This document shows positions 1-64,000 of a stretch of DNA of 64,000 nucleotides, one piece after another. The stretch covers positions 52,612 to 116,611 of the forward strand of contig JAMCSN010000229.1 of assembly GCA_023381535.1 (NCBI GenBank), given 5' to 3'. This DNA is from Bacteroidota bacterium. Lineage in GTDB: Bacteria > Bacteroidota > Ignavibacteria > Ignavibacteriales > Melioribacteraceae. Position 1 is the first letter of the stretch, and the number at the start of each line of letters is the position of its first letter. The notes under the pieces are model-generated. The model ran no database searches. It saw only the letters and a program-made list of their open reading frames with translations, and was not told the origin of the DNA. Both the position numbers and the translations under genes were made by a program.

Positions 1-1
1 G

Positions 2-550
2 ATTGATTACAGCGTGCTGAGAAATTTGTTGAAGCAAGTTCACAGCGGAATGATTGACGACGGAACCGCAATTGGAAATGCAATCGCAAACGGCGTTAAC
101 AGACTGAAAGACAGCAAATCGAAAAGTAAAGTTATGATCTTGCTGACAGACGGTGTGAACAATGCCGGCGAGATCGACCCGATTACCGCGGCGCAGATTG
201 CACAAAAATTTGGAGTTAGAATTTACACAGTTGGCGTCGGGACAATGGGCGAAGCGCCATATCCGTTTCAGACACCGTTTGGAATCCGCTATCAAATGAT
301 TCCGGTCGAAATAGATGAAAATCTTTTGCAGCAAATTTCGAATATCACCGGCGGAAAATATTTTCGCGCTACGAACAACAAGAAGCTGGAAGAAATTTAC
401 AACGAGATAGACCGTTTGGAAAAAACACGCGTAGAAGTAACCTCGTACAGAAATGCCAAGGAACTTTTTTACGGCTGGGCGTTTACAGGTTTGTTCCTGT
501 TGTTTGCTGAAGTCGGATTATCAAGAACTTATTTGAGAAAACTTCCGTAG
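2..550 (+). CDS. batA: BatA, VWA-domain membrane protein (3' part only)
   Basis: This is the C-terminal part of a Bat-operon von Willebrand A protein; the reading frame is open to the left edge, so the start lies outside the window. The visible part covers the second half of the VWA fold, with LLTDGVNNAG as the metal-site strand and the conserved TVGVGT turn, and ends in one membrane helix (FTGLFLLFAEVGL) and a short basic tail. Bat proteins are membrane-anchored and thought to form a periplasm-facing complex linked to oxygen or stress tolerance, usually next to a MoxR ATPase, which would lie upstream. batB follows after about 115 bp. The family call is firm because of the batB-C-D-E neighbours. 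Confidence 0.9.
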   Translation: MDYSVLRNLLKQVHSGMIDDGTAIGNAIANGVNRLKDSKSKSKVMILLTDGVNNAGEIDPITAAQIAQKFGVRIYTVGVGTMGEAPYPFQTPFGIRYQMIPVEIDENLLQQISNITGGKYFRATNNKKLEEIYNEIDRLEKTRVEVTSYRNAKELFYGWAFTGLFLLFAEVGLSRTYLRKLP

Positions 551-569
551 AAGCAATTGAGAATTGACC

Positions 570-606
570 CGCTTTGACTCGCTGAATGTGAATGCAGCGA
601 GGCGAG
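570..606. repeat. Small dispersed palindromic element, copy 1
   Basis: Between batA and batB lies a block with CCGCTTTGACTCGCT on the left and AGCGAGGCGAG on the right, which can form a hairpin with an ACTCGCT/AGCGAGG stem. A second copy with the same arms and a different loop lies at about 38686-38722. The flanks (CAATTGAGAAT, GAATTGAGAAT) look like one stretch split or repeated by the element. It resembles a REP-type element. Confidence 0.5.
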
Positions 607-666
607 GAATTGAGAATGGATAATTCTAAAAGGATAAATTTCAAAAAATTTTATTGAGAAAAAGAT

Positions 667-1710
667 TTGATTCGATTTGCAAATAGCGAATATCTTTACT
701 TGCTCTGGCTGATACCTTTGCTAATCTTTCTATTTTGGTTCACACAGAACAAGCAGAACAAACTGCTGGAAAAATTTGCCGGAACAAAACTTCACGAAGT
801 TTTATTTCCGTTGAGAAGCAAATTGAAATCACCGGTAAAATTTGCGATGACGATGTTTGCAATGGCATTAATAATTGTCGCGGTTGCAAATCCGCAAATC
901 GGTACTAAGGTCGAAGATGTGAAGCAGATCGGGATTGATGTTTACATTTTGTTGGATGTATCGCGAAGCATGGCGGCAGAAGACATTAAACCGAGCCGGC
1001 TTGAGAAAGCAAGATTTGAAATTGCAAACTTAATTCAGAAACTGCAGGGTGATAGAATCGGTCTCGTCGTTTTTGCCGGCGAAGCTTATGTTCAGTTTCC
1101 TTTAACCTCCGATTACTCTGCCGCAAATTTATTTTTGAATGCAGTGGATTTCAACACTGTCCCTCAACAGGGCACTGCAATCGGTCCGGCGCTTGATCTC
1201 GCTCTTAAATCATTCCGTTATGACGACGATACAAAAAAAGTAATCGTGTTAATTACCGATGGCGAAGATCACGAAGGAAACATCGATCAGGCGGTCAGCG
1301 AAGCAAACTCGAAAGGCGTAGCTATCTATGCAATCGGTTTGGGTTCTCCCACCGGAGTTCCGATTCCGATGTATGATGATTCCGGCAAGCAGATAGGGTA
1401 CAAGAAAGATAATCAAGGAAACATTGTGCTTACAAAACTTGATGAAGAAACTTTGAAATCTATTACCGATAAAGCCAACGGAAAATATTACCGCGGCAGC
1501 AACTCGCAAGATGAGCTCGATTTGATTTACAAAGACCTCGCGAAAATTCAGCAGTCGGAATACGGCTCTAAAAGAGTAAGCGATTATGAAGACAGGTTTT
1601 ATTATTTTCTGATCCCGGCAATCATGATTCTGATTGCCGAGTTCTTTGTTTCATCCAACAAATCCAAATTGCTGGCAAGATTTGAAAAATTGCGCGAAGG
1701 AGGAATTTGA
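667..1710 (+). CDS. batB: BatB, VWA-domain membrane protein
   Basis: The 347-residue protein has two N-terminal membrane helices (about residues 8-26 and 58-76), a VWA domain with an intact metal-ion site (DVSRS at 97-101 and LITDGEDHEG further on) and a last helix at about 312-330. This is the BatB architecture: the VWA domain is held at the membrane face and probably binds partner proteins through Mg2+. The start is TTG at 667, with no ATG giving a full first helix. It sits after batA and its stop is one base before the batC ATG, so the two are probably co-translated. Confidence 0.93.
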   Translation: MIRFANSEYLYLLWLIPLLIFLFWFTQNKQNKLLEKFAGTKLHEVLFPLRSKLKSPVKFAMTMFAMALIIVAVANPQIGTKVEDVKQIGIDVYILLDVSRSMAAEDIKPSRLEKARFEIANLIQKLQGDRIGLVVFAGEAYVQFPLTSDYSAANLFLNAVDFNTVPQQGTAIGPALDLALKSFRYDDDTKKVIVLITDGEDHEGNIDQAVSEANSKGVAIYAIGLGSPTGVPIPMYDDSGKQIGYKKDNQGNIVLTKLDEETLKSITDKANGKYYRGSNSQDELDLIYKDLAKIQQSEYGSKRVSDYEDRFYYFLIPAIMILIAEFFVSSNKSKLLARFEKLREGGI

Positions 1711-1711
1711 T

Positions 1712-2416
1712 ATGAAAAAAATATTCTTCGCATTGGTGATGGCTTCACAAATTTTTATTCTAAACATAAATGCCCAGTCGAAAAGAAATCTGATTAACGA
1801 CGGAGTCAATCTCTACGAAGGTAAAAAGTATGCTGACGCCGAAGTGAAATTCAAAAAGGGTTTGGAAAAAGACAATAAAATGTTTCAAGGACATTTTAAT
1901 CTCGGCGACGCATATTACAAACAAGGTCGTTACGATGAAGCGCTTCAAGCGTACAAAAACTCTTTACAGTTTACGAAGGATAAAGACGACGAAGCAAAAG
2001 TTTATCACAACATCGGCAACTCTTTGTTAAAGTCGCAAAAGGTTCAAGAAAGTCTCGGCGCTTATGCAAAATCATTGAAATTAAATCCGAAAGATGATGA
2101 TACGAAATACAATCTTTCTTACGCGTTGAATTTGCTGAAACAAAATCAGCAGCAGAAGAAAAACAAGAACGATCAGAACAAAGACAAGAACAAGGATAAG
2201 CAGAACAATCAGAACCAGAATCAGCAGAACAACCAGGATCAAAAGGATAAGAACAAAGACAAGCAGAATCAGCAACAGCAGCAGCAGAAGAAGAACCAAA
2301 TTTCCAAGCAGGAAGCTCAGAGAATTCTGGACGCTCTAAAGAACAATGAGGCTGATCTTCAAAAGAAATTAAGAAGGATGAAGGGCAAACCGATTTCTAC
2401 GGATAAAGATTGGTAG
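1712..2416 (+). CDS. batC: BatC, secreted TPR protein with Q/N/K-rich tail
   Basis: The 234-residue protein has a signal peptide (residues 1-21, ending NINAQ), three TPR repeats (about 25-155) and a low-complexity segment rich in Gln, Asn and Lys (about 150-215), ending in a short conserved-looking helix. A longer frame begins inside batB, but the ATG at 1712 has AGGAGG just upstream and gives a clean signal peptide, so it is the start. The TPR units probably scaffold the Bat complex in the periplasm. The DNA of the low-complexity part is a run of CAG/AAC/AAG units and is likely to vary in length between strains. Confidence 0.9.
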   Translation: MKKIFFALVMASQIFILNINAQSKRNLINDGVNLYEGKKYADAEVKFKKGLEKDNKMFQGHFNLGDAYYKQGRYDEALQAYKNSLQFTKDKDDEAKVYHNIGNSLLKSQKVQESLGAYAKSLKLNPKDDDTKYNLSYALNLLKQNQQQKKNKNDQNKDKNKDKQNNQNQNQQNNQDQKDKNKDKQNQQQQQQKKNQISKQEAQRILDALKNNEADLQKKLRRMKGKPISTDKDW

Positions 2417-2491
2417 GAACACCATTGGCATGCAATGGCACTGTAACAAAAGTTATTTGTAATTTGATGTGAGTAATTTTATAAAACGAAC

Positions 2492-4330
2492 ATGAGAATG
2501 AATAGTTTTCGGAAAATATTTTTAATCATTGCGGTCTCAACCGTTTTTCTATCATCGTCGACATACGCGCAAAAGTTTTCTGCCACGGTTGATAAAACAA
2601 CGGTCGGTCAATACGATCAATTTCAGGTTTACTTTACTTTTGACGGCGGCGACATAAACGGGCTTAGCAATTTCAGACCTCCCGCGTTCGGCGGATTCCG
2701 AATTCTTAGCGGTCCCAACCAATCATCGAGCATGCAGATCATAAACGGTAAAGTTTCCGGTTCGATAACTTATTCATACATTTTGCAGCCGACCAACATT
2801 GGCAGTTATTCAATCGGCTCTGCATCGGTTGAATACGGAGGCAAATCCTACAACACAAATACGCTTAACGTTAAAGTTGAAAAAGGAACTCCGCAGCAGC
2901 AGAAAGAAAGTAACGGCGGATACTCGCAGCAGGAACTTGCAAAGAATGTTTTCATTATGGCTGAAGCAAATAAAACTAGAGCCGCGCTCGGCGAACAGAT
3001 TACGGTTACGTATAAGTTGTACACGAAGTTAAACATTGCTTCGCCGCAAATAACAAAACTTCCGTCGTACGAAGGATTCTGGGCGGAGGACCTCGGACCA
3101 ATTCAAAACATAAATTTTCAAGTCGGAATGTATAAGGGTGAACGATACCGAATGGCTGTGATTAAGCAAGTGGCGCTGTTTCCATCCAAGACGGGAACGC
3201 TTTCGGTTACTCCGTTTGAGCTGAACATACCGGTAATCGTTAAAAAGAAAAAAACCGGCAACGATGTTTTTGACGAGTTCTTCAACGATTCATTTTTCGG
3301 CAGAACTGAGACGGTGAATTATGATGCGAAGTCGAACACAATTAAAGTTGAAGTTGAACCGCTGCCTGCAAATGCGCCGGCGTCATTCAACGGTGCCGTT
3401 GGTAACTTTACGTTGAAAGCGGATCTAGATAAAACAAATGTTGTGACGAACGAAAGTCTTACGCTTCGGCTGACGATCGGCGGAAACGGAAACATCAAAT
3501 TGCTTAAAGCGCCGGAGCCGCAATTGCCGGCGGGATTTGATAAATATGAACCGAAGACAATCGACAACGTTAATCGCAACAGCGTTATCTCCGGTCAAAA
3601 AATTGTTGACTATTTAATAGTTCCCCGTTCGCCCGGTCAAAAAGAAATTCCTCCGGTTGAATTTACGTACTACAATCCTTCGAGCAGAAAATATGTTACG
3701 CTGAAGACTCAATCGTTCAAAATAAATGTCCGCCAGGGAGTGGGTGACAACAATGTTGCTTCCCAAAGTTTTTCAAAAGAAGATGTAAAACTTCTCAGCG
3801 AAGATATTAGGTATATCAAAACATCGGATTTCAAACTTGAACCGCGTCACGAAATTTCTTTGATCAAACCGTGGTTCTGGATTTCAGTTGTCGTTCCGTT
3901 TTTAGGATTGTTCGGCGCAGTTAGTTTTAAGAAGCGGCAAGATAAATTGTACGGAAACCTCCAACTGATGCGTTATCAAAAAGCGGAGAAAGCAGCTCGC
4001 AAGAGGTTGAAACTTTCTAAAGCCGCGTTGGATGGAGGAAAAATTTCAGAATTTTATTCCGAGCTATCGTTTGCATTGTTCGGATATCTTGAAGACAAGC
4101 TTGCAATTCAAAAATCGGAATTCACTCTTGAAGGCGCCGTCAACGAATTAACTTTTAAGAATGTTAATCAAGATTTAATTGACCGCGTTAAGCGCATTGC
4201 CGAAAAGTGCGAGTACGTTCGTTTTGCACCGCAAGGGGAAACGTCGGTGTCCGCTCAAGAAATTTACGATGAAGCTGTAAAAGTAATTGTAGAACTTGAT
4301 TCATCGATTGATACGAGGAAGAAACGATGA
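2492..4330 (+). CDS. batD: BatD, oxygen-tolerance family protein
   Basis: The 612-residue protein begins with a signal peptide (ending STYAQ), followed by several beta-rich domains (FSATVDKTTVGQYDQF is the typical opening) exposed to the periplasm, one membrane helix at about 460-478 (WFWISVVVPFLGLFG) and a cytoplasmic tail of ~130 residues. This is the whole BatD layout and usual length. The start could be ATG 2492 or 2498. Its end overlaps batE by four bases (ATGA), a sign of translational coupling. Confidence 0.92.
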   Translation: MRMNSFRKIFLIIAVSTVFLSSSTYAQKFSATVDKTTVGQYDQFQVYFTFDGGDINGLSNFRPPAFGGFRILSGPNQSSSMQIINGKVSGSITYSYILQPTNIGSYSIGSASVEYGGKSYNTNTLNVKVEKGTPQQQKESNGGYSQQELAKNVFIMAEANKTRAALGEQITVTYKLYTKLNIASPQITKLPSYEGFWAEDLGPIQNINFQVGMYKGERYRMAVIKQVALFPSKTGTLSVTPFELNIPVIVKKKKTGNDVFDEFFNDSFFGRTETVNYDAKSNTIKVEVEPLPANAPASFNGAVGNFTLKADLDKTNVVTNESLTLRLTIGGNGNIKLLKAPEPQLPAGFDKYEPKTIDNVNRNSVISGQKIVDYLIVPRSPGQKEIPPVEFTYYNPSSRKYVTLKTQSFKINVRQGVGDNNVASQSFSKEDVKLLSEDIRYIKTSDFKLEPRHEISLIKPWFWISVVVPFLGLFGAVSFKKRQDKLYGNLQLMRYQKAEKAARKRLKLSKAALDGGKISEFYSELSFALFGYLEDKLAIQKSEFTLEGAVNELTFKNVNQDLIDRVKRIAEKCEYVRFAPQGETSVSAQEIYDEAVKVIVELDSSIDTRKKR

Positions 4331-5094
4331 AAAAGAATTTTGTAATTACGCTTGCGATGATGATTCTATTCTTTCTTACCGGAAGGTTATTTGCTCAATC
4401 GCCGGATCAACTGATGCTGGATGCCAACAAGTTGTATCAAGAAGGGCAGTATGAAAACGCAATTCAATCATACCAAAAAATTCTTTCTCAAGGTTATGAA
4501 AGCGGTCCGCTCTATTTCAATCTTGGCAACTCCTATTTCAGAACCGGAAAACTCGGCTATGCAATTTACAATTACGAAAAAGGTTTGAAGCTCGATCCGA
4601 ACGACGACGACTTGATTTACAATTTGCGCATTGCCAATTCCAGAACCGTTGATAAAATTTCCGAACTGCCGAAACTGTTTATCATTTCATGGTGGGAAGG
4701 AATTGTTACGTCGCTGACAATCACCGGCTGGTCCGTGATGGTGATAGTATTTTATCTAATTCTAATTGCGAGCATTGCCGTTTATCTCTTGATTAGAAAA
4801 GCCCAACTTCAGCGGTTCGCATTCATGAGCGGTTCTCTTTCTCTCGCCATATTAATTCTTCTCAGCGTCATGCTTTTTTCACGAATCAATCGCGAAGCGT
4901 CGACGAATTACGGCATTCTTCTTTCGCCGAGTTATTCCGTTAAGGCTTCTCCCGATTTAAAAAGTAATGATGCATTCGTGATTCACGAAGGAATCAAATT
5001 CACAATCGAAGATCACGTCAGCGATTGGGATAAAATTCGTCTGGTTGACGGCAAAGTCGGCTGGGTCGAACGGAATTCAATTGGACAAATCTAA
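4327..5094 (+). CDS. batE: BatE, TPR and SH3-like membrane protein
   Basis: The 255-residue protein has a signal peptide or N-terminal anchor, TPR repeats (about 28-105), two membrane helices (about 130-157 and 163-184) and a C-terminal SH3-like domain (about 200-255; VKASPDLKSND then WDKIRLVDGKVGWV). This is the standard BatE layout. It is last in the Bat operon; about 80 bp separate it from the next gene, which appears to be a separate unit. Confidence 0.9.
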   Translation: MKKNFVITLAMMILFFLTGRLFAQSPDQLMLDANKLYQEGQYENAIQSYQKILSQGYESGPLYFNLGNSYFRTGKLGYAIYNYEKGLKLDPNDDDLIYNLRIANSRTVDKISELPKLFIISWWEGIVTSLTITGWSVMVIVFYLILIASIAVYLLIRKAQLQRFAFMSGSLSLAILILLSVMLFSRINREASTNYGILLSPSYSVKASPDLKSNDAFVIHEGIKFTIEDHVSDWDKIRLVDGKVGWVERNSIGQI

Positions 5095-5172
5095 TACTGC
5101 GGAATTACCATAGTCTAGTGAACCATTCGGCTTTTTATTCTGTTCTTATCTTAGTCAGATGAAAGGGTAGAA

Positions 5173-5472
5173 ATGAAAAAGCTATATGTATTCGCGATTG
5201 TTGCTGTTTTCAGTTTTGTGTTCATCGGCAGCGAAGCAAGTGATTCATCACCGAAGTTTAATAGCAAATCGAACTGTCCTTACTTAAATCAGATTCAGCA
5301 AGAACATGGCGCCAATGTTTGTCCTTACGCAGACCATCAAGGCAAATCGAATGGCTGTGAATGCCCTTATCACAACAATATGCAAAAAGGTTCAGAATCC
5401 GAGTGCCCATACTTGAACGGAAAGATCGAAAAAGTAAACGTAACACACGTTATTAATTTTATCGGTACATGA
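5173..5472 (+). CDS. Small secreted protein with four CPY motifs
   Basis: I do not recognise this 99-residue protein. It has a clear signal peptide (residues 1-22), so it is exported. The mature part carries four Cys-Pro-Tyr motifs at residues 35, 50, 64 and 78, spaced 14-15 residues apart, with Asn, His or Gly close by (CPYLN, CPYADH, CPYHN, CPYLNG) and a fifth Cys at 62. Such even spacing suggests a small repeated metal- or haem-binding unit, or disulfide-linked loops; this is inference. The start ATG follows GAAAGGG. A strong intrinsic terminator lies 30 bp after the stop, so it is likely its own transcript or the end of the Bat unit. Confidence 0.75.
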   Translation: MKKLYVFAIVAVFSFVFIGSEASDSSPKFNSKSNCPYLNQIQQEHGANVCPYADHQGKSNGCECPYHNNMQKGSESECPYLNGKIEKVNVTHVINFIGT

Positions 5473-5502
5473 TTTTTTTACCGGACAAAAAATTATAAAT
5501 TG

Positions 5503-5524
5503 GGCAGTGAGAACTGCCTTTTTT
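5503..5524 (+). terminator. Intrinsic terminator after the CPY gene
   Basis: The stem GGCAGT/ACTGCC with loop GAGA is followed directly by six T. It ends the transcript of the CPY-motif gene. A GTG that could be read as the start of the next gene sits inside this stem, which argues against that start. Confidence 0.8.
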
Positions 5525-5530
5525 ATTGCC

Positions 5531-6640
5531 ATGAAATCTGAAGCTAAAAAATATAACAACATAAAATTAGCAATCGGCATTACCGAAGCCGTGATGTCGT
5601 TTGTTCTACTCGTGCTTTTTGTATGGCTCGGTTACAGCGCCAAACTGGAAAGTCTTATCAGAAATTTTGTCGGCAACGATTACCTGGTGCTCGGCATCTT
5701 TGTATTGGCGCTCGGAATGTTATCGGCAATACTTTTCTCGCCGTTCAGTTATTACACAGATTATTATTTGGAACACAAGTACAATCTCTCCAATCAAACA
5801 TTCGGCAAATGGATCTGGGAAGGTGCCAAAGGCGCGTTTGTAGGAATTCTTATCGGCATACCTATTCTAGCCGCATTCTTTTTTGTGATAAGGGAATTCG
5901 GAATACTTTGGTGGCTTCCGTTCGGAACCATTTTGTTTGTCTTCTCCGTAGTGCTCGCGCAAATAGTTCCGATATTAATTCTTCCGTTGTTTTACAAAGT
6001 AACCCCGTTAGAAAACGAATCCCTCAAAGAGAAGATTGTTTTACTTTTTGCAAATGCGAATCTGAAAGTGAGCAATGTTTTCAAATTCAACATGAGCAAG
6101 AACACGAAGAAAGCGAATGCGGCATTTACCGGACTTGGTAAAACAAAACGCATTCTTCTCGGTGATACATTGCTTGATAGTTATTCCGAAGACGAAATTG
6201 AAACTGTCATCGCGCACGAACTCGGCCATTACAAAAAGAAACATATCATCAAGAACTTATTCATTGGAGCGTTCTCGAGCTTTCTAATCTTCTTCTTGAT
6301 TGCGCACCTTCACGGCATCACATTAAAATGGTTCGGCTTCAATGAAATTACACAGATCGCTTCTTTTCCTGTCTTGGTAATTTGGGCGTCGTTGATAGGA
6401 TTGATTCAAAAGCCGCTCTCAAATTTTATCTCTCGAAAGTTTGAGTATGAAGCCGATCAGTATGCGGTAGTTTCAACAAAGAAGCCGGAAGAGTTTGTAA
6501 ACACGCTTGAAAAACTAACCGACCAAAATCTTGGCGATAAAGAACCGCACCCGTTCGTTGAATGGTTTTTCTACAGTCATCCTTCAATAAAAAACAGAAT
6601 CAAAAATATCCGCGCCGAAAGTGTGCGCTTACATAATTAA
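5531..6640 (+). CDS. M48 family membrane metalloprotease (Ste24/HtpX-like)
   Basis: The 369-residue multi-pass membrane protein has the zinc site HELGH at residues 229-233 and the third ligand, Glu307, in FEYEADQYA, as in Ste24/CAAX-type M48 peptidases. Length and helix pattern fit the Ste24 branch (FSYYTDYYLEHKYNLSNQTF is characteristic). In bacteria these proteases probably cut misfolded or specific membrane proteins. A longer frame would start at GTG 5507, but that codon lies in the upstream terminator stem, so I choose ATG 5531. Confidence 0.88.
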   Translation: MKSEAKKYNNIKLAIGITEAVMSFVLLVLFVWLGYSAKLESLIRNFVGNDYLVLGIFVLALGMLSAILFSPFSYYTDYYLEHKYNLSNQTFGKWIWEGAKGAFVGILIGIPILAAFFFVIREFGILWWLPFGTILFVFSVVLAQIVPILILPLFYKVTPLENESLKEKIVLLFANANLKVSNVFKFNMSKNTKKANAAFTGLGKTKRILLGDTLLDSYSEDEIETVIAHELGHYKKKHIIKNLFIGAFSSFLIFFLIAHLHGITLKWFGFNEITQIASFPVLVIWASLIGLIQKPLSNFISRKFEYEADQYAVVSTKKPEEFVNTLEKLTDQNLGDKEPHPFVEWFFYSHPSIKNRIKNIRAESVRLHN

Positions 6641-6650
6641 TTTTTATAGT

Positions 6651-6658
6651 TATATTTG
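6651..6658 (+). promoter_or_regulatory. TAnnTTTG-type -7 box before the VWA lipoprotein gene
   Basis: TATATTTG matches the TAnnTTTG -7 element of Bacteroidota promoters and lies 28 bases before the ATG of the lipoprotein gene. No good TTTG -33 box stands at the expected distance, so only half of the promoter is supported. Confidence 0.4.
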
Positions 6659-6686
6659 CACTGAACTAACAAAAGAATAATTGTTG

Positions 6687-7952
6687 ATGGTGCAAATTAC
6701 CAAGGGACTTGGTATCGTAAGTGTATGTATTCTTCTTACAATTACGGGCTGTTCATTTGATAAGCCGAATCCTTCGCAGCCGATTGTTGTTGATAAAACA
6801 GTTCCAAACACACCTCAGCCAAGTAATAGTACAACTGATTTGCCTTTATCGGTTGGTTTAAGCTGGCAGTGCGATAACGCGGTTTCGTTCGACGTTTATT
6901 TGGATACTCAAAATCCGCCGCAGAGATTAATTAATTTGAACAATGTAACAAAATCTTATATCATCTCTAATCTTTCTTACGGGACGACCTATTATTGGCA
7001 AGTGTTTGCAAATTATTCAGATGGAACAAGAAAAGCCGGACCGGTTTGGTCGTTTACAACCACTCAGAATGTAAATCCGAGCGTAAGCGGATATGTAATG
7101 TATCTGAATTCGGTGACGACACAGCTTCCGAATACCGTGAACGCAATGTTTCAAGTTGTAGATATGACAAACCGCGGCGTAACAAATCTTGACTCAACTT
7201 ATTTTGATGTTTATGAAGATGGTGCGCCGTTATCTGTTTCTGAAGCAAAACTATCCATCAAGAAGCGAACGCAAGTTCCATACAAGATCAGAACCGTTCT
7301 GATGCTGGACAACAGCACGAGTCTTAACGCTGAGATCAACCAGATTCGAATTGCTGCTTCAAATTTTGTGAAGAATATTCTACCCAATCAAGAAGTTGCC
7401 GTTTACCAGTTCTCTGAAAAAATTGAAATGCTTCACGATTTTACCGATAACAAGGACACGCTTCTTGCGGCACTGAACAGATACCAGCTTGGGGTTTCTT
7501 CGACTGATTTTTACGGTGCGGTGATCAAGGGCGCATCGCTGTGGGCTGATAGATACACGCCAAACGATATTGTTCAAGGTTCGATGATTGTTTTTACCGA
7601 CGGTCACGATACACAAGGCTCTCACACTTTGGCGGAAGCGCTGAATGCAGTTTCCAACAGGTATGTTTACACTCTTGGATTGGGCGCAGAAATTCAACCG
7701 GATATTTTAATGGCTATCGGAACCGCCGGTTACTTTCTTATCTCGGATATCTCACAGCTTGACGCGCAATTTGTAAATATTCAATCGGCTATTTTAAATT
7801 ATGCCAACAGTTTTTATCAACTTAGTTATAAAAGTCCAAAACGCGGAAACGAAAATCATCAATTGATGATTCGAATAAAAAATAATTCTTATTCCGGCAT
7901 AGGGTCGTACATACAAGGAACTTACAGCAGCGCCGGTTTCTATACACCATAA
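6687..7952 (+). CDS. Lipoprotein with fibronectin-III-like and VWA domains
   Basis: The 421-residue protein has a lipoprotein signal with lipobox ITGC (Cys22). It is followed by a Thr/Pro-rich linker, a fibronectin-III-like domain (about 45-125, with YGTTYYWQVFANY as the typical strand) and a VWA domain (about 205-390) whose metal site is complete (DNSTS from Asp208, then FTDGHDTQG). It is probably anchored in an outer or inner membrane and binds protein partners by Mg2+-dependent adhesion. TTG codons at 6681 and 6684 are possible starts, but ATG 6687 is preferred. No specific role is known. Confidence 0.8.
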   Translation: MVQITKGLGIVSVCILLTITGCSFDKPNPSQPIVVDKTVPNTPQPSNSTTDLPLSVGLSWQCDNAVSFDVYLDTQNPPQRLINLNNVTKSYIISNLSYGTTYYWQVFANYSDGTRKAGPVWSFTTTQNVNPSVSGYVMYLNSVTTQLPNTVNAMFQVVDMTNRGVTNLDSTYFDVYEDGAPLSVSEAKLSIKKRTQVPYKIRTVLMLDNSTSLNAEINQIRIAASNFVKNILPNQEVAVYQFSEKIEMLHDFTDNKDTLLAALNRYQLGVSSTDFYGAVIKGASLWADRYTPNDIVQGSMIVFTDGHDTQGSHTLAEALNAVSNRYVYTLGLGAEIQPDILMAIGTAGYFLISDISQLDAQFVNIQSAILNYANSFYQLSYKSPKRGNENHQLMIRIKNNSYSGIGSYIQGTYSSAGFYTP

Positions 7953-7967
7953 AGGCAAAATGAAATT

Positions 7968-8261
7968 ATGGCAGTGACAAAAAAAGATGTAGAGCATATA
8001 GCAAATCTTGCAAGACTAAAGTTTAATGACGCCGAGTTGGAAAACTATACCCATCAGTTGAATGACATTTTAAAGTATGTTGAGAAACTCAACGAACTGA
8101 ACACCGACGATGTTGAACCGTTATCGCATCCGGTTGAAAATGCAAATGTCTTTCGCGAAGATAAATTGAAGCAGTCAATTTCAACTGAGGACGCTCTTAA
8201 GAACGCACCTAATCGCACGGACGAATTTTTCAAAGTTCCGAAAGTTATCAACCAAGACTAA
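7968..8261 (+). CDS. gatC: Asp-tRNA(Asn)/Glu-tRNA(Gln) amidotransferase subunit C
   Basis: The 97-residue protein matches GatC over its whole length: VEHIANLARLKFNDAE at the start, then LNDILKYVEKL and VEPLSHPV. GatC helps fold and join GatA and GatB, which amidate misacylated Glu-tRNA(Gln) or Asp-tRNA(Asn). gatA and gatB are not in this window. It is followed by kdsB after about 10 bp, so the two are probably transcribed together. Confidence 0.95.
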   Translation: MAVTKKDVEHIANLARLKFNDAELENYTHQLNDILKYVEKLNELNTDDVEPLSHPVENANVFREDKLKQSISTEDALKNAPNRTDEFFKVPKVINQD

Positions 8262-8272
8262 ACTACTTGCCT

Positions 8273-9040
8273 ATGATTGTTGGAATTATACCGGCTAGAT
8301 TTGCATCATCACGATTAATGGGAAAACCGCTCGCTGATATCGGTGGCAAACCGATGATTCAGCATACTTACCATAGCGCTAAGAAATCCAAACTGCTGGA
8401 TAAAGTTATAATTGCCGTTGACGACGATAAAGTTTACCGCGTCGTCAAAGATTTCGGCGCGGAAGTTTACATGACGCCGAAAAACTGCACGAGCGGTTCC
8501 GACAGAATCGCATTGGTAGCACAACAGATTCAAGATGCTGCGATAATTGTGAACATACAAGGAGATGAGCCGTTCATAAAGGGCAAAATGATCGATCAAG
8601 CGATAGAGCCGCTGTTGTTTGATAAAAAAGTTTCCGTTTCAACCCTTGCAAGAAGAATTACGAACGTGGAGGAGATGAAATCTCCCTCGGTTGTTAAAGT
8701 TGTGTTCGATTATAACAACTTTGCGCTTTACTTTTCACGTTCGCCGATACCGTTTGTGCGCGACGCAAAATCCAATCTCGAGAAAATTCAATCTGCAGAA
8801 ATTTATAAACACATCGGGCTTTACGTTTACCGCCGCGAAGCATTGCTAAAATTCACCAATCTAAAACCGACCGACCTTGAGCAAATTGAAAAATTGGAAC
8901 AGCTGCGGTTCCTCGAAAACGGGATGCGCGTTAAAATAGTTTATACCGAGTATGATAGTTTATCGGTTGATACTCCAAAGGATTTGGAACTTGCCAGAAG
9001 ATTTTACGAACGGCAATCCAAGCCGCAAAATAAAAGGTAA
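8273..9040 (+). CDS. kdsB: 3-deoxy-manno-octulosonate cytidylyltransferase
   Basis: The 255-residue protein has the KdsB signature opening IVGIIPARFASSRLMGKPL, the CTP-binding region SGSDRIALVA and the substrate motif NIQGDEP. It activates Kdo as CMP-Kdo for transfer to lipid A, in the cytoplasm. A TTG two codons upstream is possible, but ATG 8273 gives the usual N-terminus. The other Kdo genes (kdsA, kdsC, kdsD) are 3-5 kb downstream, so the pathway is close to complete here. Confidence 0.95.
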   Translation: MIVGIIPARFASSRLMGKPLADIGGKPMIQHTYHSAKKSKLLDKVIIAVDDDKVYRVVKDFGAEVYMTPKNCTSGSDRIALVAQQIQDAAIIVNIQGDEPFIKGKMIDQAIEPLLFDKKVSVSTLARRITNVEEMKSPSVVKVVFDYNNFALYFSRSPIPFVRDAKSNLEKIQSAEIYKHIGLYVYRREALLKFTNLKPTDLEQIEKLEQLRFLENGMRVKIVYTEYDSLSVDTPKDLELARRFYERQSKPQNKR

Positions 9041-9117
9041 AACTTCGATTGTCTTTTCATCAAACCCGTATTATTTTTAACCAAGTTAAAATATGCAGCT
9101 AAAGTTTGGGAGAAGAA

Positions 9118-9525
9118 ATGGAAAGAAAAATTAGAGTGCTGGTTGCTAAAGCGGGATTGGACGGACACGACCGGGGCGCAAAAGTTGTTGCCGCCGCGCT
9201 TCGAGATGCCGGTATGGAAGTGATTTACACAGGACTGCGTCAAACTCCGGAGATGATTGTTGAAGCGGCAATCCAGGAAGACGTTGATGCAATCGGTATT
9301 AGTATTTTATCCGGTGCGCACATGACAATTTTTCCGCGCATAATGAATTTGATGAAAGATAAAAGCGTGGACGATATTTTACTGTTCGGCGGCGGTATCA
9401 TACCCGAAGACGATCTCAAAAAGTTAAAAGAAATCGGCGTAGGTGAATTGTTCACGCCGGGTACCTCGACCGTTGAAATAGTTAAGTTCTTAAGAGACTG
9501 GGCTGAAAAGCATCCGAGAAATTAG
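9118..9525 (+). CDS. Stand-alone cobalamin-binding subunit (methylmalonyl-CoA mutase small-subunit type)
   Basis: The 135-residue protein is a single B12-binding domain. It carries DGHDRG, the D-x-H-x-x-G motif with His17 as the lower cobalt ligand, then SILSG and the GGGIIP loop. These belong to the methylmalonyl-CoA mutase C-terminal domain, which archaea and some bacteria encode as a separate small subunit. The mutase large subunit is not adjacent. GGGAGAAG precedes the ATG at 9118, which favours it over the upstream TTG. An intrinsic terminator lies about 135 bp downstream. Confidence 0.9.
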
Positions 9526-9536
9526 CCCTTCGACTC

Positions 9537-9558
9537 ATAAATTCGTCGCCGAATTTAT
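9537..9558. other. Palindromic hairpin after the B12-binding gene
   Basis: A perfect 9-bp stem, ATAAATTCG/CGAATTTAT, closes a TCGC loop 12 bases past the stop. There is no T run, so it is not a standard terminator; it may be an RNA-stabilising hairpin or a REP-like element. Confidence 0.5.
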
Positions 9559-9660
9559 TCTCTCAGGACTTAGTAGTGAGTGAGCACATTTCATTTATAA
9601 ATAATAAATAGATAAGTGTAATGCGAATCGAAGTACTAAGAACCGGAATTTTCTGTTATT

Positions 9661-9686
9661 GCCTCCGAGAAATCGGGGGCTTTTTT
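9661..9686 (+). terminator. Intrinsic terminator
   Basis: The stem GCCTCCGA/TCGGGGGC (one G-T pair) closes a GAAA loop and is followed by six T. It separates the gatC-kdsB-B12 region from the acyltransferase-like gene. Confidence 0.85.
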
Positions 9687-9731
9687 GTTTTGGGAAGGAT
9701 TTACTCATTTTAATAAATGTGATTCTTTAGT

Positions 9732-9739
9732 TATTTTTG
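9732..9739 (+). promoter_or_regulatory. Possible -7 box before the acyltransferase-like gene
   Basis: TATTTTTG fits TAnnTTTG and lies 26 bases before the TTG start and just after a terminator, where a promoter is expected. The -33 element is weak. Confidence 0.4.
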
Positions 9740-9764
9740 CTTTTAAAATAAGAGGTAGTTTTAG

Positions 9765-10871
9765 TTGTCAACAGGTTATCGCAAGAGAATTATTTTCTTA
9801 GATTTAATGCGCGCCATGGCTGTTTTGATGATGGTGCAAGGTCACACAATCGATACATTTTTAGGCGATCAATACAGAACGTTTGATTCGTCTATGTATG
9901 ATGTTTGGCTTACCATACGCGGTTTTACCGCACCGATATTTATGTTTACCTCCGGTGTTGCGTTTACATATCTGTTGAAATCTTATTCACAGCCGTTTTT
10001 TGAAAACCCAAGGGTTGCAAAAGGATTCAGAAGGTTTCTCGTTCTTGTATTGATCGGTTACTTATTGCGTTTTCCAACACCGCGCATGTTCGATTTCAGC
10101 CAGGTCACTCGTTATCAATGGCTTACATTTTTCACGGTTGATGCGCTGCATTTAATCGGCGTCGGTCTATTTTTGATTTTGCTCTTAACATACATCGCAG
10201 AACGATATCGTTTGAATGAGTATCCGGTTTTTCTTGTTGGAGTGATTTTCTTTTTTGCCGCATACCGTTTTACTGAATCGATTAACTGGGCAAACCATTT
10301 ACCGATTCCTTTTGCCGCGTACTTTTATCAAGGCACCGGATCGTTATTCCCGATTTTCCCGTGGGCAGGTTACGTAATTGCCGGCGGAATCTTGGGAATG
10401 TATCTGGCGAAAAATCCCGAATGCTACCTTTCACCGAAATTCAGTTACAAACTTTTTGCAGTAGGCGGGTTCCTTATTTTTATTTCATACTTGGTCAACC
10501 TCGCAAATCATTCTGTCTTCGGTGACAACAAAGAATTTCTTTCGGATACGGTTTCTTTAGTTTATTACAGGTTGGGAATTGTCCTGGCTCTTAATGGTGC
10601 GATGGCATTAATTTCAATGCAGCTCAAAACGATACCGGACATTGTTCAGCAAGTGGGTAAAAATACTCTGCTCATTTACGTCGTACACATTATAATTCTT
10701 TACGGCAGTGCATGGATACCCGGTTTTGGAATGTTTTATCCAAAGTCATTAAATGCTGTCGGCTCAGTATCGGCGGCAATTTTATTGATTATATTAATGG
10801 TAGGAATGGTAGCCGTAGTTGAAAAACTTAAGACAATGAAAAAACGCAAGCTTGCGGCAGTTGAAGTTTAA
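9765..10871 (+). CDS. DUF1624/HGSNAT-like acyltransferase membrane protein
   Basis: The 368-residue protein has about ten membrane helices. Its opening RIIFLDLMRAMAVLMMVQGH is that of the DUF1624 / heparan-alpha-glucosaminide N-acetyltransferase catalytic family, with the conserved His of MVQGH. Members transfer acyl groups to sugars or glycans across the membrane; the substrate here is unknown. The start is TTG at 9765 with AGAGG nine bases upstream. The downstream ruvB begins 15 bases after the stop. Confidence 0.8.
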   Translation: MSTGYRKRIIFLDLMRAMAVLMMVQGHTIDTFLGDQYRTFDSSMYDVWLTIRGFTAPIFMFTSGVAFTYLLKSYSQPFFENPRVAKGFRRFLVLVLIGYLLRFPTPRMFDFSQVTRYQWLTFFTVDALHLIGVGLFLILLLTYIAERYRLNEYPVFLVGVIFFFAAYRFTESINWANHLPIPFAAYFYQGTGSLFPIFPWAGYVIAGGILGMYLAKNPECYLSPKFSYKLFAVGGFLIFISYLVNLANHSVFGDNKEFLSDTVSLVYYRLGIVLALNGAMALISMQLKTIPDIVQQVGKNTLLIYVVHIIILYGSAWIPGFGMFYPKSLNAVGSVSAAILLIILMVGMVAVVEKLKTMKKRKLAAVEV

Positions 10872-10886
10872 TCCACGAGGTTAATA

Positions 10887-11918
10887 GTGAAACGAAAATC
10901 GGAAAACCTAAATCCAATTGTTTCGGATGACGAGAAAAGATTTGAGTTTTCACTTAGACCGAAAACATTCGGCGATTTTACAGGCCAATCGAAAATAACC
11001 GACAATCTAAAAGTCTTTATCGGCGCCGCAAAAAAAAGAAATGAAGGACTCGATCACGTTCTGTTAACCGGTCCTCCCGGACTTGGTAAAACCACGCTCG
11101 CTTACATCATTGCAAATGAACTCGGCGTACGGATCAAAGTTTCATCCGGTCCTGTACTGGAAAAACCGGGCGACCTTGCCGGCTTGCTTACAAACCTTGA
11201 AGAAAAATCGGTTCTGTTCATCGATGAGATTCATCGCCTGAGTCCGGTTGTGGAAGAATACTTATATTCTGCAATGGAAGATTACAAACTTGATATTATG
11301 ATAGACAGCGGACCCAACGCGCGCACTGTTCAGATAAAACTTCCGCGTTACACATTGATAGGCGCCACGACGCGTGCGGGTTTGCTAACCGCACCGTTAA
11401 GAGACCGGTTCGGAATTAAATCGCGTCTCGATTATTATGAAAGTAGTTTGATCGATAAAATTATTCATCGTTCTGCTGGATTACTTGATATCAAGATTGA
11501 TGAGACTGCCGCTAAAGAATTAGCGAAGCGTTCTCGCGGCACTCCGCGTATTGCAAATAGATTGCTGAGACGAACTAGAGACTTCGCCGATTTTGAAAAC
11601 AAGAAGACCATCGACTTAGAAATTACACAGAAGGCATTGGACTCGCTGGAGGTAGATGAATTCGGTCTTGATGAAATGGATAAAGAAATTATTCTCACCA
11701 TTATCGAAAAATTCAGCGGCGGACCGGTTGGATTAAATACTTTATCTGTTGCAGTGAACGAAGACGCCGGAACAATCGAAGAAGTTTATGAGCCGTTTTT
11801 GATTCAGCAAGGATTTATTCAACGCACGCCGCGCGGCAGAGAAGCAACTGATTTGGCTTATATCCGGTTTAACAAAAAACGCGGCAAGATTAAAGATCAA
11901 GAAACATTGTTTGAATAA
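10887..11918 (+). CDS. ruvB: Holliday junction DNA helicase RuvB
   Basis: The 343-residue AAA+ ATPase has Walker [10 protein letters not shown] (residues 62-70), Walker [10 protein letters not shown], the RuvB beta-hairpin region near ARTVQIKLP, the Arg finger in LRDRFG and a C-terminal winged helix ([15 protein letters not shown]). It drives branch migration with RuvA. The start is GTG 10887. ruvA and ruvC are not next to it; kdsA follows after 15 bp. Confidence 0.97.
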
Positions 11919-11933
11919 AAAATAGAAGCGTAT

Positions 11934-12749
11934 ATGGTTCAAGTAAACAAAATCAAAATCGGAAATAATTCACCGCTGGTACTGATTGCCGGTCCGTGTG
12001 TTGTTGAGAGCGAAAAGATTACGATGCAGACTGCCGAAGAGATAAAAAAAATTACCGGTGAATTAAAAATTCCATTCGTGTTTAAGTCGAGCTACAAAAA
12101 AGCAAATCGTTCAAGCATCAAATCTTTTTCCGGAATTCATATTGATAGAGCGCTTAAGATTTTGGAAAAAGTTAAAAAAGAATTCTCGGTTCCGATTCTA
12201 ACCGATATTCACGAGCAGAGCGAAATCGAAGCCGTTGCTTCAATTGCCGATGTTCTGCAAATACCGGCATTCCTTTCGCGCCAGACTGATTTGATTTGCG
12301 CTGCAGCTAAGACGGGCAGAGTTATTAACGTTAAGAAGGGACAGTTTCTCGCGCCGCATGACATGAAACATGTTATCGAGAAAATTGAATCGACAAAGAA
12401 TAATAAAATTTTGCTTACGGAACGCGGAACGACTTTCGGCTATCACAATTTAGTAGTTGATATGCGCGGGTTGGAAATAATGAAAGAGTTCGGCTACCCG
12501 GTAATTATGGACGCGACGCACGCAGTTCAGCTGCCAAGCAGCAGCGGAGTTACCGGAGGCGATGCGCGATTCATTCCCACTATTGCCAAAGCCGCGGTTG
12601 CTGTCGGCATAGACGGTCTCTTCCTCGAAGTTCATCCCGATCCGTCGAAAGCTTTGAGCGATGCAGCTAGTCAATTGCCGCTTCACAAGCTTAAAAAATT
12701 ATTGATCATGATTAAACAAATTGACGACTTAGTGAAGAATGAAAAGTGA
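11934..12749 (+). CDS. kdsA: 3-deoxy-8-phosphooctulonate synthase
   Basis: The 271-residue protein is a full-length KdsA: LVLIAGPCVVESE at the start, FKSSYKKANRSS for the phosphate site, VPILTDIHE, RGTTFGYHNLVVDMRG and GLFLEVHPDP. It condenses phosphoenolpyruvate with arabinose 5-phosphate to make Kdo-8-phosphate. It overlaps kdsC by 11 bases, so the two are probably translated as a pair. Confidence 0.97.
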   Translation: MVQVNKIKIGNNSPLVLIAGPCVVESEKITMQTAEEIKKITGELKIPFVFKSSYKKANRSSIKSFSGIHIDRALKILEKVKKEFSVPILTDIHEQSEIEAVASIADVLQIPAFLSRQTDLICAAAKTGRVINVKKGQFLAPHDMKHVIEKIESTKNNKILLTERGTTFGYHNLVVDMRGLEIMKEFGYPVIMDATHAVQLPSSSGVTGGDARFIPTIAKAAVAVGIDGLFLEVHPDPSKALSDAASQLPLHKLKKLLIMIKQIDDLVKNEK

Positions 12750-13239
12750 AATTGCAGCAAAGTTCAGCGCGGTAAAAGTTTTTTTGTTCGATCTGGAAGG
12801 TGTCTTACTGAAAAATAATTCACTTGGCGATCAATGTTTCAGAGCAATAAAAAATGCAAGCGATGAATTTCAGAAACTCGGCGTCCGCTTCGGAATAATT
12901 ACAGCGCGTAAAACGGATGATGTGATAAACAAGCTCAAAACGATTGACGGATTGAAAGTAATTTCATCTTCACTTGATAAAGTAAGCGCGGCTGAAAAAT
13001 TCTTGGATTCAATTTCTCTGGATTATGGAAATGCTTTTTATATCGGAGATGATTTGCTGGATATTCCGCTTCTAAAAAAATGCCGCGTTTCAGCGGCGCC
13101 GTCCAGCTGCAGAAGGGAAGTGAAACGCGAAGTGACATTCGTTTCCAAATCCGAAAGCTGCGCAGAATTGCTGAATGAAATTATAACTTATTATATGAAA
13201 TCAAAGGAGACCGCGAAACGTGCAACAAAAATCGGATGA
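12739..13239 (+). CDS. kdsC: Kdo-8-phosphate phosphatase-like HAD protein
   Basis: The 166-residue HAD hydrolase lies between kdsA and kdsD, where KdsC is expected, and has the small cap-less size of that family. Motif I is FDLEGVL: the nucleophile Asp18 is present, but the usual second Asp (DxD) is Glu20. The Lys of DKVSAAEKF and motif IV GDDLLDIPLL are present. Family and context support removal of phosphate from Kdo-8-phosphate, but the Asp-to-Glu change could slow or alter the reaction. It overlaps the next gene by 20 bases. Confidence 0.82.
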   Translation: MKSEIAAKFSAVKVFLFDLEGVLLKNNSLGDQCFRAIKNASDEFQKLGVRFGIITARKTDDVINKLKTIDGLKVISSSLDKVSAAEKFLDSISLDYGNAFYIGDDLLDIPLLKKCRVSAAPSSCRREVKREVTFVSKSESCAELLNEIITYYMKSKETAKRATKIG

Positions 13240-13969
13240 AAAATTTCCGCGCGATCTGACTGAAAGAGAAAAAGACTGGCTCTTCACCGCTTTGCCGGAA
13301 AATAAGATCGGCTACAAAAAATACCGCGACCTAATTGAAAATCTCTCGGTAATCGGTTACGGAAGATTTGGCGAAGGCAACTTGGTGTTGGGCGATACGA
13401 GCGATGTAGTTGATCTCGAAGATCCTTCTTCGCCCATATTTGCAATTTCAAATATCGCGTTTGAAGAAGCCCACATTTATGTAACGATCCATGAAGAATT
13501 TGATGATCAAATTGAAGTTGACATTAAAAGCGTAAATGGCGAGAAGATACCGGACAATCTTCATCAAACCCAAATTTGGACTTACTCAACATGGCTCCCG
13601 GGACAAAAAGCTCCTTCGGATAATTCATTTGTCCGCGAGATTCATTTGATACGAGATGAATTGGTTTTGGCGATTGCACCGACGCACAAAAAAATTTGGA
13701 TTTACAATTCTAAGAGCGGGATAAATCATTTTGTTCCGGTTACAAATTACTACAACGAGCTTATGATTCTTTTGGCGAACAAGGATCCCGAAACCGCGTT
13801 GAATCCCGGTAGACTTTTCACAAACACCGAAGATTTTACCGACGAACAGTTAGCACAAGGATTTCTTGTTTACAACCGGCACTGGAACCGCATTGAACTT
13901 GATTACCGTTTGTTCGAAAAGAAAAACGATCAAAAGAAAAAAACAATTTTTGGACCCAAAAAAAATTAG
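13220..13969 (+). CDS. Conserved hypothetical protein in the Kdo/LPS operon
   Basis: I do not recognise this 249-residue protein. It has no signal peptide or membrane helix, so it should be cytoplasmic, and it is rich in acidic and aromatic residues, with a Lys-rich end (KKNDQKKKTIFGPKKN). The start is GTG 13220, inside the end of kdsC. Its place between kdsC and kdsD, overlapping one and 8 bp from the other, ties it to Kdo or LPS synthesis by context only. Confidence 0.7.
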   Translation: MQQKSDEKFPRDLTEREKDWLFTALPENKIGYKKYRDLIENLSVIGYGRFGEGNLVLGDTSDVVDLEDPSSPIFAISNIAFEEAHIYVTIHEEFDDQIEVDIKSVNGEKIPDNLHQTQIWTYSTWLPGQKAPSDNSFVREIHLIRDELVLAIAPTHKKIWIYNSKSGINHFVPVTNYYNELMILLANKDPETALNPGRLFTNTEDFTDEQLAQGFLVYNRHWNRIELDYRLFEKKNDQKKKTIFGPKKN

Positions 13970-13977
13970 AGGTTTAG

Positions 13978-14955
13978 GTGACTGAAAACCAAATCATCGC
14001 AAAGGGTAAACAAGTCATAGAAATAGAAGGGGATGCTGTCCTAAGTCTGAAAGACAGAATCGATAAAAGTTTTTCGAAAGCCGTTCAGTTAATTTATAAT
14101 TCGAAAGGACGCGTTGTTTTTACCGGTATGGGTAAATCCGGAATCATCGCAAGAAAAATTGTTGCAACGATGAACTCTACCGGCACCGCGGCTATTTTCA
14201 TGCATCCAACCGATGCGCTTCACGGCGATCTTGGAATGGTTCGCAAAGACGATATTGTAATTCTTGTTTCAAAAAGCGGTCACACCGAAGAACTGCTTCA
14301 GTTAATCCCGATGTTCAAAAGAATTGATGTTACAATTATCGGAATGCTTGGCGAACTGAATTCAAAATTGGCGAAGGAATGTGATATCATTCTGAACGTC
14401 AGCGTCAAAGAAGAAGCTTGTCCGCACGATCTGGCGCCGACGGCATCTACCACCGCCGCGCTGGTGATGGGCGATGCGCTTGCGATTGCTCTTTTGGAAA
14501 TTAGAGGATTCACCGTAGAAGATTTTGCTATGCTGCATCCCGGCGGAAGTTTAGGAAAAAGACTTTCGCTGAAAATTTCCGAGATAATGATAACCGGCAA
14601 AAGTTTGCCGAAAGTTCATGAAAGAACTTCCATCAAGGACGCGATTCTGGAAATCACTTCTAAAAGATTGGGTGCAACTTGCGTCTTGAACGACAATGAT
14701 ATTCTCGTCGGTGTGATTACCGATGGCGATTTGCGCCGCTTGCTCGAAAAAACTCTTGATATAAGAAATCTTACCGCTGCAGACGTGATGACTCGTAACC
14801 CGAAGACGATAAGTAAAGATTTTTTAGCTTCGTTCGCACTTCAGCAGATGGAAACTTATAACATAACTTCTTTGCCTGTTGTTGATGAAAGCAATAAACC
14901 CGAAGGAATACTTCACCTGCACGATCTGGTCAAACTTGGTCTTCAGTCGCGATGA
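13978..14955 (+). CDS. kdsD: Arabinose-5-phosphate isomerase (KpsF/GutQ family)
   Basis: The 325-residue protein has an SIS domain (about 40-180; VVFTGMGKSGIIARK, VSKSGHTEELL, EACPHDLAPTASTTAAL) followed by two CBS domains (about 205-325). It converts ribulose 5-phosphate to arabinose 5-phosphate, the first step to Kdo, and feeds KdsA encoded upstream. The start is GTG 13978 after GAGGTTTAG. It overlaps lptC by four bases (ATGA), linking Kdo synthesis to LPS export. Confidence 0.95.
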   Translation: MTENQIIAKGKQVIEIEGDAVLSLKDRIDKSFSKAVQLIYNSKGRVVFTGMGKSGIIARKIVATMNSTGTAAIFMHPTDALHGDLGMVRKDDIVILVSKSGHTEELLQLIPMFKRIDVTIIGMLGELNSKLAKECDIILNVSVKEEACPHDLAPTASTTAALVMGDALAIALLEIRGFTVEDFAMLHPGGSLGKRLSLKISEIMITGKSLPKVHERTSIKDAILEITSKRLGATCVLNDNDILVGVITDGDLRRLLEKTLDIRNLTAADVMTRNPKTISKDFLASFALQQMETYNITSLPVVDESNKPEGILHLHDLVKLGLQSR

Positions 14956-15497
14956 AAAAATTTATTGCTACAATAATTGTTTTGATCGCTTTCGTTTCAT
15001 GTTCCGAAGAAAAAATCCAACCCCAAATTGATAAATCGGAAATCAAAGGGGAAATTCCTTCAAACGAAAGCTGGAATTCCAAAATAATGTTTACCGATGC
15101 CGGCAAAATCAAAGCTGTATTATTTACCAATCATTTGAGAATGTACGACAAGCAGAAGGTGACGCTGCTGGAAGGAGTAAAAATAGATTTTTACAATCGC
15201 GATCAAAAAAAAACTTCTATGCTGACTTCACTAAAGGGAAAAGTTGATGATGTCACTCAAAATATGTTTGCGATGGACAGCGTTGTTGCGCGGAACGACA
15301 GCGGTACGGTTTTGAAAACGAGCGAACTTATGTGGCGCAACAAAGATCAAAAAATTGTAACCGATAAATTTGTAACCATCACTTCACCAAAAGAAATAAT
15401 AGAAGGGTTCGGTTTCGAATCGGATCAGCACTTGAGCAATTACGTGATTTACAACGTGACTTATTCATCAACATTATCCGATAAGAAAAAGAAATGA
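14952..15497 (+). CDS. lptC: LptC-like LPS export protein
   Basis: The 181-residue protein has a lipoprotein-like N-terminus (FVSC, Cys17) and the LptC repeated beta-strand fold (WNSKIMFTDAGKIKAVLFTNH; VKIDFYNRDQKKTS; LTSLKGKVDD). LptC sits at the inner membrane and passes LPS from the LptB2FG transporter to LptA. Many Bacteroidota-type LptC are lipoproteins, unlike the E. coli protein with its helix. Four-base overlaps at both ends show tight coupling with kdsD and lptA. Confidence 0.88.
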   Translation: MKKFIATIIVLIAFVSCSEEKIQPQIDKSEIKGEIPSNESWNSKIMFTDAGKIKAVLFTNHLRMYDKQKVTLLEGVKIDFYNRDQKKTSMLTSLKGKVDDVTQNMFAMDSVVARNDSGTVLKTSELMWRNKDQKIVTDKFVTITSPKEIIEGFGFESDQHLSNYVIYNVTYSSTLSDKKKK

Positions 15498-16921
15498 AAT
15501 TTTTGTTCACTTCATTCATAATGCTGATTATTGTTGCCGGCGTTTTATCAGCGCAAGAGGACAACCGTATTCAAGTGGTGGGTGACAGTCTTGTTGGAAA
15601 AACGATCAACGGTGAAAGTATCAGAGAAGTCCACGGACACGTTGTGATGACTCAGGGCGCGGTGAGGATTACTTGCGACAAAGCAATTCACTACATTGCG
15701 CGGAACCAAGCGGAGCTTATCGGAAACGTTGTTGTAACTCAGGATAGCATCATCATCAAAACAGACCGCGGTTTTTATTACGGCGATACTAAGATTGCTT
15801 ATTCCGTTAGCGGAATTTGGTTGACCGACGGTCATGTGCAGGTGAGCTCTCAAAACGGTTACTACTACTTTGATGAAAAACATTCTCACTTTTACGGCAA
15901 TGTTAAACTTGCGGATTCACTTTCAACTCTAACCTCGGATAAAATTGATTACTACGATAACGACGACAAGTCGATTGCAGTTGGAAATGTGATCGTTCAG
16001 GATACGGCTTCAACTATTCTTGCCGACAGCTTAATTCATTTTCGAACCGACAAGATTACCTACGCGTATAAACACGTTCGCATTTACGATCCGAACAACA
16101 AGCTGGCTATTTTCGGCAACGAACTTGAGAATCACGACAAGAAAAAATACTCACGCATTTCCGGCTCTCCATTCTTGGTTAAGATCGATACAACTTCAAC
16201 GGGTGCGTTTGATACACTTATGATTTCATCCAAACTGATGGAATCTTACGACGACAGCACAAAAAGACTTATCGCAACAGACTCGGTTAGAATTTTGAGA
16301 CAAAATTTTGCATCCGTGAACGGGCAAACATTTTACTTTCAGAAGAAACAAGTGCTTCAAACCTTCAGAAGGGAAAACGATCAGTCTCCCCCGGTAGTCT
16401 GGAACGAAAACACCCAGCTCGCAGGCGATTCGATATTCGTTTATATGAAAGATAATCAGCTGGATTGGATGGACATACGATCCAATGCATCGATCATCTC
16501 TACCAATAAAGATTCAGTCAATCGATACGATCAAATTTCCGGCAAGAAAATAAAATTGTTTTTCGACAAAGAAGGTTTGAATCGAACTGAAGTGGAAGGA
16601 AATGTACTGAGTATATATTATCTTTACGAAGACAAAGAACCGAACGGTTTGTTGAAGTCGAGTTCCGAGCGGGCGAAAATATTTTTCAAAGACAAGGAAG
16701 TGAAGGACGTCCGTCTTTACGGCAAGCCGGCAAGCGAATATCATCCGGAAAACACAATCGTCGGAAAGGAAAAAGATTTTACGATTCCGACTTTCAAAAT
16801 ATTTTCCAACAGACCGGCTAAAGAAAATTTATTGTTCGCAAGAAAAGATGTACTTTCATTCTTAGTTAAGGATTCCCGATTCTATGCAGGAAAAGTTAAT
16901 CCTCCGAAGCGAAAACCTTAA
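15494..16921 (+). CDS. lptA: OstA-like / LptA periplasmic LPS transport protein
   Basis: The 475-residue protein has a signal peptide ending VLSAQ, then OstA/LptA beta-jellyroll repeats ([57 protein letters not shown]). It forms the bridge that carries LPS across the periplasm. It is more than twice the length of E. coli LptA, as in other Bacteroidota-type OstA-like proteins, and so may span a longer part of the bridge alone. It overlaps lptB by 38 bases in another frame. Confidence 0.87.
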
Positions 16922-17639
16922 AAAGGTTTACAAGAAAAGAGCAGTCGTTAACAAAGTCTCAGTGCAAGTTCAGCAGGGAGAAGTTGTTGGACTGCTTGGA
17001 CCGAACGGTGCAGGTAAGACGACGACATTTTACATGATTGTCGGCATGATCAAGCCGAACGAAGGAAAAGTTTTTTTGGAAACCAGCGAGATTACCGACG
17101 AGCCGATGTATAAGCGCGCGAAAATGGGGATTGGTTACTTGCCTCAAGAAGCTTCCGTTTTCAGACGACTTTCCGTTGAAGACAATATTATGGCAGTTCT
17201 TCAGATGATGAAATTAACTCCAGCGGTAAGAAAAGAAAGACAGGAAAAGCTGTTAAACGAATTGGGTCTTGATCAGGTTAGAAAAAGTTTGGGCTATCAA
17301 CTCAGCGGCGGTGAAAGACGACGAACAGAAATTGCCCGCGCATTAGCGACGGAACCGAAATTTATTTTGCTGGATGAACCGTTTGCCGGAATCGATCCGA
17401 TTGCGGTTGAAGATATTATGCTCATCGTAGCAAACCTCAAACACAAAGGCATCGGTATACTGATCACCGATCATAACGTTCACGAAACTTTAAGTATTGT
17501 GGATAGAGCTTACATTTTAATCAGCGGTCAGATATTTAAGGATGGTAAGGCGCACGATCTAGCGGAAGATGCGGATGTGAGAAAACTGTACTTGGGTGAA
17601 AGTTTTCGGCTTGACCGCTACTCTGAAGTTAAAGAATAA
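16884..17639 (+). CDS. lptB: LPS export ABC transporter ATPase
   Basis: The 251-residue ATPase has Walker [10 protein letters not shown] (residues 39-47), the signature [15 protein letters not shown], Walker [14 protein letters not shown] and the switch His in ITDHNVHET, typical of LptB. It powers LPS extraction from the inner membrane with LptF and LptG, which are not in the window. The N-terminal 12 codons overlap the end of the lptA gene. It ends only 6 bp from the convergent aldehyde dehydrogenase, with no room for a separate terminator. Confidence 0.96.
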
Positions 17640-17645
17640 AAAGTT

Positions 17646-19238
17646 CTACTTATTAAACTCGCGAATTATCTTTTGAATCTCTTCTTCGCTAATTCCCGTG
17701 CCGTATGTAGCCGGCTGACTAACGCTTCCTGCTTTTCGACTCACATTTCCTAAAGGATTGGCAGATGGATTTCCCGCGCGGGCGCGAAGTCTTTCTTCAA
17801 TCATCTTTGTAAAATTTCCATCTGATGCTGCACTCTTTGATGCAACACTTGCCGGGAGGTCGAATGATGTAACGCAATTACCGGAATTAACCGGGCGAGT
17901 TTCGAACGCTAATGTCTTTATGTTCATCATGTGCATTGCAGAAACATTTTCCGATATAATCGATCCGCCCCACGTTCCGGGACCTAAAGTCATCGAAGGC
18001 ATCAAACCGGTTGTGTAGCCAACCGCGCCAACAGAAGAAGGTGTGTTAACAACAATTCTGAATGCCGGTTTCTCTAAAGCGAACTTCATTATAATTTCTT
18101 TGTCGTTGGAATGAATTGCCATCGTGTGACCAATTCCACCGAATTGCAGAAGCTCGATGCAGCGGTGACATCCTTCTAACCAGCCGTCAACGGAATAAAA
18201 TGCGAGCATTGGAGAAAGTTTTTCGATTGATAACGGTTCATCTTTTCCAACGATGCTGCATTCGGCAATCAGCACCGACGTTTTTTCCGGAACGCTGAAC
18301 CCGGCGTAATTGGCAATCCATGCGGCGGACTTGCCGACGATATCGGCGTTCAACTTTGCACCGCGCGCAACTTTATTTTCTAATTTCCTTTTTTCATCTG
18401 CGTTTACAAAATAAGCGCCGAGTCTTTTTGCTTCTTCAATTACTTTTTCGCGAATCGGGCGGTCAACGATCATCGCTTGTTCGGAAGAACATAAAACTCC
18501 GTTGTCAAACGTCGTTCCGTAAATAATATCGGCAACTGCTTTCTGGTAATTTGCGGTTCGTTCGATGAACGCCGGAACATTTCCTGGTCCAACACCATAC
18601 GCCGGTTTGCCGGAACTGTAAGCCGCGCGAACCATTGGAGTGCTTCCCGTTGCTAAGATGACCGCAATATTTTTGTCCTTCATTAAAGCATCGGTTCCTT
18701 CAAGAGTAGATTCGGTCATACACTGAATCAAACCTTTGGGCGCGCCGGCTTTTTCTGCCGCGTCAGATAAAACTCGCAGCGCTTCGGCAGTACAATTAAC
18801 AGCTTTGGGATGTGGCGATGCGACAATTCCGTTTCTGCATTTTAATGAAATGATCGCCTTGAACATTGCAGTTGAGGTTGGATTTGTAGATGGAATGAGA
18901 GCGGCAACAACTCCCATCGGTTCTGCAATCTTTATAATTTTTCCTTCTTTCTTTACTTCAATTACTCCGACAGTCTTTAAGTCTTTGATCGACTCCCAGA
19001 CATTGCGCGTGCCAAACTGATTTTTAATGATCTTGTCTTCAACTTTTCCGAAGCCGGTTTCTTCGTTAGCCATTTTAGCAAGCCGTTCTGCTTCTCTAAA
19101 GCCGGCATCAGCCATCGCTTTGACAATTTTATCAACTTGTTCTTGATTGTAGTGTTTGAATTCGAGTTGCGCTTCTTTTGCTTTTGCGGCTAACGTGCGT
19201 GCTTCTTGAATTGACTGAAGGTCCCTGTCGATGTTCAT
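17646..19238 (-). CDS. CoA-acylating aldehyde dehydrogenase (EutE/PduP/AdhE-N type)
   Basis: The 530-residue protein has the acylating aldehyde dehydrogenase fold with catalytic Cys250 in GVLCSSEQ, IPSTNPTSTAMFKA for the cofactor pocket, and GVGPGNVPAFIE. It turns an aldehyde plus CoA and NAD+ into acyl-CoA and NADH. The C-terminus is longer than EutE by a flexible Ser/Ala/Gly-rich part ending in an amphipathic helix (EEEIQKIIREF), which resembles a microcompartment encapsulation peptide. A microcompartment vertex gene lies 25 kb away (43619). It has its own promoter just upstream on the minus strand. Confidence 0.88.
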   Translation of the reverse strand: MNIDRDLQSIQEARTLAAKAKEAQLEFKHYNQEQVDKIVKAMADAGFREAERLAKMANEETGFGKVEDKIIKNQFGTRNVWESIKDLKTVGVIEVKKEGKIIKIAEPMGVVAALIPSTNPTSTAMFKAIISLKCRNGIVASPHPKAVNCTAEALRVLSDAAEKAGAPKGLIQCMTESTLEGTDALMKDKNIAVILATGSTPMVRAAYSSGKPAYGVGPGNVPAFIERTANYQKAVADIIYGTTFDNGVLCSSEQAMIVDRPIREKVIEEAKRLGAYFVNADEKRKLENKVARGAKLNADIVGKSAAWIANYAGFSVPEKTSVLIAECSIVGKDEPLSIEKLSPMLAFYSVDGWLEGCHRCIELLQFGGIGHTMAIHSNDKEIIMKFALEKPAFRIVVNTPSSVGAVGYTTGLMPSMTLGPGTWGGSIISENVSAMHMMNIKTLAFETRPVNSGNCVTSFDLPASVASKSAASDGNFTKMIEERLRARAGNPSANPLGNVSRKAGSVSQPATYGTGISEEEIQKIIREFNK

Positions 19239-19261
19239 TTACTGCCCATTGTTTAACGAAT

Positions 19262-19292
19262 CAAATATAAAGAGGGGTAAAGTAAACATCAA
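19262..19292 (-). promoter_or_regulatory. Promoter of the acylating aldehyde dehydrogenase gene
   Basis: On the minus strand TTGATG (19292-19287) and TATATT (19269-19264) are 17 bases apart. The second box reads on to TATATTTG, so it also fits the TAnnTTTG type. It lies about 25 bases before the ATG at 19238. Confidence 0.65.
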
Positions 19293-19327
19293 TTACGAAG
19301 GAAAAAAATTACTTTATTAAATAATCT

Positions 19328-19759
19328 TTAACTTTTTCTTGCTTCCCTTTCTTTGCGTCGGTTTCTGGATCCGTATATGAAAACTGAAACTAAACTAACA
19401 AGGGATGCGCTGGAAATGTAAAGTCCGCTTTCAGTCATTCCTAATGAAGTTAGATACAAGCCACCACCTATTCCAATAAGACCTAAAATAAATGCAAAAA
19501 TTAACCCAAGGCGAGAGTTTGTAATGTCTGAGGCAATGATTTTCTTCTCTATTTCAATTCTATGAGCTGTTTGACTTTCAGCTTGCTTCATAATTCTTTC
19601 GGCTAAGCCGGGTAGAATCGTTTCGTATTTTTGGAGTATTTCTGGAGGTGGAATTGGTCCAGTAAACCTTGCCGCAGCTATTTGCACCTTGGAGTTACCG
19701 GACGATTGGTTATTTTGAATTGACTGCAAATTATTTTTGTAACGATTTTTCCTGGACAT
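19328..19759 (-). CDS. DUF2335 membrane protein
   Basis: The 143-residue protein has an N-terminal polar part, the DUF2335 core (GPIPPPEILQKYETILPG, then RIMKQAESQTAHR), two membrane helices (about 83-104 and 109-128) and a basic tail. The family has no established function and is often found near phage or mobile DNA. It overlaps the small upstream gene by 29 bases, so the two form a unit. The local base composition is more AT-rich than in the neighbouring metabolic genes. Confidence 0.78.
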   Translation of the reverse strand: MSRKNRYKNNLQSIQNNQSSGNSKVQIAAARFTGPIPPPEILQKYETILPGLAERIMKQAESQTAHRIEIEKKIIASDITNSRLGLIFAFILGLIGIGGGLYLTSLGMTESGLYISSASLVSLVSVFIYGSRNRRKEREARKS

Positions 19760-19958
19760 TTTCTAATTTGCTGATTTCTAGAATCGCATCATGTATATCC
19801 CTACCAATAGCCGACCAATCGGCAAAGATCGCTTGTGAATCAGCTTCCTTCGGAGATAGGCTTTCATTATATTCTCTTAAAGTGTTACCTAAGTCTAGTA
19901 CTCTTGACATCCCTTCTATGAATGAAGGCTCCGCAAATAATAAAAATGTTTCGCTCAT
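19731..19958 (-). CDS. Small acidic protein paired with DUF2335
   Basis: I do not recognise this 75-residue acidic soluble protein. It has no signal peptide and looks mostly helical (EGMSRVLDLGNTLREYNESL). The end of its frame overlaps the start of the DUF2335 gene, so they are probably co-translated. A toxin-antitoxin or phage-related pair is possible, but nothing in the sequence proves it. Confidence 0.6.
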   Translation of the reverse strand: MSETFLLFAEPSFIEGMSRVLDLGNTLREYNESLSPKEADSQAIFADWSAIGRDIHDAILEISKLENVQEKSLQK

Positions 19959-20120
19959 ATTACTTTCTTTATAACAACTGTTAATTTATTTTAATTGCAG
20001 TTGAATGTCAATATTTCAAACAAATAGGTAATGCTTATAGTTCACTAAACATTATTGACCGAGTAATTGATACTTATCTCTCAACAATTCTTAATAAAAT
20101 CACTCTATTTTCAATAATGA

Positions 20121-20879
20121 TCACTCTAATCTGATTATTTCTTTCAAATTTTGGTAGCCGCTTTTGCTAACCGGCAGTTTTGTGCCGTCGTTCAGCAGAA
20201 CGCGGTAAGATTCTTTCTCGAACAACTCGATTTGTTTGATGAATGAGATTTTCACCAGGTATGAACGGTGAATTCTAACGAACTGGGACGGATTCAAATT
20301 CTCTTCAAAGTATTTCATCGTTTTCTGTTTGAGGAAATTTCCTTTTTCGGTGTAGAGCATTGTGTAATCGTCCTGTGCTTCTATGTACCGAACATTATCC
20401 GTTGGAATGATTAGAATTTTCTGTCCGTTTTTTATAACTACTCTGTCAAGATGCTCGGTTCTATGTTCAATCTGCTTGACCAATCCTTCGATATTTTTTT
20501 TTGCTTCGGTGGTGTTGTCGATTAATCTGCGGGCTTTTTCAATTGCCTCTGCAAATCGTTCTTGTGAAAATGGTTTTAACAAATAATCTGTTGCGTTCAC
20601 TTCAAAAGCTTTGAGCGCGTATTGATCGAATGCAGTTGTAAAAATTATAACCGGCGGCACTTCAAGAATTTCCAGCATTTCAAAACTGGTAAGCTTCGGC
20701 ATTTGAATATCAAGAAAGATTAAATCCGGCTTCAGTTCGTTGATGAGTTTAATTCCTTCAAAACCATCGGCGCATTCGGCTACAAGTTCGATATCGTCAA
20801 ATTTTTTCAAATAATTTTTGATGACGTCGCGCGCAAGATTCTCGTCGTCAATCGTAATCGCTTTAATTTTTTTTTCCAT
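20121..20879 (-). CDS. LytTR-family response regulator
   Basis: The 252-residue protein has a receiver domain (1-120) with acidic pocket DDE at 11-13 and phosphorylation site Asp57 (LIFLDIQMPK), and a C-terminal LytTR DNA-binding domain (about 145-250; VRYIEAQDDYTML, FVRIHRSYLVKI). It is partnered with the LytS-type kinase encoded 11 bp upstream and probably controls the two LiaF-like membrane protein genes in the same operon. Confidence 0.92.
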   Translation of the reverse strand: MEKKIKAITIDDENLARDVIKNYLKKFDDIELVAECADGFEGIKLINELKPDLIFLDIQMPKLTSFEMLEILEVPPVIIFTTAFDQYALKAFEVNATDYLLKPFSQERFAEAIEKARRLIDNTTEAKKNIEGLVKQIEHRTEHLDRVVIKNGQKILIIPTDNVRYIEAQDDYTMLYTEKGNFLKQKTMKYFEENLNPSQFVRIHRSYLVKISFIKQIELFEKESYRVLLNDGTKLPVSKSGYQNLKEIIRLE

Positions 20880-20890
20880 AATATTTCTAA

Positions 20891-21937
20891 TTAGACCGGA
20901 ATAAAAATGTTTACCTTAAAAATGCTGTTCGTTTTTTCAAAAGTTAAAAGATTATCTTGATTGTAAATCAGCTTCAATCTGTTCTGAATGTTTTTCAAAC
21001 CGATGCCCTCGCCTTTGCGGGGAATTGCCTCGGAATCAAAATTGTTTTCCACTATGATTTTAAAATATCCTTTTTCCGTTCCGCATGAAAGTTTAATAGT
21101 TACTTTCTCCAAACTTTCATATACGCCGTGTTTAATCGCATTTTCAAAAAGGGGCTGAAGAATCATGCTTGGCACTTCAAGGTCTTTGCACTTAGGATCA
21201 ATCGCTTCAACAAATTCAAACTTATCGGCAAAGCGAATCTTTTCAATATCAAGATATAACTTGGCATTGTTGATCTCTTCGCTCATCTTACTTTTCTGCT
21301 TCTCATTTTTTGAAAGAGTGTTTCGTAAAAAGGAAGAAAGTTTTATCGTCATCTCCTGGGCTTTGGAAGGATTGGTAATAGTTAACGAACTGATCGAGTT
21401 CAAACTGTTGAAAATAAAGTGGGGGTTAATCTGGTACTTGAGAGTTTTGAGTTCGGCTTCTTTTACCAACGCATCAAGTTCGGCTTCATGCAAAAGTTTC
21501 TGCTGAAAGTTTGTGTAGTAAATGATAACGTAATCGACAGAGATAATTATGATGTAAAATAAAATTCCGATTAAGAATCTCCAGATAAGCGACTTGAGTA
21601 AAAACTCTGAGTAGATAGCGCTGCCGGTAATAACATGAGACATAATATAATAGCCGGCAGAAATCCAGAGACCGGATGTGATGACCGCGGCGGCAATATG
21701 ATTTAGAAAAATTTTAACCGCCGAATAATTTTCGAGCGAGTTGAAACTTACCGTGTACCAGAGACTGACGCCGAACAATTGATAGAGCACATTGAAAAAT
21801 GCGCTGTCCAGCAATGCCATCCAGATTGAAAACTTAAGAAAGAAACTGAGCACGCTTACGTGAATTAGAAATATTGCAAACCAGACTACCGAATAAGCGG
21901 CAAATATTTTTTTGTTGTTGATGAACGGATTAGTCAT
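20891..21937 (-). CDS. LytS/YehU-type sensor histidine kinase
   Basis: The 348-residue protein has about five membrane helices in the first 150 residues, then the His_kinase domain (NPHFIFNSLNSIS with the phospho-acceptor His) and an ATPase domain (FENAIKHGV for the N box, GEGIGLKNIQNRL for the G box). There is no separate sensor domain, so it probably senses a signal in the membrane, perhaps through the LiaF-like proteins encoded just upstream. It is the kinase of the LytTR regulator. Confidence 0.9.
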   Translation of the reverse strand: MTNPFINNKKIFAAYSVVWFAIFLIHVSVLSFFLKFSIWMALLDSAFFNVLYQLFGVSLWYTVSFNSLENYSAVKIFLNHIAAAVITSGLWISAGYYIMSHVITGSAIYSEFLLKSLIWRFLIGILFYIIIISVDYVIIYYTNFQQKLLHEAELDALVKEAELKTLKYQINPHFIFNSLNSISSLTITNPSKAQEMTIKLSSFLRNTLSKNEKQKSKMSEEINNAKLYLDIEKIRFADKFEFVEAIDPKCKDLEVPSMILQPLFENAIKHGVYESLEKVTIKLSCGTEKGYFKIIVENNFDSEAIPRKGEGIGLKNIQNRLKLIYNQDNLLTFEKTNSIFKVNIFIPV

Positions 21938-21951
21938 TATTTACCCGGCGA

Positions 21952-22683
21952 TTAATAAATTAACTCGCCGCCCCCGAATATGGCTGCGCCTTTGATAATT
22001 AATATTCCTTGGCTTTCATCCGGTGGAGTTGTTTTTGTAAATCTCTTATCGTCAAAGCCGCCGAATATTGAGGTAACGTTCACAAGCACTTTCCAGTTTT
22101 GCGGAACACGAATATTAACTCCTCCGAATATAGCCGAGACTTCCAAAATGTTTTCGCCCGGTGCCAGTTTCGCATTCGTTAAATCCAACTTTGCGCCGCC
22201 GAACATTGTTGTGATTTTTCCCCCTTTGAAATTCTGTGAATCAATTGTTCTTCTAACCGTATTGAAAACCGCAACTTCGTCAATCAAATCGTACGAAGAA
22301 AAATTTGCCTGGGACTGATTTTGCGCGTTCTGCATATTCTGCATGTGCTGAAATTCATGATGATGCGAATCCCGTCTATTCAAAAGCAGCCACAAGCCTA
22401 ATGCAAGAAATATTAACGGCCACAGATTGCCGAAATCGAGAAAGAAGAAATAGGGAAAATGATGAAGTATCCCGATTAATCCGATGCCGAGAAAAACATA
22501 TCCGATGAAACTGTTTTTGTGATTAACGACCAGTACGATTCCGATTATCAGAAAGATTGTATGCCATGAAAAAATGAGCGGATGAAAATCGAAATAGAAG
22601 AATCCGAAGTTATCTAAAACGAACAGGGCGCCGAGAACGATGAGAATTACACCAAGCCAAATTCTATTATTTGAAGTCTGCAT
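21952..22683 (-). CDS. LiaF-like membrane protein, copy 2
   Basis: The 243-residue protein has four membrane helices (about 8-115) of the DUF5668 type (LIVLGALFVLDNFGFF) and a C-terminal LiaF-like beta-helix domain in which FGG turns recur (TMFGGAKLDLT, AIFGGVNIRVP, SIFGGFDDKR, AIFGGGELIY). LiaF-type proteins damp cell-envelope stress kinases. It is a paralog of the next protein (22696-23391) and lies in one minus-strand operon with it and with the LytTR system. Confidence 0.82.
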   Translation of the reverse strand: MQTSNNRIWLGVILIVLGALFVLDNFGFFYFDFHPLIFSWHTIFLIIGIVLVVNHKNSFIGYVFLGIGLIGILHHFPYFFFLDFGNLWPLIFLALGLWLLLNRRDSHHHEFQHMQNMQNAQNQSQANFSSYDLIDEVAVFNTVRRTIDSQNFKGGKITTMFGGAKLDLTNAKLAPGENILEVSAIFGGVNIRVPQNWKVLVNVTSIFGGFDDKRFTKTTPPDESQGILIIKGAAIFGGGELIY

Positions 22684-22695
22684 TTTTATCTCCAG

Positions 22696-23391
22696 TTAAA
22701 AAATTGTTTTAATTTCGCCGCCGCCGAACAGAACTACTCCCTTGATAACCAATACTTTCTTTTCATCAACGGTTAAGTTTGGATCTTTTGTTCTCTTATC
22801 TCCAAAGCCGCCGAAGATCGGTAGAATATCGAGTTCAACTTTCCAATCGGGCGGGACGATTAAAGTGGCGCCGCCGAAGATTGCCGTTACTTCAATAACA
22901 TTTTCTCCTTGGGCAAGTTTGGACTGGCTTAGATTAACTTCGCAGCCTCCGAATATCGAAACTAAATTTCCGCCTTGAAAATTTTCCGAGTAAACTACTT
23001 TTGAGCCGCCTCCAAAAATACTTATGCATTCAACGGTATCTCCGTTTACTTTGGAAGCTGGTGGGCAGCATTCCGCATCAACGGTAGTCCTTGGTTTTAT
23101 TCTTCTTCCTCTGCGCTTGCCGGCAATTATGTAAGCACCGAGTAATACGAATACAAGAGGCCATAGTTCGGGCACCAAGTTAAATAAACCGATCGCAATG
23201 AAAACGACTCCGGCAGTTTTATTTCTTGAGAGAACAAAGAAAAGCAGTCCAATCAAAATGAAAAAATATTCCCACGTGAAATATTCATAGGGTACATTAA
23301 TAAGATTGTAGTTGTCAAGGACGAAGATCGCTCCAAAAAATATCAGCAACAAACCTACTATTACCCGTCCGTGAAGTTTTGGTGTTTCCAT
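22696..23391 (-). CDS. LiaF-like membrane protein, copy 1
   Basis: The 231-residue protein has four membrane helices (LLIFFGAIFVLDNYNLI) and the same FGG-turn C-terminal domain (SIFGGGSKVVY, SIFGGCEVNLS, AIFGGATLIVP, PIFGGFGDKR). A basic linker with CCPP separates the two parts. It is the first gene of the four-gene operon LiaF-like 1, LiaF-like 2, kinase, regulator, with gaps of 10-15 bp. Confidence 0.82.
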   Translation of the reverse strand: METPKLHGRVIVGLLLIFFGAIFVLDNYNLINVPYEYFTWEYFFILIGLLFFVLSRNKTAGVVFIAIGLFNLVPELWPLVFVLLGAYIIAGKRRGRRIKPRTTVDAECCPPASKVNGDTVECISIFGGGSKVVYSENFQGGNLVSIFGGCEVNLSQSKLAQGENVIEVTAIFGGATLIVPPDWKVELDILPIFGGFGDKRTKDPNLTVDEKKVLVIKGVVLFGGGEIKTIF

Positions 23392-23690
23392 TTTATCCTC
23401 AGATTATCTTTACTGTCACTTCTTTCGACGGCAAAGTTATAGTGCGGGTTCAGAATTTTGAATAGAAATTCGGCGAACGGTGGAAAATTATCGGCGAATG
23501 AAGAGTTGTCGCCGTGTTTGATATTGCTTCAGTTGAACGCGCGGTGTGGCGATTTCGTAAACACGTTTTAATCGCTCGGCAGAAAGTTTATCTGAGTAAC
23601 TCATGTTACGCAAAAGAAGGTTGAAATAATTTTATACCTTCGACATATGTCTCTCCTCTGGAGCTTAAACTAAGGGAGGGGACAACCTTT
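23392..23690. other. Intergenic DNA before the LiaF-like operon
   Basis: No gene is visible. This stretch must hold the minus-strand promoter of the LiaF-like operon, but no convincing box pair stands out to me. The left part (about 23440-23640) looks like worn-out coding or repeat DNA with no long open frame. Confidence 0.4.
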
Positions 23691-23801
23691 CTACCAATAT
23701 TTCGTCCCTCCGGGACTATGAACACTACAAAATAACGCGAAGAACGCCATTTCTAAAAGCTCCGATAGGAGCGGCATATTGGTAGCATCTCGCCACTGGC
23801 G
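23691..23801. repeat. REP-like palindrome cluster next to the RAYT remnant
   Basis: The outer inverted repeat CTACCAATAT (23691-23700) / ATATTGGTAG (23776-23785) encloses GTCCC-tcc-GGGAC (23704-23716) and GCTCC-gata-GGAGC (23759-23772); CGCCA-c-TGGCG (23791-23801) follows. The cluster lies ~115 bp from the 3' end of the RAYT transposase remnant, the usual place for the REP elements that RAYTs act on. Confidence 0.65.
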
Positions 23802-23915
23802 GACAGCTTTTGTTTTTTGCGTAACATGAGTGAGTAATAATTACTCAAGTTGAACCCTCCCAAGCAACATCGCAATGAAATATCCTGGCGTGTTATGATA
23901 TTGTGTCTTCATGAT

Positions 23916-24350
23916 TTATTCAAAAATATTTTCCGGTTGTTTCCTTTCTAACTCCCGGTTAAGTGGATTTTGCTCCATGTATTTTCGGATGTTGTAAAGT
24001 TCTTGTTCGTTTCGAATTATTCTGTCGTAAAATCTCGCCTGCCATGCAAATGCTGAATAACCGTTCTTATTTGCCCAGCGTTTTACAGAACCTTTGAATT
24101 GGTTGATGACTAATCCTAAAGCTGGCAAACGTAAAGACGCCCGATCGGGCGTCTCTACAGTTGGATTAATAATAATTATTCCATGTATGTGGTTCTGCCT
24201 AATTACATTATAATCCAACTCAACGTTTTGAAAATGATTTGGAATTTCTTTCCGGCAATTTTCGACGATTTGTCCCAACCCATTGACTATCATTTTGCCG
24301 TTTCTAACCTTCCCCAAAAATTCTTTGTGATCTTTAGTTTTATTAATCCT
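23916..24350 (-). pseudogene. REP-associated tyrosine transposase (RAYT), N-terminally truncated
   Basis: About 140 codons of a Y1/IS200-like RAYT transposase remain. They show the HUH-type motif HIHGIIIINP, then LVINQFKGSVKRWAN, WQARFYDRIIRN (with the catalytic Tyr region) and YIRKYMEQNP. The usual first ~50 residues are missing: before HKEFLGKVRNGKM the frame meets a stop at 24351-24353, next to the rmuC 3' end. A TTG at 24317 could start a short product, but the enzyme would lack its first beta strands, so I call it a remnant. A palindrome lies inside the coding part. Confidence 0.8.
24131..24158. repeat. Palindrome inside the RAYT remnant
   Basis: AGACGCCCGATCGGGCGTCT (24135-24154) is a perfect 20-bp palindrome; with GTAA and CTAC flanks the near-perfect symmetry extends to 28 bp. 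It keeps the frame of the RAYT gene and codes for a stretch (TPDRASLR) that looks inserted between the conserved blocks. It has the CCCGAT/ATCGGG core of the other palindromes in this window. Confidence 0.75.
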
Positions 24351-24358
24351 CTAAATAA

Positions 24359-25588
24359 TTATTCCAGCAAGTTTGTTTCATTGCTTGGCAGTTCTTCAAC
24401 TTTATTAAGCTGTTTTTCTATTTTTCTTGTGGCTTTTGAGGCGTCATCTATTGTGTTGCTTGCTTCCTGAAGTTTCTTTTGTGTTTTGTCCAGCAGATCA
24501 CCAAACTTCCCAAATTCTGTTTTTACACTGCTCAGGATTTTCCAAACTTCGCTCGAACGTTTTTCGATTGCTAAGGTTCTGAATCCCATTTGTAAACTAT
24601 TTAGAACTGCCGCAAGTGTTGTTGGTCCGGAAACCACTACTCGGTATTCCCGCTGTAAAAATTCCGCCAAGCCGGGTCTTCGTAAAACCTCTGCGTACAA
24701 TCCTTCAATAGGAAGAAACATTAATGCAAAATCTGTTGTATGCGGCGGATCCAAATACTTTTCTGCAATTTTTTTTGCTTCGCTTTTAATGCGTGTTTCA
24801 ATCGCTTTGCCGGCATCGCTAATTGAATTTACATTTGCAATTTCTTGAGCATCCAATAACCGTTGATAATCTTCGACCGGAAATTTTGCATCGATAGGCA
24901 GCCAAACAGTTTCGCTTTTGAGCGAATCCCGTCCCGGAAGCTTGATAGCAATTTCTACACGTTCATTGCTTCCTTTTTTTGTGACGATATTTTTTTCATA
25001 TTGCTCGCGGGTTAGAATCTGGTCAATCAAATTTTCTAACTGAATCTCACCCCAGCCGCCGCGGGTCTTAACATTTGCCAAAACATTTTTCAAATCTCCA
25101 ACACCACGGGCAAGTTCCTGCATATCACCGAGACCTTTATAAACTTGTTCAAGCCGGTCGCTTACCAGTTTGAAGGATTCACCGAGCCGTTTTTCCAATG
25201 TTTCGTGCAGCTTTTCATCCACCGTCCTTCGCATCTCTTCAAGTTTCTTTTCGTTCTTGTCTTGGATTTCTTTTAGCTGCGTATCAACTTTTTCCTGAAG
25301 CTTATCAAATTTCTGTTCATTTGTCTGAATCAGTTTGGAGAGCTGGTCGTTCAGTTGATCACCGAACAGTTTAATTGATCCGCTCAATTCTTCACGCTGA
25401 GATTTTGCGTTCTTGGAAATTTCTTCTCTGCTGCGTGCCATCTCATCGCGGAATGAACGATCGATTTTTTCAAACTCTTCCTTCAGCGCCGTAGAACCGC
25501 CGCTGGAAATGTTTTTCTTTAGCATGAAGTAAAAAACAATTACGGAGAAAAATGTTAACACAGATAGAATTGCTAATAGTTCGGTCAT
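24359..25588 (-). CDS. rmuC: DNA recombination protein RmuC
   Basis: The 409-residue protein has an N-terminal membrane anchor (LLAILSVLTFFSVIVFYFML), a long coiled coil (about 30-150) and the RmuC nuclease-like domain (about 165-340; RGGWGEIQLENLIDQIL, WLPIDAKFPVEDYQRL, FLPIEGLYAEVLR). RmuC limits inversion at short inverted repeats in E. coli, which is of note next to the many palindromes here. The C-terminal gene end touches the truncated RAYT. Confidence 0.93.
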   Translation of the reverse strand: MTELLAILSVLTFFSVIVFYFMLKKNISSGGSTALKEEFEKIDRSFRDEMARSREEISKNAKSQREELSGSIKLFGDQLNDQLSKLIQTNEQKFDKLQEKVDTQLKEIQDKNEKKLEEMRRTVDEKLHETLEKRLGESFKLVSDRLEQVYKGLGDMQELARGVGDLKNVLANVKTRGGWGEIQLENLIDQILTREQYEKNIVTKKGSNERVEIAIKLPGRDSLKSETVWLPIDAKFPVEDYQRLLDAQEIANVNSISDAGKAIETRIKSEAKKIAEKYLDPPHTTDFALMFLPIEGLYAEVLRRPGLAEFLQREYRVVVSGPTTLAAVLNSLQMGFRTLAIEKRSSEVWKILSSVKTEFGKFGDLLDKTQKKLQEASNTIDDASKATRKIEKQLNKVEELPSNETNLLE

Positions 25589-25780
25589 TAAATCACCATA
25601 GAATTTAGAAATGGTTTAGTACTTACCATATATTTATCAAACAGGCGAGTTGAGCATGCTCTCCAATTCGTAATATTGTTTAACAACTTAAATAAAATTG
25701 ATCTTATTTGCCGCGTTGTGGTTTGAAACTTATAAGCAAACTGCATAAGTAGATAGTAGTCTATAATAATTTAAAATAAC

Positions 25781-25808
25781 AAACCCGATTCTCATTGAAA
25801 ATCGGGTT
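25781..25808 (-). terminator. Intrinsic terminator after the metalloprotease gene
   Basis: A perfect 10-bp stem, AAACCCGATT/AATCGGGTTT, has an 8-base loop. On the minus strand it is followed by TTTGTTATTTT and lies 28 bases after the stop of the metalloprotease gene. Confidence 0.75.
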
Positions 25809-25835
25809 TATGCTTTTCCTTAGTTTCTTTCCTAT

Positions 25836-28223
25836 TTATTTTATCAGCAGCATCTTCTTGGTAATTGAATTTGTGCCGTTTGTTAAATTATAGAAATATA
25901 CTCCGCTGGGTAAATTAGTTGCAATAAATTCAACTTCATGCTTACCAGCTTCGTAAATTCCATCTGCAAGAATTTGAATTTCTCTTCCAAGAACATCAAA
26001 CACTTTTAGTTTGATCTGACTCTTCTGAGGAAGCGAAAAACTAATCTTCGTTGTTGGGTTGAATGGATTAGGATAGCTCTGTTCCAAAGAAAAATCTGAA
26101 TTAATTGAATTTGTCTCAACTTGCTTTACAAGCCTATCATTTGGACTTACTCTCTGATCAATCTCGTCCATAAGCAACCCTGCTGTATTTATCCCTATGT
26201 TCCATTCTCCAGCGGTTTTTAGCTCTGTTAAAATATCTTTAGCTAAAGTGTAATTTCCTTGAGCATAATAAATATGAAACAAATTCAGATTTCCTTTCAT
26301 CGCAAAACGTGTCTTTTTAAAGTTGCTGCCTAGCAACTCATCATTTAATAACTTCGCCGTGTCAAACTGACCTTCTTCTTGCAGTATATTTACAACCAGA
26401 TCTATTGCGATTCCTTTTGTTGTTTTATTACCAATCACAAAACTTTTAATATAGTCGAACAATTCTCCGTTTTTAGTTTCTCTATAAATGTGTCCAAGTT
26501 CTACCAATGCCGTTGACGCTAAATATTCGTTTATATCCTTATCAAGTAGTTGTCTGTAAATACTTATTGCTTCGCTATATCTTTTCTTGCTTTTTAGATC
26601 AGCTGCTTGAAGGAGATCATCATTGTCGTTTATACTTTCCACGGTCTTATTCAATAGATTTTTTTCCTTAAAGTCGGGGAGAGCGATAATAGAAAAAGGA
26701 GGGGTTGTTAAATAGGGATCCCAGTACACAGCACAACCAGCATCGGCTCCTATTCTCATTGGAGGAAATGGTGACCAGTAATTATATTTTGCATAAACTG
26801 TTGAATAACCTGATGCGGTTGCATTATAAGCTGTCGCATCAAGGAGTTTATTATTCGATGATTGATTTGATGAAGTCCCCGCATTTGGTGTACTATACCA
26901 ATCTGCATAGATTCCATATGCACCATTTTGAAGAAGGTTTAGTCCGGTACTTCCGCCTGATGTTGAGAATGTTGGGTTTGCATTATCCCAACAATTAATT
27001 GATGCTGTTCCGTTTGAAGCTGTAATTTTATTGTTTGTTAAATACCCACCGGCATGATCGAACACGATTGCATCGTATGTGTTATTTCTAATGGTATTAT
27101 TATTAAGGATTGGAGCTGCATTATTCATAACGTACATACCATATGTTGTACTACTGTTGTTCTCTATTATGCAGTTTTGAATAGTTGGCGATGAGTTATT
27201 AATCTTGACGGCACCTGATGCGTATGTATATACATTATTAATTGTACAACCGTTTAAATTGCCTGTACTACCACTGTTAAAAATAATACCTTGCCAATAA
27301 GATGGAGTATTTAATCCAGTGAATGTAGAACTGGTTGCATAAAGAGATCCATTAATAACTATGCTTGAACCACCAGAACTATGAAAAGTTGAACTAGTTA
27401 CATTGACTGATCCATTTACAGTCATCGTAGCATTGTTAGTAAAAGTTACATTTTTCCCTGAAGTAATTGTTAATGTTTTTCCTAGCGAAACTGTAATAGG
27501 CCATCTGAATGAAGGGCTATATTGTGGCGTCTCGTTATCCAAAATATTCCCATCATATAAAAAAGAAGCTGCTTTAATGTCATCAAATTCAAGACTCCTT
27601 TCATCCACACCATTATAAGTTGCAGACATTGTTGGCAATGGACTAGAATTTACATCTGTATGAGCAATTCCTATCATGTGGCCAATCTCGTGGGTCGCAA
27701 TAGCTTGTATGTCACCATAAGTACCATCAATGTGCCAAGAAAATGGATTACCATACGGATCAGTATTTAGTCCAGTAAAAATAATATCAACATCGACAAT
27801 ATTATGGCTTGCATCACTGGTGATATATGTTAATGCCATGTTCCTGCGTTGAGGTGTTAAACTGTATATATCATCACCTGCTTCTGCCCAATAAACTACA
27901 TTATAACCGTCATTTGCCCAACCCCTTGTTGTTAAATTCTGATAGGCAAATGACATAGAACTCGTACTTATTGCTTGCCATGAATTAAATGCCGCATTTA
28001 CAGCGTTATAAGTCTGTTGAAAAGTCAACCCGTCACCTGCGCCATTTTGATTTAAATACCAACCAACTGTAGTAGATTGCCATCTTAGTATATCAGAATC
28101 TCCGATTTTAACTTCGTTAAAATTAGTGTTTTGTATTGCAGAACCGGGTAGGGATAGGTATCGCTCGGCATGCACTGCACAAAACGATAACAGAAATAAT
28201 ATTGTAAGTATTTTCCGACGCAT
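25836..28223 (-). CDS. Secreted matrixin-like metalloprotease with beta-helix, TPR and type IX sorting domain
   Basis: The 795-residue protein has a signal peptide (ending VHAER) and an M10/matrixin-like protease domain (about 30-230) with the zinc site HEIGHMIGIAH at 178-188. It is followed by a right-handed beta-helix with repeated Asn-rich turns (about 240-500), a TPR-like helical part (about 540-690) and a type IX secretion sorting domain at the end (SYPNPFNPTTKISF, then VFDVLGREI and YNLTNGTNSI). It should be exported through the outer membrane and attached to the surface or released. The substrate is unknown. The next gene upstream, 12 bp away, is in the same operon. Confidence 0.87.
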   Translation of the reverse strand: MRRKILTILFLLSFCAVHAERYLSLPGSAIQNTNFNEVKIGDSDILRWQSTTVGWYLNQNGAGDGLTFQQTYNAVNAAFNSWQAISTSSMSFAYQNLTTRGWANDGYNVVYWAEAGDDIYSLTPQRRNMALTYITSDASHNIVDVDIIFTGLNTDPYGNPFSWHIDGTYGDIQAIATHEIGHMIGIAHTDVNSSPLPTMSATYNGVDERSLEFDDIKAASFLYDGNILDNETPQYSPSFRWPITVSLGKTLTITSGKNVTFTNNATMTVNGSVNVTSSTFHSSGGSSIVINGSLYATSSTFTGLNTPSYWQGIIFNSGSTGNLNGCTINNVYTYASGAVKINNSSPTIQNCIIENNSSTTYGMYVMNNAAPILNNNTIRNNTYDAIVFDHAGGYLTNNKITASNGTASINCWDNANPTFSTSGGSTGLNLLQNGAYGIYADWYSTPNAGTSSNQSSNNKLLDATAYNATASGYSTVYAKYNYWSPFPPMRIGADAGCAVYWDPYLTTPPFSIIALPDFKEKNLLNKTVESINDNDDLLQAADLKSKKRYSEAISIYRQLLDKDINEYLASTALVELGHIYRETKNGELFDYIKSFVIGNKTTKGIAIDLVVNILQEEGQFDTAKLLNDELLGSNFKKTRFAMKGNLNLFHIYYAQGNYTLAKDILTELKTAGEWNIGINTAGLLMDEIDQRVSPNDRLVKQVETNSINSDFSLEQSYPNPFNPTTKISFSLPQKSQIKLKVFDVLGREIQILADGIYEAGKHEVEFIATNLPSGVYFYNLTNGTNSITKKMLLIK

Positions 28224-28235
28224 GTTTGCACCTCT

Positions 28236-28817
28236 TTATTTAGTTTTTTGCAGTGTTGTAATAAGACTAACAAAATCAGATAAGTAAATGCTTTCATGAG
28301 CAGTGAGTTGTAGTGTTTCTCCATTGCTTTTTATACGAAGCGGAAAATCAACTTTATCACGATAAACTATTTTCTTTTTCGTTTTTTCATCCAGCACAAT
28401 TACGTATTTCCCTTGATGAAAGCCTGTTACTACAAATTTTCTATTCTCGGGTGCTTTGGATTTCTTTTCTTCTAGAAACAATAATGTTTCTTCCCCTTTC
28501 GTAAAAACTGGTATCTCTGGTATGAATGTTGTATAACCATTGAGAGTGCCTCCGGGCACAGTTATTTTTATCAGAGAATTTGCTGAAAGATCACCTTTAA
28601 TTGCTTGATCAACTTTTAAAATATAGTCAGTGAATATTCGCTGATTTGACGCATCTGAATAAGCAAAGTAAGAAAGACAATTCGCTATTATAGTTTGTTC
28701 ACTTTCTTTGCTCAAATCTTCTAATGATAGAATAGTACTTTGAGAATAAGAAAAAGTGGGAAACATCAGCGTTTGAATAAATATAAATAGTGTTAAGGAA
28801 AGATTTTTAGTTTTCAT
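28236..28817 (-). CDS. Secreted hypothetical protein in operon with the metalloprotease
   Basis: The 193-residue protein has a signal peptide (ending TFSYSQ). I do not recognise a named family, but the layout IANCLSYFAY, TVPGGTLNGYTT, GEETLLFLEE and VTGFHQGKYVIV resembles small secreted proteins often coded beside matrixin-type proteases. It lies 12 bp from the protease gene, so a role as inhibitor, chaperone or co-secreted partner is reasonable but inferred. Confidence 0.7.
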   Translation of the reverse strand: MKTKNLSLTLFIFIQTLMFPTFSYSQSTILSLEDLSKESEQTIIANCLSYFAYSDASNQRIFTDYILKVDQAIKGDLSANSLIKITVPGGTLNGYTTFIPEIPVFTKGEETLLFLEEKKSKAPENRKFVVTGFHQGKYVIVLDEKTKKKIVYRDKVDFPLRIKSNGETLQLTAHESIYLSDFVSLITTLQKTK

Positions 28818-28833
28818 ATTATCCTCTTAATTC

Positions 28834-30108
28834 TTATTGCAAAAGAATTATTTTTTTAACTTCTTCATAATTATTTACCCTAAAGTCAAACAAATATATA
28901 CCGCTTGGACATTTAAGATTATGTACATCTAATCCATCCCATCTAATCGAATAAACACCAGGAGCCCAAATATCATCCGACAGCACTTTTACAATCCTGC
29001 CTAAAATATCATATATAGTTGTTGCTACTTTAGCATAATAATTTATAGAAATCTCTATTCTCGTTTCTGAATTAAATGGATTTGGATAATTCTGAGAAAT
29101 TTTAAATCCCTTTGTTCTCTCCAACCCTGTTTCAACTTTAGTAATATCATCTTTGTAGAGGAAAACTTTTCCGTTATTCCCAACTACCCAGCAATATTTG
29201 GTTAAAAAATTATCCAACGCATTAGCTATTATTCCGGGTGGTACGGCTATTTTGGTGAACGTGAGGGTTGGATTAGTATAAAATATCTGGTACTCACCTG
29301 AAGGCGATACATAAATAAACCAAACATCTTCTCTATTCGCATAGGAAAAATCCTTTAGATAGTAGAGAAAATCATTGCTGGTAACCCAATTGGTTCCTTT
29401 ATCAATAGAAGTTACGAGACCGGAACCTCCTGCAATTATTTTTAAACTATCGATGATGCGGAGATTGTATATACTGGAACGGTAGTTACCAACATATTCC
29501 CAGCTCAACCCTCCATTTTCTGTCCTATAAAACTTGGTTTCACTATTATCCTGATGGGACGTTCTACTGGCTAATCCAAAATTACCATTTAGGAAATCTA
29601 TAGCTTCGAATGGAAGGACATACTGTATCGTATCTCTGTATACCACGTTCCATGTTTTACCTTTGTTGTTTGTTTTTGCAATTGCTGTAATTTTAGGCGC
29701 GAACCATGAATCTGAGAGAGTTATCCAGCCAGTGCTTTCATTCATAAAATAAAAATCATTTATCACAAGGCTTTTTATTGTATCCAGTTGAATCCAGTTA
29801 TTCCCACCGTCAGAAGAAGAATATAATTTCCCTTTGGATAGAATAAAACCATTCAATGTGTCAACAAACCTCACTTTTGAATCACTATTCGTGGGGAAAT
29901 TCAGTCTTATAGAATTCCACGTATTTCCTCCGTTCGTGGTTCTTATTACAACAGAGCTGTCTCCGATTGCCCATCCATCAAGAGAATCAACAAAGCAAAC
30001 ATCCCAGAGATTGACCACTACACCACTATTTTGTTCTTGCCATTGACAATAAACATTATGGCATGTAAAAGCGAGTATTAGTATTACGTAGACTTTTATA
30101 TTATTCAT
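28834..30108 (-). CDS. Secreted YCF48/BNR-like beta-propeller with type IX sorting domain
   Basis: The 424-residue protein (from ATG 30108; GTG 30123 is also possible) has a signal peptide ending VYCQ and a row of YCF48/BNR-like blades (WDVCFVDSLDGWAIGD, IRTTNGGNTWNSI, FMNESTGWITLSD, YRTENGGLSWEYV). It ends in a type IX sorting domain (SQNYPNPFNSETRIEI, then YDILGRIVKVL). The blades are the 'visible to the reader' kind used in many surface proteins of this group; no enzyme motif is seen. It ends 16 bp from the next gene of the three-gene operon. Confidence 0.83.
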   Translation of the reverse strand: MNNIKVYVILILAFTCHNVYCQWQEQNSGVVVNLWDVCFVDSLDGWAIGDSSVVIRTTNGGNTWNSIRLNFPTNSDSKVRFVDTLNGFILSKGKLYSSSDGGNNWIQLDTIKSLVINDFYFMNESTGWITLSDSWFAPKITAIAKTNNKGKTWNVVYRDTIQYVLPFEAIDFLNGNFGLASRTSHQDNSETKFYRTENGGLSWEYVGNYRSSIYNLRIIDSLKIIAGGSGLVTSIDKGTNWVTSNDFLYYLKDFSYANREDVWFIYVSPSGEYQIFYTNPTLTFTKIAVPPGIIANALDNFLTKYCWVVGNNGKVFLYKDDITKVETGLERTKGFKISQNYPNPFNSETRIEISINYYAKVATTIYDILGRIVKVLSDDIWAPGVYSIRWDGLDVHNLKCPSGIYLFDFRVNNYEEVKKIILLQ

Positions 30109-30584
30109 AGTAGACTCACTCACTGTTTTTTACAATCTTCCCAAATCTATGATTCTCTCCCCACAAGAATCTGGAATGTCTTGATTAGGCCTGTCACACA
30201 TTATTCGCTACGTCATATTTCCCCCGTGTTGGTTAATTTGATTTGTTGGTTAAGAAGAAGTGATATGGAAGCATTTTAAATCTCCCCGTAAACTCTGTAA
30301 CAAGTTAACAAATATTATATTAAAACCAAACGGTATAACTACTATATTTTATTCGCGCATTGCTGCACGTGCAAAATCAAATTAAAAACAAATGGAGATA
30401 AATTTTTGCACTCCCGCTTCAACGTTGAAAAAATTATCTGGAACAACCACGTCCTCGCTTTTCTGCCATATCTACTACCACCGCATGCTAAGAGAAATTA
30501 GCAGACCAATGATTTCTAACAAACGGCAGTAGTAAACCAGTTTATCAAATATTTTAGTATTCAGCAAATCAATTATTTCATAAA
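30109..30584. other. Intergenic DNA between divergent operons
   Basis: No gene is visible. The left part must hold the minus-strand promoter of the three secreted-protein genes; CAAATCTA (30142-30149) reads TAGATTTG on the minus strand, a TAnnTTTG match, but without a well-spaced -33 box. The rest is AT-rich with no long frame. Confidence 0.35.
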
Positions 30585-30793
30585 TTAACCCAAGAATTCA
30601 TCGATGATGAATTCTTGCCGAAGGCCGATTGTCCCGATTCAATCGGGACATCGGGGTTAACCCCGACAAGCCATGCAAGAATTAAAATTTAGCAAATAAT
30701 TTTTTTCGTTATATTTCATTATAACCTAGGGCTTGTCGGCCCGTAGGGCAAATTTTCCTCTAGGAAAATTTGGGTTAAAAAAGCAATTCTTGG
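30585..30793. repeat. Nested palindrome cluster before the penicillin acylase-like gene
   Basis: Five local palindromes lie in ~210 bases: CAAGAATTCATC-gat-GATGAATTCTTG (30591-30617), GTCCCGATT-c-AATCGGGAC (30631-30649), TCGGGGTTAACCCCGA (30651-30666), GCCC-gta-GGGC (30739-30749) and AAATTTTCCT-ct-AGGAAAATTT (30750-30771). Longer-range pairs wrap around them: TTAACCCAA (30585) with TTGGGTTAA (30770), CCAAGAATT (30590) with AATTCTTGG (30785), and CCGACAAGCC (30663) with GGCTTGTCGG (30730). The whole block can fold as one large hairpin. Confidence 0.75.
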
Positions 30794-30803
30794 ATGATCA
30801 AAA

Positions 30804-33281
30804 ATGAAGACTTGGAAAAAAGTAACAATCGGCATTATAGCATCCTTGTTAGTCATAATCATTTTCATATTCGGTATTTCGTACTACCTTTTGAAAAGCA
30901 CGCTTCCGGATTACGATAGTCAAACCAAAGTTGCCGGACTCAAAAGTGAAGTTGAGATCTACAGAGATCAATATGCCGTTCCAATGATAATTGCTGACAA
31001 TGATGAAGACGCGACTTTTGCGTTGGGTTACGTTCATGCGCAGGAAAGATTATTCCAGATGGATGTTGCGCGTCGTGCCGGCGAAGGACGTCTCAGCGAA
31101 GTGTTCGGCGCCAAAACAGTTCCGATCGATGAAATGTTTCGCACAATCGGAATTTACAAAAATGTTAAAGCGAACTACAACAAGCTGAATCCGCTTTCGA
31201 AAAAAATATTGGAAGCTTACTCAAGAGGAGTAAATGCTTACATCAAAAGTGCCAAAGGAAAATATCCGGTTGAGTTTGATCTGCTTGGCTACGACCCTTA
31301 TCCTTGGAAGCCGGAACACAGTTTGGTAATTGCAAAACTTATGGGGTGGGAATTGAATTTAAGCTGGTGGACGGATATCGCATTCGCGCAGCTGGTTCAA
31401 AAATTCGGTGAAGAAAAAACAAAAGAACTTTTACCGGACTTCCCGGAAAACTCGCCGACAATTATTCCGCCGGAGATAAAAAGTTTTGCGGCGATTCCAA
31501 CCGATTTCATAAAAGTTGATCAGATGTTCAGAAGTTTTACCGGATTTGTCGGAACTCATATCGGATCAAACAATTGGGTCATCAACGGAAAAATGTCTGC
31601 ATCCGGCAAACCGATTATTGCCAATGATCCTCATCTTGCTTACACCGCGCCTGGCAGATGGTACTTTGCAATGATACGAAGCAAAAACTGGAACGTTGAC
31701 GGCTTTACAATTCCGGGATTGCCTGCGGTAGTGATTGGGAAAAATCAATCCGCCTCCGGCGGAATAGCTTGGGCTCTTACAAATGTTATGGCGGACGACG
31801 CGGATTTCTACGTTGAGAAAATTGATTCAACCGGGAAAAATTATTTTCTTAACGGGGCATGGAAACAGCTTGATATCGAGAAAGATACTATTCGTGTTAA
31901 AGATTCGCCGAATGTTGTCTTTGAAGTCCGCCGGACGCACCGCGGACCTATCATCACCGATGTTCATTCTTACAAATCTTTGTATCCGTCCGTTTCAAAC
32001 AACATGGCGCAAATGAGTATGCGCTGGACCGGAAACGAATTCAGCGATGAAATGTTCGCCGCATTATCAATCAACAAATCCAAAAATTGGGAAGACTTTA
32101 AAAATGCCGTGAGATACTTTACTGTCCCCGGACAAAATTTTGTTTATGGCGACGACAAGGGAAACATCGGTTACATTTGCGCGGCACGACTTCCAATTAG
32201 AAGCAGCAACAGTCCAACATTGATTTACGACGGAACGACAACGAAAAATGATTGGCTTGGATTTGTTCCTTACGAAGAGATGCCGAAGCTGCTTAACCCG
32301 CCGGAAAATTTTATCGCTTCTGCGAATAATAAAACGATCGAAAATTTCAAATACCACATTTCAAATATTTGGGAACCGTCATCGCGCATCGAAAGAATTA
32401 CCGAGCTGCTGAAATCTAAACCGGTTCACTCGGTTAAAGATTATGAAAAGTATCAAGTTGATTTCGTTTCTCCGTACGCGAGAAAATTAACGCCGTTCAT
32501 TTTTAACGCGTTCAATAATGTAAAAGTAACCGATCAGAATCTTCAACTTGCATTGGAACTCTTAAAAGGGTGGAACTTCGAAATGAATGCCGGCAGTCAA
32601 GTCCCGACAATTTATACGCGGTTTTTCCAATTCTTGATCAAAAATATTTTTGAAGATGAAATGGGAGAAGATCTTCTGAAGGAATATGTTTTCGTTGCCA
32701 ACGTTCCGTACAGAATTATTCCGAAGATGCTTGAAGAAAACCGCTCATCATTTTTCGACGACATCCATACGCCGCAAATCGAAACACGCGATGTCATAAT
32801 CAGAAAAAGTTTAGTTGATGCGCTTTCCGACCTGGAAAAAAATTACGGAAAGGACATTGCAAATTGGCAGTGGGGCGATATTCACAAGGTAACTTTCTAC
32901 CACATGTTCCACCATGAATCCGGATTGCTTGATAAGATTATCAACATTGGTCCATTCAGTATCGGCGGCGACGGAACAACAATTTTCAATACGGAATATT
33001 CTTTCCCTGAACTGTTTGAGAAAACGCGCGACTATAAAAAACTTCACCGTTCCGATCCGTACGAAAATATTTTAGGTCCGTCAATGCGTTACATTTTCGA
33101 TTTCGGCGACCCGAATAATCTTGAGCTTATAATGCCAACGGGCGAATCCGGAAATTTCATGAGCAGTCATTACAAAGACATGAGCCAAATGTGGCTCAAA
33201 GGAAAATATATTAAGATTCCGCTTGATGAATCGGCATTCAAAGCCGCAGCGAAGAATCAAATGAAGCTGATTCCGCAATAA
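30804..33281 (+). CDS. Penicillin acylase family N-terminal nucleophile hydrolase
   Basis: The 825-residue protein has an N-terminal membrane anchor or signal (about 7-28), an alpha-chain region (EVEIYRDQYAVPMIIADND, GYVHAQERLFQMD), the cleavage and catalytic site GSNNWV with Ser255, and the beta chain (PIIANDPHLAYTAP, VDFVSPYAR). The family cleaves itself before the Ser and hydrolyses amides such as acyl-homoserine lactones or beta-lactams. The substrate here cannot be read from sequence. A membrane or periplasmic location is likely. Confidence 0.9.
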   Translation: MKTWKKVTIGIIASLLVIIIFIFGISYYLLKSTLPDYDSQTKVAGLKSEVEIYRDQYAVPMIIADNDEDATFALGYVHAQERLFQMDVARRAGEGRLSEVFGAKTVPIDEMFRTIGIYKNVKANYNKLNPLSKKILEAYSRGVNAYIKSAKGKYPVEFDLLGYDPYPWKPEHSLVIAKLMGWELNLSWWTDIAFAQLVQKFGEEKTKELLPDFPENSPTIIPPEIKSFAAIPTDFIKVDQMFRSFTGFVGTHIGSNNWVINGKMSASGKPIIANDPHLAYTAPGRWYFAMIRSKNWNVDGFTIPGLPAVVIGKNQSASGGIAWALTNVMADDADFYVEKIDSTGKNYFLNGAWKQLDIEKDTIRVKDSPNVVFEVRRTHRGPIITDVHSYKSLYPSVSNNMAQMSMRWTGNEFSDEMFAALSINKSKNWEDFKNAVRYFTVPGQNFVYGDDKGNIGYICAARLPIRSSNSPTLIYDGTTTKNDWLGFVPYEEMPKLLNPPENFIASANNKTIENFKYHISNIWEPSSRIERITELLKSKPVHSVKDYEKYQVDFVSPYARKLTPFIFNAFNNVKVTDQNLQLALELLKGWNFEMNAGSQVPTIYTRFFQFLIKNIFEDEMGEDLLKEYVFVANVPYRIIPKMLEENRSSFFDDIHTPQIETRDVIIRKSLVDALSDLEKNYGKDIANWQWGDIHKVTFYHMFHHESGLLDKIINIGPFSIGGDGTTIFNTEYSFPELFEKTRDYKKLHRSDPYENILGPSMRYIFDFGDPNNLELIMPTGESGNFMSSHYKDMSQMWLKGKYIKIPLDESAFKAAAKNQMKLIPQ

Positions 33282-33347
33282 AATTCAGAATCTATAAGAA
33301 GTTTAAAGAGAAAATATTAAATTTAGTTATGATTAATCCGGATAAGT

Positions 33348-34298
33348 ATGAAAGTTATTGAGCATCTAGAAAAAGCGAAAAATACACTCATAAGTTTTGA
33401 AATCATTCCACCGAAACGCGGGGGAAATATTAGACAGCTTCTGAATGTTCTGGAAGATATCACAAAATATCATCCGCCGTTCATCGATATCACAAGCCAT
33501 GCGGCAGAAGTTGTTTATGAAGAAACTGCCGGCGGTATGCAGATGAAAATAAAACGCAAACGTCCCGGCACATTGGGAATTTGCGCGCTCATTCAGAACA
33601 AGTACAACATAGAAGCTGTGCCCCACGTTTTGTGCAGCGGGTTCACACGCGAAGAGACGGAAGATTTTTTGATTGAGCTTCATTACCTCGGAATTGAAAA
33701 CGTTCTTGCGATTCGCGGCGACGAAAGCGAATACAAGAAACCGGTCAAGTTCGGAAGAAGCATAAACGAATATGCGGTTGACCTTATCAAACAGATCGAT
33801 TCGATTAATAAAGGGAAGTATCTTGAAGAAGGATTGCTCGATGCTCAGCCTATGAATTTTTGCATCGGAACCAGCGGATATCCCGAAAAACATTTTGAAG
33901 CTCCGAATCTTCTTACCGATGTCAGGTACACAAAGTCGAAAGTAGATAGCGGCGCATCTTACATCGTAACGCAAATGTTTTACAACAACAAAGCTTTTTT
34001 CGAATACGTTGACCTATGCCGGAAAGAAGGAATCAAAGCTCCCATCATTCCCGGATTGAAAATCATAACTTCGAAAGTGCATGTTAAAACACTTCCTAAG
34101 AATTTCTACATCGACATTCCCACTGAATTAGCCGATGAAATTGAAAAAGCAAAACCCGAACACGTACTTGATATCGGTGTGAACTGGACGGCAAAACAAG
34201 TTGAAGAATTGATGAACAGAAAAGTTCCGGCGATTCATTTTTACACTATGACCAACTCGAAGCCGATTAAGATGCTAATGGAAAAACTAAAATTGTAA
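33348..34298 (+). CDS. metF: Methylenetetrahydrofolate reductase
   Basis: The 316-residue protein has the MetF TIM-barrel motifs: SFEIIPPKRGG, FIDITSHAAE, CSGFTREETEDFL and NVLAIRGDE, with TQMFYNNKAFFEY in the later barrel. It reduces 5,10-methylene-THF to 5-methyl-THF for methionine synthesis, using FAD. It is slightly longer than the E. coli enzyme because of an insert after RGDESEY, as in other members of this branch. The next gene begins 10 bp later. Confidence 0.9.
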   Translation: MKVIEHLEKAKNTLISFEIIPPKRGGNIRQLLNVLEDITKYHPPFIDITSHAAEVVYEETAGGMQMKIKRKRPGTLGICALIQNKYNIEAVPHVLCSGFTREETEDFLIELHYLGIENVLAIRGDESEYKKPVKFGRSINEYAVDLIKQIDSINKGKYLEEGLLDAQPMNFCIGTSGYPEKHFEAPNLLTDVRYTKSKVDSGASYIVTQMFYNNKAFFEYVDLCRKEGIKAPIIPGLKIITSKVHVKTLPKNFYIDIPTELADEIEKAKPEHVLDIGVNWTAKQVEELMNRKVPAIHFYTMTNSKPIKMLMEKLKL

Positions 34299-34308
34299 TG
34301 GGAATAGA

Positions 34309-35331
34309 ATGATCAGACCATCTACAAGATTAAGATTTGCTTCCGCGATTCCACGGAAAGTGAAATGGGGTGTTGCCGGCTGTGGAAACTTTGCAGAGAA
34401 TTTTTTCCTTCCGGCGTTACAATTGGTACAGCGAAGCAAATTGGTTTCAGTTTACAGCCAAGATCTCAAACGTGCAAAAAGTATCGCAAATAAATTCGGG
34501 GCAGCAAATGCGTTTGATGATTTCGACGCATTGCTTGCAAGCGGCATAGATGCCGTTTACATCTCGAGTGTTAATGCCGATCATTATCGGCAGGTAATAA
34601 AAGCGGCGCAGGCGCACAAAAATATTCTTTGCGAACGCCCCATCGCTCTCGATTCCAAGCAAGCCGGAGAGATGGTAAATATTTGTAATGCGAACAACGT
34701 CATGCTGATCATTAATCACATGCACCGGTTTCACCCGCAATTTCAAAAGGCGAAAGAACTGATCGATAAACAAATGCTGGGCAAGATTGTTTCTGTTTCC
34801 GCTTCATACAATATCGATTTGGCGCCCGATCATAATTTCAGATTTAACAGAGAACTGAGCGGCGGCGGCGTTCTGCGCGATCTCGGCTCTCAAATGATCG
34901 ATATGCTGAGATATTTCGGCGGCGACATCACGGAAGTAAAAGCTTTCATGGATACTGTCGTTTATAAAAGCGACGTGGAAGATTTCGCGTCGGCAATTGT
35001 CAAGTTCGAAAAAAGCGGTTACGGGCAGTTCAACATTTCTTACAACACAAAGAAAGCTTTTAACCGGATTGAAATTCTCGGATACAACGGCTCAATCGCA
35101 ATCGAGAATTTTTTGGGAAAGAAAAGTACATCAACCAAATTGATTATCGATCTGCAAGGCGAGGCGAGAAAAGTATTTCGCAAACGCTCCAACCGGATGG
35201 TTTTAATGATCCGTTCGGTTCAGAAAAGTTTTTTAAGCAGACAATCTCCGTTCGTTACCGGCGAAGATGATTTGATCAACATGCGCATAATTGAAGAAAT
35301 AGAAAAACAATGTCGCTACGGAAAGAGTTAA
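34309..35331 (+). CDS. Gfo/Idh/MocA family oxidoreductase
   Basis: The 340-residue protein has a Rossmann NAD(P) site (WGVAGCGNFAENFF, about 20-33), the CERPIALDSKQA loop with Arg where Lys (EKP) is usual, and the C-terminal Gfo/Idh/MocA sheet (SGGGVLRDLGSQMIDMLRY). It probably oxidises or reduces a sugar or inositol. The end overlaps the class II aldolase gene by 22 bases, so both may act on the same sugar. The Arg-for-Lys change at the catalytic loop is unusual but occurs in the family. Confidence 0.85.
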   Translation: MIRPSTRLRFASAIPRKVKWGVAGCGNFAENFFLPALQLVQRSKLVSVYSQDLKRAKSIANKFGAANAFDDFDALLASGIDAVYISSVNADHYRQVIKAAQAHKNILCERPIALDSKQAGEMVNICNANNVMLIINHMHRFHPQFQKAKELIDKQMLGKIVSVSASYNIDLAPDHNFRFNRELSGGGVLRDLGSQMIDMLRYFGGDITEVKAFMDTVVYKSDVEDFASAIVKFEKSGYGQFNISYNTKKAFNRIEILGYNGSIAIENFLGKKSTSTKLIIDLQGEARKVFRKRSNRMVLMIRSVQKSFLSRQSPFVTGEDDLINMRIIEEIEKQCRYGKS

Positions 35332-35972
35332 CCGAAATTTGTCATAAAGTTTACGAGAAAGAATTTGTTGCTGCATACGACGGCAATCTTTCCGTGCGCA
35401 TGGACGAAAAAAGAATTTTGATTACTCCATCCGGCAAAAACAAAGGCGACGTTGAAGAAAAAGATTTGCTTGAGATAGATTATCACGGCAACCTTCTTCA
35501 AGGCGAAGGAAAAGTTTCTACCGAAGCAAAAATTCATTTGATCGCTTATCAAAAAAGACCGGACGTTTCCGCTGTGATTCATTGTCATCCGGTTTATTCA
35601 ACTGCGTTTGCAACAATAGGCGAAGGATTAATGCGGCCGATTTTTCCCGAGGTGATTCTTTCGCTCGGGAAGGTTCCGCTTTGCAAATACGGAACGCCTT
35701 CAACCGATGATCTGCCGAATTCAATGCTGCCATATATTGATTATGTATGGGCGTTCTTACTTGAAAACCACGGCGCCGTTACGTTCGGCAAAAACATAAA
35801 AGGTGCTTACTTCCGAATGGAGAAACTTGAGCATGCGGCAAAAACAATTTACATCGCTCGCACAATGGGACGCGAGAAAAATTTGCCTGTCGGTAAATTG
35901 AAAGAACTTTATTCGCTTGCCGAAGAGGTTTACGGAATTAAAATTGACAAAAGAAATAGATTCGATTTCTAA
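35310..35972 (+). CDS. Class II aldolase/adducin family protein
   Basis: The 220-residue protein has the class II aldolase zinc ligands HCHPV and ENHGAV, the phosphate motif YDGNLSVR and ITPSGKNKG. It is like L-fuculose-1-phosphate or ribulose-phosphate aldolase/epimerase in length. The substrate is not clear. Its overlap with the upstream oxidoreductase points to a small sugar-processing operon; ddl follows after 20 bp. Confidence 0.88.
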   Translation: MSLRKELTEICHKVYEKEFVAAYDGNLSVRMDEKRILITPSGKNKGDVEEKDLLEIDYHGNLLQGEGKVSTEAKIHLIAYQKRPDVSAVIHCHPVYSTAFATIGEGLMRPIFPEVILSLGKVPLCKYGTPSTDDLPNSMLPYIDYVWAFLLENHGAVTFGKNIKGAYFRMEKLEHAAKTIYIARTMGREKNLPVGKLKELYSLAEEVYGIKIDKRNRFDF

Positions 35973-35992
35973 AAAATTTTCCAGAGAAAAAA

Positions 35993-36994
35993 ATGTCGAA
36001 CAATAATATAACTGTAGCGCTGCTTGTCGGCGGTTCATCGCCGGAACGAAACGTATCCAAAGCTTCGGGCAAGTCTGTGCTTGCCGCATTATCTTTTCTA
36101 GGTTACAAAGTTAAAGTCATCGATCCGGCTTACGGATTGAATCAGCCGAAAGATGTCGAGAAGTTTTTTGTTGAAAAAGATTTTACCGAGCTGTCCAATC
36201 GTAATTATGTCGAAGTAATTAATTCGACAATGTTTGACGATGTTGATGTTGCGTTCATTGCGCTTCACGGAAAATGGGGCGAAGACGGAACGCTGCAATC
36301 GCTGCTTGAGTTGAGAGGAATCAAATATACCGGTTCTAAAGTTTTGGCTAGCGCTACCGCGATGGATAAATGCATGACCAAGGTAATGTTTCAACACTAT
36401 GACGTTGCGTCTCCGCGCTGGTTTGTGATTAATCGAAACGAAGAAGATGTTGAGTTAATAAAATCAAAGATCAAAAAATTTTTTGGCTACCCGTGCGTTT
36501 TCAAACCTAACGATTCCGGTTCGACTATTGGGTTAACAATTTGTCGCGGCGATATTGAAGTTGATCGTGCGATTAAGACCGCGCTCAAATACTCAAATAA
36601 AATTCTTGTGGAAGAATACATTCCCGGAAGAGAAATGACTGTTGCGGTTTTGGATAAGCATGCTCTGCCTCCGCTGGAGATAAAACCGAAAGGCGGATTC
36701 TACGATTACGAAAGCAAGTACACATCCGGAATGAGCGAGTACATTGTGCCGGCGCAAATTCCTCCGAAAGTTGCCGAACATTTGCAGCATCAGGCGTTGC
36801 TTGCGTATAACTCTGTCGGCTGCGAAAGTTACGGCAGAATCGATTTCCGTTTGACGACTGAATACAAATCTTATTGTCTTGAAGTTAACACGTTACCAGG
36901 AATGACCAGCACATCTCTCGTTCCCAAGATGGCAAAAGCCGCGGGAATCAGTTTTGAAGAATTGATTGATAGAATTATTAAAAATTCCCTCTGA
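35993..36994 (+). CDS. ddl: D-alanine--D-alanine ligase
   Basis: The 333-residue ATP-grasp protein has LLVGGSSPERNVSKASG at the start, ALHGKWGEDG, DKCMTKVMFQ, FKPNDSGSTIGL for ATP binding, and RIDFRL...LEVNTLPGMTSTS for the Mg site. It makes D-Ala-D-Ala for peptidoglycan. The second serine of the usual GGxSxEHEVS is present, but the following His is Arg (PERNVS). The stop overlaps the next start by one base. Confidence 0.95.
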   Translation: MSNNNITVALLVGGSSPERNVSKASGKSVLAALSFLGYKVKVIDPAYGLNQPKDVEKFFVEKDFTELSNRNYVEVINSTMFDDVDVAFIALHGKWGEDGTLQSLLELRGIKYTGSKVLASATAMDKCMTKVMFQHYDVASPRWFVINRNEEDVELIKSKIKKFFGYPCVFKPNDSGSTIGLTICRGDIEVDRAIKTALKYSNKILVEEYIPGREMTVAVLDKHALPPLEIKPKGGFYDYESKYTSGMSEYIVPAQIPPKVAEHLQHQALLAYNSVGCESYGRIDFRLTTEYKSYCLEVNTLPGMTSTSLVPKMAKAAGISFEELIDRIIKNSL

Positions 36995-37284
36995 TGGCAG
37001 CGTTTAAATCGAAACTTCTTTTAAGAATTTCATTGGTTGTCGTTATTCTCGGAGCGTTGGCTTTTCTTTTCCTTCACGAAAATGGAATTCTCAAATACCT
37101 TGAACTCAAGAGTGAGTTGAATAAAATTGATTCTGAAATCACGGCATCCGAAGAGAAACTGAAATCATTGCAAGCTGAAATTGAATCGTTGAAAAACAGC
37201 AAAGAGAAAATTGAGCGCGTTGCCCGTGAGAAATTCAATATGATGAAGAAGAATGAAAAAGCTTTTAGGATAGACGAAAATTAA
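36994..37284 (+). CDS. ftsB: Septum formation initiator (FtsB/DivIC-like)
   Basis: The 96-residue protein has one membrane helix (about 10-28), a periplasmic coiled coil (about 35-70) and the conserved end IERVAREKFNMMKKNEKAF. It matches FtsB/DivIC, a small bitopic part of the division complex. It starts on the last base of the ddl stop codon and is followed by rarA after 8 bp. Confidence 0.88.
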   Translation: MAAFKSKLLLRISLVVVILGALAFLFLHENGILKYLELKSELNKIDSEITASEEKLKSLQAEIESLKNSKEKIERVAREKFNMMKKNEKAFRIDEN

Positions 37285-37292
37285 TATTTGAC

Positions 37293-38588
37293 ATGACAAG
37301 CAAAACAAAATTGCCGACTATACCGCTGGCTGAAAGATGCCGACCGAAAACCTTGGATGAGTTTCAAGGACAAGAAAAATTGGTCGGAGCGGGAAAACCG
37401 CTGCGGTCGATGATCGAATCGGATTCGCTAAGTTCAATTATTTTGTGGGGACCCCCCGGTACCGGGAAGACGACGCTTGCGAAAATTATTTCCGAAGCAA
37501 CGGATTCCGAGTTTTATCAGATCAATGCAGTTTCGTCTGGAGTGAAAGATATTCGGCAGATAATCGAGAGAGCAAAAAGCAATCTCGATCACTTCAAGAA
37601 AACCATTCTTTTCATCGATGAAATTCACCGGTTCAACAAAGCTCAGCAGGATGCACTTCTTTCATCGGTTGAAAATGGCGAGATTATTTTGATTGGTGCC
37701 ACGACAGAAAATCCATCGTTCGAAGTTATTCCGGCATTGCGTTCAAGGGTTCGGATATTTGTGTTGGAAGAACTGTCCAAAAACGATTTGCAGAATATTC
37801 TGAACTTCGCATTATCGAAAGATGAATTTTTGAGAAGCCTGAATATTGAATTAGCGGATCCGGATTATTTGATTTTCATCTCCGGCGGTGATGCGCGGAT
37901 TATGTTGAATATTCTCGAAGCTTCAATAGCGCAGGAAATCGACAAAGAGAAAATTGTAATTACAAAGTCGGTTATCGAAAACGTTATTCAGCGAAAAAAT
38001 ATTTTGTATGATAAAGCCGGTGAAGAACATTATAATATTATTTCGGCATTCATAAAAAGTCTTCGCGGTTCCGACCCAGACGCTGCCGTTTACTGGATGG
38101 CAAGAATGCTGGAAGGCGGTGAAGATCCGTTGTTCATAGCGCGTCGCATGGTAGTACTGGCTTCGGAAGATATCGGTAATGCATCGCCGAATGCTTTGTT
38201 GCTTGCGGAAGCTACGTTCAGTGCTGTTGATAAAATTGGAATGCCGGAAGCGCGAATAATACTTTCACAATGCGCGGTTTATCTTGCGTCGGCACCTAAA
38301 AGTAACGCATCATACATGGCGATTGATTCCGCTCTAAGCGATGTGAAAAATCTTCCTCAATATCAGGTTCCGTTTCATCTGCGAAACGCACCGACTAAGT
38401 TGATGAAGGAATTAGGATACGGAAAAGAATATAAGTACCCGCATTCGTTTGAAAATAATTTTCTTCAAGAAAATTATTTACCGGATGAGATAAAAGAAAA
38501 ACAGTATTACCTTCCTTCGGAAAACGGTAATGAAAAAAGCATTAAGGAACGTTTGAAAAATTTGTGGAAGGATTTAAAGAAGTACTAA
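37293..38588 (+). CDS. rarA: Replication-associated recombination protein A
   Basis: The 431-residue AAA+ clamp-loader-like ATPase has LAERCRPKTLDEFQGQEKL, Walker A GPPGTGKTT, Walker [11 protein letters not shown], sensor 1 GATTENPSFEV and the RarA C-terminal part (GSDPDAAVYWMARMLEGGED). It acts at stalled replication forks. It is the last gene of the aldolase-ddl-ftsB-rarA run. Confidence 0.95.
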   Translation: MTSKTKLPTIPLAERCRPKTLDEFQGQEKLVGAGKPLRSMIESDSLSSIILWGPPGTGKTTLAKIISEATDSEFYQINAVSSGVKDIRQIIERAKSNLDHFKKTILFIDEIHRFNKAQQDALLSSVENGEIILIGATTENPSFEVIPALRSRVRIFVLEELSKNDLQNILNFALSKDEFLRSLNIELADPDYLIFISGGDARIMLNILEASIAQEIDKEKIVITKSVIENVIQRKNILYDKAGEEHYNIISAFIKSLRGSDPDAAVYWMARMLEGGEDPLFIARRMVVLASEDIGNASPNALLLAEATFSAVDKIGMPEARIILSQCAVYLASAPKSNASYMAIDSALSDVKNLPQYQVPFHLRNAPTKLMKELGYGKEYKYPHSFENNFLQENYLPDEIKEKQYYLPSENGNEKSIKERLKNLWKDLKKY

Positions 38589-38634
38589 CATTTGACCTGT
38601 TATGTGAATTAGATATAGAAAGTTGAAACAATAA

Positions 38635-38766
38635 AGACAAAAGTAATTATTCAAAAATTCATCAGCGAAAATCATAAGAAATCCCCGCTTCGACTCGCTT
38701 ACTATTTAGAGCGAGGCGAGCGTTTGATCCGCGTTCCATTTTTCGATTAAAAAATTACTTTTGTCT
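38635..38766. repeat. MITE-like element with 14-bp terminal inverted repeats
   Basis: AGACAAAAGTAATT (38635-38648) and AATTACTTTTGTCT (38753-38766) are perfect inverted repeats around ~104 bases. The inside holds the second copy of the CCGCTTCGACTCGCT...AGCGAGGCGAG hairpin (38686-38722). No coding frame is seen. It lies between the convergent rarA and dprA genes and may also act as a terminator. Confidence 0.6.
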
Positions 38767-38791
38767 GAATGTTGATTAATTCACACAACGG

Positions 38792-39916
38792 TTAACATTT
38801 GATAAACATCTTTCCCGGCAGTTGTTTCACTACCTCTTTGAATTCCAGAGTTAACAAGTTCACCAAGCAATCCGAAATATTCATCGAAGTTGCTATTGCG
38901 ATGTCGTCAATGTGTTTCGGTTCTGTATCAAGAATTTCATAGACTTTTTGTTCAAACAAATTCAGTTCTATAGTGGGTCTACGTACTTTTTCTACCAAAT
39001 TTGGTTTTAGTTTTGCTTTGAGTTCAACCAATATGTCTTCGGGACACGTTACAAGTTTTGCCTCGGAACGCTGGATGAGAGAGTTCGGACCTTCACTTTG
39101 TATCACATTCACGTTTCCGGGCAATGCAAACACTTCACGGTTTTGATCTAGTGCGTAAGCGGCAGTTTGCATCGCACCGCCCGTAAACTTTGTCTCAATT
39201 ATAAGTGTTCCCAATGACAAGCCGGAGATAATTCTATTTCTTCGTGGAAAATTTTGCGCGTCCGGTTTTGTGCCTAAGGGAAATTCTGAAACAATGACGC
39301 CGCTTTCTTTTATCTTTTCAAATAATCCTCTGTTCTCCGGCGGATAAATTACATCTAAGCCGGAACCAATCACGGCAATTGTTCGGCCATTGGAATTGAG
39401 CGCTGAAGTATGTGCTATCGAATCAATCCCTCTTGCTAATCCGCTTACAATTGTAATTCCCTTAGCAACTAATTCGGATGCAAATTTTCCCGCTTGTATT
39501 TTGCCGTAGCTTGTCGGTTGGCGCGTTCCGACAATTGCAACAGAGTTTTTTTTATCCTCATCGCAAAAATCTCCAAGCGTATATAAAAGAAGCGGCGGGT
39601 AGTAAATACGTTTTAACAGTTCGGGGTAGTCATTATCCCAATACGAAATTAGCTCTCCACCCATTTTATTTAATTTATCTAATGATTTTTCCAATCCAGT
39701 CTTGATTTCTGAAATATTCTTCTTACCAGAACAAATTCTTCCGGCTAAAACTGTTCCAATGCCATCAGTTTCGCTCAAACCGCGGAACGGTGCATTTACA
39801 ATATTCTCGAATGAATGAAATTTTGATAGCAAGGAAAAAATTTTCTGCGGACCGATTCCTTCAACATCAAGCAGAAGTTTTAAGTAAGAAAGGTTTTCAA
39901 AGTCTTGATGAGACAA
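38792..39916 (-). CDS. dprA: DNA-processing protein DprA/Smf
   Basis: The 374-residue protein has an N-terminal SAM-like region (LLDVEGIGPQKIFSLLS), the Rossmann-like DprA core (VAIVGTRQPTSYG, GLARGIDSIAHTSAL, AVIGSGLDVIYPPENR, FPRRNRIISGLS) and a C-terminal winged helix. It loads RecA on single-stranded DNA in natural transformation. It may therefore help explain uptake of the foreign DNA seen elsewhere in the window. Confidence 0.95.
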   Translation of the reverse strand: MSHQDFENLSYLKLLLDVEGIGPQKIFSLLSKFHSFENIVNAPFRGLSETDGIGTVLAGRICSGKKNISEIKTGLEKSLDKLNKMGGELISYWDNDYPELLKRIYYPPLLLYTLGDFCDEDKKNSVAIVGTRQPTSYGKIQAGKFASELVAKGITIVSGLARGIDSIAHTSALNSNGRTIAVIGSGLDVIYPPENRGLFEKIKESGVIVSEFPLGTKPDAQNFPRRNRIISGLSLGTLIIETKFTGGAMQTAAYALDQNREVFALPGNVNVIQSEGPNSLIQRSEAKLVTCPEDILVELKAKLKPNLVEKVRRPTIELNLFEQKVYEILDTEPKHIDDIAIATSMNISDCLVNLLTLEFKEVVKQLPGKMFIKC

Positions 39917-40223
39917 TTTATTTTAATTTAATAATTGTTCAGCGTAGAAGCATAACCAATCATGTTTGTAAATTAAAAGGTATACATATCATTTGCAAGG
40001 TAAAGTGCGCATAACTTTCTATTAATGGATTCCCATTCTTCAAAAAGCCGCCGGTTAATTTTTTTTGCTTATGAAGGTTATTGCATAAATAATCAAACAA
40101 TAATTTATCCGCGTAAATCATAGCCTCGAACGACTGAGTCGGGCGGGCGCTCAATCTGTGCCTGAGCGCTGAAGTACTTCGGCATGAAAGCATGTCATTT
40201 GCGAGCTATTTTATAATAAAAGA
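39917..40223. repeat. Intergenic DNA with REP-like hairpins
   Basis: No gene is supported. GCGCTCA/TGAGCGC (40147-40153 and 40163-40169) and the palindrome GAAGTACTTC (40171-40180, with GC flanks) form two adjacent hairpins. A minus-strand frame of 77 codons runs over this block, but it has no ribosome site and covers the hairpins. Confidence 0.5.
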
Positions 40224-42452
40224 TTATTTATGCGGCAACTCACTATGAAGCCACGCTAAAACCATTCTTAATTTGCCGTAAGTTATTTCGTCCGGTGTTT
40301 TTTCTTTTATTCCTGCTAATCTTACATCGCTTAAATCTTCTGGAAAATACCCGGCAATTTTCCGCGCCTCTTCAATTGGAATTACTTCTTCGATACTTAT
40401 TAACTTTTGCCCGATTGCTTTCGCAAGATGACTTTCTATTGTGCTTATCACAAGATTTCTTTCCGCCGAAATTTGTTCGATGTTTTTACCCTCGCGAAAA
40501 TGTTTTATGGTTTCCGCAACAGTATCGGCTTTTACAGTCTTCCATCTTTCAGTTGTAACCTTGCTTCTCGTGAATGGGTTTTTTACATGGTGAGGCGGCT
40601 TTGCAGATTGTTCTGTTTTCCCAAAATTATTTTTTGCATTTGTTAGGTAGCCGTTCAATAAAAATCCGTTTCTGCAATAACTAATTTTTTTCAATACTTC
40701 TTGCAGCGCGGAAGAAATATCCTCAAGTAAGCTGTTTATTGTTTTCGTTAATTTTTTTGTCCCTGCTGAAAATGAATAATTGAAAAACTCCTTTTCCCAT
40801 TTACATATTTCATCAAAAAAATAATTCGCGCCGCGTTTAACCCTTTGCTGAAGCGCTTCGTTTTCTTCAATGAGTTTTCCATACTGTTGCGAATCAAAAC
40901 TCAACCGTCTAATTTCTTCTTTGAATTTTTCTGCCGTTTCATACAGCTCATTTTGCTTGTCAATTGATTCAATAATCCATGAGACTGCATCAACAGAAAT
41001 TTTACTTTGGTTTTCAAGAAGGACATCTTTTAATTCCTGCAACCCGTAATACCAGTTCCTCCATGTAAAAATGTTTTGTAACTCCTGGATTATAAATTTG
41101 TCCCTTGCTTCTATAAAAGCTTGCTGAAGATTTGTGTTGTAATTATTATCCTCCCATTCTTTTAAGCACTCGTGCGCGCCGAGTATATTTATGTTAACCG
41201 GACTGGCAAGCACCAAGCCTTCAAGTGAGGTACAACGGCTTAACGCAACATAAACTTGCCCGGTTGCAAATGCTCTCTCGGCGTCGATAATTACTTTGTC
41301 GAAAGTTAAGCCCTGGCTTTTGTGAATTGTAATTGCCCATGCAAGCCGCAGCGGGTAATGGGTGAATGTTCCGATAACCTCTTCTTTAATTTCTCTTGTC
41401 TCCGGGTTTAATATGTAGCGAATATTTTGCCATTCGCTTTTCTTCACTTCTATCTCATACGGATCGTCTTTGCATTTAACCCTAATTTCATTTTGGTTTA
41501 TGTTTGTTATTACGCCGATTTTCCCGTTGAAATATTGTTTTCCCTCGTTGTCGTTCTTTAAGAACATCACCTGCGCGCCGCGTTTTAATTTCAATCCACT
41601 TTCAACCGGGAATAAATGTTCGGGAAATTCGCCAATTACGTCGGGACGGAAAATATATTCGCGCGATAAAAGAGCATCCATTTTTCTTTTGTTAATTTCA
41701 TCGGATTGGTAATTGTGAGTGGTGAGAATAATGTATCCTTCGCTGTTCTGCAGCAAAAAATTTCTGTTAATTCGACTGTTCAACAACTTGAAGCTCTCTT
41801 CCGTAATGTCGTTATTGCGGATGCCGTTCAGTATCTCGATAAATTTATCATCCCTTTGCCTGAAGATTTTTTTTAGTTCAATAATAACTGGGATGTTATC
41901 ACGGAGAATTAAGCTGTCGAAGAAAAACGGCGACGAATAAAAACTTTCCAGAGTTTCTCGGTCTTCATTTTTAACAACTGGCGGAAGCTGGTAAAGATCG
42001 CCAATAAATAAAACTTGTACGCCGCCGAATGGCTCGTCCGGTTTTTTTCTTATGAAACGTAAAATTGAATCAACAGCATCAACTAAATAACATGGCAGCA
42101 TACTTGCTTCATCTATAACAAGTAATTCCATGCTGCGGAGAAGATTTAATTTTTCCTTGTGATAATGTATCTTAGTTAAAAGCGGGTGAAGTTTGTTTTC
42201 CTCCTTAAACGGAAAGGGAGGTATAATGCCAAGTGGAAGTTGAAATAGTGAATGTAATGTTACACCATGAGCGTTTATTGCGGCTACGCCCGTTGGTGCA
42301 GCAATTACAATTTTTTTTACCGAGTTTTCTCGAAGATATTTCAGGAAAGTTGTTTTACCTGTTCCCGCTTTGCCTGTCAAAAAAATATTCCGGTTCGTCT
42401 CTGTAACAAAACGATAAGCGAGATTAAATGTTTCCGTACGTATTATATCCAT
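40224..42452 (-). CDS. Pif1-like helicase with C-terminal HTH
   Basis: The 742-residue protein is a superfamily 1B helicase of the Pif1/Dda type. Walker A GKAGTGKTT is at 27-35, with APTGVAAINAHGVTLHSLF, motif II VIDEASML, motif III FIGDLYQLPPV and motif VI VYVALSRCTSLEGL. After a coiled-coil middle part (about 490-560) it ends in an HTH_40/RQC-like domain (HFREGKNIEQISAERNL, then IESHLAKAI). Pif1-like proteins unwind G-quadruplexes and resolve stalled forks. The C-terminal HTH is common in the Bacteroidota branch. Confidence 0.92.
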   Translation of the reverse strand: MDIIRTETFNLAYRFVTETNRNIFLTGKAGTGKTTFLKYLRENSVKKIVIAAPTGVAAINAHGVTLHSLFQLPLGIIPPFPFKEENKLHPLLTKIHYHKEKLNLLRSMELLVIDEASMLPCYLVDAVDSILRFIRKKPDEPFGGVQVLFIGDLYQLPPVVKNEDRETLESFYSSPFFFDSLILRDNIPVIIELKKIFRQRDDKFIEILNGIRNNDITEESFKLLNSRINRNFLLQNSEGYIILTTHNYQSDEINKRKMDALLSREYIFRPDVIGEFPEHLFPVESGLKLKRGAQVMFLKNDNEGKQYFNGKIGVITNINQNEIRVKCKDDPYEIEVKKSEWQNIRYILNPETREIKEEVIGTFTHYPLRLAWAITIHKSQGLTFDKVIIDAERAFATGQVYVALSRCTSLEGLVLASPVNINILGAHECLKEWEDNNYNTNLQQAFIEARDKFIIQELQNIFTWRNWYYGLQELKDVLLENQSKISVDAVSWIIESIDKQNELYETAEKFKEEIRRLSFDSQQYGKLIEENEALQQRVKRGANYFFDEICKWEKEFFNYSFSAGTKKLTKTINSLLEDISSALQEVLKKISYCRNGFLLNGYLTNAKNNFGKTEQSAKPPHHVKNPFTRSKVTTERWKTVKADTVAETIKHFREGKNIEQISAERNLVISTIESHLAKAIGQKLISIEEVIPIEEARKIAGYFPEDLSDVRLAGIKEKTPDEITYGKLRMVLAWLHSELPHK

Positions 42453-42639
42453 ACAACTTTTATCTCACTAACTATTTTAGGGAAACTTTTTGTTCAGATT
42501 GTGCTGTACTATGTAAGGAATTATTCCGTATTGTGCAAAAAATTAGTAGTCTTTAGCAGTTGCTCTAATACTTCCTCAATTCCGAGATAAGAATAATGAT
42601 ACGAATCAGAAACATGTTTTCTTAGTTTTGGTCTATATC

Positions 42640-42802
42640 GCCCCGATGGGGGCTTTATTCTTAACGGCTTTTGCTTTTTTATAAATATCCATCACCTACG
42701 GTGTTTTTGTCCCGGCAGGGACAGTATCTTTTTAGAATTTTGATTCAAAAACGATTGTTAAAATTCCGTAGGAACGATATAAAATATCTCACCTATTAGG
42801 TG
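42640..42802. repeat. REP-like palindrome array
   Basis: Five short palindromes occur in 160 bases: GCCCC-gatg-GGGGC (42640-42653), CACC-tac-GGTG (42693-42703), GTCCC-ggca-GGGAC (42709-42722), TTCC-gta-GGAA (42764-42774) and CACCTA-t-TAGGTG (42790-42802). The remainder of the 42453-42890 gap is AT-rich with no gene; it should hold the promoters of the divergent helicase and SWIM genes. Confidence 0.65.
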
Positions 42803-42890
42803 AAGTTTTCTGAATAATACTTGGCTTCTATTTGTTTATCTTTCATTCCGAGGCAATTGTCTATCAAGCCAAAGATAGGAAATAAGAAAA

Positions 42891-43568
42891 ATGACACTTC
42901 ACGATTTTAAAGAAAACATATCGCCCGTTATTCTTGAAAGAGGTTACAAATATTTTGTCAACAAGCAAGTTGAGAACTTAGAAGAAATTGAAAATGGGCA
43001 CTGGGATGCAGAAGTGACAGGAACAGATGAATATTTTGTAACCGTAATTATGAACAACGATGAGATAGTAGAGTGGGAATGCGATTGCCCATTTGAAGGT
43101 GAGATATGTAAGCATGTTGTGGCGGTACTGTTTGCCGTTTCGGAAAAACAATCATCGAACGAAAAAACAACTGCTGGAAATAAAACCCCGCAAAAAAATA
43201 AGAAGAATGACATCAATATGATTTTCGAAAAAGCGACAAAAGAAGACCTTCGCAAATTCGTTGTATCGCAATTCTCAAAACGGCATGGTTTGAAAGATGC
43301 TTTCATTGCTCAATTTGCTGATATGCTTGATTATGATGTTGATTCTAAATATAAAATTATTATAAAAAACGCCGTTAAATCGGCAATGGGAAGAAATGGA
43401 TTCATCGATTACAGTTCGGCTAATGCGCTTGTGAAATCAATAGAAGATATTCTAGACAAAGCAGAAGAATTGCTCGAAGGAAAAAATCTTGTGGAGAGTT
43501 TGTCCATTTGTAAAACTGTTAAGGTACTAAACAAAAATAGTTTGTACAAAACGATGTGCATTAAGTGA
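42891..43568 (+). CDS. SWIM zinc-finger protein, C-terminally truncated
   Basis: The 225-residue protein has an N-terminal region and a SWIM finger with ligands Cys64, Cys66, Cys73 and His75 (ECDCPFEGEICKHVVAV). SWIM proteins of this type usually go on for several hundred residues of helical repeats. Here, after AEELLEGKNLVESLSICKTV, the sequence turns into a short unrelated tail (VLNKNSLYKTMCIK) and stops. I read this as truncation at about 43522. The remaining part may still bind DNA or protein. Confidence 0.75.
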   Translation: MTLHDFKENISPVILERGYKYFVNKQVENLEEIENGHWDAEVTGTDEYFVTVIMNNDEIVEWECDCPFEGEICKHVVAVLFAVSEKQSSNEKTTAGNKTPQKNKKNDINMIFEKATKEDLRKFVVSQFSKRHGLKDAFIAQFADMLDYDVDSKYKIIIKNAVKSAMGRNGFIDYSSANALVKSIEDILDKAEELLEGKNLVESLSICKTVKVLNKNSLYKTMCIK

Positions 43569-43618
43569 AAGAGGAAAAAACAAACATTGAGTATTACTCT
43601 ATAGAAAGTCTATATCTA

Positions 43619-43894
43619 TTATTCGCTAATCTCAATATTATCTACAACAGCAGTAATCATGGTGTTTACAGGTGTTTTTGTATTTCCTAAAATTTGTTGC
43701 ACAGCATCGCCTTCTTGAACCACAATCACGTTGTCGCCTATTCCCGCATCAACTAAATCAAGTGCAACAACGTCTTTCTTACCAATGAACTTTCCCGTAT
43801 AGTCAATCTGATGCGCTAATAAAAGTTTGTGCCCAATTAGGTATTTGTTCTTTGGAGTCGAAACAATATTCCCCTTAATTTTTGCTAGAAACAT
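43619..43894 (-). CDS. EutN/CcmL-family microcompartment vertex protein
   Basis: The 91-residue protein fits the pentameric vertex family: MFLAKIKGNIVSTPKNKYLIGHKLLL at the start, ALDLVDAGIGDNVIVVQEG in the middle. Five copies close each corner of a polyhedral shell. No shell hexamer (BMC-H) gene is next to it, so it is an orphan here; the acylating aldehyde dehydrogenase at 17646 would suit such a compartment. Its start overlaps the upstream gene by 20 bases. Confidence 0.9.
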   Translation of the reverse strand: MFLAKIKGNIVSTPKNKYLIGHKLLLAHQIDYTGKFIGKKDVVALDLVDAGIGDNVIVVQEGDAVQQILGNTKTPVNTMITAVVDNIEISE

Positions 43895-44156
43895 CAGCGT
43901 CTCTTCGAAACTTTTTCGGCAACTTGAATACTATAGAAAGTGGTATGATTATCAGATAAGCCACCAAAAGAATGATGGGGGAAATCGAAAGAGATATTGG
44001 ATTATCCCACGGACCTTTTGACATCAGAATATATCCAATAACTAGAACGCCGATACCGGCATAAAGAGTATAATAATTGTACTTATCCCAATAATCTTTG
44101 AATGGGGATGTTTTCATTTTGTTAGTTTGTTTGATATTTCTCTTTTCCTTTGCCAT
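43875..44156 (-). CDS. Small two-helix membrane protein (DUF3098-like)
   Basis: The 93-residue protein has a basic, hydrophilic start, then two membrane helices (about 31-48 and 56-78; TLYAGIGVLVIGYILM, IILLVAYLIIIPLSIVF) and a basic end. It resembles DUF3098 proteins of Bacteroidota, of unknown function. The end of the gene overlaps the vertex-protein gene by 20 bases, and a strong promoter lies upstream, so the two form a small operon. Confidence 0.68.
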   Translation of the reverse strand: MAKEKRNIKQTNKMKTSPFKDYWDKYNYYTLYAGIGVLVIGYILMSKGPWDNPISLSISPIILLVAYLIIIPLSIVFKLPKKFRRDADVSSKN

Positions 44157-44235
44157 TACCTTTTATCCAAAAAAATCTTATGATAGAAATGAATTAGAAC
44201 CAAATTAGTTTTTACTTTTTTAACGCACACGATAC

Positions 44236-44264
44236 AATATATACCAAGTGCATTCTTTAGTCAA
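44236..44264 (-). promoter_or_regulatory. Promoter of the DUF3098-like/vertex-protein operon
   Basis: On the minus strand TTGACT (44264-44259) and TATATT (44241-44236) are 17 bases apart, a near-consensus sigma-70-type pair, about 80 bases before the ATG at 44156. Confidence 0.7.
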
Positions 44265-44271
44265 GACCTAT

Positions 44272-44520
44272 TTACTTTTGAATTTGATAAACTATCTTTC
44301 TAATTGTATCGAATTGAAGATAGGGATATTCTTTACGTATGGTCTCTATTGCTTCAAGCACGGTAACATTATTCTGTTTTAATTCTAAAAATTTTTTTCG
44401 AATCACGTGATCGCGTAAAGACTTTTTATTTAGTAATCCATGGTTTTCAAGTACTTTAAAAGTATTGTAGGGAATTAAATCTGAGAGAGGATTTATTTCA
44501 TTCTTGCTGCTGCTTTCCAT
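44272..44520 (-). CDS. Small hypothetical protein
   Basis: I do not recognise this 82-residue protein. It is charged and helical with no signal peptide. The second half (AIETIRKEYPYLQFDTIRKIVY) could be a helix-turn-helix. GGAG lies nine bases before the ATG, which supports translation. It is AT-rich and flanked by the remnant genes of this region, so it may be mobile-element cargo. Confidence 0.5.
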   Translation of the reverse strand: MESSSKNEINPLSDLIPYNTFKVLENHGLLNKKSLRDHVIRKKFLELKQNNVTVLEAIETIRKEYPYLQFDTIRKIVYQIQK

Positions 44521-44764
44521 TTTACATTCTCCATCGAATTCTCTTATAATCTTAAAACAGAATTACTATTTCTGTTCCCAGGCATATTTCAACTAACCCC
44601 AAATCCATTATATCACACACTACTTTTTTATCTTCAAAAGTTCCGCATCTATTGTTTCGCATTTCACCTTTAACGCTAGATTGATTTTATTTATTTTATG
44701 ACATATTTGTTCTATTATATAAAACAAAATTCTTAATTAAAGTTCTAATTTGCTTTTGAGGGTT

Positions 44765-45454
44765 ATGAATTCTCGCTTCTTTACAAATGAAAATGAGAAT
44801 ACTCTTCTTAATAAAATTGAGGGGATCTTCAGTCACCGCGATATTTACTTTTTAGATGCTCTTGTCGGTTATTTCAGAGCTTCCGGTTATTTCAGAATCA
44901 GAAAGTTTATAGAAAAAACTTCCCTTGTAAGAATCCTTGTTGGTATTAATGTTGACCATCTTATCTATAAAGCCCGGAAGGAAGGACTTTTATTTGATGA
45001 AGATCGCGAAAAATCTCAAGACCAATTTTTCAACGAGACAAAGAAAAACATTCAGCAATCTTTTTATGATAAAGAAATTGAAAGCGGAATTCTTAACCTC
45101 ATAGACGATATTTCGAAAAAACGAATTCAAATTCGCGTTCATCCTTCAAAAAATATTCACGCAAAAATTTACATCTTCCGGGAAAAAGAAAAACATGAGC
45201 ATGGTTATGGCGTTGTAATCACCGGTTCGAGTAATCTAACCGAAGCCGGTCTCGAAAAGAATTTCGAATTCAATGTTGAATTAAGAGATAATGCCGATAT
45301 TGATTATGCAACTGAAACTTTTGATAAACTCTGGAGCGAAGGAGTAGATTTAAGCTTCGATTATGTTGAACGGCTTAAAAAAGAAACCCCGAATTTCTTC
45401 GGGGTCAAACTAACGATGCTATCGTTAGCGGTATTAAACTTGTTACAAACATAA
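44765..45454 (+). pseudogene. N-terminal PLD domain of a helicase-like defence protein, truncated
   Basis: The 229 codons code for a phospholipase D-like domain: IYFLDALVGYFRASGYFRI, then HAKIYIF (His132-x-Lys134) and GSSNLTEAGL (Gly154 on), with FEFNVELRD after it. This is the opening of large (about 1,000-residue) SNF2-type helicases found in restriction/defence islands. Here it stops after YVERLKKETP, and the last ~20 codons run into two hairpins. The helicase body is missing. The PLD part alone may still fold. ATG 44765 has GAGGG upstream; TTG 44750 is possible. Confidence 0.75.
45387..45428. repeat. Two hairpins at the break of the PLD gene
   Basis: CCCCGAA-tttc-TTCGGGG (45387-45404) and CTAACGAT-gct-ATCGTTAG (45410-45428) lie back to back and supply the false C-terminus of the truncated PLD gene. 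They may be a REP insertion or a scar at the deletion point. Confidence 0.65.
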
Positions 45455-45485
45455 CTTTTTCTTTTTGCATTTGTTAGAGTCGTTT

Positions 45486-46040
45486 ATGAAAAAATCATCT
45501 CTGCTGCCTTCTGAACTCATTGAGACTAAAATATTATTTATCCGCGGTCAAAAAGTAATGATCGATTCCGATCTTGCTAAATTATATGGCGTTTCTACTA
45601 AAGCTCTCAATCAAGCGGTAAAACGCAATTTTGAAAGGTTTCCTCTTGATTTCATGTTCGAATTGACCACTAAAGAGAAAAAGGAACTGGTCACAAATTG
45701 TGACCACCTCAAAGGACTTAAATTTTCTTCTACCTTGCCTAAGGTCTTCACCGAACACGGCGCTATTATGCTTGCTTCGGTCTTGAATTCTCAAAGAGCC
45801 GTTGAAGCTAGTATTTATGTCGTTCGCGCTTTCGTCCGTTTGCGCGAAGTTTTGGCTTCTCATAAAGATCTTGCGCTAAAGCTCAAAGAACTTGAATCGA
45901 AAATTGAAACTCACGATGAACAGATCAAAGATATTATAGACGCTATTAACCAGCTTATTTTACCGCCGGAAAAACCAAAACGCCAAATCGGTTTTCAAGT
46001 GAAAGAGCCAACTCAAAAATATTCCTCAAAAAAGAAATGA
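45486..46040 (+). CDS. ORF6N-domain protein
   Basis: The 184-residue protein has an ORF6N domain at the start (ILFIRGQKVMIDSDLAKLYG, NRFP-like NFERFPLDFMFEL, KVFTEHGAIMLASVLNS) and a C-terminal coiled coil with a basic tail. The family is DNA-binding, common in phages and in mobile defence islands, where it often lies between restriction genes. ATG 45486 is chosen over an upstream TTG. It overlaps the next frame by four bases (ATGA). Confidence 0.85.
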   Translation: MKKSSLLPSELIETKILFIRGQKVMIDSDLAKLYGVSTKALNQAVKRNFERFPLDFMFELTTKEKKELVTNCDHLKGLKFSSTLPKVFTEHGAIMLASVLNSQRAVEASIYVVRAFVRLREVLASHKDLALKLKELESKIETHDEQIKDIIDAINQLILPPEKPKRQIGFQVKEPTQKYSSKKK

Positions 46041-47215
46041 CAGAATCCGAACTCAAATCCCAGCTTCAAAAGAAGTATAATCATTCAATTTGGAAGGACA
46101 TTCTAACTTCCATTTTCCCGAAAATCGACTATTTATTATATCCAACTATTCTAGCAGAAAAAACAGATACTGCAAAGTTTGTCCGGCAAATTGGCAATCT
46201 TCCAATCGTTCCGATCACAGATCTTGCAATAAAAAATGAAGACTTGATTGTAGCAACACAGGGCAGAGCATTCTGGATGATAGATGATATTTCTCCTCTT
46301 CGTTTATTGAATGCTGATATAATGAAGAAAAATTATCATTTGTATCCGCCGCGGAAAACATATCGAATTGACGGCAGTAGCCGTGGTGATGGAACTACTT
46401 CCGGAAAAAATCTGCAAAGCGGTGTTATTATAAATTATTATTTCAAAGAAATGCCGGATAGTAATTCTGTTGAATTGAAGATTGCCGATTCCAGCGGAAG
46501 AGTTATTAATTCATTCAAACCAAAAACAAAAGAACGCGATGTTCGCCTTCCTATAAAGAAAGGATTGCAGCGATTTATTTGGAATATGCGTTATCCCGAT
46601 GCAGAAAAATTTGATGGAATGATTATCTGGAGCAGAGGAGGATTGACCGGACCGCAGGCAATTCCCGGTGAATACAAAGCAACTTTAATTTATGGTAAAG
46701 ATAGTTCAACAGTTCCATTTGTAATTGTAAAAGATCCTCGTTCGTCTGCTACGCAGGAAGATTTGCAAGCTCAGTTCGAATTTGTTTTAACAACACGGGA
46801 TAAATTAACTGAAATTCACAAAGCGATTAAGCTGATCAGAAACATTCGGAAACAGATTAACGGTGTAAACGAACGAATTAAGAATTGGAAGGATGCCGAT
46901 GAAATTAAAAAATCCGGCGAAGAGATTAATAAAAAAATCACAGCAATTGAAGAAACATTATACCAGACAAAAAATAAAAGTCCGCAAGATCCACTAAATT
47001 TTCCAGTTCGATTGAATGATAAACTTTCTTCGCTTAATGGTTCGGTGGAGAGCGGAGATTTTCAACCAACAGAGCAATCGTATAAAGTAAAAAATGAATT
47101 AGTTGCAAAGATTGATGCCGAACTGAAAAAACTAAATGAGCTTGTTGAAATTGAGATTCCGAAATTCAATGAAATCGTTAACCAGGTTAAAGTTCCGGCA
47201 GTAATTTTAAATTAA
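46037..47215 (+). CDS. Chimeric ORF: methyltransferase-like N-terminus joined to VPS10/sortilin-like C-terminus
   Basis: The 392-residue frame is made of two parts. Residues 1 to about 52 (ESELKSQLQKKYNHSIWKDI, FPKIDYLL, KFVRQIGN) resemble the start of Eco57I-type restriction methyltransferases and have no signal peptide. From about residue 53 (LPIVPITDLAIKNEDLIVAT, GRAFWMIDD) to the end it matches the C-terminal third of sortilin/VPS10-like 'glycosyl hydrolase' proteins: the last blade, a sheet domain (IINYYFKE, GLQRFIWNMRYP) and a C-terminal helical part. A VPS10 protein needs export; this one has no signal. I take it as a deletion fusion near 46193, probably not functional. Confidence 0.7.
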   Translation: MTESELKSQLQKKYNHSIWKDILTSIFPKIDYLLYPTILAEKTDTAKFVRQIGNLPIVPITDLAIKNEDLIVATQGRAFWMIDDISPLRLLNADIMKKNYHLYPPRKTYRIDGSSRGDGTTSGKNLQSGVIINYYFKEMPDSNSVELKIADSSGRVINSFKPKTKERDVRLPIKKGLQRFIWNMRYPDAEKFDGMIIWSRGGLTGPQAIPGEYKATLIYGKDSSTVPFVIVKDPRSSATQEDLQAQFEFVLTTRDKLTEIHKAIKLIRNIRKQINGVNERIKNWKDADEIKKSGEEINKKITAIEETLYQTKNKSPQDPLNFPVRLNDKLSSLNGSVESGDFQPTEQSYKVKNELVAKIDAELKKLNELVEIEIPKFNEIVNQVKVPAVILN

Positions 47216-47321
47216 CCCCCGGTGGTTCTCAGTGTAATCTCGGTGCCGCTCTGTGTAACATTATTTCACGGAGAGACACGGAGATTCCACGGAGTTCTGC
47301 TGAGAAAACACGGGATATAAC

Positions 47322-48188
47322 ATGAACATAAGAACAAGATTTATATTTATCTCTTTAATTGCGATTTACTTTCTAACAAATGTTGCCTTAGTAGCCGTAA
47401 CAGAAAAAGTTAAATCCAAAGATGGAGTTGAAATTGCTTACACGGTTGAAGGCAGCGGTGAACCCGCGCTTGTTTTCATTCACGGATGGAGCTGTGATAG
47501 ATCTTATTGGGATAACCAAGTAAAAACATTTTCACCAAAGTACAAAGTTGTAACGATCGATTTAGCCGGTCACGGTGAATCCGGAATGAACAGAAATAAT
47601 TATACGATGGAACTGTTCGGAGAGGATGTTGCCACAGTTGTAAACAAACTGAAACTCAAAAAAGTAATTCTTATCGGTCACTCAATGGGTGGTTATGTTA
47701 TCATTGAAGCCGCTAGAAGGTTGCCGGGAAAAGTTATAGGACTTATTGGAGCCGATACATATCAGGGTATTGAAGACGAAATGACGCCTGAACAAATTGA
47801 TAAATTCATAAAGCCTTTCAAGGAAAATTTTATTGAAAAGACAAAGGAATTTGTGAAAACAATGTTTCCACCGACTGCGGATTCTGCATTAGTGAAGAAG
47901 GTTTCCGATGATATGTCGGCAGCACCTCCTCTAGTTGCAATTAGTGCATTACAAAATTTGTTTGGTTACCACGCTTTTGCATCTATGGAAGACACCAACA
48001 CGCCGATTATTTCTATTAACTGTGATCGGTATCCAATCAATGTAGAAGAAGCTCGTAAACATGTAAAATCGTTTGAAGTAAGAATGATGAAAGGCATTGG
48101 TCATTTTGTGATGCTTGAAGATCCGGATAAGTTTAATCAACTTTTGCAAGAAGCAATAAATGAATTAATCAAAAAAATTAACGAATAA
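47322..48188 (+). CDS. Secreted alpha/beta hydrolase, copy 1
   Basis: The 288-residue protein has a signal peptide (about 1-27) and an alpha/beta-hydrolase fold: oxyanion motif FIHGWSCDRSYW, GHGES, nucleophile Ser121 in GHSMGG and the catalytic His in GIGHFVMLE. The substrate is unknown. It is 13 bp from a close paralog; long stretches of DNA are nearly identical between them, a recent tandem duplication. Confidence 0.87.
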   Translation: MNIRTRFIFISLIAIYFLTNVALVAVTEKVKSKDGVEIAYTVEGSGEPALVFIHGWSCDRSYWDNQVKTFSPKYKVVTIDLAGHGESGMNRNNYTMELFGEDVATVVNKLKLKKVILIGHSMGGYVIIEAARRLPGKVIGLIGADTYQGIEDEMTPEQIDKFIKPFKENFIEKTKEFVKTMFPPTADSALVKKVSDDMSAAPPLVAISALQNLFGYHAFASMEDTNTPIISINCDRYPINVEEARKHVKSFEVRMMKGIGHFVMLEDPDKFNQLLQEAINELIKKINE

Positions 48189-48200
48189 CGGATTATAAAA

Positions 48201-49055
48201 ATGAAAAGCAGAAAGAATATGTTTTTACTCGGGGTGTTAATAATTTTATTCAGCGCTAATTTTACTCTTGCCTCAAACGTAGAAAAAGTAAAATCAAAGG
48301 ATGGTGTTAATATCGTTTATACTGCCCAAGGCGTTGGCGCACCAGCAATTGTATTTGTTCATGGATGGAGCTTAGATAAATCAATTTGGAATAACCAGGT
48401 TAAAGTATTTTCACCAAAGTACAAAGTTGTAACGATCGATTTAGCTGGTCATGGTGAATCCGGAATGAACAGAAAAAATTATACAATGGAATTGTTTGGC
48501 CAAGACGTTGCCGATGTAGTAAATAAACTCAAATTGGAAAAAGTAATTCTGGTTGGACACTCAATGGGAGGTTCTGTTATTCTTGAGGCTGCCCGTATAT
48601 TAAAAGAAAAAGTTATCGGGTTAATTGGGGCAGACACGTTTCAAAAATTTGAAAAAGGTGAACCGGCAAAACGCGCAGAAGAATATTTAACAACATTTAA
48701 AACCAATTTTGTCGGAAGTACAAAAGATTATGCAAGTATGCTTTTCCCGCCAAACGCGGATACTACACTGGTGAATAAAATTTTAAAAAAAATGACATCT
48801 GCTAACTCTAAAATTGCAATAGATGTAATGAGGAACTCTTATCAATACAATGCAATTGCTGCGGTTAAGGAACTGCGTATTCCAATCATTTCAATAAATT
48901 GTGAAATGTTCCCAGTCAAACTGGAAGAGAATCGCAAGTACATAAAATCATTCGAAGTGAATATAATGAAGGGAGTTGGTCATTTTGTTATGCTTGAAGA
49001 TCCGGCAAAATTCAATCAGCTTCTTCAAGAATCTATTGATGAGTTAACTAAATAA
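48201..49055 (+). CDS. Secreted alpha/beta hydrolase, copy 2
   Basis: The 284-residue protein has a signal peptide (about 1-24) and the same motifs as its upstream paralog (FVHGWSLDKSIW, nucleophile Ser121 in GHSMGG, GVGHFVMLE). The region around 48409-48480 matches 47533-47604 with few changes, while the cap region (about 145-230) has drifted, which suggests change of substrate range after duplication. Confidence 0.87.
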   Translation: MKSRKNMFLLGVLIILFSANFTLASNVEKVKSKDGVNIVYTAQGVGAPAIVFVHGWSLDKSIWNNQVKVFSPKYKVVTIDLAGHGESGMNRKNYTMELFGQDVADVVNKLKLEKVILVGHSMGGSVILEAARILKEKVIGLIGADTFQKFEKGEPAKRAEEYLTTFKTNFVGSTKDYASMLFPPNADTTLVNKILKKMTSANSKIAIDVMRNSYQYNAIAAVKELRIPIISINCEMFPVKLEENRKYIKSFEVNIMKGVGHFVMLEDPAKFNQLLQESIDELTK

Positions 49056-49077
49056 CAAACTATAAGGAAAATAGAAT

Positions 49078-49575
49078 ATGTTCAAAACGATCAACGATTT
49101 TTTAGAGGGCTGGAAATATGAGAGTGAAGCAACACTCAAAGTTTTTCAAAATTTGACTGATGAATCTCTCAAGCAAAAAGTTACTGAAAATGGGCGTTCA
49201 CTTGGATTTATAGCATGGCATATAACAAATACAATTCCGGAAATGCTGTCTAAAACCGGACTGCCATTTGGAATGCTCGAAGAATCTTCCACGCCCAATT
49301 CTGCCAAAATTATTTTTAATGAATATGAAAAAGCATCTAAAGCTGTCAATGAGTTAATATCAAAATTATGGACAGATGAAATGCTGAAAGATGATATTAA
49401 CATGTACGGTCAAGTTTGGAAGCGCGCAAATGTTCTATCAAGTCTTATTGCCCATCAAACACATCACCGCGGACAAATGACTGTGCTTATGAGACAGGCT
49501 GGCTTGAAGGTTCCGGGCGTTTATGGTCCCGCAAAAGAAGAGTGGGCGGCTATGGGAATGCCTGAACAGGAATGA
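49078..49575 (+). CDS. DinB-like four-helix protein
   Basis: The 165-residue protein fits the DinB/YfiT family: metal-binding histidines His48 (AWHITN), His126 and His130 (AHQTHHRGQM). These proteins bind a metal between helices and are often thiol S-transferases or unknown. It follows the hydrolase pair after 22 bp and is likely in the same transcript. It is the last gene before the foreign-looking block. Confidence 0.85.
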   Translation: MFKTINDFLEGWKYESEATLKVFQNLTDESLKQKVTENGRSLGFIAWHITNTIPEMLSKTGLPFGMLEESSTPNSAKIIFNEYEKASKAVNELISKLWTDEMLKDDINMYGQVWKRANVLSSLIAHQTHHRGQMTVLMRQAGLKVPGVYGPAKEEWAAMGMPEQE

Positions 49576-49707
49576 AATTAATATTTTTTTGCTCTATTTA
49601 ATAAAAATTGATGCTACCGGGCGAAGGGGATAAAAAAGCTGGTAACCGAAGTGGAACCAATGTAAAGCCATCCGGAAGAAATACTTGCTCATGAAGATTT
49701 TAAATAA

Positions 49708-50325
49708 TCAGATAAAATGCAACTGAGCAGCAGTGCGAATCAATAAAGCAGTATTCTTTGCTTTAAATTTTGCCAGCAGGTTTTTACGGTGGGAATCAAC
49801 AGTTGTAGTACTGATGAAAAGCTTTTGTGCAATTTCAGCGTTGGTCAATCCATCTGCTATCAGCTCCAACACTTCTTTTTCACGCCTTGTGATCACAGGT
49901 ATTTCCGACTCTGCATATTTGCGTAGTGATAAGGCGGCTTCATCGCTTAAATAGGTTTTTCCTTTGGCAACAGCTTGTATGGCTTCCATCAATTCTTCCT
50001 GTGTAGCATTTTTCAATACATAACCGGAAGCTCCGTTATCCATCATTTTTTGAATAAAGCTTTGCTGGTTAAATGTACTCAGCCCAATTATAAATACAGA
50101 GGGATATTTTTCTTTTACTTCTTTGCACAACTCAATACCGCTTTTGCTGGGCATGCTAATGTCCATCAGGATCACATCAGGCAATTGCTTCCGCAAAAAA
50201 GCAAGACATGAATCCGCGTTTGATGCATGACCCATCCACTCAATACTTTTTTCGTTTTGTAGTAAAGAGCGGATGCCTTCCACCACCATGTAGTGATCGT
50301 CTGTTATAAAAACTTTAATCGGCAT
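49708..50325 (-). CDS. NarL/LuxR-type response regulator
   Basis: The 205-residue protein has a receiver domain with DD at 9-10 and phosphorylation site Asp55 (VILMDISMPSKSG), and a C-terminal LuxR helix-turn-helix (TRREKEVLELIADGLTNAEI, then STTTVDSHRKNLL). It begins directly after the stop of the kinase gene. It probably controls the divergent secreted-protein genes from 52455 on. Confidence 0.93.
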   Translation of the reverse strand: MPIKVFITDDHYMVVEGIRSLLQNEKSIEWMGHASNADSCLAFLRKQLPDVILMDISMPSKSGIELCKEVKEKYPSVFIIGLSTFNQQSFIQKMMDNGASGYVLKNATQEELMEAIQAVAKGKTYLSDEAALSLRKYAESEIPVITRREKEVLELIADGLTNAEIAQKLFISTTTVDSHRKNLLAKFKAKNTALLIRTAAQLHFI

Positions 50326-52278
50326 TTAAACATTTAATTCAATTAATACAGATGTTCCTTTACCGGGTTCTGAATTTACATCTAATTTTCCTTTTAAGAA
50401 ATCAAGCCGGTTCTGAATATTTGTCCAGCCTATACCGTCTGTTCCTTTAATGATGGATGTATCAAAACCTCTTCCATCATCTTCCACTGTAACCGTGAGC
50501 TGATGCTCTGATTTTGTAACCTGCACAATAGCATGTTTTGCAGCAGCATGTTTCATGGTATTATTGATGAGCTCCTGCACAATACGATAAATGGTAATGG
50601 CAGTTGTTTGATTGATTGCTGCATTTTCAATCCCTATTGATTGATAGGAAACCTGCAAAGCGCCCGATTGATTTATATCGTTACAAAAATCTTTTAATGC
50701 TGTATCCAGTCCAAATTTTACCAATGCTTCGGGCATCATATTATGAGCTACACGGCGCATTTCTTTTATGGAACTGTCCAGCATATCCATACTGCGTTCA
50801 AATGCCCGTGCGTTGTCAGGCGTCATTATTAAATTTCCTTTCATAGTATTAAATGAATATTTTATTCCAGATAACATTCCACCCAGTCCATCGTGAAGGT
50901 CTTTTGCAAGGCGGGTTCGTTCCTGTTCTTCTCCTTTCAGCACTGCTTCAGTGGCAGTGAGTTGTTGTTGAGTTTCTAATTCGCTGATGCGATGCTGCTG
51001 GAGTTTTTGTTTTTGTTTGTAGTTACGATAGCTGAGTAATGAAATGAGCAGTAAAGTTGCAGCACTCCCAAAAAGTATATAATTCAAAATACTCTTTTGC
51101 CGGATAGACAATTGCTGCACTTTTTTTTCCGCTTCTAATTGTTTTATCAGACTTTCCTTTTTCTCCGTTTCATATTTTATCCGCATCCCCGTTTCTTTTT
51201 GTTTCAGTGATTCACTAAATACTGCACTTTCAACTTTGGCCCTTTGATAATAAAAATCAAACCCTTTGCGGATGTCTCCGGCAACGAAAGCAATATTTGA
51301 AAGCATCCCCAATGCCGAGGCCTTCCCTTCGAGTAGGTTCTGTTTGCCTGCAATATCCAATACCTCAAGCGCCAGGTTTTGAGCCTTTACAAAATCCTTA
51401 TTATTCAGAAAATAAACAGATAGTGCCAGTTTAGATCCCATTATACCACCACTATCGGCCAGTTCTGTGTTTAAACGTAGCGCCCTGTCTGCATAATACT
51501 TCAACAAGTCAATTTTGTTTTCCCTTTGGGCTATTTCACAAAGATTATTAAGCACAATGGCTTCGCCTGATTTATTGCCGTTATCTACAGCTATTGCAAG
51601 AGCTTCATCATACAATCGTTTTGCATCCTGCAGGCGGCCTAACTCCGTATAAGAAAGCCCAAGATTATTAAGTGAATTCAGCAACGGCGTTTTATCCTTT
51701 AATTTTCTGCCAAGTTCAACTGCTTTTGTTCCATACTGAATAGCCTTGTCATATTGCATCAAACTCATATATAAGGACTGCAAACCATCATTTAGATTAA
51801 CCTCAATATTGTCATACCCCTTACCTCCAAGAATATTCACTCCATCAATTGTGTATTGCAATGCACTCTCCAAATCAGAAATATACCGGTAAGCAATTCC
51901 TATATTAAAAAGTGACACACCTATATTAAAAGTGTCCTTTCTTTGCCGGGCAATTTCCAGCACCCGCTTATTGTAATAAATAACTGAATCAAACTTTGAC
52001 TGATAAGCATACACATATGAAAACAATCGGTAAGATTTCAGAATACCTTTTTCATAGTTGATTTTTTTGCTTAAGTCGCTTGCTAACCGGATATAGTACT
52101 TGGCTTTTTCGGGTTCTGAATTCTCGTACTGTTCTCCAATGGCAAAAAGCAGATTGGCTTTGTTAGTATCTTCTTTTGCAGCTGGAAGCAACTTGATCAA
52201 ACTATCCCCTTTTTCAACCTGTCCTTTTGCAATTACAGTTGAAATAAGAAACACCAGTATAAAAACAGTTTTTCTCAT
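50326..52278 (-). CDS. TPR-containing NarX-type sensor histidine kinase
   Basis: The 650-residue protein has a signal peptide (VIAKGQ), seven or so TPR repeats (about 25-350) in the periplasm, a coiled coil, a membrane helix (about 413-430) and a HisKA_3 domain with the phospho-acceptor His in KDLHDGLGGML. It ends in an ATPase domain (VEDDGRGFDTS, GIGWTNIQNRLDFL). The TPR part suggests it senses a protein or peptide outside. ATG 52278 is chosen because the longer frame adds a non-signal leader. Confidence 0.9.
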   Translation of the reverse strand: MRKTVFILVFLISTVIAKGQVEKGDSLIKLLPAAKEDTNKANLLFAIGEQYENSEPEKAKYYIRLASDLSKKINYEKGILKSYRLFSYVYAYQSKFDSVIYYNKRVLEIARQRKDTFNIGVSLFNIGIAYRYISDLESALQYTIDGVNILGGKGYDNIEVNLNDGLQSLYMSLMQYDKAIQYGTKAVELGRKLKDKTPLLNSLNNLGLSYTELGRLQDAKRLYDEALAIAVDNGNKSGEAIVLNNLCEIAQRENKIDLLKYYADRALRLNTELADSGGIMGSKLALSVYFLNNKDFVKAQNLALEVLDIAGKQNLLEGKASALGMLSNIAFVAGDIRKGFDFYYQRAKVESAVFSESLKQKETGMRIKYETEKKESLIKQLEAEKKVQQLSIRQKSILNYILFGSAATLLLISLLSYRNYKQKQKLQQHRISELETQQQLTATEAVLKGEEQERTRLAKDLHDGLGGMLSGIKYSFNTMKGNLIMTPDNARAFERSMDMLDSSIKEMRRVAHNMMPEALVKFGLDTALKDFCNDINQSGALQVSYQSIGIENAAINQTTAITIYRIVQELINNTMKHAAAKHAIVQVTKSEHQLTVTVEDDGRGFDTSIIKGTDGIGWTNIQNRLDFLKGKLDVNSEPGKGTSVLIELNV

Positions 52279-52454
52279 ACAGTAAAATAGCCTTTTACGC
52301 TTGTAGCACAAATAAACTTTTTTCCAAACTGCCTGCACTCCCCTTTTTCCATGATTTTCTTGATTTGTGAAAATATCCTGTTTTTCGGGGATAGTTCTTG
52401 AACGGATATATTTTTATATATAACATACAAAAAATAAAAAATTAAAGTCATTAC

Positions 52455-52922
52455 ATGAAAAGATACATTTTACTAAACGCGATACTCTTCTTTTTAGCTT
52501 TACAAGGCTTTGCCCAAACCAAGCCAAAAACGACTGTAAAGCAATCCGTACCGGAACTAACAAGGCTAATAACCGGCACAGGCTTGCCTTATAAGATAGT
52601 AAACAACAGTGTGGCTCTTATACCTTACGAAGGGAAAAACATTGCTGCATACGATGTAGTGGTACAAGAAATAAGCGACCTCTATATTGTTTACACCAAC
52701 CTTACCGAAGCCCTGCCCGGAAAGATTGACGATACAAAATACAAATACCTGCTGCAACAGAATGATCATTTTGATATTATTAAAATAGGAATGAGCACAG
52801 ATAATAATACGGTTTATGTAAGGGCGGATGTGTATAAAGCCGGTATAACAACTGCCCTGCTGGCCAGGATTATCAAGCAGGTAGCTAATGTCAGCAATAT
52901 TATTGGTGGCGATTTAAAATAA
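52455..52922 (+). CDS. Small secreted protein, YbjN/secretion-chaperone-like fold
   Basis: The 155-residue protein has a signal peptide (ending GFAQ) and a single alpha/beta domain (LTRLITGTGLPYKIVNNSVA, HFDIIKIGMSTDNNTVYVRA, ALLARIIKQVANVSN). The strand/helix order looks like the YbjN/type III chaperone fold, but this is a pattern match only. It is the first gene of the divergent row after the kinase and is 28 bp before the next. Confidence 0.6.
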   Translation: MKRYILLNAILFFLALQGFAQTKPKTTVKQSVPELTRLITGTGLPYKIVNNSVALIPYEGKNIAAYDVVVQEISDLYIVYTNLTEALPGKIDDTKYKYLLQQNDHFDIIKIGMSTDNNTVYVRADVYKAGITTALLARIIKQVANVSNIIGGDLK

Positions 52923-52950
52923 ATGAAATGTATAAAAATTGGTATTTAAA

Positions 52951-54984
52951 ATGAAAAAATATCTTCTTGCATTCATCCTGCTGCTGGCAATGGCAGCAAC
53001 ATTTGCACAAACCAAACCTAAACAAAAAGAAAAACCTCCCACACAAAAAGAGATGGAAGATATGATGAAGGAAATGCAGAATGCCATGGACGAGATGAGT
53101 CCGGAAGATAAAAAGACGATGGACAGCATGGGTATTAAAATGCCCGATGTAAAAAATATTCAAAAAAATGTATCGGGTATAAGCGATGCCCAACTAAAAA
53201 AAGCTTACGAAGATGAGAACAGAATCGTTCCATTGAAAGATGCATCCAGAGTAAAGGAAGCATTGGCAATAACACTCAGTAATGGAAACATGGGAAACTT
53301 TATCAACAAAACACACCAATTTGTATTAAGCAAACTTTCGGCAGATGCCAAATCAAAAGGGGCAGAAATTCTTCAGCAAATTTTGAAACAGGATATTTCT
53401 GTAGCCAATACTGCCGCAGCTCTATGGATGGATGGCAAACCAACACTGGCATTGTATCTTATGGGAGAAGCTTGTAAATCCGATCCCGCAAATGCCATCA
53501 ACTTAAATAATTATGCCGCTTTTTTAACCATGTGCGGCGCCGAACAAATTGCATTGCCAATTTTAAATAACCTTAATAAACGATATCCTAAAAACAGCAG
53601 CATACTCAATAACATTACACAAGCCTGGCTGGGTTTAGGGGATATATCGAGAGCAGAAAAATATGCAGACAGCACCATTCGTATTTATGCTTATCATCCG
53701 CAGGCAAATATGGCTAAATGTTTAATTGAAGAGAGTAAAGGCAACATACCTGCAGCAATTGAAGCGGCTAAAAAAAGTATCAGTAAATCATTCAGCAATG
53801 AAAAAGAAAACAAGTTGAAAAAACTTGGGTACGATTTAAAGAGTGATGATCTTAACTGGGATCGACCCATGCCGCAGGATGCATTGGGTTTAGGAAAATT
53901 TACCTGGCCTGAATATCCTTTGGATGTTGAACAAAATAAACTATTAGAAAAAGAATGGAAAGATTTTAAAAATGAATGCCAGGAAAAAATAAATGAGTTG
54001 GAAATAAAACAGCAATCATTGGAAAAAGCATGGGAAACAGCAAATGAATACCGGACAAAACTTATTTTAAGTGAAGGGCTGAAAGGTCACTATGTACAAC
54101 CGATTCCAGGCTATGCAGCCAAAGCCATAAAAAAATTAGGCCCTGGCGTTAATGATATAATAGGAACTATGCCGTTTGTATTTGCAAATGAATTGGGGCC
54201 GGTAACCATGGCCCTAACCGCTGTAGCTGAATATGAAAATCTATTGAATGAAAAACAAAAATTATTAGATAAAAAATATGAAGACAAAATTGGTGAAGGA
54301 AGGGAAAATCCTTTTGAAGCAATATGCAAAGATGAAAATGCCATCCGCATAGAATTTTTAAAAGATGCTAATGGCGGATTGCAAAGTGCATACAGGCAAT
54401 ACCTTAATTATGTACGCCGCAGAACCAGCGATCTGCTATATTATTACCAATACACACAATGGCCCGAACAATTTGAGCTTATGAAAGTATATGCACAAAT
54501 TGCCTGGTTAACACAAATAAAAGACCAGCGGGTATATTTTAAAGATAAAAGCAGTTGGTGCAATGCTGTACCTAAAACAAAAAAGCCGGGGCGATTACAA
54601 AATTTTGATGATGTGCATTGCGACTATATAAGCACTATGAATCTTGGCGTTTATAAAATCACATCCAGCTGCAGCAATTTAGTGGGCGAATTTGATTTTG
54701 GCGGGGTGAAAATAAATCTACAGGACAATGTGGAAACAGGTCGCTTTTCCGGTACTGCAATAGTGGGTGTGAGTAAAGGGTTTGATGGTCCAATGGGTAC
54801 AGAAGCAGAGGCAACGTTAGCCGGCCTCGTTGAATGGGACAATACAGGCTTTACCGATGTTGGGGCCATTGCCGGTGTAGATGCAAAAGCCGGCAATACA
54901 ACAATTGCAGGAGCCGATGTAAAAGTTACTGTTAACAGCGGTGTTAGTACATCGGGCAAGGGAATACTGCAGGGTATTAAATAA
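52951..54984 (+). CDS. Secreted TPR protein with Met/acidic-rich N-terminus
   Basis: I do not recognise this 677-residue protein. It has a signal peptide (AATFAQ), a Met/Glu/Lys-rich segment (about 25-70), a TPR-like helical part (about 90-290), a coiled coil (about 325-375), a further helical part and a Gly/Ala/Thr-rich beta end (about 590-677; GTEAEATLAGLVEWDNTGF). It is the longest gene of the secreted row and may scaffold the others. ATG 52951 is chosen. Confidence 0.7.
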   Translation: MKKYLLAFILLLAMAATFAQTKPKQKEKPPTQKEMEDMMKEMQNAMDEMSPEDKKTMDSMGIKMPDVKNIQKNVSGISDAQLKKAYEDENRIVPLKDASRVKEALAITLSNGNMGNFINKTHQFVLSKLSADAKSKGAEILQQILKQDISVANTAAALWMDGKPTLALYLMGEACKSDPANAINLNNYAAFLTMCGAEQIALPILNNLNKRYPKNSSILNNITQAWLGLGDISRAEKYADSTIRIYAYHPQANMAKCLIEESKGNIPAAIEAAKKSISKSFSNEKENKLKKLGYDLKSDDLNWDRPMPQDALGLGKFTWPEYPLDVEQNKLLEKEWKDFKNECQEKINELEIKQQSLEKAWETANEYRTKLILSEGLKGHYVQPIPGYAAKAIKKLGPGVNDIIGTMPFVFANELGPVTMALTAVAEYENLLNEKQKLLDKKYEDKIGEGRENPFEAICKDENAIRIEFLKDANGGLQSAYRQYLNYVRRRTSDLLYYYQYTQWPEQFELMKVYAQIAWLTQIKDQRVYFKDKSSWCNAVPKTKKPGRLQNFDDVHCDYISTMNLGVYKITSSCSNLVGEFDFGGVKINLQDNVETGRFSGTAIVGVSKGFDGPMGTEAEATLAGLVEWDNTGFTDVGAIAGVDAKAGNTTIAGADVKVTVNSGVSTSGKGILQGIK

Positions 54985-55009
54985 ATTATTAAAAATATAG
55001 GCGCAAAAA

Positions 55010-55996
55010 ATGAAATACTTTTTTCTAACCGGAATATTGTTCCTCTCATTGCATGCTTATGCACAGGATTGCAGTAAAGAAATTTTGCTTAAAAAACCGG
55101 GTACCTGGAAAGGTGGACAACAGGGGTATATACAAAATGTAAGTGCAAAAGACCTGGCAAAAGAAAAAGCGGTAACAACGGCTATTCATAAAATGGTTTC
55201 ATCAAAATATACACCTACCGGGTGCCAGGTCAGTTACAGTACATCATTCGGTAAATCAGTATCTGAAGGCCAACATTGGATTGCAGACCCGTATCATTAT
55301 TCAATGTTCATTCTTAGATATTTATGCGATGAGAATAGCAAGGACAAATCAAAATATTATGTTGATATTTCTACAACCACAACAGTCAATATCACAGCTA
55401 ATGTAATTTTTTCATTAAATAATCTGTATGCTGCAAACATTCCTGCAGACGATTTCAGGGGTTATTTAAAACTGAAACAAAGGCCCCAAAAAAAAGATGG
55501 GGTTTGGTTTATGGGTGAGGAAATAGTTGGTGATTATGGCACAGCAAGTGAAATAAAAGAATACCGCTGGCTGATCACTTATAATGACACACTTCCCTTT
55601 TATTATGTAAGCCGCAAAGAATATTTGCTGATACAAAAGAAAAGATTGGAAAAGGCATTGACAGATAACCCCACTGAAAAAGATTATACCAATAAGTTCA
55701 TCAAAAATGTAAATGAGTATTTAAAAAACACCGAAGCCGAATTGAGCCAGCCAGCCATTTGTATGTGGAATGATGAAGAAAGATTTGAAAAATTTGTGGA
55801 GGAAGGCACAAAGGGCGCATTCATTGCTGTAAAACCAAACCTTGCCTACTTTAGAAAAAAGCTGCCTAAGTCATCACCGCAATTTTTTACCGTTGTTTAT
55901 AAAATAGCACACGGCGATCCGGTATTTGAAAAAAATATAGCAGCAATCAAAAAAGCCATTGATTTTGAAGCGCTGAAAAACATGCTGGGGAAATAA
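55010..55996 (+). CDS. Secreted hypothetical protein, paralog of the next gene's N-terminal half
   Basis: I do not recognise this 328-residue protein. It has a signal peptide (AYAQ) and a mature domain. The YVSRKEYLLIQKKRLEKAL part and the ending (AYFRKKLPKSSPQFF, then GDPVFEKNI) follow the same order as parts of the 616-residue protein downstream, so the two share a domain. No enzyme motif is seen. Confidence 0.68.
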   Translation: MKYFFLTGILFLSLHAYAQDCSKEILLKKPGTWKGGQQGYIQNVSAKDLAKEKAVTTAIHKMVSSKYTPTGCQVSYSTSFGKSVSEGQHWIADPYHYSMFILRYLCDENSKDKSKYYVDISTTTTVNITANVIFSLNNLYAANIPADDFRGYLKLKQRPQKKDGVWFMGEEIVGDYGTASEIKEYRWLITYNDTLPFYYVSRKEYLLIQKKRLEKALTDNPTEKDYTNKFIKNVNEYLKNTEAELSQPAICMWNDEERFEKFVEEGTKGAFIAVKPNLAYFRKKLPKSSPQFFTVVYKIAHGDPVFEKNIAAIKKAIDFEALKNMLGK

Positions 55997-56031
55997 CAAA
56001 TATGATAAAGACATTTTGAAAAAAAACTGCC

Positions 56032-57882
56032 ATGAAAAAAATATTCTTAGTCAGCTTACTTTTTGTTTTTGTATCAAGATCTTTTGGCAAAACCATCCCT
56101 CCGCAATCCATTGAAGACAGTGTATTGGGCTGGATGAAAGTGTACAATTTCAAAGGCATTAAGGAAACCAAAAAAGTTGATGATAAATTATATTCAGCGG
56201 CACAGTTATCGCTTTGCGATACTTTTGCCAACTGGATGCAGGCTAGCTATATCCCAAAAGGCGGATTGGGTGATGTAAAAAGATCTGTTTCAGCAAAACT
56301 GGGCTTGTATAATAAGAATACAGCCGCCCTTCCGCAGAGTTATGGCGCTTATTCCAAAACATATCTTTTTCTCAGGTACAACAGCAGCCGCAAAATGGAG
56401 CCGGAAAGCAATCATCATCTCTATTGGGGTGTATTTGCCAATCAGGTGCCCGGTTGGGAAATACGTGATATCAGTACTCCTTCACAATATTATTTCACCA
56501 TGCCCTCATTTGAATCAGCTTCAGGTGGCGAAGAAGAAACAAAAAAAATACATGACCTGGCCAAGATTGCAAACCTGAAACCTTATATCAGTTTCTGGAT
56601 TAAAAATATTGAAGCAGGAAATGGAACCGATTATGTGTTGCTGAGCAAAGACAATAAATCACCGTTTATAAAAATTACCAAAGGAGAATACCTGCAATTA
56701 TTAGAATCGGCTATTCCCCGATTTTATGAAATAGAAAAGAAAAAGATCTATGAAAAAGAACAGGGCAACCAAAAGAGCATAGCTTATTTCATGAAATACC
56801 TGGATGAGAAAATTGAACGATTTAATACTGGCTTAAAAAAGACCAGGGAAAAATACAGGAACCGGCTGGGTGAAATTGCATTGACCGGTAACCAGCCTTC
56901 TCTTTCTGACCTGGAATTTCGGGATGTGTTCAGCAATGGCGCTTTAACTGATGCCGAATCAACATCCGGCAGAATGCCTGTTTATAAAGTTGACCCGGTA
57001 ATGGCTGAACTGTGTAAAAAAGATACACCACAATGGATACTGGTTAGCTGGTGGTGGAGCCCAAATAACCCTGTAGAGAAATACATGCATGAATCCATCA
57101 TCAATAATTTTAATTTTGAGTATGTCTATAATTTTTTCTTTGATCCGGGGAAAGTAAAGGGCCAGGCTTATAAACCACTTCGTTCACCTTTATACAAAGA
57201 AACAGTAGTAGTTGCCGAAGCATCGGATGCCAGCAAAAAAAATACGGCGGATAAAAACATACATTTCTTTGAAGATTTTTCCACAACCGGTATTGGCAAA
57301 AAACCTATTGGATGGCAGGCTAAATTAGCGGGAGATGGAACTACATCTGTTGTTGCAAACCCTGATGGATTAGAGGGTAATTGGGTTGAGTTAAGAGGTC
57401 ACTACATCAACGCTACTTTATTAAAAAAACCACTACCACAAAATTTTACATTGAGTTATGAATTAGTAGCTGCACAAAATTTTACCTGGGGAGCTAAGGG
57501 ATTAACGATTCAATTGTCAAAAGAAACATCGCCGGGCAATGCAGAATCTTTTCTGAAATTAAAATTACGCCCTGGCTCTAATGGCAGCGACGGAGAGGCC
57601 ACGCTTGAAACAAAATTCCCATTTCCTCCAGGTTATTCAAACGGCACCAAATGGTTGGCTGCACCCGGCTTTTCCAACAATAAAAAAAGTAACCGCATCA
57701 CAGTAACCATTAAAAAGAGTGATGAAATGCTGCAGGTATTTATTGATAAAAATAAAATAGCTGAATACGAAAAAGCAATCCCTGCAGCCCACTTATTTAA
57801 TGCCCTTTCATTTGATTGCAGCGGCAACTCTGCAGAGAATGATAAATTTTATATCAGTAATATTAAAATTACAAAAGAGTAA
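56032..57882 (+). CDS. Secreted protein with paralogous N-terminal domain and jelly-roll C-terminus
   Basis: The 616-residue protein has a signal peptide (about 1-19), a domain like the 328-residue protein upstream (ITKGEYLQLLESAIPRFYE; MAELCKKDTPQWILVSWWW, PVEKYMHES) and a concanavalin A-like jelly-roll (about 405-616; FFEDFSTTGIGKKPIGWQAK, NFTLSYELVAAQNFTWG), a fold often binding glycans. It seems to be a two-domain relative of its neighbour with a sugar-binding part added. Function is unknown. Confidence 0.7.
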   Translation: MKKIFLVSLLFVFVSRSFGKTIPPQSIEDSVLGWMKVYNFKGIKETKKVDDKLYSAAQLSLCDTFANWMQASYIPKGGLGDVKRSVSAKLGLYNKNTAALPQSYGAYSKTYLFLRYNSSRKMEPESNHHLYWGVFANQVPGWEIRDISTPSQYYFTMPSFESASGGEEETKKIHDLAKIANLKPYISFWIKNIEAGNGTDYVLLSKDNKSPFIKITKGEYLQLLESAIPRFYEIEKKKIYEKEQGNQKSIAYFMKYLDEKIERFNTGLKKTREKYRNRLGEIALTGNQPSLSDLEFRDVFSNGALTDAESTSGRMPVYKVDPVMAELCKKDTPQWILVSWWWSPNNPVEKYMHESIINNFNFEYVYNFFFDPGKVKGQAYKPLRSPLYKETVVVAEASDASKKNTADKNIHFFEDFSTTGIGKKPIGWQAKLAGDGTTSVVANPDGLEGNWVELRGHYINATLLKKPLPQNFTLSYELVAAQNFTWGAKGLTIQLSKETSPGNAESFLKLKLRPGSNGSDGEATLETKFPFPPGYSNGTKWLAAPGFSNNKKSNRITVTIKKSDEMLQVFIDKNKIAEYEKAIPAAHLFNALSFDCSGNSAENDKFYISNIKITKE

Positions 57883-57963
57883 TTATCATTTTTATAATTC
57901 AATATCCCTGTTTTACAGGACAACAAGTAGTTGGAAACAAGATTAGTTTTAATTAAGGAAAAA

Positions 57964-59589
57964 ATGATGAAAAAAATATTTTTGTTCTTCATTCTTGCAA
58001 TATTAGTAACTGGGTTACAAGCGCAGCAAAAAGCAAAAACAATCAGTAATCCACTTCCTAAGGGCACTTTACTTTCTGGAATTTATAGTGCCCCGGGCGG
58101 TACTGCCATTATTTTGCAAAATAATGGCAAAGCCGATCTGACACTTTTGGCAAAAAAAGAAACCGGATATAATTTTAGCACAAATTTTTTCGATTTCCCC
58201 ATCAAACTTTTGGATAGCACTAAATTTAAAATAGCACTAAAAAAAATACCGATTGGGAAAACGGCCAACATTTATGCCGGTGCTGAAGGCAAAATGCCTC
58301 AAGACAAAAACATATTAAGAGTGGGTTGTGATTATACTTACGACCATATCAGCCGCAGTACAAATGACAAATCGTTCAGCACTTTTTACGACGGTAGCGA
58401 TGCAGCAGTTGGCGGCAACAATGGTGAAGAAGGACGTTATATAACCTTTGTAACCACAGCTGTTGGGCTGGATGGTTCTACCGGAAAACACCGCCAGATT
58501 TTCTGGCGTGACCGCAATACCGGCATCACAAAATTGATAAGCTCTTCTCCTAATGGCGAAGAGGGCAATGGCGAAAGTTATTATCCTTCTATTTCAGGCG
58601 ACGGAAAATCTGTTGCCTTTGAATCGTATTCAAGCAATTTAGTGACAGACGACAAAAACGGTACCCGTGATATTTTTGTGTGGCATTCAGCTACCAATAA
58701 AATTGAAAGAGTCAGCGTTGGCGTAGATGGCAAAGATGCCAATGCCGAAAGTTATGAAGCATCCGTTTCGGGTGATGGAAACTTCATTGCCTTTACTTCA
58801 ACTGCCAGTAATATTTCAGCAACCGAAAAAGGCACATCCAACAATAATGTTTTTTTGCGTGATATGAAATTGGGAATTACAACTATGATCAGCATAGACC
58901 CAATTGCAAAAAAAGGTGGCGGTGGATCAAAGCCTTCTATTTCTTATGATGGGACCAGGATTGCTTTTTATTCCAATACCGATGCATTAATTGCTGATGA
59001 TAAAAATGGATTGTGGGATATTTTTTTATGGGATAAAAATAATTCTAAACTAAAGCGCATAAGTCTTACCGCTGATGGTAAGGAACGCAACCAGGGAAAC
59101 GAAAGCGCCAACAGAATTGTATCTCCCGCTATCTCCGGAAATGGGCGTTACATTGCCTTTGCAACAACAGCTACCAATATGGTGCCCGGCGATATGAACA
59201 ACTATCAGGATGTATTTGTTTACGATAGTATTACAGATAGTATAGTCATAGCAAGTAATAGTGCTGACGGAAAACCCGGTAATGCAGACACCCCCATTGA
59301 GCAGGGTGAAAAAATTGCCATTTCGTTTGACGGAAAATGGCTGGCATTTTCTACCAAAGCATCTAATTTAGGAGTGCCTGCTTCCAATATTTTACTGCAC
59401 AATATGTCAACCGGAGAAAACCGGGCTGTTTCAAATGTAACTGGCAGCAGTGTAGGCCGTCCCACCATAACGGCTACAGGTGGTTATGTTGTATTTGGTA
59501 TCGGCGCTAAATTGGACAGCAGGTTTCGTTCATCAGGAATATTTGCAAACTATACTGGTGTTGGTCTTTGCCGTTCTTGTCCACAATAG
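57964..59589 (+). CDS. Secreted TolB-like/PD40 beta-propeller protein
   Basis: The 541-residue protein (from ATG 57964; ATG 57967 is equally good) has a signal peptide (GLQAQ), a short N-terminal domain (about 25-125) and six or so PD40 blades (SISGDGKSVAFESYSSNL, SVSGDGNFIAFTSTASN, SISYDGTRIAFYSNTD, AISGNGRYIAFATTATN). Such propellers bind proteins or peptides. It has a CRSCPQ end with two Cys. It is part of the secreted row. Confidence 0.78.
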   Translation: MMKKIFLFFILAILVTGLQAQQKAKTISNPLPKGTLLSGIYSAPGGTAIILQNNGKADLTLLAKKETGYNFSTNFFDFPIKLLDSTKFKIALKKIPIGKTANIYAGAEGKMPQDKNILRVGCDYTYDHISRSTNDKSFSTFYDGSDAAVGGNNGEEGRYITFVTTAVGLDGSTGKHRQIFWRDRNTGITKLISSSPNGEEGNGESYYPSISGDGKSVAFESYSSNLVTDDKNGTRDIFVWHSATNKIERVSVGVDGKDANAESYEASVSGDGNFIAFTSTASNISATEKGTSNNNVFLRDMKLGITTMISIDPIAKKGGGGSKPSISYDGTRIAFYSNTDALIADDKNGLWDIFLWDKNNSKLKRISLTADGKERNQGNESANRIVSPAISGNGRYIAFATTATNMVPGDMNNYQDVFVYDSITDSIVIASNSADGKPGNADTPIEQGEKIAISFDGKWLAFSTKASNLGVPASNILLHNMSTGENRAVSNVTGSSVGRPTITATGGYVVFGIGAKLDSRFRSSGIFANYTGVGLCRSCPQ

Positions 59590-59668
59590 TGCAACAGAAA
59601 AATAATATGCTTAACGTATTCAGACTGGAATAAAATAGAATTTTTTTTGAAACAAAATAAAGTAATAA

Positions 59669-60834
59669 ATGAAAAAAATAATTCTTCTCTGTACTTTCTA
59701 TGTTTCTGTGGCAAATTTATTTGCTCAAAAAGAAACCTATGACCTCATTACCTATTCTCCTCCGCAAGGATGGAGCAAAGAAGTAAAAGAGAATTTAATA
59801 CTCTACACTATCGTAAATAAAAAAAATAGTAGCTGGTGCCAGGTAGGCATTATAAAAAGTACTGCAAGCAAAGGGGATATAGAAAAGGATTTTGAAAGTG
59901 AATGGCAGGAACTAATTGTAAAGAACTATAAGCCAACAGAAAGTGCACAGGTAAATGATGTGCAGGAATCAGATGGCTGGAAAATAAAAGCAGGAACCGG
60001 TAAATTTATTTTCAATGGCGCCGATGCAGCGGCTATGCTTACGACTGCTTCGGGATACGACCGTTGTGTAAGCATCGTAGTAGTTACCAACAGCCAGGAT
60101 TATATAACCGACGTTGAAACGCTGCTGTCTTCCATTGACCTTGTAAAACCTCAAACCAATGAGCAGCAACAAACCAATAATGACGGTAACACCTCTATCC
60201 TTGGCACATGGGGAAAGCAAGGCGGCGTTCATCAAACCTATGGCGACCCGGCATCCTATGGCAATGCAGGGTACAGTAATGATCAATATACATTTAACAG
60301 CAACGGTACTTATAGTTTTGTATCAAAGACTTTTCGTTCCTCTTATGACAAAATTATCCTGGTAAAAGAGAATGGTACTTATCAAATAAATAACAACAAC
60401 ATTACCATCAATCCGCAGAAATCCATTATTGAAACATGGAGTAAAAAAGACGGAACAGATAAATGGGGCCAGTTGGTTTCTTCTCAAAACAGGGCTTTGG
60501 AAAAAGTAACGTATCAGTTCACTAAACATTATTTTTCCGGTATCCAAGAATGGAATCTTGTGTTGCAGTGCAATAATGTTACTGAAAGAGATGGGCCTTT
60601 CAGTAACAATACCACTTTTGCCAATGCCTGGTATTATAGACCCATCGTTTCAAATAATCCGAAAATCGAGTTGCCTGACGGCCAATAGGTACAAACGGAA
60701 GAAATAAAAACAGAACCGGTTAAACAAACAGGCAACAACCAGTTTGCTTTTGCCACTACCAATTTTGACGATGGGTGGACAAGCACTGTTCAGGAGAATT
60801 TGGGTACAGGCAATTAAAGGGACTACAAGGATAC
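59669..60834 (+). pseudogene. Decayed secreted protein cut by the insertion sequence
   Basis: The frame codes for a signal peptide and ~340 residues, then meets TAG at 60686. Past it the same frame goes on for 42 sensible codons (FAFATTNFDDGWTSTVQE), and the usual continuation appears in the next frame (WVQAIKGTTRIL from 60801). It is thus broken by a stop codon and a one-base shift, and cut at 60834 by the IS. The family is a Chitinophagaceae-type secreted protein of unknown role. Confidence 0.8.
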
Positions 60835-60846
60835 TCCTGACTTTCA
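60835..60846. repeat. Left inverted repeat of the insertion sequence
   Basis: TCCTGACTTTCA is the exact reverse complement of TGAAAGTCAGGA at 62450-62461. Confidence 0.85.
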
Positions 60847-60938
60847 CCCTTGCAGAACAGCATGAGTAGAAAATGTTGATTTTATTATATTTTGAGCATT
60901 TAGGAGAAGATTTTGTCATACTAATAGCACTTTTTTGT

Positions 60939-62445
60939 ATGCCAAGTATTCGAAAAATCAAGACTGCCTCTGGAGCTACTGCCATTCAAGTAGTTGCATA
61001 TCGAAATCGGAAAGTGGTTGTACTAAAGCATATAGGCAGTGCCCATTCAGAAGAAGAGATATCCGTATTAACGGAGTATGCAAAATCTTATATCGAAAAA
61101 CAAGGTGGACAACTGTCGATCTTTCCCTCAAGCACAAATGAAATACTATCGCTCAAGCACACACAATATCTTCACAGTGGACATAATTTTGCTAGAGAGT
61201 TCTTGTTATCGACAGCAAAAGAGTGTCAACTAAAGTGGCTATCGCCAATTGTTTTGGATCTTGTCATAATGCGTATAATCGAACCGACATCAAAATTGCG
61301 AACACTGGAATTAATTGAGAGATATTTTCATGTTCACTATGGCAAGAGCGCCTACAAAACATTTCAGAAAATCCTTAATAGAAAAGCCGAAATTGAACGT
61401 GCATCATTAAGTGTCGTCAAAAACATTTTTTCTGAAAGTATTTACTTTGTTCTCTATGATGTAACAACACTTTATTTTGAAACTTACCATCAAGACGAAC
61501 TCCGCGTGACGGGCTATTCCAAAGATGATAAATCCAAACAACCGTCCCGATTTAATCGGGATAATTGGATTGTTGGTAACGAAATCGGGCTTTCCTCTTG
61601 CACACGAGGTATTTTCCGGCAATACGTTTGAAGGCAAAACAATGCTGCCGGTTCTTGAAAACTTTTCTAAGACACACAATGTAGCAATGCCAATTGTTGT
61701 TGCCGACGCAGCAATGTTATCGGAAAAAGTTCTTAGTCAATTAAGGGCACAAAACATTAGCTACATAGTTGGTGCACGTGTTGCAAATTTATCGTTCGAT
61801 ATTATCAAAGATATTAGCGAGAAACTAAACAAACAAGATAATAGAGTTCTTCGTATTCCAAGTAAACATGGTGAGATGATTTGTTCATTTTCCAAAGCTC
61901 GATACAAGAAAGATAAACGCGAAATGGAAAAACAAATTCAGAAGGCAGAAAAGCTTGTTGCTCGTAATGAAAGCGGCAGTCGGGCAAAATTTGTACACAA
62001 GACAAAGAGCCATAGTGTTGAAATGAACAAAGAGCTAATCACAAAAACAAATTTATTGCTTGGCATAAAAGGATACTGTACCAATATTAATGAAGATGTA
62101 CTTTCGAATTCTGATGTCATAAAATATTATCACGAATTGTGGCATGTAGAACAAGCTTTTCGTATGAGTAAAAGTGATCTGGCAAGTCGTCCGATTTTTC
62201 ATCATAAAGAAGATGCTATCAGGGCACACGTGCTTGTTTGTTTTATGGCGCTGATGTTGGCAAAATATCTTGAAATAGTCAGTGGGTTATCTATTCGAAG
62301 GGTACGTGATCTCATCTGGAATGTTACCGATGCTTATATCCGAGACAATATTGCTGGTAAAACATTTGTACTGCGTTCACCGATAGATGAAATCATCAAA
62401 ACTAAACTTGGCGTGTTAATAAAAAAATGGAACTTGTCATACTAA
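60939..62445 (+). pseudogene. IS4/IS1634-type DDE transposase, frameshifted
   Basis: About 500 codons in two frames. The first (from ATG 60939; PSIRKIKTASG, KTFQKILNRK, FVLYDVTTLYFET with the first Asp) runs to about 61545. The second carries IIGLLVTKSGFPLAHEVF, VVADAAMLSEKVLS (second Asp) and YYHELWHVEQAFRMSKSDL (the catalytic Glu with the Y..E..K pattern). The frame changes at the palindrome TCCCGATTTAATCGGGA (61545-61561). A natural frameshift is less likely because this family mostly uses one frame. Confidence 0.82.
61545..61561. repeat. REP-like palindrome at the transposase frameshift
   Basis: TCCCGATT-t-AATCGGGA is an 8-bp stem with one central base. With the G before it, it differs from the intergenic palindrome at 30631-30649 in the central base and the last base only. 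It lies just where the transposase changes frame. Confidence 0.75.
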
Positions 62446-62449
62446 ATGT

Positions 62450-62461
62450 TGAAAGTCAGGA
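62450..62461. repeat. Right inverted repeat of the insertion sequence
   Basis: TGAAAGTCAGGA is the exact reverse complement of the left repeat. An ATG at 62446, inside the IS end, opens the frame of the remnant that follows. Confidence 0.85.
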
Positions 62462-62670
62462 AATATTTCCAAGAATTTGAGGTTATCGACGAAGGGCATT
62501 ATTGGGAAACCGGAAATGAAATGCTGTTGGAAAAAACATTTGAGAAATATAATGATCTGCTAGACTCTGTCGGCTTGGCATTAGAGAATATCCCTATGAC
62601 TTCTGATGAAACCTTCGAACAATATTTCAGTAGAATTTTGAAAATAATTAAAGGCAAGCGCAAGAATTGA
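62462..62670 (+). pseudogene. C-terminal remnant of a conserved protein after the IS
   Basis: About 69 codons (FQEFEVIDEGHYWETGNEML, FEKYNDLLDSVGLALENI, QYFSRILKIIKGKRKN) read like the natural end of a soluble helical protein. There is no start except an ATG inside the IS end. It does not continue the gene broken on the left side of the IS, so the IS joins two different ancestral sites. I do not recognise the family. Confidence 0.6.
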
Positions 62671-62837
62671 AATGTATTGTACATCACCGGTATTCAACTT
62701 CAAACCATTTCCAGTTTAATTAGCATACACCCGGTATCCGTAAACGTTCTGAATACGTTTTGTATTCGTTCTCCCTTCGTTTGTCTTTTTGGGTTGACTA
62801 ACTTATTTTGGATTGGATTTATTGAGGCAATTATAAT

Positions 62838-63509
62838 ATGGCACGCTTAACGAAAGCCGTTCTCGGCGAACTTAGTGGTAAGATCGGCTCGCTTATAGTT
62901 CGTAAAGTAAACGGAAAACAATTTGTTTCGTTACGGCCTGATCATTATAAAAAGAGCAAATCTTCTAAAGCAATATACGAAAAAAATAAATTCTCTGCCG
63001 TTGTCAAATTTGCCAAGACAATTAATTCAATACCACACATTAAAAATGTTTGGCAAAAATCAAATGTGCAAGGTTTCTCAACATATCATAAAATCCTTAA
63101 AACCAATCTGAAACTATTTGGTGTGGAAAAGAGCTCGCCGAGTCTTACTATATTCCCGCATGCAAAGAATAACTACAGCGTAACGGTCACGGTTACCGGT
63201 GGCAAAATTTCTATTTTATTTGACGAAAAACTTTTTCAAGCTGCTATTAATCGTTTTGAAAGCACTCTTAACATTCTGAGGATGATTAATGTCTCAGAAA
63301 AACATAACAAAGATTATTACGAAATACGTACCGTTCCAATTACAGTAAATTCATTTTGCAATCATTGCATAAGTATCGAGGTTAATGAATTGTTTGGCTC
63401 AAGAGCAAATAATTATTCCGATTCAGTTTTCTATGTTGCAGTACTGCTTAATTCACTTTCAAATAAAAAAGTTTCTTGGACTGATACAGTTTCGTATCAT
63501 CAACAATAG
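62838..63509 (+). CDS. DUF6266-like hypothetical protein
   Basis: The 223-residue protein starts like the DUF6266 family of Bacteroidota (AVLGELSGKIGSLIVRKVNG, with the SGKIG turn, then FVSLRP) and has a beta-rich second half. No signal peptide is present. The function is unknown. The upstream gap (62671-62837) has GAATAC-gtttt-GTATTC (62751-62767) and no gene. It lies just before the rRNA operon. Confidence 0.65.
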   Translation: MARLTKAVLGELSGKIGSLIVRKVNGKQFVSLRPDHYKKSKSSKAIYEKNKFSAVVKFAKTINSIPHIKNVWQKSNVQGFSTYHKILKTNLKLFGVEKSSPSLTIFPHAKNNYSVTVTVTGGKISILFDEKLFQAAINRFESTLNILRMINVSEKHNKDYYEIRTVPITVNSFCNHCISIEVNELFGSRANNYSDSVFYVAVLLNSLSNKKVSWTDTVSYHQQ

Positions 63510-63716
63510 TTGATATTCAGTTAATAATTTTTCAGCTCACATTTTCTGAATAAATCCATTGTTTTGCAATGAAACTTAAGTAGCTGAAAGGTGAAAGGGC
63601 GCATGTTTTTAAAGTTGCGAAAATTGTAAAAAACTATTATTCTTCCAGTCCAGATTTATCGATTTATTAATCAGTTCTTTCTACAAATTATTTTTTGATT
63701 TATTTTTAATCCCTTC

Positions 63717-63747
63717 TTGACAAATCAAAAACGAATTCTTAAATTTG
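63717..63747 (+). promoter_or_regulatory. rRNA operon promoter
   Basis: TTGACA (63717-63722) and TAAATT (63740-63745) are 17 bases apart; the latter extends to TAAATTTG, a TAnnTTTG match. An AT-rich stretch upstream (63640-63716) could be an UP element. It lies about 100 bases before the 16S start. Nothing else is seen in 63510-63640. Confidence 0.75.
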
Positions 63748-63844
63748 AAGTCCGTATTTATTCAAGTTCTTTGATAGAGTGAGTGACTAAAGAAAATCTT
63801 TAGTAGTTTTAGCTTTGTTGATTCTAAATTTTATACAAACTCTT
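63748..63844 (+). other. 16S rRNA leader with hairpin
   Basis: The leader holds GTTCTTTGATAGAG (from 63766), like the boxA-type sequence of Bacteroidota rRNA leaders, and a hairpin ACTAAAGA-aaa-TCTTTAGT (63786-63804), which may serve antitermination or processing. Confidence 0.45.
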
Positions 63845-64000
63845 ACAACGGAGAGTTTGATCCTGGCTCAGGACGAACGCTGGCGGCGTGCTTAACACAT
63901 GCAAGTCTACGAGAAAGAGGTAGCAATATCTCAAGTAAAGTGGCGCAAGGGTGAGTAATATGTAAGTAATCTACCTATGGGTTCGGAATAACGTCGAGAA
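63845..64000 (+). rRNA. 16S ribosomal RNA, 5' end only
   Basis: AGAGTTTGATCCTGGCTCAG, the conserved 8-27 region, begins at 63852, which places base 1 near 63845. It continues with GACGAACGCTGGCGGCGTGC and ACATGCAAGTC. The gene runs past the window edge. The V1 part is short and could fix the organism by comparison with a full 16S set. Confidence 0.97.

What the first reader, a model, noticed from the sequence alone, without database searches (positions are those of the whole stretch)
46037..47215. Chimeric ORF: restriction methyltransferase start joined to a sortilin/VPS10-like end
The first ~52 residues read like the start of an Eco57I-type methyltransferase (FVRQIGN is the usual lead-in to its core). 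From about residue 53 the frame is the C-terminal third of a sortilin-like propeller protein (VPITDLAIKNEDLIVATQGR). The two parts belong to different compartments, and the frame is kept across the join at about 46193. It is either a deletion scar or a newborn fusion gene.
Basis: partly seen in the sequence, partly recalled or inferred. Interest (0 to 1): 0.75.

Follow-up and report, generated by a model that had tools for sequence, protein, structure and literature searches.

The report
Scar where foreign DNA joined
This odd gene is most likely a recombination scar, where a piece of another genus's chromosome was joined into a broken DNA-modification gene in a defence island beside a ribosomal RNA operon; it shows how such islands decay and trap foreign DNA, but it is probably not a new working protein.

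Summary
The chimera is real in the sequence. Residues 1-53 are the start of a ~1180-aa Eco57I/type IIG-like enzyme (73-85% identical in three genomes). Residues 54-392 are the last third of a ~1037-aa sortilin/BNR propeller protein (95% identical to genome G001). Relatives hold both genes apart; no protein with both parts was found. The upstream helicase gene has lost its interior between two short direct repeats (12 nt in genome G025, which keeps both; the window keeps one, 11 nt long). The sortilin piece is foreign: the window's chromosome groups with G106 (100/100), the piece with G001 (100/99), while G106's own copy is 69% identical. A 16-kb block from the join to an IS element replaces the middle of the restriction-modification island, whose right part reappears before a 16S gene. 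The join has 3-6 nt of exact match, depending on the relatives compared. Best reading: illegitimate recombination of foreign DNA, perhaps anchored by the IS, into a decaying defence operon; the kept frame is probably luck (1 in 3). An assembly artefact cannot be excluded without reads, but shared strings at the join are at most 13 nt. Interest low to moderate.

The parts
32246..44123 (.). Native chromosome, colinear with G002:C96 (L078) with gaps, the largest 39889-43627
   Evidence: blastn; genome searches. G106 is the closest genome (86-94%) where its contigs cover the window's left side, but they end at window 34793
44750..45387 (+). 5' part of a PLD-type SNF2 helicase gene (PLDc_2 domain kept)
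   Evidence: Pfam; 44993-45387 is 87% to L046 8491-8097; helicase domains in L046
45377..45387 (+). Join 1: the single 11-nt copy of a short direct repeat, left by deletion of about 2.7 kb of helicase
   Evidence: L046 has two 12-nt copies 2702 bp apart; window matches L046 on both sides
45465..46040 (+). ORF6N-domain gene (PADLOC PDC-S05); its stop overlaps the chimera's start (ATGA)
   Evidence: Pfam PF10543 E 2e-30; PADLOC; 77% nt to L045
46037..46195 (+). N-terminal 53 codons of an Eco57I/type IIG-like restriction-modification enzyme
   Evidence: 85% to G002 (L041/L045) and G025 (L042/L046), 73% to G024 (L043/L047)
46195..46208 (+). Join 2 (the finding): zone where both parents resemble the window; frame kept
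   Evidence: alignments
46196..47215 (+). C-terminal third of a sortilin/BNR propeller protein
   Evidence: 94% nt and 95% aa to G001 (L001), 88% aa to G002, 87% aa to G110, 69% aa to G106
47322..49596 (+). Two alpha/beta hydrolases and a DinB-family gene of the same G001-like segment
   Evidence: 46196-48176 is 90% and 49077-49596 93% to L001; 48281-49045 (second hydrolase) 71%; DinB Pfam; hydrolase naming is mine
49708..60688 (.). Response regulator, histidine kinase, TPR, PD40 and lipocalin-like genes
   Evidence: Pfam (response regulator naming is mine); TPR protein in 0 of 164 genomes of the order, 1 of 395 of a phylum sample at 39%; nearest relatives
60835..62461 (+). IS element with DDE_Tnp_1 transposase (reading frame broken), terminal inverted repeats
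   Evidence: Pfam; inverted repeats 60835-60851/62445-62461; 93% partial copy in G097
62461..63509 (+). Right part of the restriction-modification island: 3' end of a 196-aa gene, then a 223-aa gene
   Evidence: 89-91% to L045 1865-829 and L047 2005-951
63845..64000 (+). Start of a 16S rRNA gene
   Evidence: Rfam RF00177

Best explanation
The ORF is a recombination junction, not an evolved protein. The host (G106-like) carried a defence island next to an rRNA operon: PLD-helicase, ORF6N, type IIG-like enzyme, small genes, 16S. The helicase lost 2.7 kb between two short direct repeats. A foreign fragment from a G001-like genus, starting inside its sortilin gene, was joined by illegitimate recombination, with only a few nucleotides of homology, inside the methyltransferase gene, replacing island DNA up to an IS element that sits in a 196-aa island gene. 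The likely, inferred route is homology-facilitated illegitimate recombination: one end anchored by homology (here perhaps the IS), the other end joined at little or no homology. The join happens to keep the frame, and the ORF inherits the methyltransferase's start codon, which overlaps the ORF6N stop. If translated, the product is a cytosolic, catalytically dead remnant. Shown: the two parents, the helicase deletion, the foreign ancestry, the island context. Inferred: the order of events, the IS anchor, lack of function.
For: Both parents are full length in relatives. Phylogenetic conflict: native gene window+G106 100/100, sortilin part window+G001 100/99. Native DNA is 92% to G106 (3.1 kb aligned) and 74% to G001 and G002; the sortilin part is 94% to G001 and 71% to G106; G001 and G002 differ by 10-12% in native DNA and 13% in sortilin, so the gene is not unusually conserved. 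The helicase deletion ends at a repeat present twice, 12 nt long, in L046; a random join gives 12 nt or more of overlap in 5e-6 of trials. The right part of the same island reappears at 62461. G002 and G110 show the native flank followed by a 16S gene about 0.5 kb further on. Third-position GC is 0.45 and 0.42 in two native genes, 0.29-0.36 in ten island and block genes. At join 2 the parents' relatives share exact runs of 5 nt or more in 6 of 9 pairs. The definition of homology-facilitated illegitimate recombination is from passages of PMC3240628.
Against: No reads and no second assembly of this junction were available. With the nearest donor (G001) the exact run at join 2 is only 3-4 nt, which a random join reaches in 7% (3 or more) to 2.6% (4 or more) of trials; 5 or more 0.9%, 6 or more 0.3%, so the microhomology is suggestive only. 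The block (16.3 kb) and the replaced DNA (5.4 kb in L045, 6.4 kb in L047) are far above the ~1 kb average quoted for the process. No second IS copy was shown in a donor or in an intact island; 3 of 164 genomes of the order match it at E <= 1e-20. G106's contigs do not reach beyond window 34793, so the flank next to the island is placed by colinearity with other genera only. A left-flank gene at 40224 also has lowish third-position GC, 0.37. The sortilin part shows no relaxed selection (window branch 14 synonymous, 9 non-synonymous; G001 branch 22 and 8; Fisher p 0.38), which fits a recent event but also a kept function. The ancestral arrangement at this exact site is inferred from other genera.
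Confidence: 0.68

Rival explanations
1. Assembly or library chimera: the contig wrongly joins DNA of two co-occurring species.
For: The two sides belong to different genera. The block ends at an IS and the island at an rRNA gene, both classic misassembly points (recalled). No protein spanning both halves was found among the 120 listed of 563 hits, and the search with residues 1-70 gave one hit, a methyltransferase fragment.
Against: The longest exact string shared by the island-left part and the block is 13 nt, and the longest repeat touching the join within the window is 11 nt, below usual assembler k-mers (recalled). The contig leaves the block back into the same island and then reaches a 16S gene, as this flank does in G002 and G110. 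The neighbouring join is a clean repeat-to-repeat deletion.
Confidence: 0.17
2. Newborn functional fusion gene: the methyltransferase start now drives a new cytosolic protein made of the sortilin C-terminal domains. (This concerns function and does not exclude the recombination origin.)
For: Frame kept, ATGA overlap with ORF6N, C-terminal part predicted with confidence (179 of 392 residues at pLDDT 90 or more), no sign of relaxed selection.
Against: Single occurrence in what was searched; residues 1-56 under pLDDT 50; N-terminal two thirds of the sortilin parent lost; upstream helicase also wrecked; a 1-in-3 chance of frame needs no selection.
Confidence: 0.06
3. Deletion between two neighbouring genes, either of one chromosome's own genes or as a second step after foreign DNA had entered next to the island.
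For: The neighbouring helicase deletion shows that such events occur here; the few shared nucleotides at join 2 fit it too.
Against: For the one-chromosome form: the sortilin part is of foreign ancestry. The second-step form remains open and overlaps with the best explanation.
Confidence: 0.2

Closest known systems
Eco57I-like / type IIG restriction-modification enzymes (Pfam PF07669; PADLOC REase_MTase_IIG)
   Same: Residues 1-53 and the start codon context come from such a gene
   Different: The methyltransferase domain is gone
Sortilin-Vps10 / BNR Asp-box propeller proteins (Pfam PF15902)
   Same: Residues 54-392 are the C-terminal third
   Different: About 690 N-terminal residues with most of the propeller are missing; the chimera has no hit to PF15902
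Insertion-deletion junctions of homology-facilitated illegitimate recombination
   Same: Foreign DNA and coupled loss of recipient DNA; definition from passages
   Different: Much larger insert and loss than the average quoted; homologous anchor not demonstrated; microhomology only suggestive
Short-direct-repeat deletions (slippage type, recalled)
   Same: Helicase join lies at one copy of a repeat present twice in L046
   Different: Nothing unusual

Membership tests
Eco57I / type IIG enzyme | N-terminal region homologous to the family's full-length proteins | tested here: met
   4 of 164 genomes match, 3 of them strongly
Eco57I / type IIG enzyme | Eco57I methyltransferase domain | tested here: not met
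   No such Pfam hit in the chimera; present in L045 (485-769) and L047 (495-800)
Sortilin-Vps10 / BNR protein | Asp-box propeller matched by PF15902 | tested here: not met
   No hit in the chimera; met by the 1037-aa parent L002
Sortilin-Vps10 / BNR protein | C-terminal region homologous to full-length members | tested here: met
   39 of 40 loci continue upstream in the same manner (L017 is cut by its edge after 5 residues); 33 of 40 frames at least 800 aa
Homology-facilitated illegitimate recombination product | Inserted DNA is foreign | tested here: met
   Trees and identities, for the first 3.4 kb of the block
Homology-facilitated illegitimate recombination product | Insertion coupled with loss of recipient DNA | tested here: met
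   L045/L047 island parts on both sides, the middle replaced; assumes the recipient island resembled these
Homology-facilitated illegitimate recombination product | 3-10 bp microhomology at the illegitimate end | tested here: inconclusive
   Longest exact runs in 9 pairs of parental relatives: 3, 4, 4, 5, 5, 6, 6, 6, 6 nt; true parents unknown
Homology-facilitated illegitimate recombination product | Homologous anchor at the other end | tested here: inconclusive
   IS at 60835-62461 with unrelated sequence on its two sides, but no second copy found in the parents
Homology-facilitated illegitimate recombination product | Naturally competent host | not tested
   Host genome not held
New functional fusion gene | Conserved in more than one genome | tested here: not met
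   0 of the 120 listed of 563 proteins, 0 of 40 sortilin loci, 0 of the 4 genomes with the N-terminus among 164
New functional fusion gene | Purifying selection since fusion | tested here: inconclusive
   Ka/Ks 0.116 to G001; cannot be dated to before or after the join
Assembly chimera | Shared repeat long enough to mislead an assembler | tested here: not met
   At most 13 nt shared between island-left and block
Assembly chimera | Reads fail to span the join | not testable with these tools
   No reads available

The most novel reading that the evidence does not exclude
A fusion gene caught at birth by gene transfer between genera: foreign DNA captured by illegitimate recombination put an exported propeller protein's C-terminal domains under the start and operon of a defence enzyme, in frame, making a new cytosolic protein that the cell now keeps. 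More widely, rRNA-adjacent defence islands would act as traps in which broken restriction-modification genes capture foreign chromosome pieces.
Probability: 0.07. Interest if true: 0.55.

Novelty: new member of a known kind. Interest (0 to 1): 0.24.

Why it matters
It shows, with relatives of both parents in hand, how a defence island next to an rRNA operon loses its restriction system and takes in chromosome DNA from another genus. It also warns that a one-off 'fusion protein' in sequence data may be a recombination scar: the test that told most was comparing the ancestry of the sortilin half with that of the flanking chromosome.

Tried and rejected
Own genome: none is held. Viral contigs: no confirmed relative of the chimera or of the TPR protein at 52939. 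Plasmids: no match for the TPR protein. NCBIfam on five pieces: no hit above a curated cut-off; the helicase remnant gave a weak anti-phage phospholipase-D model (32 bits, cut-off 1100). A PADLOC hit of the chimera to LmuB (E 9e-4), in its predicted helical part, was judged chance. The fold search of the predicted model gave 3 matches at E <= 0.001, the best TM normalised by the query 0.18, mostly generic immunoglobulin-like folds, so it tells nothing on function. The full-length sortilin parent L002 matched 5 distinct solved sequences, mostly BNR-repeat or cellulase-like proteins. P0241, the only hit to residues 1-70, is a methyltransferase fragment from a 924-base contig with a different tail, not the same fusion. 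The protein searches do not list the chimera itself, though another protein of this window is listed from a 118,332-base contig; clustering under a longer protein is a possible reason, so its absence is not used as evidence on assembly. Papers: ORF6N with restriction-modification gave 0 papers; three further listings held nothing that I used; I used one paper, seen as abstract start and passages only. These searches cover the held open library only. A one-chromosome deletion model was set back when the sortilin part proved foreign. The confidences do not add to one because the rivals overlap with the main reading.

Full report
Observation. The ORF 46037-47215 is present as described. Its first 52 residues match the N-terminus of long open frames in 4 of 164 genomes of the order of G001: 85% in G002 and G025, 73% in G024, and a weak 41% in G128. 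The first three encode proteins of 1161-1181 aa; the G002 and G024 copies were scanned and carry the Pfam Eco57I domain and type IIG enzyme models of PADLOC. Residues 54-392 match 40 loci, confirmed out of 64 pattern stretches. In 39 of 40 the frame runs on upstream for at least 24 residues in the same sortilin-like manner (judged by eye on the last 40 residues); L017 has 5 residues before its edge. 33 of 40 open frames are 800 aa or longer; 8 are cut by contig edges. L002 gives the whole parent: 1037 aa, Pfam Sortilin-Vps10, of which the chimera keeps the last third.

No protein with both halves was found. In one search, 120 of 563 hits were listed. Of 124 alignments to those 120, 6 start before residue 50: five are sortilin-like proteins whose alignment runs a little further upstream, one is a chance 29-residue match. 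Residues 1-53 alone against the 120 gave nothing better than E 0.09. The 443 unlisted hits were not seen. A search with residues 1-70 gave one protein, P0241, a methyltransferase fragment.

The join. The window follows the methyltransferase up to about 46208 and the sortilin gene from about 46195. In 9 pairs of parental relatives the longest exact run in that zone is 3 to 6 nt: 3-4 with G001, the nearest donor, and 5-6 with G002 and G110. In random joins of an AT-rich relative, 3 nt or more occurs in 7%, 4 or more in 2.6%, 5 or more in 0.9% and 6 or more in 0.3% of trials. Microhomology is therefore suggested, not shown; the true parental sequences are unknown.

A second scar. About 800 bases upstream, the ORF 44750-45454 carries only the PLD domain of a helicase. 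In G025 (L046) the helicase is open over at least 1014 aa. The window matches L046 8491-8097 and then jumps to 5405-5327. L046 has the same 12-nt string at both places, 2702 bp apart; the window has one, shorter by one A (11 nt). This looks like an ordinary short-repeat deletion: 12 nt or more of overlap arises in 5e-6 of random joins. Losing the helicase before the methyltransferase would be the safe order for a restriction system; that order is inference from recalled biology.

The island. In G002 (L045) and G024 (L047) the order is helicase, ORF6N, methyltransferase, small genes, a 196-aa gene, a 224-241-aa gene, 16S rRNA. In the window the right part of this island starts at 62461, inside the 196-aa gene, and runs to a 16S gene at 63845. 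Between the chimeric join and 62461 lies a 16.3-kb block; it stands in place of 5.4 kb of L045 or 6.4 kb of L047. Its last 1.6 kb is an IS element with inverted ends and a DDE_Tnp_1 transposase in broken frame. On its left the IS lies 147 bp after the end of a lipocalin-like ORF; on its right it cuts the 196-aa gene. The left flank of the island, up to 44123, is colinear with G002:C96 and G110:C3, and in both a 16S gene follows about 0.5 kb further on. The small gene at 44272-44520 is not seen there; its relatives are in G024 and G025. In G024 the corresponding genes are followed by another region in the fetched stretch, a long ORF of a different kind (that stretch was not scanned for RNA), so the rRNA neighbourhood may not be universal.

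Foreign ancestry. Native DNA of the window is 92% identical to G106 (3.1 kb aligned) and 74% to G001 and G002; the sortilin part is 94% identical to G001, 87% to G002, 85% to G110, and 71% to G106's own copy. G001 and G002 differ by 10-12% in native DNA and by 13% in sortilin, so the gene is not unusually conserved. Trees agree: for the protein of 30804-33278, window with G106 at 100/100; for the sortilin part, window with G001 at 100/99 (10 and 11 rows). G110 carries its copy on a 2.56-Mb contig, so the donor group does not rest on small contigs alone. G106's matching contig ends at window 34793, so the last 10 kb before the island are placed by colinearity with other genera. From 49.7 to 60.8 kb the block changes again: its TPR protein is found in 0 of 164 genomes of the order and in 1 of 395 of a phylum sample, at 39% (the tool warns that an empty answer without a positive control shows little). 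In the protein collection its nearest relatives, after the window's own, are an 87% match named Melioribacteraceae, an 86% match without a name and an 83% match named Chitinophagaceae (120 of 580 listed). Third-position GC is 0.45 and 0.42 in two native genes, 0.37 in a third left-flank gene at 40224, and 0.29-0.36 in ten island and block genes.

Function. The chimera has no Pfam match above cut-off. AlphaFold2 leaves residues 1-56 under pLDDT 50, while 179 of 392 residues, in the C-terminal part, reach 90; the fold search shows mostly generic immunoglobulin-like folds. The sortilin part has Ka/Ks 0.116 to G001; on the window branch 14 synonymous and 9 non-synonymous changes, on G001's 22 and 8 (Fisher p 0.38). 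This shows purifying selection over the history as a whole and suggests a recent join; it does not show present function. The start codon overlaps the ORF6N stop, as in L045 and L047, so some translation is plausible. If made, the product would lack the parent's N-terminus, which reads like a signal sequence (my reading of L002).

Mechanism. Homology-facilitated illegitimate recombination joins incoming linear DNA by homology at one end and, in most cases, at 3-10 bp of microhomology at the other, with loss of recipient DNA (passages of PMC3240628 seen; in that paper's own E. coli clones, 3 of 4 junctions had no homology). The window has the foreign DNA and the coupled loss; the microhomology is suggestive. 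The anchor is not shown: the IS is the candidate, but 3 of 164 genomes of the order match it at E <= 1e-20. Sizes are far larger than the average 1 kb quoted. A two-step route is also open: insertion of foreign DNA beside the island, then a deletion that made the join.

Artefact. No reads were available. Against a k-mer misjoin: at most 13 nt are shared between the island-left part and the block, and the longest repeat at the join is 11 nt; the contig returns to the same island and reaches a 16S gene. For an artefact: IS and rRNA sequences are classic trouble spots (recalled), several key relatives are metagenome bins by their record titles, and the rRNA-leader part of the window is 96-98% identical to island-bearing contigs of G002 and G024, genomes that are otherwise 26-35% different from the window, which could mean transfer or misbinning. 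I put artefact at about 0.17.

Verdict. It is most likely a recombination scar joining foreign DNA to a decayed defence operon, a new example of a known kind of event.

Noticed in passing
window 44750-45454: Second, hidden junction: helicase interior deleted between two copies of a short direct repeat (12 nt in L046, 11 nt left in the window), leaving a PLD-only remnant.
   Followed up: yes
L046 4682-5296 versus L045 7443-7997: The slot between helicase and type IIG-like enzyme holds an ORF6N gene in G002, G024 and the window, but a different 204-aa gene in G025, although the enzyme reads nearly identical in G002 and G025: perhaps a cassette-exchange slot.
   Followed up: partly
L045 and L047: By eye, the type IIG-like proteins of G002 and G024 share their N-terminus but diverge strongly after it, as if later parts had been swapped.
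   Followed up: no
window 62461-64000: Island right end, rRNA leader and 16S start are 89-98% identical to island-bearing contigs of G002 and G024, genomes that are otherwise 26-35% different: the island may travel with rRNA-flanking DNA, or the bins are wrong.
   Followed up: partly
window 60835-62461: IS element with its transposase in two overlapping frames; it lies 147 bp after a lipocalin-like ORF on its left and cuts a 196-aa gene on its right.
   Followed up: partly
window 52939-54984: By eye, the TPR protein looks mosaic against P0122 and P0123: long near-identical stretches alternate with diverged ones.
   Followed up: no
window 47322-49055: Two alpha/beta hydrolase-like genes in tandem, 69% identical in DNA; in L001 one related gene is split into two ORFs and an 804-aa gene follows instead of the second.
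   Followed up: no
P0241: Methyltransferase N-terminus of about 226 residues (by eye) followed by a different tail, on a 924-base contig: perhaps another broken copy of the same gene.
   Followed up: no
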